A stretch of DNA of 43,816 nt from Patescibacteria group bacterium (GTDB taxonomy: Bacteria; Patescibacteriota; Microgenomatia; Woykebacterales; RBG-16-39-9b): NCBI GenBank assembly GCA_022574495.1, contig JACZRW010000004.1:1-43816 (forward strand), given 5' to 3'. The notes under the pieces were generated by a model. That model was not told the DNA's origin. It made no database searches and saw nothing but the letters and a program-made list of their open reading frames with translations. The position numbers and the translations under genes are program-made. This document shows positions 1 through 43,816 of the stretch, piece by piece; within the stretch, counting starts at the first letter, position 1; each line of letters begins with the position of its first letter.

Positions 1-674
1 GCGAAGGAAATCTAGCAAATCTTTTAGAAAAAGGGGATACAATCATCGATGGCGGTAATTCTTTTTACAAAGACACGATTCGTCGGGGAAAGGAACTTGA
101 GAAAAAAGGTATAGATTTTCTAGATGCCGGTGTGTCTGGTGGCCCTGGAGGTGCTAGAACAGGAGCCTCCATAATGGTTGGTGGAGATGAAAAAGTTTAT
201 AAAAAGTTTCAAAAACTTTTTGAAGATCTTACTATAAAGGACGGCTATGGTTATATGGGGTCAACTGGAGCTGGGCATTTTGTAAAAATGATTCATAACG
301 GCATTGAGTATGGAATGATGCAAGCAATCGGAGAGGGTTTTGAAGTGATGAAAAAATCCCCGTTCAAACTAAGTCTTAAAAAAGTAACCGAAGTCTACAG
401 CCATGGAACTGTAGTTGAATCTAGTCTGATTGATTGGCTCAAATCTGCTTACGCACAATATGGCGAAGACCTAGAAGAAGTATCTGGGTCGGTTGCTCAA
501 ACCGGGGAAGGACTCTGGACCATACAAACTGCTAAAGAACTAGGTGTTCCTGCACCTATAATAGAAGGCTCTGTAAATTTTCGTAAAGAATCAGAGAAAA
601 ATCCTAGTTATACAGGTAAAGTACTATCAGCACTAAGAAATCAATTCGGTCACCACGAAGTTAAAAAGAAATAG
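1..674 (+). CDS. gnd: 6-phosphogluconate dehydrogenase (decarboxylating), 3' part
   Basis: Oxidatively decarboxylates 6-phosphogluconate to ribulose 5-phosphate with reduction of NAD(P)+, in the oxidative pentose phosphate pathway. The frame is open from base 3, so the ORF-track start at 132 is an internal GTG; the 5' end lies outside the window. Visible are IDGGNSFYKDT from the end of the nucleotide-binding domain, DAGVSGGPGGA (substrate-binding loop) and GHFVKMIHNGIEYGMMQ, which holds the catalytic Lys and the conserved HNGIEY. The short C-terminus, ending about 150 residues after that motif, fits the short ~300-residue GndA/YqeC-like form rather than the ~470-residue form. zwf lies 3.6 kb away on the other strand. 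Identification is secure; coenzyme preference cannot be read from this part. Confidence 0.95.
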   Translation, partial: EGNLANLLEKGDTIIDGGNSFYKDTIRRGKELEKKGIDFLDAGVSGGPGGARTGASIMVGGDEKVYKKFQKLFEDLTIKDGYGYMGSTGAGHFVKMIHNGIEYGMMQAIGEGFEVMKKSPFKLSLKKVTEVYSHGTVVESSLIDWLKSAYAQYGEDLEEVSGSVAQTGEGLWTIQTAKELGVPAPIIEGSVNFRKESEKNPSYTGKVLSALRNQFGHHEVKKK

Positions 675-683
675 TTTTTATTA

Positions 684-792
684 TTCTTCGAGAGAGCCTA
701 TTCGATAAGCTCAAGATAAACTCCACGAGTCGAGAAGTAACGTCATCCTCGACTTGATCGAGGATCAGATTCCCAATCGAACTGGGAATGAC
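684..792. repeat. Palindromic repeat cluster (double hairpin)
   Basis: The sharper unit spans 742-792. Outer arms GTCAT/ATGAC enclose two hairpins: ATCCTCGA-cttga-TCGAGGAT and ATTCCCA-atcgaac-TGGGAAT. The first has the same CTTGA loop as the repeat at 6854-6880, with both sides of the stem changed together, so pairing is conserved. Bases 684-736 contain a degenerate second unit with TTCGATAAGCTCAAGATAAAC. The cluster lies between gnd and the cyclase gene. It looks like a REP/MITE-type dispersed palindrome; no transposase is nearby. Confidence 0.7.
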
Positions 793-825
793 AGCGGTTT
801 CTCTACAAGCTCGAACAGTATTTAT

Positions 826-1446
826 ATGAAAATTATTGATATATCCTTAACTCTCCATCCAGGTCTTGTTGTTTGGCAAGGTGATCCAAAAATTGAATTA
901 ATAACTGATACAACCGTAGAAAAGGACGGCTCTATGAATTCTAGCCTTAGGTTGGGGGCGCACAACGGAACCCACATTGATGCCCCTGCTCATTTTATAA
1001 AAGACGGATTTGGGGTGGACAAAATAGAACCCCATAAATTGGTTGGTGAATGTACAATAATTCAAATCGACTCAGATACCATAACGGCCAACGTACTCCA
1101 TGGTAAAAATTTCAAGTCTCGTGTCTTATTCAAAACCAAAAACTCCGAGAGAAAACTACTGGATGATCCGAATTTTCACACAGATTATGTTTATCTTACC
1201 GAAGATGGGGTAGAATACTTGATCGAAAAAGGTGTAATTTTGGTAGGAACTGATTATTTAGGCATTGAGAAAAAATCTGCTCCTGGACACCCAGTTCACA
1301 CAAAACTTTTGGAAAAAGAAATTGTAATTGTGGAAGGATTGAATTTGGTAGATGTACAACCTGGAGATTACGAACTACTAGTTTTGCCTCTTAAACTCAA
1401 AGACCTTGACGGCTCCCCCGCAAGAGCTGTTTTGATTAAAAACTAG
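826..1446 (+). CDS. Cyclase family protein (kynurenine formamidase-like hydrolase)
   Basis: Metal-dependent hydrolase of the cyclase/KynB superfamily, about 206 residues, the usual family length. The motif HNGTHIDAPAHF gives the expected metal ligands His46, His50, Asp52 and His56. The later segment VGTDYLGIEK...GHPVH is also typical. The ORF-track start at 754 lies inside the upstream palindromic repeat, and its first 24 residues have no family character. The ATG at 826 opens directly onto the canonical MKIIDISLTLHPG start, so I use it. The substrate is unknown: family members act on N-formylkynurenine, cyclic amides and other compounds, and no tryptophan-degradation genes are nearby. Confidence 0.88.
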   Translation: MKIIDISLTLHPGLVVWQGDPKIELITDTTVEKDGSMNSSLRLGAHNGTHIDAPAHFIKDGFGVDKIEPHKLVGECTIIQIDSDTITANVLHGKNFKSRVLFKTKNSERKLLDDPNFHTDYVYLTEDGVEYLIEKGVILVGTDYLGIEKKSAPGHPVHTKLLEKEIVIVEGLNLVDVQPGDYELLVLPLKLKDLDGSPARAVLIKN

Positions 1447-1465
1447 ATGCAAGGTGAGTTAATCG

Positions 1466-2776
1466 CTAGGGAACTATCGGTTTATTCGCATTTTCTAGTA
1501 GCATCCCCTTGGTTTCTTCGTCTGTAGAAAGTATCCAAATATCATCATTAACATTAAACAATAAGTACTCACTATCGGAGGTGAGGGTCAAGTTGTTTAC
1601 CGCCACATCTTTCGCAAAAAAACTGGTTAAGTCTGAGAGACTTCCACTTTTTCTCTCTAAATAAATTATTTTGCTTTGAAAGAAACTGCCTGTACCTGAG
1701 GGCTTCTTTATAGTGGTTGTTGTTTGGATCATATAAATACGGTCCTGAGAAGAAGTATATTTCAAATCACTAAATCCTAAATTATAAAACTCTTCATCTC
1801 CGACTAAATCATCTAGCAGTACTTTCTTCTTTAAAATACTAAAGTCTTTTTCTATTATTCTAGCCTTATTAGAGTCAATACTGTTTATAAAGATTCCTTT
1901 TGAATCGTCTACAAAAACCAAAAAATCGTACCTGGGTGGGAAGCCACCTGGTTCTATCAAATTTATTTTTTTACTTTCTATATTAATTAAGTCATACCCA
2001 AGTGTTTCATATCCACCCCAAGACGTTGCTATAAACTTATCTGATGGGGACCATTTCACAGCGCTATAACTATGACCAGTTGTAGTTTCTGCATCATAAT
2101 ACGTGCTTTGTGCAATTTTGGTAGTTTTATTTGTATCTAAATTTAGTATCCAAAGCCCGCCACGTACAAAAGCTATCTTTTTACCATCGTGAGAAATATC
2201 AAAATCTGAAAGATTCCTTTTATATACCTCTTTCTCCACTTTTATTCGTGGTACCAGAATTTTTTCTCTTCCTGTTTGCAACTCAACCTCACGAAGTTCG
2301 ATACCCAAAAAATAATCACTACCATTAGGATCGCTAACCACCTCGTTTTTTATGTAATAGAGCTTCTTCCCATCGCTATTTAATTGATATTTCCCAGCCT
2401 TCCCGGAAGTTTTTGTTATCTTTCTTAGCTTACCTTTATCGTATAGCCAAATTTCTTTTGCATTTACTTGATTGGAATCCGAAATATAAATCAGCTCTCC
2501 AGTATTACGACTAAATGCCAGTGTAAGTGGTAAACATTCTATTATTTGATCGCTTGGATCCTCGTCAACACATTTTTTTGTAATGGCTGAAGAGGTAGCT
2601 TGTTTTTGTGTGACTGGTGGTTCTTTATCAAGTTTTGGAACTAATAAATAAACCCCAACCCCAATTAAACCCACGAACAACAATAAAATTATTAGTACCA
2701 AAAGAATCTTTTTCCAATTCCTTTTTGGTTTTTCGATAGTGGGATTTATAGTCGGTGAAGATTGTATCTCGGGCAT
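1466..2776 (-). CDS. Membrane-anchored TolB-like beta-propeller protein
   Basis: A Pro/Lys-rich N-terminus of ~22 residues is followed by one strong transmembrane helix (KKILLVLIILLLFVGLIGV) and an extracellular region of ~390 residues. That region contains repeated propeller-like blades, for example LNSDGKKLYYIKN, ISHDGKKIAFVRGGLWILN, WSPSDKFIATSW and TSDSEYLLFNVNDDIWIL, which resemble WD40-like PD40/TolB blades. No catalytic residues are evident, so a binding or scaffold role outside the membrane is the most that can be inferred. Its end is convergent with the cyclase gene, only 19 bp away. A TATAAT box 7 nt before the ATG suggests a leaderless transcript. Confidence 0.72.
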   Translation of the reverse strand: MPEIQSSPTINPTIEKPKRNWKKILLVLIILLLFVGLIGVGVYLLVPKLDKEPPVTQKQATSSAITKKCVDEDPSDQIIECLPLTLAFSRNTGELIYISDSNQVNAKEIWLYDKGKLRKITKTSGKAGKYQLNSDGKKLYYIKNEVVSDPNGSDYFLGIELREVELQTGREKILVPRIKVEKEVYKRNLSDFDISHDGKKIAFVRGGLWILNLDTNKTTKIAQSTYYDAETTTGHSYSAVKWSPSDKFIATSWGGYETLGYDLINIESKKINLIEPGGFPPRYDFLVFVDDSKGIFINSIDSNKARIIEKDFSILKKKVLLDDLVGDEEFYNLGFSDLKYTSSQDRIYMIQTTTTIKKPSGTGSFFQSKIIYLERKSGSLSDLTSFFAKDVAVNNLTLTSDSEYLLFNVNDDIWILSTDEETKGMLLENANKPIVP

Positions 2777-2783
2777 TAGTTAA

Positions 2784-2789
2784 ATTATA
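2784..2789 (-). promoter_or_regulatory. Extended -10 box, leaderless start of the beta-propeller gene
   Basis: On the minus strand TGCTATAAT (extended -10) is followed by exactly 7 nt and then the ATG at 2776. Transcription would start at or within a base or two of the initiation codon. There is no Shine-Dalgarno sequence. The -35 region is weak. Confidence 0.65.
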
Positions 2790-2843
2790 GCAAAAATAGA
2801 GGTTAGCTTCCCAACGCGAGCGGTTTTGATTCAAAAATAATTA

Positions 2844-4193
2844 TTACTCAACCTTTACAATATTACCGAATTCAAGATTAAAAATTTCATTTATCCTCAC
2901 TCCAAAATTTAAATTTTGCCCTCCAATCAATATTAATGTAGAAATTGCCACTACCCTACCTTTATCATCAAATATAGGCCCTCCACTACTTCCACCAGAT
3001 ATTGGGGCATCTATTTGTATGTAATTTGCTCCCTGGTACTCTCTATCCAGAGCACTTACTATTCCCTGAGAAACAGAATTTTGAAGACCTACCGGATTTC
3101 CTATTACCGTCACTTTTTCTCCAGATTTAAGATTATTACTATCACCAATATCTACAGTCGGTAAATCTTGTTTATTTATTTTCAATATAACTATGTCTTT
3201 TTCTTTGTCGTAATCAATTACTTTGGTAACCACATACATATCTTTATTCGTTAACGATACCGCCACCTTTTTTGCTCCTTCTATCACGTGATAATTAGTA
3301 ACTATCACCCCATCTGAATGAATAATAAAACCACTCCCAAAAGCTAAATCGGTCTTCACCAACAACACCGCATCGCCTTGATCACCCACAATCTCCTCTG
3401 ATGTTTTGTCTTTCTCACCTTCAGAAATTTCTATACTATAATCATTGTTACCATAATTTGCGGATATTAAAAGAGAATCAAAATTCTCTGGCTGAGTTGT
3501 CAAAAATTGATCAAGTGATTCTAATCTTTGAGCGTCTTCTTCTGGTAGATATGAGTAAGGCCCTAGGGTGAATGCCAATACGACTATTAGTCCAACTATC
3601 GAATAAATAATTGAATTAACTATAATTGGAATCAGAAATCTTTTATCTTTTCTTAAAACGTATGTCTTTGCAATCTTATCGTGAAGTCCTTGTTTATTAT
3701 CATCAAACGCTACCATAATAAAACCAAGTCCGAAAAATAATGCAGATATGTAATATAAAAGGGTTCTTCCCAGTGCTTTGGCAAAGCTGAGCCTACTTCT
3801 TTTCTTTGCATCTATCACCTTCAACCCCCACAATACTTTACCAAAAGTTGTACTATAAGTAGATTCGGCCAGAGTGAAATATAAAACAAAAGTTAAAGCG
3901 AAGAATATATATCCGATAAAATCATTCTGTATATAAAAGCTTAATATTCCTAATACAATAGATGCTAAAATGAAAACTATCAGGTAATCCACGGTGAAAG
4001 CAGCTACCCTTATCCAAAATCCTCCCAAATGGGTGTATTGGGAGTACTCCTTTGAAAGAGGGGTTTGAGTGGTTGTAGCAGTATTTTGAACGTTTTGGCC
4101 TCCAATATTGGGGATTCTCTCAATACTCTTACCACAAAACTCACAAAATTTACTATTATTTAGCACAGCTTTTCCGCATTGAGGACAGTACAT
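2844..4193 (-). CDS. Zinc-ribbon / RDD membrane domain / trypsin-like protease fusion
   Basis: A 449-residue three-part protein. Residues 1-20 form a zinc ribbon with two CxxC pairs (Cys3, Cys6, Cys17, Cys20). Residues ~55-182 form an RDD domain with hydrophobic helices and the FGKVLWGLKVID motif, and a further helix lies at ~187-210. Residues ~265-445 are an HtrA/DegP-type serine protease with a complete triad: His302 in TNYHVI, Asp333 in KDIVILKI and Ser403 in GSSGGP. No PDZ domain follows. The protease is predicted to face outside and the zinc ribbon inside. Quality control or signalling at the membrane is inference. The gene starts 49 bp after the end of zwf, with its own -10 box. Confidence 0.88.
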   Translation of the reverse strand: MYCPQCGKAVLNNSKFCEFCGKSIERIPNIGGQNVQNTATTTQTPLSKEYSQYTHLGGFWIRVAAFTVDYLIVFILASIVLGILSFYIQNDFIGYIFFALTFVLYFTLAESTYSTTFGKVLWGLKVIDAKKRSRLSFAKALGRTLLYYISALFFGLGFIMVAFDDNKQGLHDKIAKTYVLRKDKRFLIPIIVNSIIYSIVGLIVVLAFTLGPYSYLPEEDAQRLESLDQFLTTQPENFDSLLISANYGNNDYSIEISEGEKDKTSEEIVGDQGDAVLLVKTDLAFGSGFIIHSDGVIVTNYHVIEGAKKVAVSLTNKDMYVVTKVIDYDKEKDIVILKINKQDLPTVDIGDSNNLKSGEKVTVIGNPVGLQNSVSQGIVSALDREYQGANYIQIDAPISGGSSGGPIFDDKGRVVAISTLILIGGQNLNFGVRINEIFNLEFGNIVKVE

Positions 4194-4201
4194 CTACATT
4201 T

Positions 4202-4207
4202 ATTTTA
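4202..4207 (-). promoter_or_regulatory. -10 box for the RDD-protease gene
   Basis: TAAAAT lies 8 nt before the ATG at 4193 on the minus strand, consistent with a leaderless transcript. No clear -35 box and no Shine-Dalgarno sequence are visible in the 49-bp gap. Confidence 0.45.
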
Positions 4208-4242
4208 GCGTAAATAAATTCAAATATATAGGAAGATAAAAA

Positions 4243-5754
4243 TTAATTCCTAAAGTGTATCTGGCAAACGGAGAGTTGGTGGGCGAGCCAAGAGTGGCCG
4301 TCGGCTTCGATAAGTTCATCAGCCTCTTTTGGTCCCCAGCTACCTGAATCATAGTTTGGAAATTGTGGTTTGGATTGCTTACTCCAACCTTCTAATATTT
4401 TATCTACAAACCGCCAACTTTCCTCTACCTCATCTATATGAGGAAACAGTGTTTGATCTCCATTCATCACGTCTATCAATAAACGTTCGTAAGCCTCAGG
4501 AAGTGGCTCACGAAAAGCTGAATTGTAGCAAAATTCCATATCAACATTTTGAAGCTCTTTCTCAAACCCGGGCTTTTTGGCAACCAACCTCACCGCCACA
4601 CCCTCATCGGGCTGAAGCTGAAATGTTAGAAGGTTTGCTTCTGGTTTATTACTAAATTTCTCAAAAAGCCGGTGTCCTGTTTCTTTAAATTGGATAGTCA
4701 TAGAAGTGACTTTTTTCTCTAGTCTTTTACCAGCTTTTAAATAAATCGGGACCCCTTTCCAAGTAGAATTATCGATAGATGTTTTCAAAGCAACAAAAGT
4801 CTCAGTATTTGAGTCTTTATGAACCTCATCTTCCTCGCGATATCCTTTTTTGCTTTTCGCTGGACCATATTGACCTCTCACAGTAAACTTGTCCACCTCA
4901 TTTGGTTCTATAAAACGTATGGCTTTTAGCGCTTCATATTTTTCTTTTCGGATAGATTTTGCATCAAATGCTTCTGGCTCTACCATTGTAATTAAAGCTA
5001 GAACTTGAAGAAGGTGGTTTTGGACCACATCCCGCAGAACCCCAGCTTCTTCGTAAAACTCACCTCGCCCTTCTACTCCAACATCTTCTGCCATAGTAAT
5101 TTGAATATGATCCACAAATTTATTATTCAAAATAGGTTCAAAAATCTCGTTTCCGAAGCGGAATGTTAAAATATTCTGGACCGTTTCTTTACCAAGATAA
5201 TGATCTATTCTATAAATTTGCTCTTCTTTGAAAATACCAGCTAGTTTTGTAGTTAAATTCTTAGCAGTTTTTAAGTCTCTACCAAACGGTTTTTCAATAA
5301 TAATACGAGCAGGATTAGCATCCTTTGCGCAACCTTCATTTAGTTTATTTCTCTTGAGACTATCAAAAACTACTGGGAAAAAACTGGGCGCAACGGCTAA
5401 GTAAAAGATTCGATTGAAGCATATACTCCATTCTTTTTCTAAGTTATCTAAAATGGCTGACAGATCACTTAAAGAATCTTTATCATCAAAATTCGCTCTA
5501 AGATAAGTAACTTTTTCACTAAATCTTTTCCACACTTCTTCATCTACCCCAGATCTTGAATATTTTTTTAGAGAAATCAAAAGCTCATCACAATAACTTT
5601 TATCTGTAAACTCTTTTCGAGCAACACCAATAACTTTAAAGTTTTTAGGAAGTAGATTTGCAGATTCTAGATGATATAAAGCTGGGATGAGCCTAGAATT
5701 GGTGAGATTACCAGTCCCACCAAAAATTATCATTACCGATGGGCTTACCTTCAT
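4243..5754 (-). CDS. zwf: Glucose-6-phosphate 1-dehydrogenase
   Basis: Oxidises glucose 6-phosphate to 6-phosphogluconolactone, the entry step of the oxidative pentose phosphate pathway. The 503-residue length is normal. The N-terminal IFGGTGNLTNSRLIPALYHL is the Rossmann fingerprint (GGTGNL replaces the more usual GASGDL). RIDHYLGKETVQNIL carries the substrate-binding His-Tyr/Lys motif. IIEKPFGRDL and the C-terminal beta+alpha domain (EAYERLLIDVMNGD) are conserved. The next-but-one enzyme, gnd, is in the same window. A 6-phosphogluconolactonase gene is not seen here and may lie elsewhere, or the lactone may hydrolyse spontaneously. It has its own leaderless-type promoter. Confidence 0.97.
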   Translation of the reverse strand: MKVSPSVMIIFGGTGNLTNSRLIPALYHLESANLLPKNFKVIGVARKEFTDKSYCDELLISLKKYSRSGVDEEVWKRFSEKVTYLRANFDDKDSLSDLSAILDNLEKEWSICFNRIFYLAVAPSFFPVVFDSLKRNKLNEGCAKDANPARIIIEKPFGRDLKTAKNLTTKLAGIFKEEQIYRIDHYLGKETVQNILTFRFGNEIFEPILNNKFVDHIQITMAEDVGVEGRGEFYEEAGVLRDVVQNHLLQVLALITMVEPEAFDAKSIRKEKYEALKAIRFIEPNEVDKFTVRGQYGPAKSKKGYREEDEVHKDSNTETFVALKTSIDNSTWKGVPIYLKAGKRLEKKVTSMTIQFKETGHRLFEKFSNKPEANLLTFQLQPDEGVAVRLVAKKPGFEKELQNVDMEFCYNSAFREPLPEAYERLLIDVMNGDQTLFPHIDEVEESWRFVDKILEGWSKQSKPQFPNYDSGSWGPKEADELIEADGHSWLAHQLSVCQIHFRN

Positions 5755-5761
5755 ATAAAAT

Positions 5762-5790
5762 ATGCTACTTTACCTATACTTTTTTATCAA
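5762..5790 (-). promoter_or_regulatory. zwf promoter
   Basis: On the minus strand TTGATA (5785-5790), a 17-nt spacer and TAGCAT (5762-5767) lie 7 nt before the zwf ATG at 5754. Spacing is ideal although the -10 is not consensus. The geometry predicts a leaderless zwf mRNA. Confidence 0.55.
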
Positions 5791-5815
5791 GTGATGAGGC
5801 TTACAAACCCATCAA

Positions 5816-5843
5816 TTGACTTATTAGATCAATATAGTAAAAT
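5816..5843 (+). promoter_or_regulatory. Promoter of the RRM protein gene, with long leader
   Basis: TTGACT (5816-5821), a 16-nt spacer and TAAAAT (5838-5843). The expected start near 5850 gives a leader of ~115 nt before the RRM gene, unlike the leaderless neighbours. The leader ends in a full Shine-Dalgarno AAGGAGGTGA, 13 nt before the ATG. Long leaders of this kind are common on cold-shock and RNA-binding protein genes; regulation here is inference. Confidence 0.7.
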
Positions 5844-5964
5844 GATCTTGTACTTTTAAGTTAGTTTTAAGCGTAGCAGATCCTCCCTTCTTTAGGTTCC
5901 CCTAACAGAAAAAAGGAATACTGATCTACCTTAATTTACCTTCGAAGGAGGTGAATTTAATTTA

Positions 5965-6234
5965 ATGGCAAAAAAACTTTTTGTAGGAAGTCTTCCGTTT
6001 GAAACAACTTCGGAAGAATTGGATAAACTTTTCGCTGGGATTGGCGATGTAGAATCTGCAAATATTGTGACCGATCGTATGAGTGGTCGCTCTCGTGGAT
6101 TTGGTTTTGTCGAAATGGCAAAGGATGAAGATGCAACCAAAGCAGTCGAAAAACTTAATGGTTCGGAAATCGGTGGTCGAAAAATTGTAGTAAATGAAGC
6201 AAGACCAAGAGAAGAAAGACCAAGCAACGGTTAG
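5965..6234 (+). CDS. RNA-binding protein with a single RRM domain
   Basis: An 89-residue protein that is essentially one RNA recognition motif. RNP2 is LFVGSL near the N-terminus and RNP1 is RGFGFVEM at residues ~49-56, in the standard beta-alpha-beta-beta-alpha-beta order. A short Arg/Glu-rich tail (RPREERPSNG) follows. Bacterial proteins of this type bind single-stranded RNA and often act as RNA chaperones at low temperature. Unlike most genes here it has a strong promoter, a ~115-nt leader and a perfect Shine-Dalgarno sequence, which suggests high and perhaps leader-regulated expression. Confidence 0.93.
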   Translation: MAKKLFVGSLPFETTSEELDKLFAGIGDVESANIVTDRMSGRSRGFGFVEMAKDEDATKAVEKLNGSEIGGRKIVVNEARPREERPSNG

Positions 6235-6248
6235 TTTTTTAACTTAAA

Positions 6249-6779
6249 TTAGTTAGAAAATTCACCTTCGAGTACATGGGCTTCGGGAACTCCGTCTAAG
6301 CCATTTGTTTCTATTTCTTCGGTAATTACGACACTATTGTAGCTAGAATAATCTTTATTGCTAGTAAAGTTTAGTTTGTAGCTATTCCCTTCTTTTTCAA
6401 GTTTTCCAGTTGAGAAAAATGGCGGTGATAGTGACATATTCACAATCCAACCTTCGTAAAATTTCCCGCTGGCAGGATCACTAATATTTGCATTAACAGT
6501 GTGAATGAATGTTCCATCGGCAAAAATTCTTGTAGCCGTACCAGAACCGGTGTAGTTACCTACTGATTTTAAAGTAATTGTCTCTACACTCACCTGAACA
6601 CTTTGGGAATTAGAACTATCTGCACTTTTTGCGGTAGGATCTTCTTGCTCTTGAGTGTTTTCTATTGGTGTAACCGTAACTTCAGCTTCATCAGTTTTAT
6701 TCGATTGTATATACCAATATGCTCCGCCAAAAATAACAAGTACTACAGATATAACAATCACCCAATAGATTGGTTTCAT
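6249..6779 (-). CDS. Membrane-anchored protein of unknown function
   Basis: 176 residues. An N-terminal membrane helix (YWVIVISVVLVIFGGAYWYI) is followed by a Thr/Ser/Glu-rich linker and a C-terminal beta-rich region of about 110 residues (VGNYTGSGTATRIFADGTF onward) ending in HVLEGEFSN. I recognise no family. The globular part is predicted to be outside the membrane. A minus-strand TTGACA with a 17-nt spacer and TAAGAG lies 11 nt before the ATG and may be its promoter. It ends 14 bp from the convergent RRM gene. Confidence 0.7.
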   Translation of the reverse strand: MKPIYWVIVISVVLVIFGGAYWYIQSNKTDEAEVTVTPIENTQEQEDPTAKSADSSNSQSVQVSVETITLKSVGNYTGSGTATRIFADGTFIHTVNANISDPASGKFYEGWIVNMSLSPPFFSTGKLEKEGNSYKLNFTSNKDYSSYNSVVITEEIETNGLDGVPEAHVLEGEFSN

Positions 6780-6853
6780 ATACCACTTTACTCTTACGCA
6801 TATATAAGTTACTTGTCAAGCTTTCATACTTATTCTAAAATACACACATACTT

Positions 6854-6880
6854 TGTCATCCTGAACTTGATTCAGGATCT
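6854..6880. repeat. Dispersed palindromic repeat
   Basis: TGTCATCCTGAACTTGATTCAGGATCT contains a perfect 8-bp stem, ATCCTGAA/TTCAGGAT, around the loop CTTGA. The same loop and overall layout occur at 742-767 with compensatory stem changes. It lies 22 bp upstream of the metalloprotease start. Confidence 0.7.
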
Positions 6881-6902
6881 TTTAATTCAGTCTATAAGCA
6901 GC

Positions 6903-7256
6903 ATGACCAATGAAGTATTCGAAAAACTAGTCGTAAAGGCATTAGATAATATTCCAAAATTTTTTAAAGATAAGCTGGATAATGTAGACGTGGTGGTAGA
7001 AGATTGGCCCAGTATGCAAATGGCCAGGGGAAGGCTTTTGCTAGGACTTTATCAAGGTGTGCCGAAGACTGTAAGAGGCGCTGGCTATACCATGGCTCTA
7101 CCAGATAAGATAACAATTTTTAAGGGCCCTATAGAATTAGTTTCTCACGGGGATGAAGAAACGATAAAAAGTGTAGTGAAAGATACCGTAGAACACGAAA
7201 TCGCCCACCATTTCGGGATTTCAGATGCAAGATTGAGAGAGCTAAAAAATAAATAG
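6903..7256 (+). CDS. Metallopeptidase, zincin-like (minimal MMP-like family)
   Basis: About 117 residues, matching the small zincin-like metallopeptidase family with an HExxH-type motif. HEIAHHFGISD near residue 98 supplies the two His ligands and the catalytic Glu; LLGLYQGVP and LPDKITIFKGPIE are the family's other conserved blocks. The ORF-track frame begins at 6603, but that upstream part runs through the palindromic repeat and antisense to the neighbouring gene. The ATG at 6903 gives the proper family start. No signal peptide is seen, so the protein is probably cytoplasmic. Its substrate is unknown. Confidence 0.85.
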   Translation: MTNEVFEKLVVKALDNIPKFFKDKLDNVDVVVEDWPSMQMARGRLLLGLYQGVPKTVRGAGYTMALPDKITIFKGPIELVSHGDEETIKSVVKDTVEHEIAHHFGISDARLRELKNK

Positions 7257-7257
7257 C

Positions 7258-7572
7258 TTAGGTTTTTGTTTCATTCATTACCCAATTTAGGTATGGGATA
7301 TTTACTTGATCAGGTTTTACAGTTACTAACTCCGGAACTTCGTAATCTGAATGTTTCTTAAAATAATCTTCTATCTTCTTAAAATTTTCTTTTCTGGTTT
7401 TGATGATCATGAAAGTTTCTTTTTCATCTAATATCTTACCTTTCCACCAATAAGAAGACTCGACAGGAAAGAGACTATAGCAGGCAATAGTTCTTCCTTT
7501 TAGTAAACCTTTTCCAATTTTTATCGCTAAGTCTTTTTTATGTAGAGTTGAAAATATATAAATCATATTCAT
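7258..7572 (-). CDS. cutA: Divalent-cation tolerance protein CutA
   Basis: 104 residues, the normal CutA1 length. The hallmark SSYWWKGKI segment follows the N-terminal IYIFSTLHKKDLAIKIGKGL, and the C-terminal half holds MIIKTRKENF...HSDYEVPE. The family forms PII-like trimers; it was named for copper tolerance but its biochemical role is unsettled. The start overlaps the stop of the S51 peptidase gene by 4 bp, so the two are co-transcribed and probably translationally coupled. The N-terminal MNMIYIF leaves a two-codon ambiguity in the start. Confidence 0.88.
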   Translation of the reverse strand: MNMIYIFSTLHKKDLAIKIGKGLLKGRTIACYSLFPVESSYWWKGKILDEKETFMIIKTRKENFKKIEDYFKKHSDYEVPELVTVKPDQVNIPYLNWVMNETKT

Positions 7573-8192
7573 ATATTTATTTCTGGGCCCTTACCAACTA
7601 ATTTATAATTATCACCTTTAACTAAAATTGCTTGGTCATCAGTGAGTATTTTAAATTCATATTTACTTTTTTGTATTTTTTCTTTCAAAATACTTTTATA
7701 TTCCGGCACGTAGTGAACCATAAGTAAAAATGGTACTAAGTTCATGGCAGTTAAATCTGTCAGGCCAAACCGATTATGTTCGTGTATCCAGTCTGCTTGT
7801 TCTATAGTGGGTCCGGCTACGTAACTTCCCGCACTTACGCCAATGTATATTACCCCTTTTTCCAAAAGCTCCTTCACCACTTTATCAAAACCGCTTTCTT
7901 TAATACTTTTCAACAAATAATAAGTATTTCCACCCTGAACGTAGATGATATTTGTATCTTTCAATAATTTTCTAACCTTGCCTTCTGTCATACCACTTAT
8001 ATCCGCTTCGGTAACCTGAAACCCTAGCTCCTTCATTATTTGGGTTTCTTTATGAAAATAATCTTTATTTTTTTCATCTATTGAAGCTGTGGTTATATGG
8101 GTGAGTTTTAATTCCTTTGGAGGTTTGGGAAGGATTTTTAAAATTTCCTTATTAACTTCCATTCCCGCCGAAGTTAAAAGCATTGTTTTCAT
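7569..8192 (-). CDS. Peptidase S51 (dipeptidase E-like)
   Basis: 207 residues. The nucleophile elbow GVSAGSYVAGP places the Ser at position 120, and IIYVQGGNTYYLLK is the conserved oxyanion-side motif of the S51 family (Asp-dipeptidase PepE / cyanophycinase group). At ~207 residues it is slightly shorter than enterobacterial PepE. Whether it cleaves Asp-X dipeptides cannot be read from the sequence. First gene of a two-gene operon with cutA. Confidence 0.85.
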   Translation of the reverse strand: MKTMLLTSAGMEVNKEILKILPKPPKELKLTHITTASIDEKNKDYFHKETQIMKELGFQVTEADISGMTEGKVRKLLKDTNIIYVQGGNTYYLLKSIKESGFDKVVKELLEKGVIYIGVSAGSYVAGPTIEQADWIHEHNRFGLTDLTAMNLVPFLLMVHYVPEYKSILKEKIQKSKYEFKILTDDQAILVKGDNYKLVGKGPEINI

Positions 8193-8198
8193 GAGGGA

Positions 8199-8227
8199 AT
8201 TTTATCAGTTTGATAGACCCACTGCAA
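8199..8227 (-). promoter_or_regulatory. Promoter of the S51 peptidase-cutA operon
   Basis: Minus strand: TTGCAG (8222-8227), 17-nt spacer, TAAAAT (8199-8204), then 6 nt to the ATG at 8192. This predicts a leaderless mRNA; there is no Shine-Dalgarno sequence. Confidence 0.65.
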
Positions 8228-8275
8228 ACACTTGGAAAGTTTATGGGCAAATTGGTAAGATCTCTCACCTCCCTT

Positions 8276-8629
8276 CTAATTCACACGAGATCTTCCAATC
8301 ATGATTAAGAAATAATCCACTAGGCCAGGTATTGGATCAGCACTAAACTCAAATGTTCTAGTACCAGCCAATACCTTTACTCGCCCCACTGCACCGTTTT
8401 CTTCACGCTCAACTTCAGTTAAAACTTGCAGAAGCGGGTTGCGGTGTATGTATTGAGACAATTCCACAAACATGGCTAACTCAATCATCTTTGTTCGGAT
8501 CACTTCACGCTCTAGCTTAATTGATTGATCGAACTTCTTGGTCTCTCTACGACTCAGTAATACCAAAAATAGCATGAAGGTCATGATAACTGGAGATACT
8601 ACCCACGAAAACAGGGTTTCCATTTCCAT
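8276..8629 (-). CDS. Small membrane protein of unknown function
   Basis: 117 residues. An N-terminal membrane helix (VVSPVIMTFMLFLVLLSRR) is followed by a helical segment rich in charged residues and a short C-terminal domain (VKVLAGTRTFEFSADPIPGL). No recognisable family. Unlike its neighbours it has a Shine-Dalgarno-like AAAGGAG/GAAAGG run before the ATG. An ATG two codons downstream is an alternative start. Confidence 0.6.
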   Translation of the reverse strand: MEMETLFSWVVSPVIMTFMLFLVLLSRRETKKFDQSIKLEREVIRTKMIELAMFVELSQYIHRNPLLQVLTEVEREENGAVGRVKVLAGTRTFEFSADPIPGLVDYFLIMIGRSRVN

Positions 8630-8712
8630 CCTTTCGAAGCTCCTTTCTTCTTATTGGATCTAGTTTCTGTTTGAGCAGAAGGATCTTACTATTTTATAGG
8701 TGAGAAAGCAAA

Positions 8713-9171
8713 TTAGTTTACTTGTTCGTCGTTTAAGAAGACGGTAACGGTGGCGTCTTCTGAAACTTGTACTTCTCCAGAAAATTCTTTTTCTGTCACT
8801 ACTTGTGCACACACGTTTACGTTTTCTAAATCGTCAACTGCGAGTTCATTAACATTTAGTTTTATTTGCACTTGTTCAGGAAAAGATTCTAGTACATTTG
8901 CCTTTACTTCCAACGTATAACAAGGGGTGGGGACTTGTACACTACCACTGTATTTTAATACCCCATTTTCATAAGTGGTTTTTACCGTTACTTGATCGGT
9001 ATTTACTACAGTTTTAGTATCAGATTTCTGGGTGGTATTAACAACGTTATTTATTTGAGGATTTATCCCTTCTTGGTATTTCATACCTAAATAAAAACCA
9101 ACGAATGGTAAAGCGATAAATAAAACCATGGCGATAACTTTTGAATACCAAGTTACTTGATTATATTTCAT
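8713..9171 (-). CDS. Secreted/anchored small protein with CPR-type leader
   Basis: 152 residues. The N-terminal WYSKVIAMVLFIALPFVGF plus LGMKYQ resembles a leader I associate with many small exported proteins of Patescibacteria. It is followed by a Thr/Val/Asn-rich linker and a beta-rich domain. Two Cys (PTPCYTLEV and VNVCAQVV) could form a disulfide outside the cell. Function unknown. A TGGTAAAAT box 6 nt before the ATG suggests leaderless expression. Its promoter overlaps that of the divergent cyclophilin gene. Confidence 0.75.
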   Translation of the reverse strand: MKYNQVTWYSKVIAMVLFIALPFVGFYLGMKYQEGINPQINNVVNTTQKSDTKTVVNTDQVTVKTTYENGVLKYSGSVQVPTPCYTLEVKANVLESFPEQVQIKLNVNELAVDDLENVNVCAQVVTEKEFSGEVQVSEDATVTVFLNDEQVN

Positions 9172-9177
9172 AACTAA

Positions 9178-9202
9178 ATTTTACCAGATTACATGTTATA
9201 AT
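9178..9202. promoter_or_regulatory. Divergent pair of leaderless promoters
   Basis: Minus strand: extended -10 TGGTAAAAT (TAAAAT at 9178-9183), 6 nt from the ATG at 9171. Plus strand: extended -10 TGTTATAAT (TATAAT at 9197-9202), 7 nt from the ATG at 9210. The two -10 boxes are only 13 bp apart, so the two polymerases probably exclude each other. Confidence 0.65.
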
Positions 9203-9209
9203 GATCCCC

Positions 9210-9806
9210 ATGAATAATTTTTGGCTAATTGTAATAATCATCATTTTTGTAATTGGAGCAGGATTTGTATTGGTAAGATCAGGAGATAATGCTAATATAA
9301 ATACTGTGGAAGAAGCCACTCAGAGTGCAAATCTTTCCGGAAAATATACTGAATTCCCTGGAGAACTTTCTGAAGAAGAATTAACCGGAAAAAATATTCG
9401 TATAGAAACTTCGAAAGGTACCATTGAGTTTGAACTTTTTGGAAAAGATGCTCCAAAAGCGGTTAGCAATTTTATTTTTCTTACTAACGAAGGCTACTAC
9501 AATGGCTTAACCTTTCACCGAAGAGATGAAGGATTCGTCATTCAAGGAGGGGATCCTTCAGGAGATGGATCTGGTGGCCCAGGTTATCAATTTGAAGATG
9601 AGACAGTTACCAAAAATTACGATAAAGGAATAGTAGCCATGGCAAATGCCGGTCCAAACACAAATGGAAGCCAATTTTTCATAATGCTCGCCGATAATGA
9701 TACCCTCCCCAAAAATTTCACTATATTTGGAAAGGTTACCAAAGGTATAGACGTGGTAGATAAAATCCAAGTCGGCGATGTGATGGATAAGGTGAATGTT
9801 TTCTAA
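9210..9806 (+). CDS. Peptidyl-prolyl cis-trans isomerase, cyclophilin type, membrane anchored
   Basis: About 198 residues: an N-terminal membrane helix (NNFWLIVIIIIFVIGAGFVLV), a linker, then a complete cyclophilin domain. Conserved active-site blocks are FHRRDEGFVIQGGDP (catalytic Arg), AMANAGPNTNGSQFFI and the loop before FTIFGKV. The isomerase domain should lie outside the cytoplasmic membrane and assist folding of exported proteins. I prefer the ATG at 9210 because the TATAAT box lies 7 nt before it; the track start at 9201 overlaps that box. First gene of an operon with the redoxin (2-bp gap) and the alpha/beta hydrolase. Confidence 0.92.
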   Translation: MNNFWLIVIIIIFVIGAGFVLVRSGDNANINTVEEATQSANLSGKYTEFPGELSEEELTGKNIRIETSKGTIEFELFGKDAPKAVSNFIFLTNEGYYNGLTFHRRDEGFVIQGGDPSGDGSGGPGYQFEDETVTKNYDKGIVAMANAGPNTNGSQFFIMLADNDTLPKNFTIFGKVTKGIDVVDKIQVGDVMDKVNVF

Positions 9807-9808
9807 TT

Positions 9809-10360
9809 ATGGCTATTGAATCAACCACTATAAATCTTGGCACAAAAGCAGAAGATTTCGATCTCCCCGCCACTGATGGTAAAATCTATTCTCTAAATTC
9901 ATTTAAAGATTCAAAAGGCTTGGTGATTGCTTTTACCTGCAACCACTGCCCTTATGCTCAAGCGGCCTGGCCAATTTTAACAAAACTCGCCGATGAATTT
10001 ATAGATAAGGGGATTTCTTTCGTAGGGATAAATCCAAATGATGAAAATCTTTATCCGGAAGATAGTTTTGAAGTGATGAAGGAAAAAATAGATGAATGGG
10101 GAATAAATTTTCCATATCTTCGAGATGAGGAACAAGAGGTTGCCAGAAAATATGGTGCAGTTTGCACTCCTGAGATTTTTGTTTACGATCAAGATCGTAA
10201 ACTATACTACCATGGACGAGTAAATGATAATTGGAAGGAACCAGAAAAAGTAACTAAAGAAGATCTCAAAGATGCTCTAAATTCACTATTCCAAGGAAAA
10301 TCAGCCCCAACAGACCAAAACCCTTCAATGGGTTGTTCGATAAAATGGAAAGATAGTTAA
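9809..10360 (+). CDS. Thioredoxin-fold redoxin (peroxiredoxin-like) protein
   Basis: 183 residues, AhpC/TSA-redoxin family, Prx-like subgroup. TCNHCPYAQ places a CxxC at Cys44/Cys47. VCTPEIFVYD is the conserved cis-Pro region and GCSIKWK near the C-terminus is typical of this subgroup. It has no signal peptide. It probably reduces peroxides or acts as a thiol oxidoreductase; the exact substrate is not deducible. It starts 2 bp after the cyclophilin stop, and its own TAA shares a base with the ATG of the next gene. Confidence 0.88.
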   Translation: MAIESTTINLGTKAEDFDLPATDGKIYSLNSFKDSKGLVIAFTCNHCPYAQAAWPILTKLADEFIDKGISFVGINPNDENLYPEDSFEVMKEKIDEWGINFPYLRDEEQEVARKYGAVCTPEIFVYDQDRKLYYHGRVNDNWKEPEKVTKEDLKDALNSLFQGKSAPTDQNPSMGCSIKWKDS

Positions 10361-11253
10361 TGAAAAGAAATCGTAAACTAATCCTAATCCTCCTAATCTT
10401 TTTTATCTTAATCTACATCGGGTTCTCATTTTTTGTAGCTAATGAAATGACTAAACCAATGGCCCCCAGACTAGATGTTTACCCAACTGTTGTTTCGGAA
10501 AATTTTGAGGCTATCGAGTTTAAATCTACTGATGATTTAACCTTGAAAGGCTGGTTGTTCAGTACCGATACGAGTAAATTAGTGATCATGGTCCCAGGTC
10601 TTACCCAAAACAGGATCAACACTGCCTATTACGCCATATGGATTGCAAAAGATTTGGTGGGGGCGGGATACAACGTGATAATGTACGATCCTCGTGCAAC
10701 TGGACTATCAGAAGGGGATAGAGTTTCATATGGAAAATTTGAAGTAGCCGATATTCTGGGGGCAGTTGAATTTGCTAAAGGGCGTGGGTTCAAACCGGAA
10801 AAAATTGCGATTTTAGGAGATTCTACTGGTGCAATCACTATCTTAATGGCGGCAGATAAGCTAAACAAGGTTGGCGCTCTAATAATAGATTCCGCCGCCA
10901 CAAATTTTAAACCGTTAATAATAAATAGACTTTGGACAGAAAAAAACGTTCCAACTTTCTTTGCTCCAGCAATTTTCTTTTTCACTGATACAGTATTTAA
11001 AACCAAAATCGGAGAGGTAAAACCAATCGAACAATTACCCCTAGTACCTGAACGGAGATTTTTGTACTTACACGGGGAATCAGATGATTTATTTCCTATA
11101 GATGAAAGTAAGAGATTGCTTGAAGCCTCCAATCCTGAGAGCAAGCTGGTAATTTTCTCAAAAGGAAACCATGTGGAGACTTTTAAATCAGACCCAGATC
11201 TTTACAGAAAAGAAATATTCAATTTTCTAGAAAGTGAGCTAGGAGATTTGTAA
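10360..11253 (+). CDS. Alpha/beta hydrolase with N-terminal membrane helix
   Basis: 297 residues. A membrane segment (ILILLIFFILIYIGFSFFV) precedes an alpha/beta-hydrolase fold of the serine aminopeptidase/monoacylglycerol lipase type. GDSTG carries the nucleophile Ser155, the acid is in HGESDDLFP, and the His is in KGNHVETF. MVPGLTQNR supplies the oxyanion-side loop. The catalytic domain is likely extracellular. Substrate unknown: a lipid or peptide ester is only a guess. Last gene of the operon; it ends 24 bp from convergent rpoC. Confidence 0.85.
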   Translation: MKRNRKLILILLIFFILIYIGFSFFVANEMTKPMAPRLDVYPTVVSENFEAIEFKSTDDLTLKGWLFSTDTSKLVIMVPGLTQNRINTAYYAIWIAKDLVGAGYNVIMYDPRATGLSEGDRVSYGKFEVADILGAVEFAKGRGFKPEKIAILGDSTGAITILMAADKLNKVGALIIDSAATNFKPLIINRLWTEKNVPTFFAPAIFFFTDTVFKTKIGEVKPIEQLPLVPERRFLYLHGESDDLFPIDESKRLLEASNPESKLVIFSKGNHVETFKSDPDLYRKEIFNFLESELGDL

Positions 11254-11277
11254 TTAAATATAAAAGTATAGCAGTGT

Positions 11278-14200
11278 CTATTCTGTCCTAACAACTTCTT
11301 TATTCTCTATTTTAACTTCTTTCAGTTTCACTTTTTCTGCTGAAACTACTGATTTCTCTATATCCGATGCCTCTTTTACTCTATCAAGTCTTGCTCTCTC
11401 ACCGGTTGGAATCAATCTACCTATAATTACATTTTCTTTAAGACCTCTAAGATAATCCACTTTTCCGGAAATTGCTGCGTCTCTAAGAACAGATGTAGTT
11501 TCTTGAAAACTAGCTGCCGATAGTACAGATTCAGTATAAAGAGATGCTCTTGTTATACCTAAAATAACTACAGAGGCTGTGGATGGTTCTCCACCTTCAG
11601 CTAAAACTTTTGCATTTTCTTCTGCGAATCTTGTTTTATCTACAAGCTCACCTGGCAACAGGGGAGTATCTCCCGAAGACTCTATTTTAACTTTTTCTCC
11701 CATTTTTCTTACTATTACCTCAAAATGTTTGTCGTTAATAGGGGCTCCTTGAGACTCATAAACCCGTTGAAGCCCGTGTATTATGTACTGCTGAACCGCT
11801 TTTATTCCCTTAAGCTCTAGAAGGAGCTTCAAATCTAGATGACCACCGGTCAATCTATCACCAACTTCAACTTCCTGTCCATCTTTTACTAATAAATCTG
11901 AAGAAACAGGGATCACATATTCTTTATCCTCTTTTGAGGATTTTTCTTTAGATCTCACCTTTACCTTTCTTCCTTCGTCTGATTCAATGAGTTCTACTTT
12001 TCCAGAAATCTCAGTAATAACTGCAGCGGTCTTTGGTAATCTACACTCAAAAATTTCATCAACACGTGGTAATCCTTGAGTGATATCAAGACCAACCACA
12101 CCTCCTAAGTGAAAAGTACGCATAGTCAACTGAGTTCCAGGTTCACCAATAGATTGGGCTGAAATTATGCCTACCGGAGTACCAATTGAAACAAGTTTCT
12201 TAACCGATAAGTCAATACCATAACAACTTATACACATACCATACTTAGTTTCACAAGTAAATGGGGATCTTACAATAGCTCTAGAAATTTTAGCTTTTTG
12301 CACCTTTTCATAATTATCTTCGGCAATCAACTGACCCCTCTTCAAAACCAGTTTGTTTTTTTCATCTAGTAAATTCTCAGCTAGCACCCTACCAAAAAGC
12401 CTATTCACCAATGGAGTACTTCGTTCCCCCTCTTCATCTATAAGAATGCCTTCCTTAGTCTTACAATCCTCCTCCCTAATTATAACGTCATGAGCAACAT
12501 CTACTAACCTTCTAGTCAAATATCCAGCGTCTGCTGTCTTCAGTGCTTTATCAACTAATCCTTTCCTAGCACCTCTCGTTGAAGTAAAGTATTCGTAAAT
12601 ATCTAACCCTTCTCTAAAATTACTTTTTGATGGGAGTTCAACTATTCTACCTAAAGGATCAGCAACCAATCCCCTCATACCAGCTAATTGCTTTATCTGG
12701 TCTCTTGAACCACGAGCACCAGATTCTTGCATCAACTTAAGGGGGTTATCTTTGGAGAGGTTTAACCAAGTTTTTTCATCAATATCAGCCGTAACATTAG
12801 ACCAAACTTCTTCTACCAATCGTGTTTTCTCATTCTCAGTTATTAATCCTTTTTGGAAGTTATCATCTATATCCCCCACCTTATTATCAGCTTGTTTTAT
12901 TAAATCCTTCTTTTCTTTAATTATTTCACTATCCGTAATAGACAATGAGATACCAGAATCTGTCGCAAAACTAAAACCAAGGTCTTTTATATAATCTATA
13001 AGTTGTACTGTTTTATCTACACCAAATCTATTTTGGCTTTCCGTCAGAATTTTTTTAAGATCTGAGCCTACTATATCCTTATTGAAAAAGCTAAACTCTT
13101 TAGGCAAACCATCATTAAATATTACTCTTCCAACAGTAGTAGTAATAATTTCCTTTTCATACAAAATTTTAATTGGTTCACGAAGATTTAGATTATGTGA
13201 CTGGTAAGCTGTGATCGCTTCTTCTTGAGTAAGAACTCCATTTGGTTCTCCATCTTCCATCTGAGTCAGATAATAAATACCAAAGAAGACGTCGCGGTTA
13301 GGTGTCATTATAGGCTCACCATCCGCAGGTCTCAATAGATTATTAGTAGACATCATAAGATTGATTGCTTCATCCTGAGCCGCCTTTGAAAGAGGAATGT
13401 GAATCGCCATTTGATCCCCATCAAAATCTGCTCCATATCCAGCACACACTGATGGGTGAATACCGATTGCGCTCCCTTCTGTTAAAATTGGGTAAAAAGC
13501 TTGAAACCCTAACCTGTGCAAAGTCGGGGCTCTGTTTAATAGCACTGGGTGTCCTTTGATGACTGATTCTAAGATATCCCAAACCTCCTCATCCCGTTTT
13601 TCAAAAATATTTTTGGCGCTTTTTACATTTGGTGCATACCCTTGAAAAATTAATTCTCTTAGTACATAAGGTTTAAAAAGCTCTAGCGCCATTTCTTTAG
13701 GAATTCTACATTCATTAAGTTTAATATCTGGAGCAACAATGATTACACTTCTTCCCGAATAATCTACCCTCTTACCCAAAAGATTTTGCCGAAATCTTCC
13801 TTGCTTTCCCTTCAACATATCCGAAAGTGAACGAAGTTGCTGTCCAGCAACCGCTCTCGTTGCTGGTTTTTGGGGAGAATCTATCAATGCATCCACTGCT
13901 TCCTGTAACATTCTCTTTTCGTTACGTAAAATTATTTCTGGTGCGCCAAGATCTGACAATCTTTTTAAACGGTTATTTCTATTTATTACTCTTCTATACA
14001 AATCGTTCAAATCAGATGTTGCAAAACGTCCTCCAGAAAGTTGAACCATTGGACGTAAATCTGGAGGTATAACAGGTAGATAACTTAGAATCATTCTATC
14101 CACACTAACTCCTGAATTTCGAAGTCCTTCAACAATCCTTAGAGTTTTTGTGGCTTTTAGCTGCTTTGGCCCTGAACTATTTTGGACAATCTCCCGAAGC

Positions 14201-15051
14201 TCTTTAGACATCTTCGCCAGATCAATGGTTTTGAGAATTTTTAGGAGGGCCTCCGCTCCCATACCAACTTTAGCAAAAGATTCAATTCCGTAATCAACAA
14301 ATTTTAGATACTCATCCTCAGTAAGTAAAGATTGTTTTGCAACCGCTTCAACTTTATCTAACAAATTCTTGTTTTCCAATTCTATTTTACCAATCTCTGC
14401 TATCTCTTCATCTTTAATATTTGCAATTTTAGCTTTCATTTTGAGCCTTATCTCATCAATTATGAGTTCCTTTTGCTCTTTATTCTTAATACCCAGTTTC
14501 TTAATATCTTTCTTCTCTTCTTTTTCTACTTCTAGTATTCTTTTCTTGAATTCCTTCTTAATACCTTCTTTTTCTTTTTCCTCTCTCTCCTTAATCTTAG
14601 TGAGTGCCCCTTTCCTCTTATCTTCATTAACATCAGTGACGAGATATTGCGCAAAATAAATAATAGAATCCAAACTCCTCGGAGAAATGTCTAAAAGCTG
14701 AGACAGCTTTGAAGGAGAACCTCTGAAAAACCACACATGAGCTATGGGAGCCGCCAAATTTATGTGTCCCATTCTTTCTCTTCGCACCTTTGATTGGGTA
14801 ACTTCAACACCACACTTATCACAAATCACACCTCTATAGCGTATTCTCTTATACTTTCCACAATAACACTCCCAGTCCTTGGTGGGACCAAATATTTTTT
14901 CGTCAAATAGACCATCTTTCTCAGGCCTAAAAGTCCTATAATTTATTGTTTCTGGTTTTGTAACTTCACCATAAGACCAACCGGCAATATCGTCCGCCGA
15001 AGCTAAAATTATTCTTAATGCTTCAAAATCTTTGATTTCTCCAACGCTCAT
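11278..15051 (-). CDS. rpoC: DNA-directed RNA polymerase beta' subunit
   Basis: 1257 residues. The N-terminal zinc site is CYCGKYKRIRYRGVICDKC (Cys62, 64, 77, 80). The catalytic Mg-binding loop is ADFDGDQMAIH. Other conserved blocks are LLNRAPTLHRLG (bridge to active site), GARGSRDQIKQLAGMRGLV, the second zinc site CETKYGMCISC and GEPGTQLTMRTFHLGG. Residues ~144-235 form a long Lys/Glu-rich coiled coil between the zinc domain and the clamp, absent from E. coli-type sequences at this place. The start abuts the rpoB stop with no gap; AAGGAGG inside the rpoB end is its Shine-Dalgarno sequence. Confidence 0.98.
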   Translation of the reverse strand: MSVGEIKDFEALRIILASADDIAGWSYGEVTKPETINYRTFRPEKDGLFDEKIFGPTKDWECYCGKYKRIRYRGVICDKCGVEVTQSKVRRERMGHINLAAPIAHVWFFRGSPSKLSQLLDISPRSLDSIIYFAQYLVTDVNEDKRKGALTKIKEREEKEKEGIKKEFKKRILEVEKEEKKDIKKLGIKNKEQKELIIDEIRLKMKAKIANIKDEEIAEIGKIELENKNLLDKVEAVAKQSLLTEDEYLKFVDYGIESFAKVGMGAEALLKILKTIDLAKMSKELREIVQNSSGPKQLKATKTLRIVEGLRNSGVSVDRMILSYLPVIPPDLRPMVQLSGGRFATSDLNDLYRRVINRNNRLKRLSDLGAPEIILRNEKRMLQEAVDALIDSPQKPATRAVAGQQLRSLSDMLKGKQGRFRQNLLGKRVDYSGRSVIIVAPDIKLNECRIPKEMALELFKPYVLRELIFQGYAPNVKSAKNIFEKRDEEVWDILESVIKGHPVLLNRAPTLHRLGFQAFYPILTEGSAIGIHPSVCAGYGADFDGDQMAIHIPLSKAAQDEAINLMMSTNNLLRPADGEPIMTPNRDVFFGIYYLTQMEDGEPNGVLTQEEAITAYQSHNLNLREPIKILYEKEIITTTVGRVIFNDGLPKEFSFFNKDIVGSDLKKILTESQNRFGVDKTVQLIDYIKDLGFSFATDSGISLSITDSEIIKEKKDLIKQADNKVGDIDDNFQKGLITENEKTRLVEEVWSNVTADIDEKTWLNLSKDNPLKLMQESGARGSRDQIKQLAGMRGLVADPLGRIVELPSKSNFREGLDIYEYFTSTRGARKGLVDKALKTADAGYLTRRLVDVAHDVIIREEDCKTKEGILIDEEGERSTPLVNRLFGRVLAENLLDEKNKLVLKRGQLIAEDNYEKVQKAKISRAIVRSPFTCETKYGMCISCYGIDLSVKKLVSIGTPVGIISAQSIGEPGTQLTMRTFHLGGVVGLDITQGLPRVDEIFECRLPKTAAVITEISGKVELIESDEGRKVKVRSKEKSSKEDKEYVIPVSSDLLVKDGQEVEVGDRLTGGHLDLKLLLELKGIKAVQQYIIHGLQRVYESQGAPINDKHFEVIVRKMGEKVKIESSGDTPLLPGELVDKTRFAEENAKVLAEGGEPSTASVVILGITRASLYTESVLSAASFQETTSVLRDAAISGKVDYLRGLKENVIIGRLIPTGERARLDRVKEASDIEKSVVSAEKVKLKEVKIENKEVVRTE

Positions 15052-18000
15052 TTATTTTTCCTCCTTACCACTATCCTTCAAACTATGTTCTAAGGATATA
15101 TCAGATGTCTTGGAAGAGACTTCTTTACCGTTGACAACTAACTCTTTTACCTTTTCTTCCATCGTATCCTCTTCTTTTGTGTCCTTTTCAGATTCTTCTT
15201 TTCCATCGTCCACTTTGGCCCCTAATAATTCTACTTTCAACCCCAAACCATTTAATTCTTTCACTAAAACCTTAAATGATTCTGGGACTGTGGATTCAGG
15301 AATATCTACTCCTTTAACAATCGCCTCAAAGGCTTTGGCTCTTCCAACAACATCATCGGATTTGATAGTAAGCATTTCCTGCAATGTATGGGCTGCTCCA
15401 TATGCTTCAAGAGCCCAAACTTCCATTTCCCCTAAACGCTGGCCACCCATCTGAGCCTTACCACCAAGAGGTTGCTGAGTAACTAAAGAGTAAGGACCCG
15501 TGCTTCTAGCATGAACTTTCTCATCCACCATGTGCACTAGTTTCAATATGTACCCTATACCAACTGTGATTTTATTACTGTAAGGTTCTCCGGTTTTCCC
15601 ATCGCGAAGCATTATCTTACCATCCAGTGGGAGTTTAGCTTTTTTTAATTCCTCCTCTAGTTGCTCTTCGGATGAACCACCAAAAGCAGGGACCGCTGCT
15701 TTATAACCAAGTTTCTTTGCGGCCCAACCCAAATGGGTTTCCAAAAGCTGTCCTAAATTCATTCTAGAAATTACTGATAAAGGAGATAAAATAATGTCAA
15801 TTGGAGTACCATCCTCTAAATAGGGCATATCAGCAATTGGTACTACCGTAGAAATTACTCCTTTATTACCGTGGCGCCCAGCAAGCTTATCGCCAATAGT
15901 TACTTTCCTTGTTTGAGCAACTTTTACTTTTACTAATCTTTGAACACCTGGTTCCAATTCATCATTAGCCTCTTTGGACAAAATTTGAATCCCAATTACG
16001 GTACCTTTTTCACCATGGGGTATTCTCAAAGAGGTATCTCTTACTTCTCGAGCTTTTTCTCCAAAAATAGCTCTCAAAAGCCTCTCTTCGGAAGTTAGTT
16101 CGGTCTCACCTTTAGGGGTAATTTTTCCCACTAATATATCGTTAGGTCTTACTTCAGCACCAATATATACAATTCCCTGCTCGTCTAGATTTGCTAGTGC
16201 TTCTTCACTTACGTTTGGTATATCTCTTGTTGTTTCTTCCGGTCCTAGTTTAGTTTCGGTAACCGAAGACTCATACTCCTCAATATGAATTGAGGTTAGA
16301 ATATCTTCTTTTACTAAACGGTCAGAAATAATAATTGCATCTTCATAACCATATCCTTCCCAGGACATATAAGCGACTAATAAGTTTTTTCCTAAAGAAA
16401 GTTCTCCGTTGTCTGTAACTGGACCATCAACTATTAATTGTCCTTCACTCACTTTATCTGAAATTGATACTAAAGATCTTTGACTGTAAGCAGTATTTTG
16501 ATTGGACTTGGTGAATTTCTTCAACTTTATCTTGTATTCTTTCTTATCCTTTTTACCCTTAATTATAATTTCTTGGCCGTCTACATATGTAACTACGCCA
16601 TCTACTGGGCTCTTAGCAACCCTACCTATATTCTCCCCCACTACCTTCTCCATACCTGTACCAACAATAGGCGTCTCTAGTCTTACTAATGGTACAGCTT
16701 GACCCTGCATATTCGCTCCCATCAAAGCCCGGTTAGCATCATCATGGGCCAAAAAGGGAATAAGCGAAGAGGAAGCACCTACTATCTGCCACGGCGCTAC
16801 ATCTACATAGTCAACTTGATCTGCTGGACCTGTGGTAAATGAGGATTTATGTCTGATTGGTACTCTTTTATCCAAAATATGTCCGTTTTTATCTGTCTGT
16901 ATGTTTGCATGAGAAATTCTGAAATTTTCCTCATCATCTGCCATCAACCAATCTACATCATCAGTTATCTTGGGTTTCCCGTTCTTACCCTTTATAACTT
17001 TTCTATAAGGTGTTTCCAAAAAACCATACTCGTTAATTTTTCCCAACAGTGCTAGATGAGTAATTAACCCAATGTTTGGTCCTTCTGGAGACTTAATCGG
17101 ATCTATCCTACCGTATTGTGAATTGTTTACGTCGTGAACAGAAAAGCTTGCTCTCTCTCTTGTAAGACCACCAGGACCCATAACTGAAAGTCTCCTAAGA
17201 TGTTCTAGTTCAGAAAGAGAATTTATTTGATCCATAAATTGGGAAAGTTGACTACCGGCAAAGAATTCATTCAATCTTGCTACTACTGGCCGGGCATTAA
17301 TTAGGCTGGTTGGAGTAACCGCCATCACATCTGCTGATATACCCATCCTCTCTTTTATAACTCGCTCCATTTGAAGAAGCCCAACTCTAAGTGTATTTTG
17401 AATCAACTCTCCGACAGCCCTCAAGCGCCTATTTCCTAAGTGATCTATATCATCAGGAGATCCTTCTCGATTGTTTAATTTAATAAGCATCTTTACCACC
17501 GCTACTATATCTTCTGGTCTTAAAATCCAGTTACTTGGATTGTTTGGTGTCTCAAGTCCCAACCTTTTATTTAATTTGTACCTTCCAACTTTACCTAACG
17601 AGTATCTTTTAGAATTAAAGAAAAGATTCTCTAGAAGTGTCTTTGCGTTTTCAAGTACAGCCGGATCTCCTGGTCGCATCTTGTGATAAATCTCAAGAAA
17701 CGCTTCATCTGAACTACTTGTAGGATCCTTTTTAAGGGTGGTCTCAATAAACTTGTAACCGCTACTTTTTTCTAAGTCAGCAAATTGTTCAAGTATTTTT
17801 TCGTTAGTTCCATAACCCACTACTCTTAACAAAATGGTGACTGGGATTCTTCTTTTTCTATCTATTCTTACCGTTAAAACATTGTTTTTTCCAGTTTCAA
17901 ATTCTAGCCAGCTTCCTCTAGTAGGCCTAAGTTCTGCTTTATAAAGCGGCCTTCCTGTCGTTGGATCAATATTTTCTGTATAGAATATCCCAGGACTTCT

Positions 18001-18399
18001 TGTCAGTTGGATAACCACAACCCTCTCCACTCCGTTAATTATAAAGGTCCCTGAGTCCGTCATTAGTGGAAGATCCCCAAGAAAAACTTCTTGTTCGAGC
18101 GTTTCACCTGATTCTTTATTTAATAAACGTGTTTTTACCCTAATTGGGGCAGCATAAGTGGTCCCTTTTTCGACCGCTTTTTCGGGGGAGTATTTAGGCT
18201 CACCTAAAGTATGTTCAAGAAAATGGAGGGAGAAGGTTTTACCAGTAAAATCTTCAACCGGAGATATTTCGACAAGTAAATTTTTTATTCCTTCCGAAAG
18301 TAACCAATCAAAAGAGTCCTTTTGGGTTTGTATTAAGTTTGGTATGGGATATTTATGTCCTGCTGCCCCAAAAACTTTTCTCGAGTTGGTGTTAATCAT
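15052..18399 (-). CDS. rpoB: DNA-directed RNA polymerase beta subunit
   Basis: 1115 residues, a compact beta subunit. Clear blocks include the rifampicin-region segment [30 protein letters not shown], the active-site loop [17 protein letters not shown] and the C-terminal [20 protein letters not shown]. The normal C-terminus is followed by ~50 residues of acidic/lysine-rich, probably disordered tail ([20 protein letters not shown] onward). The upstream leader is ~190 nt with a hairpin; no rplJ/rplL lie next to it, unlike the usual bacterial order. Co-transcribed with rpoC. Confidence 0.98.
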   Translation of the reverse strand: [1115 protein letters not shown]

Positions 18400-18542
18400 T
18401 CAAATGAAAAAACTCTCTTGCTCACAGTTAGACCAAAATTCCACTGCTTGCTTCAAAGAACCTACTGCCAATTAGACAGTCTTGTTCCTCCAGTTAGATC
18501 GAAGGTATAGGATAAGTCCTCAATAATATTTATAATGGACGC

Positions 18543-18579
18543 AAAAAATAATGACGTACCTCGTACCACCGTACGTCAT
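18543..18579 (-). terminator. Intrinsic terminator hairpin in the rpoB leader
   Basis: A perfect 9-bp stem ATGACGTAC/GTACGTCAT with an 11-nt loop (18551-18579) is followed on the minus strand by TATTTTTTG. It works for minus-strand transcripts: either it terminates the mltG operon, or, because a strong promoter lies between mltG and it, it attenuates rpoBC. Confidence 0.75.
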
Positions 18580-18599
18580 TTCTATATTCAATTAGACGT

Positions 18600-18628
18600 A
18601 TAATATTATCAATAGCCAATTTTGTCAA
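18600..18628 (-). promoter_or_regulatory. Strong promoter upstream of rpoBC
   Basis: Minus strand: consensus TTGACA (18623-18628), 17-nt spacer, TATTAT (18600-18605). Transcription would start near 18593, only ~14 nt before the terminator stem. It lies immediately after the mltG stop codon. Bases 18400-18542, between the terminator and rpoB, contain no convincing further promoter or Shine-Dalgarno sequence. Confidence 0.7.
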
Positions 18629-18631
18629 GTA

Positions 18632-19636
18632 TCACCTTAAATATTTACCGACATTAGCGTTATGTTCTTCAATCGTTTTCGCGAAATGAACCTTACCATC
18701 TTTATCGTGGATATAATAATAGTATGGTGATGGCTCTGGTGAAGCAACAGCTTTAATAGCGGAGATTCCAGGGTTTGCTATCGGTGATGGTGGGAGGCCA
18801 GCTACCTTTCTTGTGTTGAAAGGACCTTTAATTTCAAGGTCTTGCACAGTCAAATCCCTTTTCCACCAGGTTTTTTCATTACTTTGATAGCCAAGAGCGT
18901 ATTGGATAGTAGCATCCACCGCAAGAGGGATTCCTTCCTCAAGTCTTTTTAATAAGATTCCGGCTATTATTGGGCGTTCATCTGTGTTTTTAGATTCTCT
19001 TTCAACAATAGATGCCAAAACTATCAATTTGGAAAGTGTTAAGCTATTTTTCTTTGCCAGATTTTTGATAGTAATATCAACTTTTTTATCAAAGTTAGCT
19101 CGCATAATAGCAACTATTCTTTTTTCATCTGCATTTGTCGGGATTAAATAAGTATCGGGAAACATATACCCTTCTTTGGCCAACCCAATAAATTTATTCT
19201 TATCGATATTAAATTCAACTGAGAGTTTTTCAGCCACTTCCTCCACCCTCAAACCCTCAACTAAAGTCACCCATTTATCTAACTGTCCGTGTTGGAGCTC
19301 TTTGGCTATTTCTTGGGATGTTTGATTTGAACTTACTTTAAAACTCCCCGCTTCTATTTCATTATCAAGTTTATTTGTAAAAAGGTAAATTCTGAAGGCA
19401 ACAGCACTCTTAATTAACCTCTCTTCTTCTAATCTAACGGCAATTTCTTTGGCAGACTCACCTTTTTTTACAACGAACACTTTTTCTACACCACCACCTT
19501 TAGCTTGCAACGAAGTTTGATACAAATAATTTGCTGAGGCAACAGCTGTAACCACTAATAGAAAGATAACTATAATTATGATTGATAGCCAACCAAATGG
19601 GCCTAAGATTTTTTTTTTAACCCACCTACTCTGCAT
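18632..19636 (-). CDS. mltG: Endolytic murein transglycosylase MltG
   Basis: 334 residues: a cytoplasmic N-terminus, one membrane helix at ~16-36, a LysM-like segment (FVVKKGESAKEIAVRLEEE) and the YceG catalytic domain. IVERESKNTDERP contains the catalytic Glu, and LLKRLEEGIPLAVDATIQYALG and TRKVAGLPPSPIANPG are diagnostic. It cleaves nascent peptidoglycan strands at the outer face of the membrane, so a peptidoglycan wall is expected. Overlaps the upstream baseplate-J-like gene by 11 bp, so it belongs to the PilM-like cluster operon. Confidence 0.96.
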   Translation of the reverse strand: MQSRWVKKKILGPFGWLSIIIIVIFLLVVTAVASANYLYQTSLQAKGGGVEKVFVVKKGESAKEIAVRLEEERLIKSAVAFRIYLFTNKLDNEIEAGSFKVSSNQTSQEIAKELQHGQLDKWVTLVEGLRVEEVAEKLSVEFNIDKNKFIGLAKEGYMFPDTYLIPTNADEKRIVAIMRANFDKKVDITIKNLAKKNSLTLSKLIVLASIVERESKNTDERPIIAGILLKRLEEGIPLAVDATIQYALGYQSNEKTWWKRDLTVQDLEIKGPFNTRKVAGLPPSPIANPGISAIKAVASPEPSPYYYYIHDKDGKVHFAKTIEEHNANVGKYLR

Positions 19637-21248
19637 CTTCTTCTTCCTCCTCTTTTCCTTCCTCCAATGTTGGTTCCTCTAAATCTTCTCCTTCACTTGG
19701 TAATGTATCTTCAGTAATTATCTCAATATTTATTCTAGAACTATTAAAAGGCATGAATTTGAACAGTCTAAATATGGCCGGTTTAATTTCTATTTCAAAC
19801 TCAGGTACATTGTTTAAAGACTGTAGGTAGGCAGCTGCGGAGCCAAAAGTCTTACCAGAAAGATTTTTTTTAAGTTCTTCCTGATTTATTTCTGGAATTA
19901 AAACTGCATTAATCTTTCCCAGTATTTCAACATCATCCTCACCTTCAGTTTCAAAAAGCTCCGCTTCAACACTGGTTTTTTCTTCATCAACAACTAATCC
20001 CTCTGGTATTGATGATTGGATTGACTCTATCAAGAGTTTTTTTAAATCATCTTCTTTAAAAAGCTTTGCAATAGCCTTAACTTCTAGGGCCAATTTTAAC
20101 TCATCTGATTCCTCTCCTACGGCCTTATCAAATTTTTCAGAAATAACCTCTGTTTTTAACCCACCCTCTGGAACAGTAGAACCCTCAAGTTGTTCTTCTA
20201 AATCATCTTTAGCTTCATTTTCCAGTTTTTCAAGCAGATCTTCCTTCAGCTTCTTTCTATCCTCTTCAGAAACAGCCTTAACTTCTTTTGACTCTCCACC
20301 CGCAAATGCCAAATCATTTACCCCCTTAACGGTCCCCAAAGCTTCGCTTGCTATCTGAAACTCAGTGCTGGCTGGTGCATTTCCTGCATTTCCAATTGCC
20401 TTCGCGGTAGCGTTCACGCCAGATTGGCCAGCAATAATACTTAATCCTGAAAAACTTGCTTTTGGAATTGAAACTTCAGTATCTAAAGTAAATTCCAATC
20501 CGAGATTTTGACCGGTAACTGTTTTTATAGTTGTCCCAGCCGGAAATTTTTTTGTAGTTACAATACTAAAATTACCTACTGTAATTCTCCCTTTTGCCGG
20601 AGCTCCGATAACCAATTTGCCAGATGACTTCCTCGTTTCGTCACCAGATTTTGTCACTTCCTCTACGGTTAATGGGATCACTCTTTCTTCAATATCTATC
20701 TCGGATACGCTTTCGGATGCAGTGAGAGTGACTTGATTGGATATCGTTTCGAATTCGAGATTTATTTTTACATTTGCACTTGGTACAAACCAGAAGGATA
20801 CAAAGAATACAGTAGCAAAAAGAAAGGCCCCTATTGATCCAAAAACAATTAATCTTTTTCTACCTTTAAGCTTGGAGAAGAATTTAAAAAACCCACCTTC
20901 TTTTTTTGCGGTAGCACCTACATCTTCAGGCTTTTTTTCTTCCATATTAACAGGTGGTGAAGTTACTTTTTCTCCAATCTCAGGTTTTTTTTGTAAAATA
21001 TCCTCTCCCTCAACAAAACCAAAATCCCCTTCTGGTGGTGCTGCCGCTTTTGCTGAGACACCTACTTTAATATTTATTCGTTTACCGTTTTTCTTGGCAA
21101 ATCTTTCAATTATTTCTTTATTAATTGGATTGAGTAATACTGCAGATTTTTCGGGAAGATCTAAGGAAATTTCTGACTCTTGGGTTGCTTTAACAGACTC
21201 TAATATTTGAGTCAATGTGGCATCTTGACTAAATTCTAATTTTTTCAT
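19626..21248 (-). CDS. Membrane protein resembling baseplate J-like family
   Basis: 540 residues. The cytoplasmic N-terminal ~130 residues begin with a short alpha/beta segment (MKKLEFSQDATLTQILES), followed by a linker. A membrane helix (RKRLIVFGSIGAFLFATVFFVSFWF) precedes a large extracellular region with beta-sandwich character and an acidic C-terminal tail (LEEPTLEEGKEEEEEDAE). The extracellular part resembles proteins labelled baseplate J/gp47-like in CPR genomes, but I see no phage context. It sits between the PilM-like gene (4-bp overlap) and mltG (11-bp overlap), which suggests an envelope or pilus-assembly role. Family assignment is tentative. Confidence 0.65.
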   Translation of the reverse strand: MKKLEFSQDATLTQILESVKATQESEISLDLPEKSAVLLNPINKEIIERFAKKNGKRINIKVGVSAKAAAPPEGDFGFVEGEDILQKKPEIGEKVTSPPVNMEEKKPEDVGATAKKEGGFFKFFSKLKGRKRLIVFGSIGAFLFATVFFVSFWFVPSANVKINLEFETISNQVTLTASESVSEIDIEERVIPLTVEEVTKSGDETRKSSGKLVIGAPAKGRITVGNFSIVTTKKFPAGTTIKTVTGQNLGLEFTLDTEVSIPKASFSGLSIIAGQSGVNATAKAIGNAGNAPASTEFQIASEALGTVKGVNDLAFAGGESKEVKAVSEEDRKKLKEDLLEKLENEAKDDLEEQLEGSTVPEGGLKTEVISEKFDKAVGEESDELKLALEVKAIAKLFKEDDLKKLLIESIQSSIPEGLVVDEEKTSVEAELFETEGEDDVEILGKINAVLIPEINQEELKKNLSGKTFGSAAAYLQSLNNVPEFEIEIKPAIFRLFKFMPFNSSRINIEIITEDTLPSEGEDLEEPTLEEGKEEEEEDAE

Positions 21249-22195
21249 GATGTGATCTCCAAGCTCAAGGCCAAAAGACCGGTATCTTCAGCAGCATCAA
21301 CATCACTTACTTTATCAAAACTTATACGCGGATCCTTATGAAATCCGAAATCTTTCCAAGGAAGATGGAGCAGTTTATCTTTAATATCGGTCATATCAAC
21401 CTCACTACTGTCAGGATAAAGCCAAATTAATTCTGGTTTTTCCTCTCTCACAGCTTCCTCAACTACTAGCTCAAACCCTTCTAATAATAGTTCTGGGTTT
21501 GAAACTCCTAAATCAAATTGGACTATCCTATTTATATGCCCTCCTAAAAGATGGGCTACTTCAGAACGATTTGACCCCAATCTAAATAGAAGTGCATTTT
21601 CATTGCCTTTTTTTAGCATTAGTTTGGCCACTGCAAATGAAGTGGGGATTATTTTCTCTAGTTCCATATCTATTTCATCAACCAGTTTGTCAAAAACCGC
21701 TAATTCTTCTGGGTGCTTGTAAGCAATAAAACAGGAAAGATCGGCTTTTTCCCCCTTTATTCCAATAGGATTTGAAACTTTTGTGCCGTCTATCTTTGCC
21801 GAAGCAATTGTAGAAAAAAATAATTTTAGTTCTCCAGATTCCTCTTTTGCAGAAACTTCCTCTAAAACTTTCTCTACTTCTTCACCAGATATAGCTTCAT
21901 TTGGATCGGGCCTAGTGTATTGAGCCACAGTAGTTTCTGTTCTAATTGGACCTCCAGATACTCCAAGGATAGCTTTTTTTGGGATATCGGTAACTTTACC
22001 AGCCAGTTCATCAATTGCTTCAATAGAGGCATTAAACATATCTTCTAAAGCGGAAAATTTCTTGCGACTTGTTTCTTCAATAATTGGCTCAGGGTCGACT
22101 GAAAGCTTAGCCATGTTCACCACTTCCAATCCTATTTCAATTAGAAGAAAATTCTTGTTTTCTTTTTTCTTAAGTGAAAATTTAGGAAATGCCAT
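21245..22195 (-). CDS. PilM/FtsA-like actin-fold protein
   Basis: 316 residues with the layout of the FtsA/PilM actin-like superfamily: an N-terminal LIEIGLEVVNMAKL (phosphate-1 region), IPKKAILGVSGGPIRTET, a central variable domain, then NALLFRLGSNRSEVAHLLGG (phosphate-2 like). The ATP-binding motifs are degenerate, and the usual GGxT is not obvious. PilM proteins polymerise on the cytoplasmic face of the type IV pilus platform. The following gene encodes a single-pass membrane protein in the PilN position, which fits. No pilin or PilB gene is in this window. First gene of the operon with the baseplate-J-like gene and mltG. Confidence 0.7.
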   Translation of the reverse strand: MAFPKFSLKKKENKNFLLIEIGLEVVNMAKLSVDPEPIIEETSRKKFSALEDMFNASIEAIDELAGKVTDIPKKAILGVSGGPIRTETTVAQYTRPDPNEAISGEEVEKVLEEVSAKEESGELKLFFSTIASAKIDGTKVSNPIGIKGEKADLSCFIAYKHPEELAVFDKLVDEIDMELEKIIPTSFAVAKLMLKKGNENALLFRLGSNRSEVAHLLGGHINRIVQFDLGVSNPELLLEGFELVVEEAVREEKPELIWLYPDSSEVDMTDIKDKLLHLPWKDFGFHKDPRISFDKVSDVDAAEDTGLLALSLEITS

Positions 22196-22213
22196 AGCAG
22201 AATTTGTATTTAA

Positions 22214-22219
22214 AGTATA
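22214..22219 (-). promoter_or_regulatory. -10 box of the PilM-like/mltG operon
   Basis: Minus-strand extended -10 TGTTATACT ends 18 nt before the ATG at 22195, giving a leader of about 12 nt without a Shine-Dalgarno sequence. The 112-bp gap to alaS holds nothing else convincing. Confidence 0.5.
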
Positions 22220-22307
22220 ACATAATGAATTTTAGGTTCCGATATATTACGGATGAGTGAGGGTAATATTAACAATAGGGAGGAGAAAAGTAGTTTTCTA
22301 TAGATCA

Positions 22308-24176
22308 TCAAAGAGTAGCTCTTATTCGGCGGAGGCCGGAACCTAGGCCTTCTTCTTTCACAATCTTAAATTTCCCCACCTTTCCAGTGTGTTCTACGTG
22401 TGGTCCTCCGCAATATTCAACTGAATACGCTCGCCCTAAGCCTATCGAAGGGCCGATTTGGTAAATACTTACTTTATCTTCATATTTTTCTGGAAAAAGG
22501 CCGATCGCGCCCTTTTTATCTGCTTCTTTTTGTTTCATTAAGGTTTTAGTAACTTTCAAATCTTCCTTTATTTTTTTATTCACTATTTTCTCTACTTCTT
22601 TAATTTGTTCCGGCGTCATCTTTTCTCCATAACTAAAATCAAAGCGTATTCTTTCTATAGTTATATTACTTCCAGTTTGGTGGATTTGGTTTCCTAAAAC
22701 ATCTCTCAAAGCTTGATGAAGAAGGTGGGTGGCAGTGTGCCCTCTAATAGTTATTTCTGAATGATCTGCTAAACCTCCAGCAAATTTTTGTTTTGCTCCA
22801 TCCCGAGATTTTTCTTTATGCTTTTCGAATTCACTGTTAAATAGAGTGCGATCTATTGTCAGACCTTTCTCTGCTGTCAGTTCGAAAGTAAGTTCTGGTG
22901 GGAAACCGTATGTCTCATAAAGATAAAAAGCATCCTTACCGGTAATTTTATCTCCAAGTTTTTCAAATTCCCGCAAACCACCTGTTAGCACTTTTTGGAA
23001 TTTTGCTTCCTCAGCTTCCAATTCATCGTGAATTTTTTCAGAATTTGATCTTACTTCCGGATAAATATCACCATAAATATGAATGAATTCTTTCGCAACG
23101 GGATGACTTAAATTTTCATTAATTCCTAAGAGTCGTCCATGACGGATGGCGCGGCGAATAAGTCGCCTCAATATGTAACCCCGATCTACATTGGAAGGAC
23201 TCACTCCATCGGCTATAAGAAAAACAGCTGCGCGTATATGATCGGCAATAATCCGCGCTGATTTTACATTCCAATTGGCAGATTTATTCTTGATTAGGTC
23301 CATTGCCGAAGAAAAAAGCTCAGTATCAAAAACATTATCTTTCCCTTGCAAAACTGCCGTGGTTCTTTCTACCCCCATACCTGTATCAACATTTTTCTGC
23401 TTCAACTTTTTATAAGTACCATCTGGCTGTTTATCATATTCCATAAAAACATTATTCCAGACTTCGGAAAATCTTCCACAATTATCTCCTGGTCGACAAC
23501 CTAATCCGCTTGTGGTGAGCCTTGTCGAACCACCTGTAGTGAGCTTCGTCGAACTATGAGGTTTCCCGGTTACATCCACAAACATCTCCGTATCTGGACC
23601 ACAAGGGCCTATTGCACCCACTGGTCCCCACCAATTGTCTTCTTTTCCAAGTTCGACAATTCTACCTTCAGGAATTTTTAGTTTTCTCCAAATCTTTATG
23701 GATTCAATATCTTTAGGAGAATCATGATCTCCGGCAAAAACCGTAACCCAAATTTTTTCATGGGGGACTTTTAGTTCCTCGGTAAGAAATTCATAGCTCC
23801 ACTCAATCGCTTCTTTCTTCCAGTAGCCACCTTTGGTGTCTGCGCCATGTTTGGCTAAGCCACCTTTGGAATTTAAACCCCCCAAAGACCAATTGCCAAG
23901 CATTTCAAAAAAAGTATTATGCCACGCATCTCCCACCTCATCTATATCGTCTGTTCTCAAAGATTTTTGAACATTGGTAAGTCGCTTGCCGTGAGGATGA
24001 GGTTCCCCTAATAAATAGGGTACTAGAGGGTGCATTCCGGCAGTGGTAAATAAAACTCTTTGAGTACCAGCCAACTCTACTTTTTCAGAAGGAACAAGAG
24101 AAGCAGAGGGAATAATTTTATGTCCCCTTTTCTCAAAAAACTTCAAAAACTTTTCTCGTAGTTCTACAGCTTTCAT
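22308..24176 (-). CDS. alaS: Alanyl-tRNA synthetase, short form with repeat-derived insertions
   Basis: 622 residues. Charges tRNA-Ala. The class II catalytic core (MKAVELREKF, TNVQKSLRTDDIDEVGD, NTFFEMLGNWS, RFSEVWNNVFMEYDK, VDTGMGVERT) is followed by the editing domain with HTATHLLHQ and CGGPHVEHTG zinc/editing motifs. It stops after GLRRIRATL, so the C-terminal DHHA1/C-Ala part is missing, as in other short CPR forms. Compared with the family there are three extra segments: about residues 100-117, 208-224 and 575-583. The last two coincide with palindromic repeats. The ORF-track start at 24209 is replaced by the canonical ATG at 24176, 9 nt downstream of a TATACT box. Confidence 0.96.
   Translation of the reverse strand: MKAVELREKFLKFFEKRGHKIIPSASLVPSEKVELAGTQRVLFTTAGMHPLVPYLLGEPHPHGKRLTNVQKSLRTDDIDEVGDAWHNTFFEMLGNWSLGGLNSKGGLAKHGADTKGGYWKKEAIEWSYEFLTEELKVPHEKIWVTVFAGDHDSPKDIESIKIWRKLKIPEGRIVELGKEDNWWGPVGAIGPCGPDTEMFVDVTGKPHSSTKLTTGGSTRLTTSGLGCRPGDNCGRFSEVWNNVFMEYDKQPDGTYKKLKQKNVDTGMGVERTTAVLQGKDNVFDTELFSSAMDLIKNKSANWNVKSARIIADHIRAAVFLIADGVSPSNVDRGYILRRLIRRAIRHGRLLGINENLSHPVAKEFIHIYGDIYPEVRSNSEKIHDELEAEEAKFQKVLTGGLREFEKLGDKITGKDAFYLYETYGFPPELTFELTAEKGLTIDRTLFNSEFEKHKEKSRDGAKQKFAGGLADHSEITIRGHTATHLLHQALRDVLGNQIHQTGSNITIERIRFDFSYGEKMTPEQIKEVEKIVNKKIKEDLKVTKTLMKQKEADKKGAIGLFPEKYEDKVSIYQIGPSIGLGRAYSVEYCGGPHVEHTGKVGKFKIVKEEGLGSGLRRIRATL
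22433..22453. repeat. Palindromic repeat unit inside alaS
   Basis: GCCCTAAGCCTATCGAAGGGC has arms GCCCT/AGGGC and resembles the widespread CCTGAGCCTGTCGAAGG-type repeat. In alaS it encodes part of GPSIGLGRA, just before the conserved SVEYCGG editing motif. Confidence 0.6.
23512..23556. repeat. Two tandem palindromic repeat units inside alaS
   Basis: Unit one, 23512-23533, has arms GTGGT/ACCAC; unit two, 23537-23556, has arms TAGT/ACTA. Both carry GTGAGCyTyGTCGAAC-like cores. The period is 24 nt, eight codons, so the reading frame survives. In the protein they give the repeat SSTKLTTG-GSTRLTTS. Confidence 0.75.
23826..23879. repeat. In-frame insertion with 11-nt direct repeats inside alaS
   Basis: GCCACCTTTGG occurs at 23826-23836 and 23859-23869, 33 nt (11 codons) apart. 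The segment encodes an extra Gly/Lys-rich stretch, GLNSKGGLAKHGADTKGG, between GNWSLG and YWKKEAIEW, where the family normally has only one or two residues. Confidence 0.6.
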
Positions 24177-24185
24177 GTGGATATT

Positions 24186-24214
24186 AGTATACGGAAGAAA
24201 CCTGCACAATTCAA
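24186..24214 (-). promoter_or_regulatory. alaS promoter
   Basis: Minus strand: TTGAAT (24209-24214), 17-nt spacer, TATACT (24186-24191), then 9 nt to the ATG at 24176. Predicts a leaderless or nearly leaderless alaS transcript. Confidence 0.7.
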
Positions 24215-24270
24215 TAATATTAATACCGTAAAAGGGTAGTTCAGTTCAACTTAACTTATTAATAATATGG

Positions 24271-24276
24271 CATAAT
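24271..24276 (+). promoter_or_regulatory. -10 box for the two-domain anchored protein gene
   Basis: TGGCATAAT (extended -10, CATAAT at 24271-24276) is followed by 7 nt and a GTG start at 24284. Supports the GTG and a leaderless transcript. Confidence 0.5.
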
Positions 24277-24283
24277 ATTTATA

Positions 24284-25231
24284 GTGATTAAAATATATTT
24301 AAAATCCCCAAAGTCGAAGAGAAAGGTAATAATAATTTTCGGACTCCTGCTTATAATAAGCGCTACCTTTGCAGTTATAGCCTGGCAAGTTTCTCCAATT
24401 TTATTTCCAAAGACAATAGAGCGATTTACAAAAAACAACGCTCCTAAGCTTACTTCGATTGTTCTTAGGGATTTAGAATTTAACAAATTTACATCGTTAG
24501 ATGAACTCCAAGTTAAAATATGGACCGAGCCCAAGGTTATTAAACCAGAGGAAGAGGCAGAACTATTCTATGAAGTTTTGGATATTTCTGGAAGTCCAAT
24601 ATCGCTAGACACAAGCATTCACTACTCTAAAATTCATACCTACGCTATAAGGAACGATCTTGGTGGAAGCGCTCTCCATCTACATCCAAGTGAAACGGAA
24701 AAGGAGAGTGGGGTATGGAGAACAGTTTTAACCATTCCCTCCGCCGGTATTTGGAATATAGTTAGCCAAACTTCGAAAGATGGTAAAGCTTATCAATTTA
24801 CCATTTCACTTAAAGTTGGTACCGATCCCACTACAAAGTTTACTCCGGACTTTGAGAGAGAAAAGATAATTTCCAAATGGAATATTGAAATGTTAGTTGA
24901 TTCCAAAATAATTAATATAAATTCACCCATCCGCCTCACTTTTAAAGTTACACCGAAAGAAAGCTCAGAGGAATTAACATTAGAAAAAAACACGCTAGAC
25001 AATGGTCACAATCTTATTCTGGCTAGAGTTGGAGATGCTTTTGCCTGGAACCAGCATGGAGACAGCAGTGTCGAAGAAATTTCCGAGGCGGCTGGTATTA
25101 AGGTGGAAAGAATCCCTACCGATGAAGAACCGTTCGCTCACGTAATTACTTTTCCTAAATCTGGAATCTGGCTAATTCATTTTGAAATAAAAAGCCAACC
25201 AGTTCATTTTTTTGTAGAGGTGTTTGACTAA
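24284..25231 (+). CDS. Membrane-anchored protein with two tandem YtkA-like Ig-type domains
   Basis: 315 residues. One N-terminal membrane helix (VIIIFGLLLIISATFAVIAW) anchors two similar beta-sandwich domains of ~110 residues each. Domain one has HTYAIRNDLGGSALHLHPS then GVWRTVLTIPSAGIWNIV; domain two has HNLILARVGDAFAWNQHGD then FAHVITFPKSGIWLIHF. This layout resembles the YtkA/FixH-like fold. The His-rich HLHP in domain one could bind a metal; the matching site in domain two is reduced to NQHGD. Role unknown. Start is GTG, supported by the -10 spacing. Confidence 0.72.
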   Translation: MIKIYLKSPKSKRKVIIIFGLLLIISATFAVIAWQVSPILFPKTIERFTKNNAPKLTSIVLRDLEFNKFTSLDELQVKIWTEPKVIKPEEEAELFYEVLDISGSPISLDTSIHYSKIHTYAIRNDLGGSALHLHPSETEKESGVWRTVLTIPSAGIWNIVSQTSKDGKAYQFTISLKVGTDPTTKFTPDFEREKIISKWNIEMLVDSKIININSPIRLTFKVTPKESSEELTLEKNTLDNGHNLILARVGDAFAWNQHGDSSVEEISEAAGIKVERIPTDEEPFAHVITFPKSGIWLIHFEIKSQPVHFFVEVFD

Positions 25232-25362
25232 ATGGGTTTACAAAGAAATTCACTCAGATCAACTCAATTTTTTTCTTGTTGGATCTGCCACTTACGGTCA
25301 ATTTTTGAAGTGTCTAGTTTCCCACAAGCATAACCTGATTATTAACCAAGTTAAAATAAATA

Positions 25363-26475
25363 CTATTGAATTGATTCCGCCATTTTAAGAAATGCATCCC
25401 TAGTTAAATTAACACCAGTCAACTCAAAAATTATTTCATTTTTTGAAACAAAAAGTAGATCGTAGCCTTCTTTTTTGGTTTGTAGTTTTGCTAGGTAGGC
25501 CTCATTATTTTTCGCTGGTATTAAAGAGATTTCAATATAATCATCTTTAATGTTCTTTTTCATTACAAAATCTTCTATCCCCTCGTTTCTGGTATTTATT
25601 CCTTGATCCAAAATAACTAAAGTAAATGGTTTTCCTAAATCAGTCAATGGTAAATCAAAAATTTGTCTAAACATTGTGATTCCCAATTCTTTACTTCGTA
25701 ATTCTTTCACCCTTAAATTCATTTTAATATCTTGAGGTAAATACCTTGGCGCCAAAAGCTTAAAACTAGATTTTTGTGCAGCGAGTTGTCGACTTTCGTC
25801 TGGAGTTTGCTCTGTAATTTTAGCAAAGGCGAAGTAACCTGTTGAAGGTAGAATTGATAACGTGAAAACAGTCAAAACTGCTACTTTCGTTTTTAATGAC
25901 AATGACGTTGACGGTTTGTTATAATATTTTCTAGTAAAAATTAGCAAAAGTAAAACCACAATAATTGCAATAATCATCATATACAAAGAGGTTTCAAGAA
26001 CACCTTGATATAAAGTATTAATAACCCCCATGTTTCCTTTGGTTAAGACAGCCGGGTAAACTCTTAATAAAAGGACCATGACTCCTAACCACACAAGAGG
26101 TAGAAGTAATAAAGTTGACGTCATTAGGTAAAAACCTTGCTTTGATCTTTGGTATATTTTTACAACCATGAAAATAAACCAAGCGACAAATAACCCTTCA
26201 GCAACGCTATAAAGCCAGACAAAAGGAAATAGTAAGAGTCCGGCTCGTGATAATAATGCTGGGGCTAATTCAACTTCAAATATTTGGTCTAATCTTAGAG
26301 GGAGCCCAACACCTAGAAATGACACCTGCACAATTTTAAGTACAATATAAATTACTATAAAAACCTTACTTATATACACAATCCTGTGGATGATGGGTGA
26401 TTCTTGCATTATTTGAGGGCTTTCACTCCCTAGCGTAATTCTATGGGCTGGGTTTTGAGGAGTATTTTCAGGCAT
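25363..26475 (-). CDS. Polytopic membrane protein of unknown function
   Basis: 370 residues. An N-terminal cytoplasmic stretch is followed by about five hydrophobic helices in the first ~220 residues (for example IVYISKVFIVIYIVLKIV, YSVAEGLFVAWFIFMVV, LLLPLVWLGVMVLLL, MMIIAIIVVLLLLIF). An extracellular C-terminal domain of ~140 residues (FKLLAPRYLPQDIKMNLRV onward) resembles a DUF4367-like or lipid-binding fold only loosely. I recognise no family. It is expressed from its own strong leaderless promoter. The 131 bp between it and the convergent upstream gene show no convincing terminator. Confidence 0.7.
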   Translation of the reverse strand: MPENTPQNPAHRITLGSESPQIMQESPIIHRIVYISKVFIVIYIVLKIVQVSFLGVGLPLRLDQIFEVELAPALLSRAGLLLFPFVWLYSVAEGLFVAWFIFMVVKIYQRSKQGFYLMTSTLLLLPLVWLGVMVLLLRVYPAVLTKGNMGVINTLYQGVLETSLYMMIIAIIVVLLLLIFTRKYYNKPSTSLSLKTKVAVLTVFTLSILPSTGYFAFAKITEQTPDESRQLAAQKSSFKLLAPRYLPQDIKMNLRVKELRSKELGITMFRQIFDLPLTDLGKPFTLVILDQGINTRNEGIEDFVMKKNIKDDYIEISLIPAKNNEAYLAKLQTKKEGYDLLFVSKNEIIFELTGVNLTRDAFLKMAESIQ

Positions 26476-26482
26476 TAGATCA

Positions 26483-26512
26483 ATTATCTCAAGATATTTA
26501 TAATGGTGTCAA
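26483..26512 (-). promoter_or_regulatory. Promoter of the polytopic membrane protein gene
   Basis: Minus strand: TTGACA (26507-26512), 18-nt spacer, GATAAT (26483-26488), then 7 nt to the ATG at 26475. The -35 box overlaps the restored stop codon of the upstream MGMT reading frame. Confidence 0.75.
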
Positions 26513-26794
26513 GCACGCCAAAGATATTTATTTAGATCGACTCGATTATTTTCAATTTGGACACCTTCTCCAACTAATTTACCTATTTGACCTTTTTCCC
26601 CTCCAAAAGCATAGTTTTTTGCTATTTACAACCCTGTGACATGGAATTTTTTCAGTATCAGTATTATTGTGAAGAATATTCCCAACAACCCTTGGGCTTT
26701 TCAAACCAGATATTATTGCAACCTGTCCGTAAGTTAGAACCTTACCCCGTGGAACTTGCGATATAATTTTGTAGACGATTTCTTTAAAAGCCAT
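26509..26794 (-). pseudogene. MGMT-family DNA alkyl-transferase-like protein, frameshifted
   Basis: The open frame (26579-26794) encodes MAFKEIVYKIISQVPRGKVLTYGQVA... with the active-site motif IPCHRVVNSK (Cys52), then ends in a non-family tail. Removing one base from the six-T run at 26615-26620 (A-run in the coding strand) restores NYAFGGEKGQIGKLVGEGV and continues to a stop at 26509-26511, about 94 residues, the normal length of this small family. The intact PCHR suggests an alkyl-accepting Cys, unlike alkyltransferase-like proteins with Trp there. The frameshift may be a real mutation, slippage at the A-run, or an assembly/sequencing error. Confidence 0.85.
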
Positions 26795-26801
26795 GTTAAT
26801 T

Positions 26802-26827
26802 AACTAATAATATAACATTTATTAGTT
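26802..26827. promoter_or_regulatory. Perfect inverted repeat upstream of the MGMT-like gene
   Basis: AACTAATAA (26802-26810) and TTATTAGTT (26819-26827) form a perfect 9-bp inverted repeat with an 8-bp centre. On the minus strand the centre overlaps TGTTATATT, a possible extended -10 box 14 nt before the ATG. It could be a repressor operator, but the AT-richness weakens the case. Confidence 0.4.
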
Positions 26828-26913
26828 GGGTAAAAGTTGATTTGCAATAGCGCAGCATTCCTAGGAAACTTAGTTCGAAGAACGCACCAAGCGAGTTTTT
26901 CTCACAAGCATGG

Positions 26914-26919
26914 TATAAT
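26914..26919 (+). promoter_or_regulatory. Extended -10 box of the slipin gene
   Basis: TGGTATAAT with TATAAT at 26914-26919, 8 nt before the ATG at 26928. Predicts a leaderless transcript and argues against the track start at 26922 (GTG). Confidence 0.65.
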
Positions 26920-26927
26920 AATTGTGC

Positions 26928-27686
26928 ATGGAATTAATATCAATCCTAATATTAATCTTTTTGTTTATACTGATCATCTCAATCCGTCAAGTAAATCAAT
27001 TTGAACGTGGCGTACGCTTTCAATTAGGTAAGTACAAAGGGATTATGGATCCGGGTTGGAGTCTAGTTTGGCCAATATTTCAGAGTTGGAAAAGAGTTGA
27101 TATTCGTGTAAAAGCAGTAGATGTACCGGATCAAGAAGCAATCACTGAAGATAACATATCGGCTAGAGTAAATGCGGTTATCTACTACCGAGTTGTAAAT
27201 GCTGAAAAAGCAATTATTGAAGTGGAAAATTTTTTCTTTGCCGTATCCCAACTAGCCCAAACTACCATGAGAAATGTAGTTGGCGAAACAAGTCTTGACA
27301 ATCTTTTAGGTAAACGGATAGAGGTTGCCGAAAAAATAAGAAATATAATTGATGAGGCTACAAACCCTTGGGGAATAAAGGTGGAGAGTGTTGAGCTTAA
27401 AGACATAATATTACCGCAAGATATGAAGAGAGTAATTGCCCGGCAAGCAGAGGCCGAGAGAGAAAGACGAGCGATAGTCATAAGAGCAGAAGGAGAAAAA
27501 CAGGCTGCCGCAAATATGGCTCACGCCGCTAATAAACTAACCGAGGCTTCGGGTGGAATGCACTTAAGAACTCTTCAGACACTGAATGAATTATCAGCCG
27601 ACAAAAATAATACAATCGTGTTCGTCACCCCAATCGAAGTACTAAGAGCTTTTGAAGGGTTCATTAAGAAAGATAAGGACACTTAA
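26928..27686 (+). CDS. SPFH/Band 7 family protein, slipin (stomatin-like)
   Basis: About 252 residues. An N-terminal hydrophobic hairpin/anchor (LISILILIFLFILIISI) is followed by QVNQFERGVRFQLGKYKGIMDPG, the classic slipin opening, then the SPFH domain and a helical RQAEAERERRAIVIRAEGEKQAA region. These proteins form membrane-bound oligomers and are often paired with an NfeD protease partner, which is not seen here. The adjacent downstream gene (1-bp gap) encodes an unrelated 100-residue protein. The ATG at 26928 is chosen because the extended -10 box is 8 nt before it. Confidence 0.93.
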   Translation: MELISILILIFLFILIISIRQVNQFERGVRFQLGKYKGIMDPGWSLVWPIFQSWKRVDIRVKAVDVPDQEAITEDNISARVNAVIYYRVVNAEKAIIEVENFFFAVSQLAQTTMRNVVGETSLDNLLGKRIEVAEKIRNIIDEATNPWGIKVESVELKDIILPQDMKRVIARQAEAERERRAIVIRAEGEKQAAANMAHAANKLTEASGGMHLRTLQTLNELSADKNNTIVFVTPIEVLRAFEGFIKKDKDT

Positions 27687-27687
27687 A

Positions 27688-27990
27688 ATGTCTGAAATTA
27701 GAATTAAATCCCGTACTAATAACCTAGGTTACCACTTTAATGTTGAGGTAACCGACCAAAATGGATCTACTTCCCATAGGGTAACTATGGATCGAGATTT
27801 TATAATGAGAATTGGAGCGACATACGAACCAGAACAAGTAATTAGAAAATCATTCGAGTTTCTTCTTTCTCGTGAGCCTAAGGAAAAAATATTATCCGAA
27901 TTTGATGTGACAGTAATTACTACGTATTTTCCAGATTATATTGAAAAACTACAGAAACTTTTACAAAATGATCCTTCTCCCATAGTATAA
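27688..27990 (+). CDS. Small uncharacterised protein downstream of slipin
   Basis: 100 residues starting MSEIRIKSRTNN. The ORF-track start at 27652 would overlap slipin by 35 bp; the ATG at 27688, one base after the slipin stop, is more likely. Predicted alpha/beta, with no membrane segment or Cys. The central EVTDQNGSTSHRVTMDRDF suggests a beta hairpin. I recognise no family. Co-transcription with slipin is clear from the spacing. Its stop codon abuts the stop of the convergent gene. Confidence 0.7.
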   Translation: MSEIRIKSRTNNLGYHFNVEVTDQNGSTSHRVTMDRDFIMRIGATYEPEQVIRKSFEFLLSREPKEKILSEFDVTVITTYFPDYIEKLQKLLQNDPSPIV

Positions 27991-28266
27991 TTATTCATCT
28001 TCAAAATAACGTTTAGGTGGTTCTTTGGCATCTTGATTACTCCCACCCAAACCTAAACCCTCATCTTCAACAAACCCTTCCGATAATGCTGCGTCTATAT
28101 TTTCTTGAGCTTTCTCAACAAACTCTTCTCCTTTTTCTGTAATTTGTTTCTTGATTTTCTTTCCTTCCTTGGTACCCAAAAACCATATTAAACCAACCCC
28201 CAGCAAAATCCCAAAAAACAGTCCTTTGTAAAATTTTTCTTCCTCATCTCCATGATTATGATCCAT
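27991..28266 (-). CDS. YtxH-like small membrane protein
   Basis: 91 residues. The acidic/His-rich N-terminus MDHNHGDEEE is followed by a membrane helix (GLFFGILLGVGLIWFLG) and the TKEGKKIKKQITEKGEEFVEKAQ helix typical of YtxH-like (general stress) proteins, then a Gly/Glu-rich tail. Overlaps the end of the upstream gene by 11 bp, so it is co-transcribed with it. Function of the family is unclear. Confidence 0.75.
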   Translation of the reverse strand: MDHNHGDEEEKFYKGLFFGILLGVGLIWFLGTKEGKKIKKQITEKGEEFVEKAQENIDAALSEGFVEDEGLGLGGSNQDAKEPPKRYFEDE

Positions 28267-28540
28267 GATGCTCTTCCTCGTTTGAAATATTCTTCTTAAA
28301 GCTTCTCAATACCTCCATACCTTCCTTAATCGCCACCAAAATTCCTCCTAAGGAAGATGCAGGTCTAGCTATCTTTGTATCAATTATATCGATAACGGAT
28401 CCGGCATGATCCAGTATATGATTGACCTTTTTTAGACTTTGTCTAGCTTCGTGGAGAACAAGAATAAGATATATTCCAACCGCAACTAAAATAATTGCGA
28501 CTATTATTATGATTATAGTAAAAAGTGTGGCAGTATCCAT
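28256..28540 (-). CDS. DUF948-like small membrane protein
   Basis: 94 residues. An N-terminal membrane helix (LFTIIIIIVAIILVAVGIYLI) is followed by an amphipathic helix (LKKVNHILDHAGSVIDIIDTK) like those of DUF948-type proteins, which often sit beside YtxH proteins, as here. The C-terminus is charged and His-rich. It has its own promoter and a hairpin in the leader. Function unknown; a role in the envelope or stress response is inference from the pairing. Confidence 0.68.
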   Translation of the reverse strand: MDTATLFTIIIIIVAIILVAVGIYLILVLHEARQSLKKVNHILDHAGSVIDIIDTKIARPASSLGGILVAIKEGMEVLRSFKKNISNEEEHHGS

Positions 28541-28594
28541 AAATTCAAATCCTAAAGGCCCTTCCTTCTAAGGAAGAGTTTCAAAAGCAGAGCA

Positions 28595-28623
28595 AGAATA
28601 ACATAAGGTTTTTTACTTGGCAA
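28595..28623 (-). promoter_or_regulatory. Promoter of the DUF948-like/YtxH-like pair
   Basis: Minus strand: TTGCCA (28618-28623), 17-nt spacer, TATTCT with extended TG (28595-28600). The ~50-nt leader contains the hairpin CTTCCTT-ag-AAGGAAG (around 28561-28576), whose right arm is purine-rich and Shine-Dalgarno-like. Confidence 0.55.
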
Positions 28624-28632
28624 GATGTTCTT

Positions 28633-29532
28633 TTACTCCTTTTTAAACTCCTTTTCTAAAGATTCTCCCTCTTTTCCAAAAATTTTCTCCTCGCCTTTGA
28701 AAGTTACTCTGGTGGAACCAGCATTACTAGTAAATATTTTTATCCGCACCTTAGCTGAAAATTGTTTTTCACTTCCAGATAACAACACTCCTTCAAAAGT
28801 CTTTTGGCCATCCAACTCTACTCTAATATTGGCTGCCTGAGGGCCAATATGCAAAGTAAGGTTAACTCCCTTACCTTTATTTTCATCAACAACTCCAGCA
28901 TTTTTAGATTCAACAACAACCGTTCTTTTTTCTGTTGATATCTTCCCGAATCTATTTTCCGCTGTTATCACAATTGTGTTAATGCCTTCAACAAGACTAA
29001 CTGCTACCGAAAATGTACCACCAGGTGATAGTTGGATTTTTTGGCCGTTGATTTTTAGAGTAGCATCAGGATAAGTTTTTCCTACGACATTTACATCCAA
29101 TGTTTCATTTTTAATATTGTTTGGTGGTTCAGAGACTTCTAAGAGAGGGGCCGCTGAAAATGATCGATACTGTGAAAAAAGATACACCCCAGCAAAGAAA
29201 AAGATTAGTATGAGTACGGCGGTAGAAATTATTTGAGGCGTAAATCTGAATCTTCTACCTCCTAGTTTTTCTGAGATGTGAGTTTTCTGTATTTTAGGTT
29301 CATCATATTCTCTCCTGAAAAAAGCTAGAAGACTTTTTACATCCAAACCTAAGTATTCCCCGTAGTTTCTAAGTAACCCCTTAACAAATGTGGGCGAAGG
29401 TAGGTTTTTCCAATCACTTTTTTCCAATTTCTCCAGAATCTTTTTTCGAATCTTGGTTGATTTTTCTGCCTGTACTATGCTTATATATTTTTTTTCTCTA
29501 GCCTCTCGTAAAATCTGCCCAACAGTTTTCAT
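28633..29532 (-). CDS. RodZ-like helix-turn-helix membrane protein
   Basis: 299 residues. N-terminal HTH domain (VGQILREAREKKYISIVQAE ... PTFVKGLLRNYGEYLGLD, residues ~4-70), a basic linker, one membrane helix (IISTAVLILIFFFAGVYLF) and an extracellular part with an Ig-like domain (TYPDATLKINGQKIQLSPGG) plus a C-terminal beta domain. This is the RodZ architecture: RodZ links MreB to the cell-wall machinery. No mreB is in the window. It lies 47 bp downstream of ftsK, with a TATAAA box 8 nt before the ATG. Confidence 0.82.
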   Translation of the reverse strand: MKTVGQILREAREKKYISIVQAEKSTKIRKKILEKLEKSDWKNLPSPTFVKGLLRNYGEYLGLDVKSLLAFFRREYDEPKIQKTHISEKLGGRRFRFTPQIISTAVLILIFFFAGVYLFSQYRSFSAAPLLEVSEPPNNIKNETLDVNVVGKTYPDATLKINGQKIQLSPGGTFSVAVSLVEGINTIVITAENRFGKISTEKRTVVVESKNAGVVDENKGKGVNLTLHIGPQAANIRVELDGQKTFEGVLLSGSEKQFSAKVRIKIFTSNAGSTRVTFKGEEKIFGKEGESLEKEFKKE

Positions 29533-29579
29533 TAGCCCCCTTTATACCCAATCAGAAGATCGCTCTAACAATAAAGATA

Positions 29580-31655
29580 CTATTCACCTTCTTCTTGAGA
29601 CGACAAAACCCGGGCAGGATCTTTTACCAACACATCTCTTGCTTTAGAACCATCTGCAATCCCAACAGCACCTGCTGCTTCCAGTTCATCTAAAAGCCTA
29701 GCAGCCCGTGCGTACCCAACCTTTAACCTTCTTTGTAAAAGTGAAGCGCTAGCTCTATCGTATTGAACCACAACTTTTACTGCCTCCTCAAATAAATCAT
29801 CTCTTTCTCCATCCCTACCTGACACTTTGTTAGAAAGCTTAGATACTGGCATGCTGGTTACTTCTTCAGTATACTGTGGCTCTACTCCAGATTTCTTTAA
29901 ATAATCAGTTAATTTATTTATTTCTGCCTCAGAAACATAAACTCCTTGAATTCTTTTTGGTTTTGAAGCATCTGGCGGAACATAAAGCATATCTCCCTTG
30001 CCTAGTAATTTTTCGGCGCCAACTTGATCAATAATCACCCGCGAATCCACTTGACTAGTGACATTAAAACTTATTCTAGAAGGAATATTTGCTTTTATTA
30101 ATCCTGTCAAAACATCTACACTTGGTCTTTGAGTAGCTAAAATCATATGGATTCCTGTTGCTCTAGACATCTGAGCCAAACGGGTGATTGCATCTTCCAC
30201 TTCAACAGGAGCAAAAATCATTATATCGGCAAGCTCATCGATGATGATTACAATATAAGGAATAGCCTGAAATCCACTCATTTCATTATATTGATCAATA
30301 TTTCGAGCGTTAACTTCTGCAAAAAGTTTGTATCGCCTGTCCATCTCACTCATAGACCACTTAAGGGCTGACAAAACTTTTTCGGGCTCAGTTATAACTG
30401 GCGACAAAAGATGAGGTATACCATTCCATTGAGAGAGCTCGACAATTTTTGGATCCATTAAAATCAGTTTCACTTCTGCCGGAGTGGCACGAAAGATTAA
30501 GGTACTAATGAATGTATTTATTGCAACACTCTTACCACTCCCAGTAGAACCGGCCATTAGCATATGAGGAAGTCTTCCTAAATTATCAGTTACAGTATCG
30601 CCAGATACGTTAAGCCCCAGAGCCAAAGTCAACTTTGATTTTTCTTTCTGCATTACGGAAGAAGATAGAACTGATCGTAAAGAAACAATTTCCGGCTTTA
30701 TGTTTGGTGCCTCTATACCTACAAGTGATTTTCCCGGTATTGGGGCTTCGATTCTAACAGTCCCCGTTGGTGCGGCTAGTGCAAGGGCGATATCATTTGC
30801 TAGAGAAGTAATTTTTGTAAGCCTGGTGCCAACCGCTATTTCCAGAGCATACTGAGTAACAGCCGGTCCCAAATTCACTTCGGCCACCTTTGCTATTATC
30901 CCAAAACTTTCAAGGGTTTTTTCGATAAGTTGAGCATTGTGCTTAATATCCCCTCTTTCTGCCTTGGACCCAATATTCTCATTTAAGAGATCAATAGGAG
31001 GATACTCCCACACTTTATCACTTCCAGGAAGGTTGGAGACTACTGCTGCTGTGGCCAACACCTTCTCGTCTTTTTCTTCCTTCGCTTCTTCTCCTCCACG
31101 GGTTTTAAAAGGTAACTGTCTAAGTACTTCCGTTGGTTTTTTAGATCGGGCAAAAAACTTTTGTGTACCTTGTTTAGCTATAACCCATACTTTTCCAATA
31201 AATTCCATTGCCCCTTCCAAAGATGTATTAAAAAATACAATTATAGAAACAAGGGAGAAGATTAAAAGTACAAAAAAAGCGCCAGGGGAAGAAAGAATAG
31301 AAGATCCAAAGCTCCAAATACTTTTCCCAATAATCCCAGCGGTCCCCGAACTAAAAGAAGCTGACAAAGAGACTACACTAAGTAATAATCCCCAAAACCC
31401 AAAGACAGTATTTGGGGTTACATACTTTATCTTTATTCTGGTGAATAATAATCCCGCAGCGATAAGCGCAATAGGGACAAACCAAGTAACCCATCCAAAA
31501 ATACCAAACAGAATGTTCTTTAAATCTTGGGCTAGGCCTACTTGACCAAAAAATGAGAGGAAAGAAAGACCACCTGCCAAAATGACGAGCAGGCCGACAA
31601 TAGTCTTTAAAGTCTTATCTTTAAGACGAAGTTTAAATCCTTTTCTTCTGGGCAT
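29580..31655 (-). CDS. ftsK: DNA translocase FtsK/SpoIIIE
   Basis: 691 residues. Four hydrophobic segments in residues ~15-145, a short linker, then the translocase motor: Walker A GSTGSGKS at 369-376, Walker B IIIDELADIM, and ATQRPSVDVLTGLIKANIPSRI. The C-terminal winged-helix gamma domain is LLQRRLKVGYARAARLLDELEAAG. It pumps chromosomal DNA through the division septum and recognises polar DNA motifs. The linker is far shorter than in E. coli, as in many small genomes. Confidence 0.97.
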   Translation of the reverse strand: MPRRKGFKLRLKDKTLKTIVGLLVILAGGLSFLSFFGQVGLAQDLKNILFGIFGWVTWFVPIALIAAGLLFTRIKIKYVTPNTVFGFWGLLLSVVSLSASFSSGTAGIIGKSIWSFGSSILSSPGAFFVLLIFSLVSIIVFFNTSLEGAMEFIGKVWVIAKQGTQKFFARSKKPTEVLRQLPFKTRGGEEAKEEKDEKVLATAAVVSNLPGSDKVWEYPPIDLLNENIGSKAERGDIKHNAQLIEKTLESFGIIAKVAEVNLGPAVTQYALEIAVGTRLTKITSLANDIALALAAPTGTVRIEAPIPGKSLVGIEAPNIKPEIVSLRSVLSSSVMQKEKSKLTLALGLNVSGDTVTDNLGRLPHMLMAGSTGSGKSVAINTFISTLIFRATPAEVKLILMDPKIVELSQWNGIPHLLSPVITEPEKVLSALKWSMSEMDRRYKLFAEVNARNIDQYNEMSGFQAIPYIVIIIDELADIMIFAPVEVEDAITRLAQMSRATGIHMILATQRPSVDVLTGLIKANIPSRISFNVTSQVDSRVIIDQVGAEKLLGKGDMLYVPPDASKPKRIQGVYVSEAEINKLTDYLKKSGVEPQYTEEVTSMPVSKLSNKVSGRDGERDDLFEEAVKVVVQYDRASASLLQRRLKVGYARAARLLDELEAAGAVGIADGSKARDVLVKDPARVLSSQEEGE

Positions 31656-31665
31656 ATCAATACTG

Positions 31666-31694
31666 ATTGTCGCATAAAGTTACAGCGGATTCAA
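31666..31694 (-). promoter_or_regulatory. ftsK promoter
   Basis: Minus strand: TTGAAT (31689-31694), 17-nt spacer, GACAAT preceded by TGC (31666-31671), then 10 nt to the ftsK ATG at 31655. Leader of three nucleotides or fewer. Confidence 0.65.
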
Positions 31695-31719
31695 TCAGAA
31701 GTACGCTTAAACGTAGCAT

Positions 31720-31752
31720 AAAAACCATGTAGTGTCAAACACTATGGGTTTA
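31720..31752 (-). terminator. Probable intrinsic terminator after the RNase J operon
   Basis: An imperfect hairpin with core TAGTGT-ttg-ACACTA and outer AAACC/GGTTT pairing is followed on the minus strand by GGTTTTTATG. It lies between the last small gene of the pnp/RNase J operon and the ftsK promoter, where a terminator is expected. Confidence 0.6.
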
Positions 31753-31788
31753 TGTAGATTTAGTAGTTTGTTACAAAAGTGGTAATTA

Positions 31789-32115
31789 TTACTTTTTCTT
31801 TACCTTCTTTAAATCCTCTTTTATCTTCTCTTTTGTTTTCCTCGCGGTTTCTTGAATCTTTGTGTCAATTCCTGGATCAAATTGACGTAAGTATACTAAG
31901 TGCTGGTGATCTTGCGGCCTTTCATTGAAGCCTTTGAGAAACTGTTCGTGGTAATCTACCGGTAATATAATAAGAATCACATTTAAAACTTCATTATGTA
32001 ATATCGAGTCTGCTTGGTTTAGCAGATCATAGTGATCTTTGAATGGCAAACCCACATCTGCGAGTTCGTTATGTAATTCATCTAAACCAACTAAATGATC
32101 GTAAAAAACACTCAC
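31789..32115 (-). CDS. Small soluble protein of unknown function
   Basis: 108 residues, no membrane segment. Acidic, mostly helical N-terminal part (DELHNELADVGLPFKDHYDL) and a Lys-rich C-terminal helix (ETARKTKEKIKEDLKKVKKK). I recognise no family. Its start overlaps the upstream gene by 4 bp, so it is the last gene of the transcription unit that includes RNase J. Confidence 0.65.
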   Translation of the reverse strand: MSVFYDHLVGLDELHNELADVGLPFKDHYDLLNQADSILHNEVLNVILIILPVDYHEQFLKGFNERPQDHQHLVYLRQFDPGIDTKIQETARKTKEKIKEDLKKVKKK

Positions 32116-32738
32116 ACTTCTTCTCCTTTTTCAGGATGATTTATTTCCAAATCTTCAGGATGAGCACCTTCATGACCCTTACCCGCTCCCTTACCCTTAT
32201 CTTCACCTTTATGTAACCCTAAATCATGCAATCCATGTTCCTTAGGTGGGGCTAAATAAGATCTACCGTATTTATGACCTTGGGATTTTGATTCTAAGGA
32301 TCCATCACCCACTCCACCTGGAAAGGATCCTGACCCATCTTTTTGCCCACTTGATCCTTGCGCTCCCTGTGAATCAATTTGAGCAGAGGGACTGATTCTA
32401 ATACCTGAAGGTTGAGATCTTCCCTCTGGGTTTAAAACTGAAGCATCCGGTGGAGGCGAGGTGTGAGAATTCTCAACACCTTGCGGTGGTTGCTGATCTT
32501 GATTTGGATGGCCAAGAAGAAAGGGGATTGCTAAGAATGCACCCAGCACAGCCGCGGCTGCACCAATCTTCACACTGTTTTTACGAATATTTTTTAAATC
32601 AATATTGTGTCTATCTAATAATTCCCTAAGATGAGGGTGGTTTTGATGAAGCTTGGTGTAAGAGTTTTGCTCGTGAGTGGAAAAGATATTTCTTAGCGAT
32701 TCAGATTTATTGGTAGATCCAAAAAATTTATCAAACAT
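32112..32738 (-). CDS. Membrane-anchored protein with long Pro/Gly/Ser-rich extracellular tail
   Basis: About 208 residues starting MFDKFFGSTNK. A cytoplasmic ~60-residue head, one short membrane helix (IGAAAAVLGAFLAIPFLLG), then ~130 residues that are Pro-, Gly-, Ser-, His- and Lys-rich and probably disordered. No recognised domain. I reject the ORF-track TTG start at 32774. That TTG is the first triplet of a perfect TTGACA -35 box whose GATAAT -10 lies 7 nt before the ATG at 32738. So it can be transcribed separately from the operon upstream. Confidence 0.72.
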   Translation of the reverse strand: MFDKFFGSTNKSESLRNIFSTHEQNSYTKLHQNHPHLRELLDRHNIDLKNIRKNSVKIGAAAAVLGAFLAIPFLLGHPNQDQQPPQGVENSHTSPPPDASVLNPEGRSQPSGIRISPSAQIDSQGAQGSSGQKDGSGSFPGGVGDGSLESKSQGHKYGRSYLAPPKEHGLHDLGLHKGEDKGKGAGKGHEGAHPEDLEINHPEKGEEV

Positions 32739-32745
32739 TGATTGA

Positions 32746-32774
32746 ATTATCCTAGAGGAGGTAGTTTTTGTCAA
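32746..32774 (-). promoter_or_regulatory. Strong internal promoter of the Pro/Gly-rich protein gene
   Basis: Minus strand: consensus TTGACA (32769-32774), 17-nt spacer, GATAAT (32746-32751), 7 nt, then ATG at 32738. One of the cleanest promoters in the window; predicts a leaderless mRNA. Confidence 0.8.
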
Positions 32775-32791
32775 TCAATGCAGAGAAACTT

Positions 32792-33121
32792 TCAACCATA
32801 GTATAAAGATCTTATAATCGCCGTAATTATAATAATTAGGAGGAAAATAACCACTAAAATAATTGCGAATGGGTTACCTTTGATCGCTTCCGCATATGCT
32901 CTATATAGACCAAACATCCTCATATAAGCGGGTGATCTTCTCTGCGTTAGTGAACTTACCGATTTATGAAACTCACGGCGTTGTGTTCTTTCTTTATCAA
33001 GTGATATAAGAGTTAGTGCCAATTTTTTTGCTTTATCAGGGTTTGATCTTAGATAGTTTTTAATAACATCATCGGACAAACCCATAATTTCAGTTATGTT
33101 CTTCTCTTCTTTATCTCTCAT
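32792..33121 (-). CDS. Tail-anchored small protein of unknown function
   Basis: 109 residues. A soluble N-terminal ~80 residues, largely helical and rich in Lys/Arg, precedes a single C-terminal membrane helix (FAIILVVIFLLIIIITAII) and a short RSLYYG end, a tail-anchored topology. No known domain. It follows RNase J by 25 bp and is probably co-transcribed. Confidence 0.68.
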   Translation of the reverse strand: MRDKEEKNITEIMGLSDDVIKNYLRSNPDKAKKLALTLISLDKERTQRREFHKSVSSLTQRRSPAYMRMFGLYRAYAEAIKGNPFAIILVVIFLLIIIITAIIRSLYYG

Positions 33122-33146
33122 GACTCATCAACAAAATCGACCAAGT

Positions 33147-34835
33147 TCAGACTCCAATGATCACCGATAACACCATAGGCCGTCTGGCGGTTTTTTTAAA
33201 GAGATATCTACTAAGATCCGAAGTTATTTTTTCACGAACTGCAAGCCAGTTTTTTATATGCCCGTTGCTCTTTATTGATTTTTTTACTACCTCTTGGGAT
33301 TCCTTAATTAGCTTTTCGCTTTCCTTCATATAGACAAACCCACGACTAACAATATCTGGATCCCCATAAAGTTTATTCCTCGCTTTATCAATGGTAATAA
33401 TAACCACCACTATACCCTCTTCCGCCAATACTTTCCTATCTCTTAAGACAATAGATCCCACATCCCCAACCCCTAAACCGTCTACAAATATATTTGTCGT
33501 CTCTACTTCACCAGCTATTTTTCCAAAATTTTGATCAAATTCAATCACGCCTCCCTCGTCAATTAGAAAAATATTTTCGTTTGGAACTCCTGTTTCTTTA
33601 GCAAGCAATGAGTATTGCTGCATATGTCGATACATTCCAGAAATTGGTACCACATATTTTGGTTTGGTTAAAGTAAGCATTAGTTTAAGTTCTTCTTGAG
33701 CAGCATGGCCGGATACATGAAAATCACTGGTTATATCAGAATAATAAACATTTGCTCCAAGTCTAGACAGATTATCAATCATTTCATAAACAGCATCTTG
33801 ATTACCGGGAATAGGATCAGCGGAAAATATTATTTCGTCACCGGGCTTAATGTATATCGAGCGGTGATCAGAATTTGCAATTCGAGCCAGAGCACTTCCA
33901 GGTTGCCCTTGGCTACCAGCAATTATAATAGTAATATTTTTATCCTGAAGTTTATCTATAACATCAACTTTAACAAGTAAATCTTTAGGAATACTTAAAT
34001 AACTTAGCTCCATAGCTGTTCGGACATTTTGTTCCATAGAACGACCAACAATACAAACCTTTCTACCGTATTTTACGGAGGCGTTTATAGCCTGCTGCAT
34101 TCTCGAAATATTAGAAGAAAAAGTTGTGATCATCACTCTTCCTTTAGCGACACTTATTACTTTCTCAAAGTTTTCTTGTATTGCAGCCTCAGACAATGTT
34201 CTCCCTGGTTTTTCGGATCTTAAGCAATCACTCATTAGAGCCAGTACTCCCTTATTTCCAAACTCAGCTAGACGAGTCTCATCTGTTGTTTTACCATCTA
34301 ACGGGGTTGGGTCAAATTTGTAATCACCGGTATGGATTGTGGTACCCACAGGTGTAGTTATAGCATAGGCAACTGAATCAGGAATAGAATGACTTAGTTG
34401 GATCGGCTCCACATTAAATGCTCCTACCTGATATTGTTTTCTTACTTTAACTTCGTGGAACTTGGTAAAGTTTAATTTATTTTGCTCTTTCAGTCTTACT
34501 TTCATTAACCCAATGGTAAGTTTTGTAGCGTAAATTGGCGCCGACAACTTATCAATTAAATAAGGGAGGGCTCCAATATGATCTTCATGTCCATGGGTAA
34601 TAAAAATACCTCTGATCCTATCTCTCTTGTCATTTAAATACGAGATGTCAGGTATTACCATATCTATCCCGTACATAATTTCAGAGGGAAAACCCATACC
34701 ACAATCAACAATAATAATATCCCTCCCAAACTCATAAACAAACATATTCTTTGTCACTTGGCCGTTTCCTCCCAAAGCGACAAATTTCAGTTTGTTCTGG
34801 TATTTATTCTTATTTGATTTAAACTTATTACTCAT
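33147..34835 (-). CDS. rnj: Ribonuclease J
   Basis: 562 residues. Metallo-beta-lactamase/beta-CASP ribonuclease. HGHEDH (His81, His83, Asp85, His86) is the zinc motif, HTGDYKFD follows, and ISDFHVSGHAAQEELK with KPKYVVPISGMYRHM are the beta-CASP motifs. It has 5'-to-3' exonuclease and endonuclease activity in mRNA decay and rRNA maturation. It lies in one unit with pnp and the UDG gene, coupling 5'-end and 3'-end RNA turnover. The UDG stop is 22 bp upstream. No clear Shine-Dalgarno sequence precedes the ATG. Confidence 0.97.
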   Translation of the reverse strand: MSNKFKSNKNKYQNKLKFVALGGNGQVTKNMFVYEFGRDIIIVDCGMGFPSEIMYGIDMVIPDISYLNDKRDRIRGIFITHGHEDHIGALPYLIDKLSAPIYATKLTIGLMKVRLKEQNKLNFTKFHEVKVRKQYQVGAFNVEPIQLSHSIPDSVAYAITTPVGTTIHTGDYKFDPTPLDGKTTDETRLAEFGNKGVLALMSDCLRSEKPGRTLSEAAIQENFEKVISVAKGRVMITTFSSNISRMQQAINASVKYGRKVCIVGRSMEQNVRTAMELSYLSIPKDLLVKVDVIDKLQDKNITIIIAGSQGQPGSALARIANSDHRSIYIKPGDEIIFSADPIPGNQDAVYEMIDNLSRLGANVYYSDITSDFHVSGHAAQEELKLMLTLTKPKYVVPISGMYRHMQQYSLLAKETGVPNENIFLIDEGGVIEFDQNFGKIAGEVETTNIFVDGLGVGDVGSIVLRDRKVLAEEGIVVVIITIDKARNKLYGDPDIVSRGFVYMKESEKLIKESQEVVKKSIKSNGHIKNWLAVREKITSDLSRYLFKKTARRPMVLSVIIGV

Positions 34836-34857
34836 AACTGCTACTTAAAAACCTTAC

Positions 34858-35481
34858 CTAGAAAAAACTCATTTGATTTGGGTCCTCATCTTCATTTTTT
34901 AACCCTTCAATATTAAAGACTGAACTTGGGTTTTTCAATATTTCTTTGTTTCTCTGAAAGTCCTTCTCTATACTATCCAATACACTTCTTCTTCTTAAAG
35001 CGGCGGCGGGGTGGTACATTGGTATCACTACAAGGCTTTTGATTTTTATTGGGTTGCCATGCACTTCTGAAATCTTCACATTTTGCATGTACCTAGCCAT
35101 AGAATATCTGCCCAAAGTCACCACAACCTTGGGTTTAATTATTTCCATTTGCTGATCCAACCAATATTTACAAGCCAAAATTTCGGATGGTAGTGGATCT
35201 CTATTTTCGGGTGGCCTATGCTTGATTACATTCGTAATAAATACTTCTTCACGTGAAATTCCAATCGATATTAAAAGTTTATCTAAAAGTTTACCAGCTT
35301 GACCTACAAATGGTCTCCCTTGCTTATCTTCATTAAATCCAGGACCTTCTCCAATAAAAACTACCTCTGAATCTGGATTTCCTTCTCCAGGTACTGGATT
35401 TGTTGTACCTTCCCAAAGGATACATTTTTTACAATCATGAATATTTTTCTCAATCTGAGAAAGCAGAAGTCTTTTGTCCAT
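34858..35481 (-). CDS. Uracil-DNA glycosylase, family 4-like
   Basis: 207 residues. Removes uracil from DNA. GEGPGFNEDKQGRPFVGQAG is the active-site motif and VIPMYHPAAALRR the C-terminal motif of type-4 UDGs. Three of the usual four Fe-S cysteines are seen: Cys17, Cys20 and Cys104 (LACKYW). The third ligand, normally Cys in NVVKCRPP, is His88 here (NVIKHRPPENRDP). So the cluster is either coordinated by Cys3His or absent. It lies 10 bp after pnp in the same unit; the C-terminal ~20 residues are acidic and family-atypical. Confidence 0.92.
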   Translation of the reverse strand: MDKRLLLSQIEKNIHDCKKCILWEGTTNPVPGEGNPDSEVVFIGEGPGFNEDKQGRPFVGQAGKLLDKLLISIGISREEVFITNVIKHRPPENRDPLPSEILACKYWLDQQMEIIKPKVVVTLGRYSMARYMQNVKISEVHGNPIKIKSLVVIPMYHPAAALRRRSVLDSIEKDFQRNKEILKNPSSVFNIEGLKNEDEDPNQMSFF

Positions 35482-35491
35482 GTGGGAACAA

Positions 35492-37582
35492 CTACTCTAC
35501 GTTTATGCGAGTTAGATTAATTCTGCCTTGAGAATCTACTTCAGTTACTTTCACTTTAAACTTTTCTCCTATGCTAACTTCTTTGTCAATATCCTCAACT
35601 CTATAAGAAGCTAGTTTTGAGATATGGACCAATCCATCTTTTCCTGGCAAAATCTCTACAAAAGCACCAAAAGGCATAACTTTTTTCACAACACCATCGT
35701 ATATCTCCCCAGGCTCAATCTCTTTCGTTAAACTTTCTATCCACGATACTGCTTTCTTTGCTCCCTCTGCATCAGTTCCTGATATCATCACCCTTCCGTC
35801 GTCCTCAATATCAATCGCCACTCCGGTTTCATCGATTATCTTATTTATTGTTTTACCACCGCTACCAATAACTTCTCCAATTTTCTTGGTTGGAATTTTA
35901 ATAACGGTAACTCGTGGCGCGTGTTTGGACAATTCTGTCCTAACCTTTGGTATAGCTTCTATCATTTTGTCTAGAATAAATCCTCTACCTTTTTTTGCTT
36001 GGGTAAGAGTTTCCTCAATCATCTTATCGGTTAAACCATCGATTTTAACATCCAATTGGATAGCGGTAATTCCTTTTGCCGTTCCAGCGATTTTAAAATC
36101 CATATCCCCATAAAAGTCTTCCAGTGCTTGAATGTCTGTTAATATTTTGTACTTATCGCCTTCAGTCACAAGACCCATCGCAATACCAGAAACTGGAGCA
36201 GAGATAGGCACACCAGAATCCATCAAGGCTAGAGTGGAACCACAAGTTGCGGCCATAGAGGTAGAACCGGAAGAGGAAAGAACCTCCGTAACAAGTCTTA
36301 CAGTATATGGAAAGTCATCATCAGAAGGTACCACCTGAAAAAGAGACTTTTCGGCTAAAGCGCCGTGACCTATTTCCCTCCTATTAGGCGAACCAATCCT
36401 GCGTATATCCCCAACCGAAAAGGGTGGGAAGGTATAATGATGCATAAATCTTTTGGTAAATTCTCCCTCCATACTATTGATTGTCTGTCCTAAAGCAGTA
36501 GAACCAAGAGTAGCAATAGTAAGCACCTGAGTATCACCTCTTCTAAAAATTGCCGATCCGTGAGTTCTTGGAAGTACCCCCACTTCAATTTCAATTTCCC
36601 TTACCTCATCAACTTTTCTTCCGTCTGGTCTTTTTCCTTCATCAACAATTGCTTCTCGAACCATCTTCTTAACCGTGTCATCAAATACTTCGTTCATTTC
36701 CGCTTTGGATAGTTTACCTTCAAATTCTTTATAGAGTTCTTCTTTGAATTCTATACTAGCCGTTTCTCTTGCCCCTTGATCTGAATTAAATAGTTTTTCT
36801 TTAAAGTTTTCTTTAACGTGGGTAACTATGTCTTTCTTGACTTCAGGATCAATTTCTTCAACCTCGTATTCATCTTTTTCAACTTTAGCTTCTTCTACAA
36901 AATCATTTAGTAGATCGGCTACTTCCTTGGAATTTTTTTTAGCGTATTTTAAAGCATCTATAATTACCTCTTCTGATACCTCTTTTGCTCCGGTTTCTAT
37001 CATGACTACCTTATCTTTATTAAAAGAAACTGTCAGATCTAAATCACTATACTCCTCTTCTTCCTTAGTTAGATTTAGAACAAATTCACCTTCCTTCAAA
37101 CCAACTCTGGTAAAAGTCACATTCCCATTCCAAGGTATTGAAGATATAGATAACGCAGCGGAGGTGGCAATCATTGCAGGTATATCTGGGTCATTTTCAT
37201 GATCATAAGAAAGAACTGTTATGATTACCTGGACTTGATTAAAATAATCTTTAGGGAAGAGGGGACGAATAGAACGGTCAATCAGTCTACCGTTCAATAT
37301 TGCTTCATCAGATGGTCTTCCTTCTCTTTTTATAAATCTTGAAGATGATATTCTACCTGATGCATACAATCTTTCTTCATAATCTACGGTGAGGGGAAAG
37401 TAACCTATATCCTCCGTTGCTGGGATTCCAACAACAGTAACCAATACTACTGTCTCTCCGTACTGGGCAAGAATTGCAGCGTCTGCTTGTCTAGCAAGTT
37501 TCCCAGTTTCTAGAGAAAGGATTCTTCCACCCCATTTTATTTCTTTTTTTATAATTTTATTACGTTTTGAATCTTTAGTCAT
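35492..37582 (-). CDS. pnp: Polyribonucleotide nucleotidyltransferase (PNPase)
   Basis: 696 residues, full length. Two RNase PH-like domains (GETVVLVTVVG ... and FRRGDTQVLTIATLGS) flank a helical domain. KH domain IPTKKIGEVIGSGGKTINKI and S1 domain YDGVVKKVMPFGAFVEILPGKDG form the C-terminus. It degrades RNA 3'-to-5' by phosphorolysis and can add tails. It follows rpsO on the same strand, the standard bacterial order, but with a 404-bp gap. A hairpin ends two bases before the ATG and there is no Shine-Dalgarno sequence, which suggests translational control. Confidence 0.98.
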   Translation of the reverse strand: MTKDSKRNKIIKKEIKWGGRILSLETGKLARQADAAILAQYGETVVLVTVVGIPATEDIGYFPLTVDYEERLYASGRISSSRFIKREGRPSDEAILNGRLIDRSIRPLFPKDYFNQVQVIITVLSYDHENDPDIPAMIATSAALSISSIPWNGNVTFTRVGLKEGEFVLNLTKEEEEYSDLDLTVSFNKDKVVMIETGAKEVSEEVIIDALKYAKKNSKEVADLLNDFVEEAKVEKDEYEVEEIDPEVKKDIVTHVKENFKEKLFNSDQGARETASIEFKEELYKEFEGKLSKAEMNEVFDDTVKKMVREAIVDEGKRPDGRKVDEVREIEIEVGVLPRTHGSAIFRRGDTQVLTIATLGSTALGQTINSMEGEFTKRFMHHYTFPPFSVGDIRRIGSPNRREIGHGALAEKSLFQVVPSDDDFPYTVRLVTEVLSSSGSTSMAATCGSTLALMDSGVPISAPVSGIAMGLVTEGDKYKILTDIQALEDFYGDMDFKIAGTAKGITAIQLDVKIDGLTDKMIEETLTQAKKGRGFILDKMIEAIPKVRTELSKHAPRVTVIKIPTKKIGEVIGSGGKTINKIIDETGVAIDIEDDGRVMISGTDAEGAKKAVSWIESLTKEIEPGEIYDGVVKKVMPFGAFVEILPGKDGLVHISKLASYRVEDIDKEVSIGEKFKVKVTEVDSQGRINLTRINVE

Positions 37583-37584
37583 TA

Positions 37585-37604
37585 AGTCTTTTGGGCCAAA
37601 GACT
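37585..37604 (-). promoter_or_regulatory. Hairpin directly upstream of the pnp start codon
   Basis: On the minus strand AGTCTTT-ggccca-AAAGACT forms a 7-bp stem (possibly extended by GGCC pairing in the loop) ending 2 nt before the pnp ATG. PNPase expression in E. coli is autoregulated through a leader stem processed by RNase III. This hairpin could play such a role, although its position against the start codon would itself block ribosome binding. Confidence 0.5.
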
Positions 37605-37832
37605 GTTGAGAGTAATCGGGGAGCTGTGGAGTACGATTAAGTTTAATCGCATTTCACCGGTCCCAGATCACCAATCTTTGATCCTTATACATTTTACACC
37701 AAGTGTGCAAGTTATCTAGATAAACATTAAGATGCCTAACGCAGGACTTGAATACCTAAGGATAGATCGCTTTGCGCTCTACGACCACCTTTTGGGCTAT
37801 GAGAAGCTCTAAATCTGAAGCTATATATAATC
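37605..37832. other. pnp leader / intergenic region, no gene
   Basis: Part of the 404-bp gap between pnp and rpsO. On the minus strand I see a near-palindrome GTTTATCTAGATAAC, a CGATTAA/TTAATCG hairpin and a weak promoter-like TTGCAC-15 nt-TATAAG. No tRNA could be folded, and no credible ORF exists on either strand. Confidence 0.5.
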
Positions 37833-37868
37833 CTATTTATCCAATCCTAGTTTTTGTACGATAGTTTT
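37833..37868 (-). repeat. Second, recoded copy of the rpsO 3' end
   Basis: On the minus strand this encodes [11 protein letters not shown]-stop, identical in protein to the rpsO end at 37987-38022. The nucleotides match at 27 of 36 positions and all 9 differences are third-codon positions, including TAA to TAG. It is preceded by a stop codon, so it is not translated as part of rpsO. Confidence 0.9.
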
Positions 37869-37986
37869 TTAGGCCACGAAGTGGTCGCAGCATGCGCAGT
37901 AGCTGGCTTCAGGCAACGACCTAAAGGCATAAGCTACGAGCGTGCTATTTATCTCCAAGCTGGGCGCAAGACAATTGTTCTAATAA
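37869..37986. other. Structured 118-bp insert between the two rpsO tails
   Basis: Richer in G+C than its surroundings. It contains an imperfect 14-bp inverted repeat (GCATGCGCAGTAGCT at 37890-37904 with AGCTACGAGCGTGC at 37932-37945), a CCACGAAGTGG hairpin near 37874-37884, and an inverted copy of the rpsO end, AAGACAATTGTTC at 37968-37980. No ORF. It looks like a remnant of a small palindromic or integrated element. Confidence 0.6.
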
Positions 37987-38256
37987 TTACTTGTCCAAAC
38001 CTAGTTTCTGAACAATTGTCTTATACCGATCAGGATCTTTCCTAGTAAGATACAGCAGGATTCTTCTTCTCTTATTGACCATTTGCAAAAGTCCTCTTCT
38101 CGAATGAACATCTTGTTTATGAGTTTTTAAATGCTCTGTCAATCTTTTTATTCTTTCACTAAGAAGCGCAATTTGAACCTCAGGCGATCCGGTGTCACCT
38201 TCATGTTGGGCAAAATCTTTTAAGATTTTTTGCTTATCTGTCTTTTCTAAAGCCAT
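37987..38256 (-). CDS. rpsO: 30S ribosomal protein S15
   Basis: 89 residues, the standard length. Conserved blocks: [27 protein letters not shown] and [22 protein letters not shown]. It binds 16S rRNA in the central domain and helps nucleate 30S assembly. It has its own promoter with an extended -10, a leader of ~28 nt and a Shine-Dalgarno AGGAAAAG. The last 13 nt of KTIVQ coding sequence are repeated inverted just downstream (37968-37980), and the last 11 codons are repeated directly 118 bp further. Confidence 0.98.
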
Positions 38257-38290
38257 ATTTAACTTTTCCTATCCTTAAGGTAGCTATTTC

Positions 38291-38320
38291 AGTATAACAA
38301 AAGGTTCTTTGGGTTCGCAA
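38291..38320 (-). promoter_or_regulatory. rpsO promoter
   Basis: Minus strand: TTGCGA (38315-38320), 18-nt spacer, TGTTATACT (TATACT at 38291-38296). The start near 38284 leaves a ~28-nt leader with Shine-Dalgarno AGGAAAAG. The remaining bases up to 38392 are relatively GC-rich and contain only short unassignable stems. Confidence 0.7.
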
Positions 38321-38392
38321 CAAATTCAGGGATCAGCCCCCTACGCTGAAGCCTCACTGGGTTGACACCCGGAAGCTTTACGCGAATGGTTG

Positions 38393-39205
38393 TCAGGAAA
38401 CTTTGGAACTACGGTAAACTTTTGGGGACAGCCAATCTTTTGGTAACTCACTTTTTACATCTACATCATTTGATTTTGAAAATTCTAGGTTTATATCTTC
38501 TTTAGCTTTTGTTGCATACGCAGCAGCTTCAAAAATTCTTGAGCCTTTTACCTTTGTGAAATTTTGTGTCGCCTCTCTCATACCAAGAAGCAACAAGTTG
38601 GCACATTTTTCTGTTAAATCAATTTCAGATTGATTGAAAAGCAATGACAAAAAACCACTAACGCTTTCCATTTTTTGGTCAATAATATTTAACTTACCAA
38701 ATCTAGTATTAGCGCCATCGATATCAATATTTATAGTTGGGAGGCTTTCAAAAAGTTCGGTGTGAGATGAATAAATTTTTGTACTCTTTAAATCCTTCGT
38801 ACCTAAAATCATTATTAAATTATAATCACCGCCAACATAGCTAGTCTGAACCTCATCCAAATTGAGTCCTTTCTTTTTAGGTTTAATAATTAAATTAAAC
38901 TTATCTCCTTCAATCTTGTAAGAGACTTTATCTACTGGGTTTTTCTTATAATCAAACGAGATAATAAGTTTTCGTGGTTCTAAATCTTTCGTTATCTCTT
39001 TGGATTCCGCAAGCAGAGTAACATTATCTGGAAGCTTACCAGCACAAACCAAGTGGGAAATCTTATTGAAAGATTTAAGTAGGGTGTTTAGCGCAAGACC
39101 GGCATACACTGTATCAACCAAAGGTTCCTCGCCAATAAATATTAAAACCTTTTTAGATTTACTTATTAAATCTTTTAACTGGAACGTGTTTGCTTTTACT
39201 TCCAT
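38393..39205 (-). CDS. Degenerate DHH-family (NrnA-like) protein
   Basis: 270 residues at the position where bacteria often carry nrnA (after infB, before rpsO). The fold pattern fits a DHH phosphoesterase: VDTVYAGLALNTLL takes the place of DxDxxGS, IISFDYKK and LIMILGTKD follow, and NIDIDGANTRFGKLNIID sits where DHH and its neighbours should be. The DHH triad itself and most metal-binding Asp/His are missing. It is probably catalytically inactive or has changed function. Starts 3 bp after the infB stop, so co-transcribed with nusA-infB. Confidence 0.7.
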   Translation of the reverse strand: MEVKANTFQLKDLISKSKKVLIFIGEEPLVDTVYAGLALNTLLKSFNKISHLVCAGKLPDNVTLLAESKEITKDLEPRKLIISFDYKKNPVDKVSYKIEGDKFNLIIKPKKKGLNLDEVQTSYVGGDYNLIMILGTKDLKSTKIYSSHTELFESLPTINIDIDGANTRFGKLNIIDQKMESVSGFLSLLFNQSEIDLTEKCANLLLLGMREATQNFTKVKGSRIFEAAAYATKAKEDINLEFSKSNDVDVKSELPKDWLSPKVYRSSKVS

Positions 39206-39207
39206 AT

Positions 39208-40680
39208 TTAATCCTTAACCGCCTGAATTATATCACCAGGTTCAAACTTTATTTTATCTTCGAATATTACTCCAAATTCTTTTCCCTCGCTAGACTCATT
39301 TATATCTGATTGCTTATGCTTCATCGATTTTATTTTAGTCTCTTTCAATACTTTCTCACCTCTAAGAACTTCTATACTGTCAGATTTGTTTATCCTTCCC
39401 TTTAAAACCTTACCTCCAGCAATAATACCTTCTTCAGTTTCAAATTTAGACAATATTTCTGCTTGTCCTAGAACATCTTTCTTCTTTTTGGATGCTACCA
39501 ATGCGTCCAATCCTTCATTAAGTTCGTCTAGCAGTTCGTAAATAAGTTTGTACGTTCGAATATTAACACTTTCTTCTTCAGCTAATTTCTCTAATGATTT
39601 AGATATCTTCACATTAAAACCGATAACTATCGATTTTGATGCTGACGCTAAAAGTATGTCGTTCTCGGTTATATCTCCAGTTTCTTTATGAACAAACTTC
39701 ACTTTTTGATCTTCTTTCTTTAATGATTCTATAGAGCTTGATAAAGCCTCAAGACTCCCGTAAGTATCTGCTTTGATAATAAGTTTAACTTCTGAGGTTT
39801 TCGTTGAAGCTTCCCAATCTCTTTCTAACCTTGACTTTGTTTCTAATGACACTGACTTTTCCTTCATCTTTTTACTAAGAATATCCCCCACTTGAGGAAC
39901 TTTTTCTAAACCAAGAATCTCTACTGGATCGGAAATAGTAGCCTCTTTCAATGATTTACCCTCCGGACTAATCAATGCTTTTATCTTCCCCGATGTTGTA
40001 TCTCCGAAAACCAAATCACCAACCTTTAAACTACCACTTTTTACAATTATTTTTGCGATTGGACCTCTAAATTTATCAATATAGGATTCAATAATTGTAC
40101 CCTCAAAATCTGACATGGTATTTTTACCAACTTCAGAGACTTCTGCGACTAATTGAACCATTTCTAAAAGTTCGTCTATCCCTTTACCTGTTTTCGCTGA
40201 TATTAGAACGACTACAATATCGCCCCCATAACCCTCTACTAAAACACCTTCCTGGGCTAATTGCTTTTTTACCCTCTCAACATTTGAATTTTGTAAATCT
40301 ATTTTGTTTATAGCTACCAAGTAGGGGATGTTTGCTGTTTTAATATGAGCGATAGATTCTTTAGTCTGAGGCATTACCCCATCATCTGCAGCTACTATAA
40401 GTATGGCAATATCGGTAACTTTTGCTCCTCTAGCCCGGATTTGTGAGAAAGCTTCATGACCAGGTGTATCTATAAATGTTATTTTTTTACCTTTATGATC
40501 AACTTGGTAAGCTGCAATGTGTTGGGTAATACCTCCAGCTTCTTTTTCGGCTACATTAGATTTTCTAATATTATCAAGTAAGGTCGTCTTGCCGTGGTCA
40601 ACGTGGCCAAGAATTGCTACTACTGGGGGGAAGTGCAGCGTTTTTTCGGTTGTTTGCTGTTTTATTGCTTTCTTCACCAT
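39208..40680 (-). CDS. infB: Translation initiation factor IF-2 (short form)
   Basis: 490 residues. The GTPase domain begins almost at once: GHVDHGKT (G1) near residue 25, DTPGHEAF (G3) and NKID (G4). Domains II-IV follow. The long N-terminal region of E. coli-type IF-2 is missing, as in other reduced genomes. It delivers fMet-tRNA to the 30S subunit and promotes subunit joining. Lies 5 bp after nusA; rbfA, often next, is absent here. Confidence 0.97.
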
Positions 40681-40685
40681 AAAAA

Positions 40686-41804
40686 TTACTCTTCACTTTC
40701 TTCTTTTTCCTCTTTTTTCTTTTTAGTCTTCTTTACTTTAGTTTTTGCTTCCTTTTTTAGGACTTCTTTTTTCTTTTTGCTTACTTTTTTTGGTTTCTTT
40801 TTTTCTTTTGTTTTATCTTCATCTTCGGTTTCTTTTTTAATATCTAAAATATTCTCTGCTCCTTTAATATCAATTTTCCAACCGGTTAATTTCGCTGCTA
40901 ATCTTACATTTTGGCCATCCTTACCAATTGCTAAAGAAAGTTGGTCTTCTGGAACTTCAACAAAAGCAGTTTTATTTTCCAAATCAGCTCTTACCTTATT
41001 TACCTTTGCCGGAGAAAGAGCAGCGGCAACAAATTTTGCCGGGTCGCCGCTATAAGCAATAACGTCTATCTTTTCCAAACCAAGTTCGGCGATTACAGCT
41101 TGAACACGGACTCCTTTTTGCCCAACACAAGAGCCGACTGGATCTACACCAGTCTGTTTGGAAGAAACAGCTACTTTACTTCTTTGCCCAGCTTCACGCG
41201 CAATAGCTTTTATCTCAACAATACCAGAACCAATTTCCGGTACTTCCAATTTAAATAGACCTTCGACCAAACCCTTGTGGGCCCGGGAAACTATAACATC
41301 TTGGCCTCTTGCAGATTCTCTGATACCAACAATATATACTTTTAGACGTTGGTTTAGACGGTAGTCTTCACCAAGCGTTTTTTCCGAACCCGGAATAACC
41401 GCTTCGGTCTTACCCAAATCAACCACTAAATTTGTCCCTTCAATCCTCTGAACCATACCGTTTACAATAGTTCCCACCTTTTTTTCAAATTCGGAAAGGA
41501 TTGCACCTTTTTCAGCTTCGCGTATCCTTTGTAAGAGGACTTGTTTTGCGGTTTGGGCGGCGATTCGACCGAATCCTTGAGGAGTTACATCTTTTCCTTT
41601 TTCAAATACTTTCGCTTCTCCAGTCTCAGGATCAATTTCAGCAGACAAATCTTCTGTATCTGCACCGTAATCCTTTTTGTACGCGGCGATAATTGCATCT
41701 TGCACAATTGTCAGCACTTCCTTAGGATCTACACCACGCTCGGTAGCGGCTTGATTTAGAGCTGCTGCAAATTCAGTTCTTAAAGCCACACACTCTCCAT
41801 ACAA
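40686..41804 (-). CDS. nusA: Transcription termination/antitermination factor NusA
   Basis: About 372 residues. N-terminal RNA polymerase-binding domain ([20 protein letters not shown]), S1 domain ([21 protein letters not shown]) and two KH domains ([42 protein letters not shown]). A ~70-residue Lys/Glu-rich tail replaces the acidic repeats of E. coli NusA. The start is uncertain: ATG at 41804, or GTG at 41789 preceded by GGAGAG, which gives the more usual [11 protein letters not shown] beginning. First gene of nusA-infB-DHH. Confidence 0.95.
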
Positions 41805-41870
41805 TCGTAAAATTTAAAATTACTTGAGTAAATTTGTTCTAAATTAGTATTCATTAGTGTATGTAAAAGA

Positions 41871-41895
41871 AAAGTGGGATTTTAATTCCCACTTT
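41871..41895 (-). terminator. Intrinsic terminator after the sugar dehydrogenase gene
   Basis: Perfect 9-bp stem AAAGTGGGA/TCCCACTTT with a 7-nt loop, followed on the minus strand by TTCTTTTAC. It separates the upstream dehydrogenase gene from nusA. The rest of the 215-bp gap holds no gene. Confidence 0.75.
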
Positions 41896-42019
41896 AAAAT
41901 TACTAATAAAATTGTAGGCATATACTACCACCAAACCTATTTCTGGTCAACCCTATTCAGTTTTGGTTAAAAAGAATTTAATTTGCTGAAGTAACTAGTC
42001 GGAAAGGGAGTTGGAAAAT

Positions 42020-43677
42020 TTAAACTGAGCAAAATGCACCAAACTGGGCTACAGAAAAACCAATATCCAAAATATTAACATTACCGCTAGCATCAAGATC
42101 ATATATCTCATTCCAGTCTGGAGAACTTGATGTTGAACCAAAAGCAATAATTAACGCTCCAATATCAGTTATATTGACCACTCCATTTGGAGGGCTACCA
42201 ATCCCTCCTGTCCCTATCACATCAGCACATTTCGCCACAATTATTTTAAGTGTCTCTGATTCACTTGTGGCACCATGACTATTTGTAACCGTCAACTTTG
42301 CCTCCTTTAATCCATAAGAATCGTAAGTGTGGCTGGATTTTTTTCCAAATCCAAATGTACCATCTCCAAAATCCCAAGAATATGTCAGCGGCAATTGGTT
42401 TATATCGCTACTGGCCGATCCACTAAAACTCCTTGTTACAGATATGGGGCCGATTACCTCATCAACAGTGGCTATTGCGGTCGGAGGGGCAAATTGAATC
42501 TTATGAACTTGTCCACTAAAAAAAGATAGGTAGTACAAAGCACCATCTAGACCTACTTGTATATCAACCGGACCTTGTATATTAGTAGTAAAATTACTTA
42601 CAGTATAATTAGTAGGGTGTAAACTCCTAATGAAGCCTCCACCAATATCACTGAAGAAATATTTACCGGTATATTCTGAAGGAAATTGATTACCTCGGTA
42701 AAAAGCAGCCCCAGTTATCGCAAATCCCTCACTATGATTGTACGAATATATAGGGTAGGTGTAATCAAAGTTAACACAATCATCGTGATTTTCTGCATCA
42801 GAACCAAAGCTGGGCCTTCACAACCAGGCCAACCATAATTGGCTCCCTTTTCAATTTTATTTACTTCTTCCCAAGTGCTTTGCCCTACATCATTTGCAAA
42901 AATTTTTCCATCTACTGGATCGATATTAAAAGTGAAGGGGTTACGAAGCCCATACGCCCAGATTTCACCCCTTTTACCAGTTTGTCCCGCGAAGGGGTTA
43001 TCGGAAGGAATGCTTCCGTCTTTGTTAATCCGCAGTATCTTTCCGGCTAAATTACCAAGATTTTGGGAATTGTTTCCAAAATCGTTCCCCCCATCACCAG
43101 TGGCGATATATAAAAATCCGTCCTTACCAAAATGAATTCCTCCTCCATCATGGTGCCCATCACCAGAAAAAATATTACCTAATATTACCTCCTCACTACT
43201 TGAAACAGCTACGTCTGGTTTGTCACTGCTGGCAGTAAAACGGCTGACCTTACCTCTTACTGTGGTAGTGTTGACTTGGTGAGTATAGTGAATGTAAACA
43301 TATCCATTATTCTCAAAATCAGGATCTAAAGCAACTCCTATGAGTCCGCGCTCCCGATCAGTGTTTACTGACACTGTCAAAAACGGTGTGGAAAGAAGTT
43401 TACCATCTTTAATCACTCGCACATTTCCCCCCTTTTCTGTTACAAACAATCTTCCGTCTGGTGCAAAGGCCATTGAGGTTGGTTGAGAAAGTCCTGATAC
43501 AAAAATAGAGTCTTCAAAATCACCTTGTAATGGCACTGCAGCTTGGGGACCTTCTCTAGCTCTCTCTTGACTGGTAAGGACAAGATAGACAGTTAGGGGA
43601 AGGGCAGCAAAAATAAAGAAGGTCCCAATAATGGCTAGTAGGTGTTTGGGCTTTTGCATATCAACCTTATCGAACAT
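42020..43677 (-). pseudogene. Secreted PQQ-type sugar dehydrogenase with PKD and dockerin-like domains, frameshifted
   Basis: Two ORFs (42715-43677 and 42020-42538) are one gene. In the first, an N-terminal membrane helix precedes a glucose/sorbosone dehydrogenase propeller (LSQPTSMAFAPDGRLFVTEK, GDGHHDGGGIHFGKDGFLYI, GANYGWPGCEGP). The frame is then lost near 42810-42820. Adding one base in GCTTTGG restores GSDAENHDD...YNHSEGFAITGAAFYRGNQFP and runs into the second ORF. That holds a PKD domain (YSWDFGDGTFG) and two dockerin-like repeats (NGVVNITDIGALIIAFG; YDLDASGNVNILDIGF). Restored length is ~552 residues. Probably cell-surface, oxidising sugars or binding them. Real mutation or sequencing error cannot be told apart. 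Confidence 0.88.
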
Positions 43678-43728
43678 AAAGATATATTAATTTAAGTTTA
43701 ACGGGGTTGAAAACCACCGTCAAGTGAT

Positions 43729-43757
43729 TTGACATAGTAATTTAATAGGAATAAAAT
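43729..43757 (+). promoter_or_regulatory. tRNA promoter
   Basis: TTGACA (43729-43734), exactly 17 nt, TAAAAT (43752-43757), 23 bp before the tRNA. A near-consensus sigma-70-type promoter. Confidence 0.85.
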
Positions 43758-43780
43758 ACCGCTTGTTCTAGGGAGAGGTT

Positions 43781-43816
43781 GGCTCCGTGGTGTAGCGGTA
43801 ACACACTACCTTTGCA
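43781..43816 (+). tRNA. tRNA, 5' half (probably Ala-TGC), cut by the window end
   Basis: GGCTCCG (acceptor), TG, D-arm GTG-TAGCGGTAA-CAC, A26, CTACC (anticodon stem), TT then TGC. This parse gives anticodon TGC, alanine. However position 3 is C, whereas tRNA-Ala normally has G3 for the G3:U70 identity pair, so the amino acid is uncertain; a shifted register would read GCA (Cys). The 3' half is outside the window. Confidence 0.8.

Follow-up and report, generated by a model that had tools for sequence, protein, structure and literature searches.

A GSDH-PKD protein with a dockerin-like C-terminus, a probable client of a protease-rich cohesin-dockerin system in a small CPR-like genome

A dockerin-like tail on a putative sugar dehydrogenase, encoded by a bacterium with a very small genome, raises the question of what such an enzyme would dock to and what would be displayed beside it. 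The gene lies in a window (the whole stretch of DNA that was analyzed, 43,816 nucleotides) that represents contig C59, one of the 67 contigs of a genome of 935,484 bases estimated to be 94% complete with 3.5% contamination. The CPR-like character first assigned to this DNA fits the genome, which measures 0.94 Mb at the estimated completeness, has family relatives of 0.6-1.0 Mb, and yielded no ribosomal protein L9 when searched; the absence of L9 is compatible with Microgenomates, without proving membership. The contig ends within the apparent 5' half of a tRNA gene at window positions 43781-43816 (GGCTCCGTGGTGTAGCGG...CTTTGCA), and ARAGORN lists no tRNA in the window, presumably because this terminal tRNA is cut.

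The domain order named in the initial annotation, GSDH followed by PKD and a dockerin-like C-terminus, was borne out by profile matches along the minus strand (Table 1). The upstream frame of 320 codons (43677-42715) carries positions 1-222 of the 332-position PF07995 profile (E 1.2e-61, 209 bits), and the downstream frame, open from 42817 to its stop at 42020, adds positions 240-322, such that the two frames together cover the profile along the propeller. The frame-joined protein, with an X at the junction, served as the query for searches. Solved GSDH relatives of the upstream part were found at E values of 1e-33 to 1e-25, including 2ism, 3a9g, and 2g8s, with soluble quinoprotein glucose dehydrogenase also among the solved relatives, and the HDGG and RNP stretches of the window protein align with the HSGG/HNGG and RNP stretches of 2ism and 3a9g. 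By comparison with sGDH, these aligned residues are taken as the catalytic His and Arg-Asn region. PqqD was not found in the genome, so PQQ would have to be external or unused; if the GSDH protein does use PQQ, the cofactor is probably scavenged from outside. The combination of GSDH with dockerin is also present in a Planctomycetia genome, and the other two GSDH proteins of the genome studied here (contigs C47 and C12) carry no dockerin.

Table 1. Coordinates and composition of the window gene and of the cohesin and dockerin genes elsewhere in the genome.
Feature	Contig or locus	Position	Strand	Remarks
Whole gene	window	43677 to 42020	minus	GSDH (PF07995) + PKD + dockerin-like C-terminus
Upstream frame: N-terminal signal/anchor and most of GSDH	window	42718..43677	minus	homology ends near 42810; stop at 42715-42717
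N-terminal signal/membrane segment, LPLTV motif	window	43555..43677	minus	charged stretch, then hydrophobic segment
GSDH (PF07995), profile positions 1-222	window	42820..43491	minus	profile match
Single-base frame break	window	42800..42820	minus	within GSDH domain
Remainder of GSDH, profile positions 240-322	window	42527..42769	minus	downstream frame, E 0.004
PKD domain (PF18911/PF00801)	window	42236..42490	minus	PKD_4 E 5.5e-17; PKD 1.2e-8
Dockerin-like F-hand repeat pair	window	42023..42229	minus	closest are dockerins on C25, C65, C13 of the same genome, 45-51% identity
First dockerin loop	window	42164..42223	minus	stretched, without usual ligands at positions 1 and 3
Second dockerin loop, DLDASGNVNILD	window	42065..42100	minus	canonical D-x-D-x-S-G-x-x-N-x-x-D
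Dockerin proteases clustered with two membrane cohesin anchors and a cohesin-dockerin linker	C25 (L017)	2-16334		CPR-size genome
Eight-gene run, genes 1-3	C25			subtilase-dockerin; M11-type metalloprotease-dockerin; signal-cohesin-like-fn3-TM anchor
Eight-gene run, genes 4-6	C25			zincin-motif protein-dockerin; unknown-dockerin; M10-type metalloprotease-dockerin
Eight-gene run, genes 7-8	C25			cohesin-Big_7-fn3-dockerin linker; signal-cohesin-like-fn3-TM anchor
Membrane-anchored cohesin protein	C11	1219-1935		
Membrane-anchored cohesin proteins	C25	5604-6794 and 15027-16334		
M11-like protein with two cohesins and one dockerin	C13			
C13-like protein; DUF4185-dockerin protein	C65			C13-like protein cut by contig end
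Two-dockerin protein, then directly signal-cohesin-TM protein	C11			

The gene is split by a one-base frame change near 42800-42820, as had been proposed, but the accompanying idea that the split separates catalytic from binding modules proved wrong, since the break falls inside the GSDH domain. When the downstream piece was shuffled 2000 times, its 265-codon frame never stayed open. Of 57 aligned GSDH relatives, 39 pass the site without changing frame, the remaining ones align over a shorter stretch, and none showed a break. Elsewhere in the window, an MGMT/ATL-like gene (PCHRVVNSK motif; 26480-26794, minus strand) is broken by a frame change as well, with its continuation (NYAFGGEKGQ...) found in a different frame, and no obvious break was seen in the other long genes. 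Since the remainder of the frame is undamaged, we attribute the GSDH break most probably to an error of assembly or sequencing, or else to a very recent mutation; two breaks in a 44-kb draft contig favor error, and the fact that no break was seen in relatives, together with the second broken gene, makes an error of assembly plausible. Were the break real, the gene would be a decaying pseudogene, and its product would be no more than a shortened propeller fragment that does not dock. That reading can point to a break that stands in the assembly, to the approximately 30 residues without homology that close the upstream frame, and to the broken MGMT-like gene, which would also suit general decay. 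We nevertheless judge it rather unlikely, as the next 265 codons contain no further stops or frame changes, the other long window genes have no obvious break, and none was seen in the GSDH relatives. Programmed frameshifting was set aside since relatives need no shift. The frame break is in itself of little importance.

The dockerin-like repeats required closer comparison. Their Dockerin_1 match reaches 16.2 bits against a Pfam cut-off of 22.9 (18.7 bits in a six-frame search) and also lies below the NCBIfam cut-off. Five sister dockerins from the same genome, on contigs C25, C65, C13, C11, and C20, are 36-51% identical to the window dockerin, whose loop 1 is lengthened by approximately 8 residues and lacks ligands 1 and 3; an altered loop 1 also occurs in two of the sisters, those of the C25 subtilase and of C13. 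A profile built from all six matches the type II dockerins 2b59, 3kcp, and 5g5d (E 3e-9 to 1e-8), with the dockerin of a family-48 enzyme (2y3n) also among the best matches and calmodulins ranking far below. Type I dockerins are the match for most of the remaining C25 dockerins, which are compact. The predicted structure of the window C-terminal piece is of low confidence (pLDDT 59 overall, approximately 50 in the dockerin part). Would these repeats instead be an EF-hand-like tail, calcium-binding or structural, in which cohesin binding has been lost? We consider this unlikely: although the score under the family cut-offs, the stretched and ligand-poor loop 1, and the poor model are what such a tail might show, sister dockerins are 45-51% identical, loop 2 is canonical, the type II match stands well above calmodulins, the altered loop 1 is shared with two sisters, and cohesins occur in the genome. 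At its other end, the window protein carries an N-terminal PLTV-type segment common to many other dockerin proteins of the genome. Dockerin and linker proteins from three loci (L017, L018, and L130) share an N-terminal INPPY...KD...(I/L)PLTV...R..A signal, which may serve export or anchoring in a lineage-specific way.

The remark that no cohesin partner is visible holds within the window but is false genome-wide, as five cohesin domains (PF00963) over the Pfam cut-off are present on contigs C11, C13, C25, and C65. The genome contains eleven Dockerin_1 matches, the window one included, and many of the ten others sit on proteases. Scanned dockerin proteins carry S8, M11-like, M10, or other zincin protease signatures, DUF4185, or no known domain, and the HExxHxxGxx(H/D) zinc-protease motif is found in five proteins of the set on C25, C13, C65, and C11. 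At one locus (L018 863-3505), a DUF4185 protein is fused to CARDB and a window-type dockerin. The most extensive arrangement is the C25 run, which is interrupted by a single unrelated opposite-strand gene. The cohesin-like domains of its two anchors align with the cohesin of the linker and gave no PF00963 match at E 0.01. The AlphaFold2 model of the linker (pLDDT 85.7) contains a cohesin that superposes on the solved cohesins 6kgc and 6kgf (TM 0.77-0.79, approximately 2.2 A); the profile built from C25/C13/C65-type cohesins had no PDB match at E 0.01, and a class-wide anchor-cohesin profile does match solved cohesins there. Two sortases are encoded in the genome, and no clear LPxTG was seen on its cohesin anchors.

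This inventory bears directly on whether the genome encodes a classical cellulosome, with the GSDH enzyme acting on sugars that the cellulosome releases. Microgenomates cohesin and dockerin genes have been read in this way before, in a study of Ca. Shapirobacterales that also cites Ca. Roizmanbacterium (PMC9123182). Here, however, the scanned dockerin proteins of an approximately 94% complete genome show no cellulase or recognized glycoside hydrolase domain over cut-off, and a multi-cohesin scaffoldin with a carbohydrate-binding module was not seen, the scanned proteins of the genome having at most two cohesins each and no such module over cut-off. We regard a cellulosome as very improbable. 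The suggestion of polysaccharide-derived sugars as substrates is likewise unsupported, as many of the dockerin clients are proteases and none is a recognized polysaccharide hydrolase.

Cohesins and dockerins also co-occur across the class. Among 280 sampled class genomes, cohesin was found in 191 (approximately 68%) and dockerin in 176 (approximately 63%), with both in 141, cohesin only in 50, dockerin only in 35, and neither in 54, corresponding to an odds ratio for co-occurrence of 4.35 (P 6.5e-8, without correction for relatedness). In a phylum-wide sample, 92 of 333 had cohesin matches. Among the top 150 matches to each of cohesin and dockerin, 18 cohesins lay within 3 kb of a dockerin against 0.81 expected; all 18 pairs were on the same strand, and the dockerin was upstream in 14. 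Twenty loci, picked mostly for visible cohesin-dockerin pairs, were read, and the common order in them was a dockerin protein, next a short cohesin bearing its TM segment at the N-terminus, and then a signal-bearing cohesin with a C-terminal TM segment, the latter often preceded by LPRTG-, LPVSG-, or LPQSG-like residues. This operon recurs in eight loci (L119, L120, L121, L124, L126, L134, L135, and L136), and in one family a XerC/D-type recombinase gene comes next. Most of the dockerin proteins in these operons are without a known catalytic domain; several carry both cohesin and dockerin, and one is a thermolysin-type M4 protease.

Taken together, the window gene probably specifies a GSDH-family enzyme that is exported and retained at the surface through dockerin-cohesin pairing, one client of a small docking system whose other recognizable clients are mostly secreted proteases, and the surface-display idea of the initial annotation is supported as an inferred reading. 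We infer that the N-terminal hydrophobic segment would direct the protein through the membrane, leaving the propeller outside as the putative catalytic part, which could oxidize aldoses or sorbosone if PQQ is available, with the PKD domain serving as a presumed spacer. The type II-like dockerin would then plug, with calcium, into one of the membrane-anchored cohesins on C11 or C25, or alternatively into the cohesin-dockerin linker proteins, such that the enzyme would sit beside secreted proteases attached in the same way. This reading is favored by the proteins that combine a signal, a cohesin, and a C-terminal TM segment, by the likeness to sister dockerins, by the shared PLTV-type signal, and by class-wide co-occurrence; counting against it are the dockerin scores under the cut-offs, the ligand-poor loop 1, the poor model, and the failure to find PqqD. 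The GSDH gene does not adjoin any cohesin gene. The hydrophobic N-terminus could itself stay uncleaved as an anchor, in which case docking would be partly redundant, and, given 3.5% contamination, a contig could be foreign to the genome.

More tentatively, and with somewhat less than even confidence, we suggest that a non-cellulosomal docking platform is common to the class: an operon places membrane-fixed cohesins, some with LPxTG-like motifs, after a dockerin protein, and two-headed cohesin-dockerin proteins could form chains. The clients of such a platform would be lineage-specific, here secreted proteases and an oxidoreductase, possibly acting on neighbor or host cells. For the question of how CPR bacteria with very small genomes retain enzymes at the surface and act on their neighbors, a genome with some ten secreted proteins that bear dockerins, proteases prominent among them, and with membrane cohesins beside them offers a concrete, testable surface-display system. 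Its relevance is widened by the occurrence of cohesins and dockerins in most sampled class genomes, and an automatic cellulosome reading of such matches in CPR genomes is unwarranted.

Comparison with known systems places these features in context. Like the soluble PQQ-type sugar dehydrogenases (PDB 2ism, 3a9g, 2g8s, and 1c9u), the window GSDH belongs to a common propeller family with alignable His-x-Gly-Gly and Arg-Asn-Pro stretches, but it has DVGQ where 2ism and 3a9g have an EHGP stretch, is fused to PKD and dockerin, and uses PQQ only putatively. Secreted GSDH-PKD proteins with the same initial order are found in Ca. Wildermuthbacteria, from other CPR genomes (L038 and G002), and these run on into other domains, with no dockerin found. 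By profile, the nearest solved relatives of the window-type dockerins are the Clostridium thermocellum CipA type II dockerins (PDB 2b59 and 3kcp); the CipA dockerin attaches a scaffoldin, whereas the window dockerin ends an enzyme and has a degenerate loop 1. OlpA of C. thermocellum is a single-cohesin surface anchor that uses SLH repeats. The anchors described here resemble it in placing one cohesin on a surface-anchored protein, and differ in using a C-terminal TM helix, which in many relatives follows an LPxTG-like motif. Among CPR bacteria, Ca. Shapirobacterales and Ca. Roizmanbacterium possess cohesin and dockerin genes as our genome does, and those of Shapirobacterales are expressed in groundwater (PMC9123182). 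In contrast to those systems, the recognizable clients here are mainly proteases and GSDH, each anchor has one cohesin, and a cellulase client was not found. A study of Saccharibacteria lists a dockerin-domain protein among essential proteins (PMC10633639). In the open-licence literature, no account was found of CPR cohesin-dockerin systems loaded with proteases. The parts are already known; newer are the prevalence of proteases among the clients and the recurrence of the operon. In ANME archaea and their sulfate-reducing partners, cohesin and dockerin proteins have been described as putative adhesins, a non-cellulosomal surface use listed together with Ig-like, CARDB, and S8 domains (PMC10553843). 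That case is read as adhesion between partners, and the genome studied here stands out from it by its protease clients.
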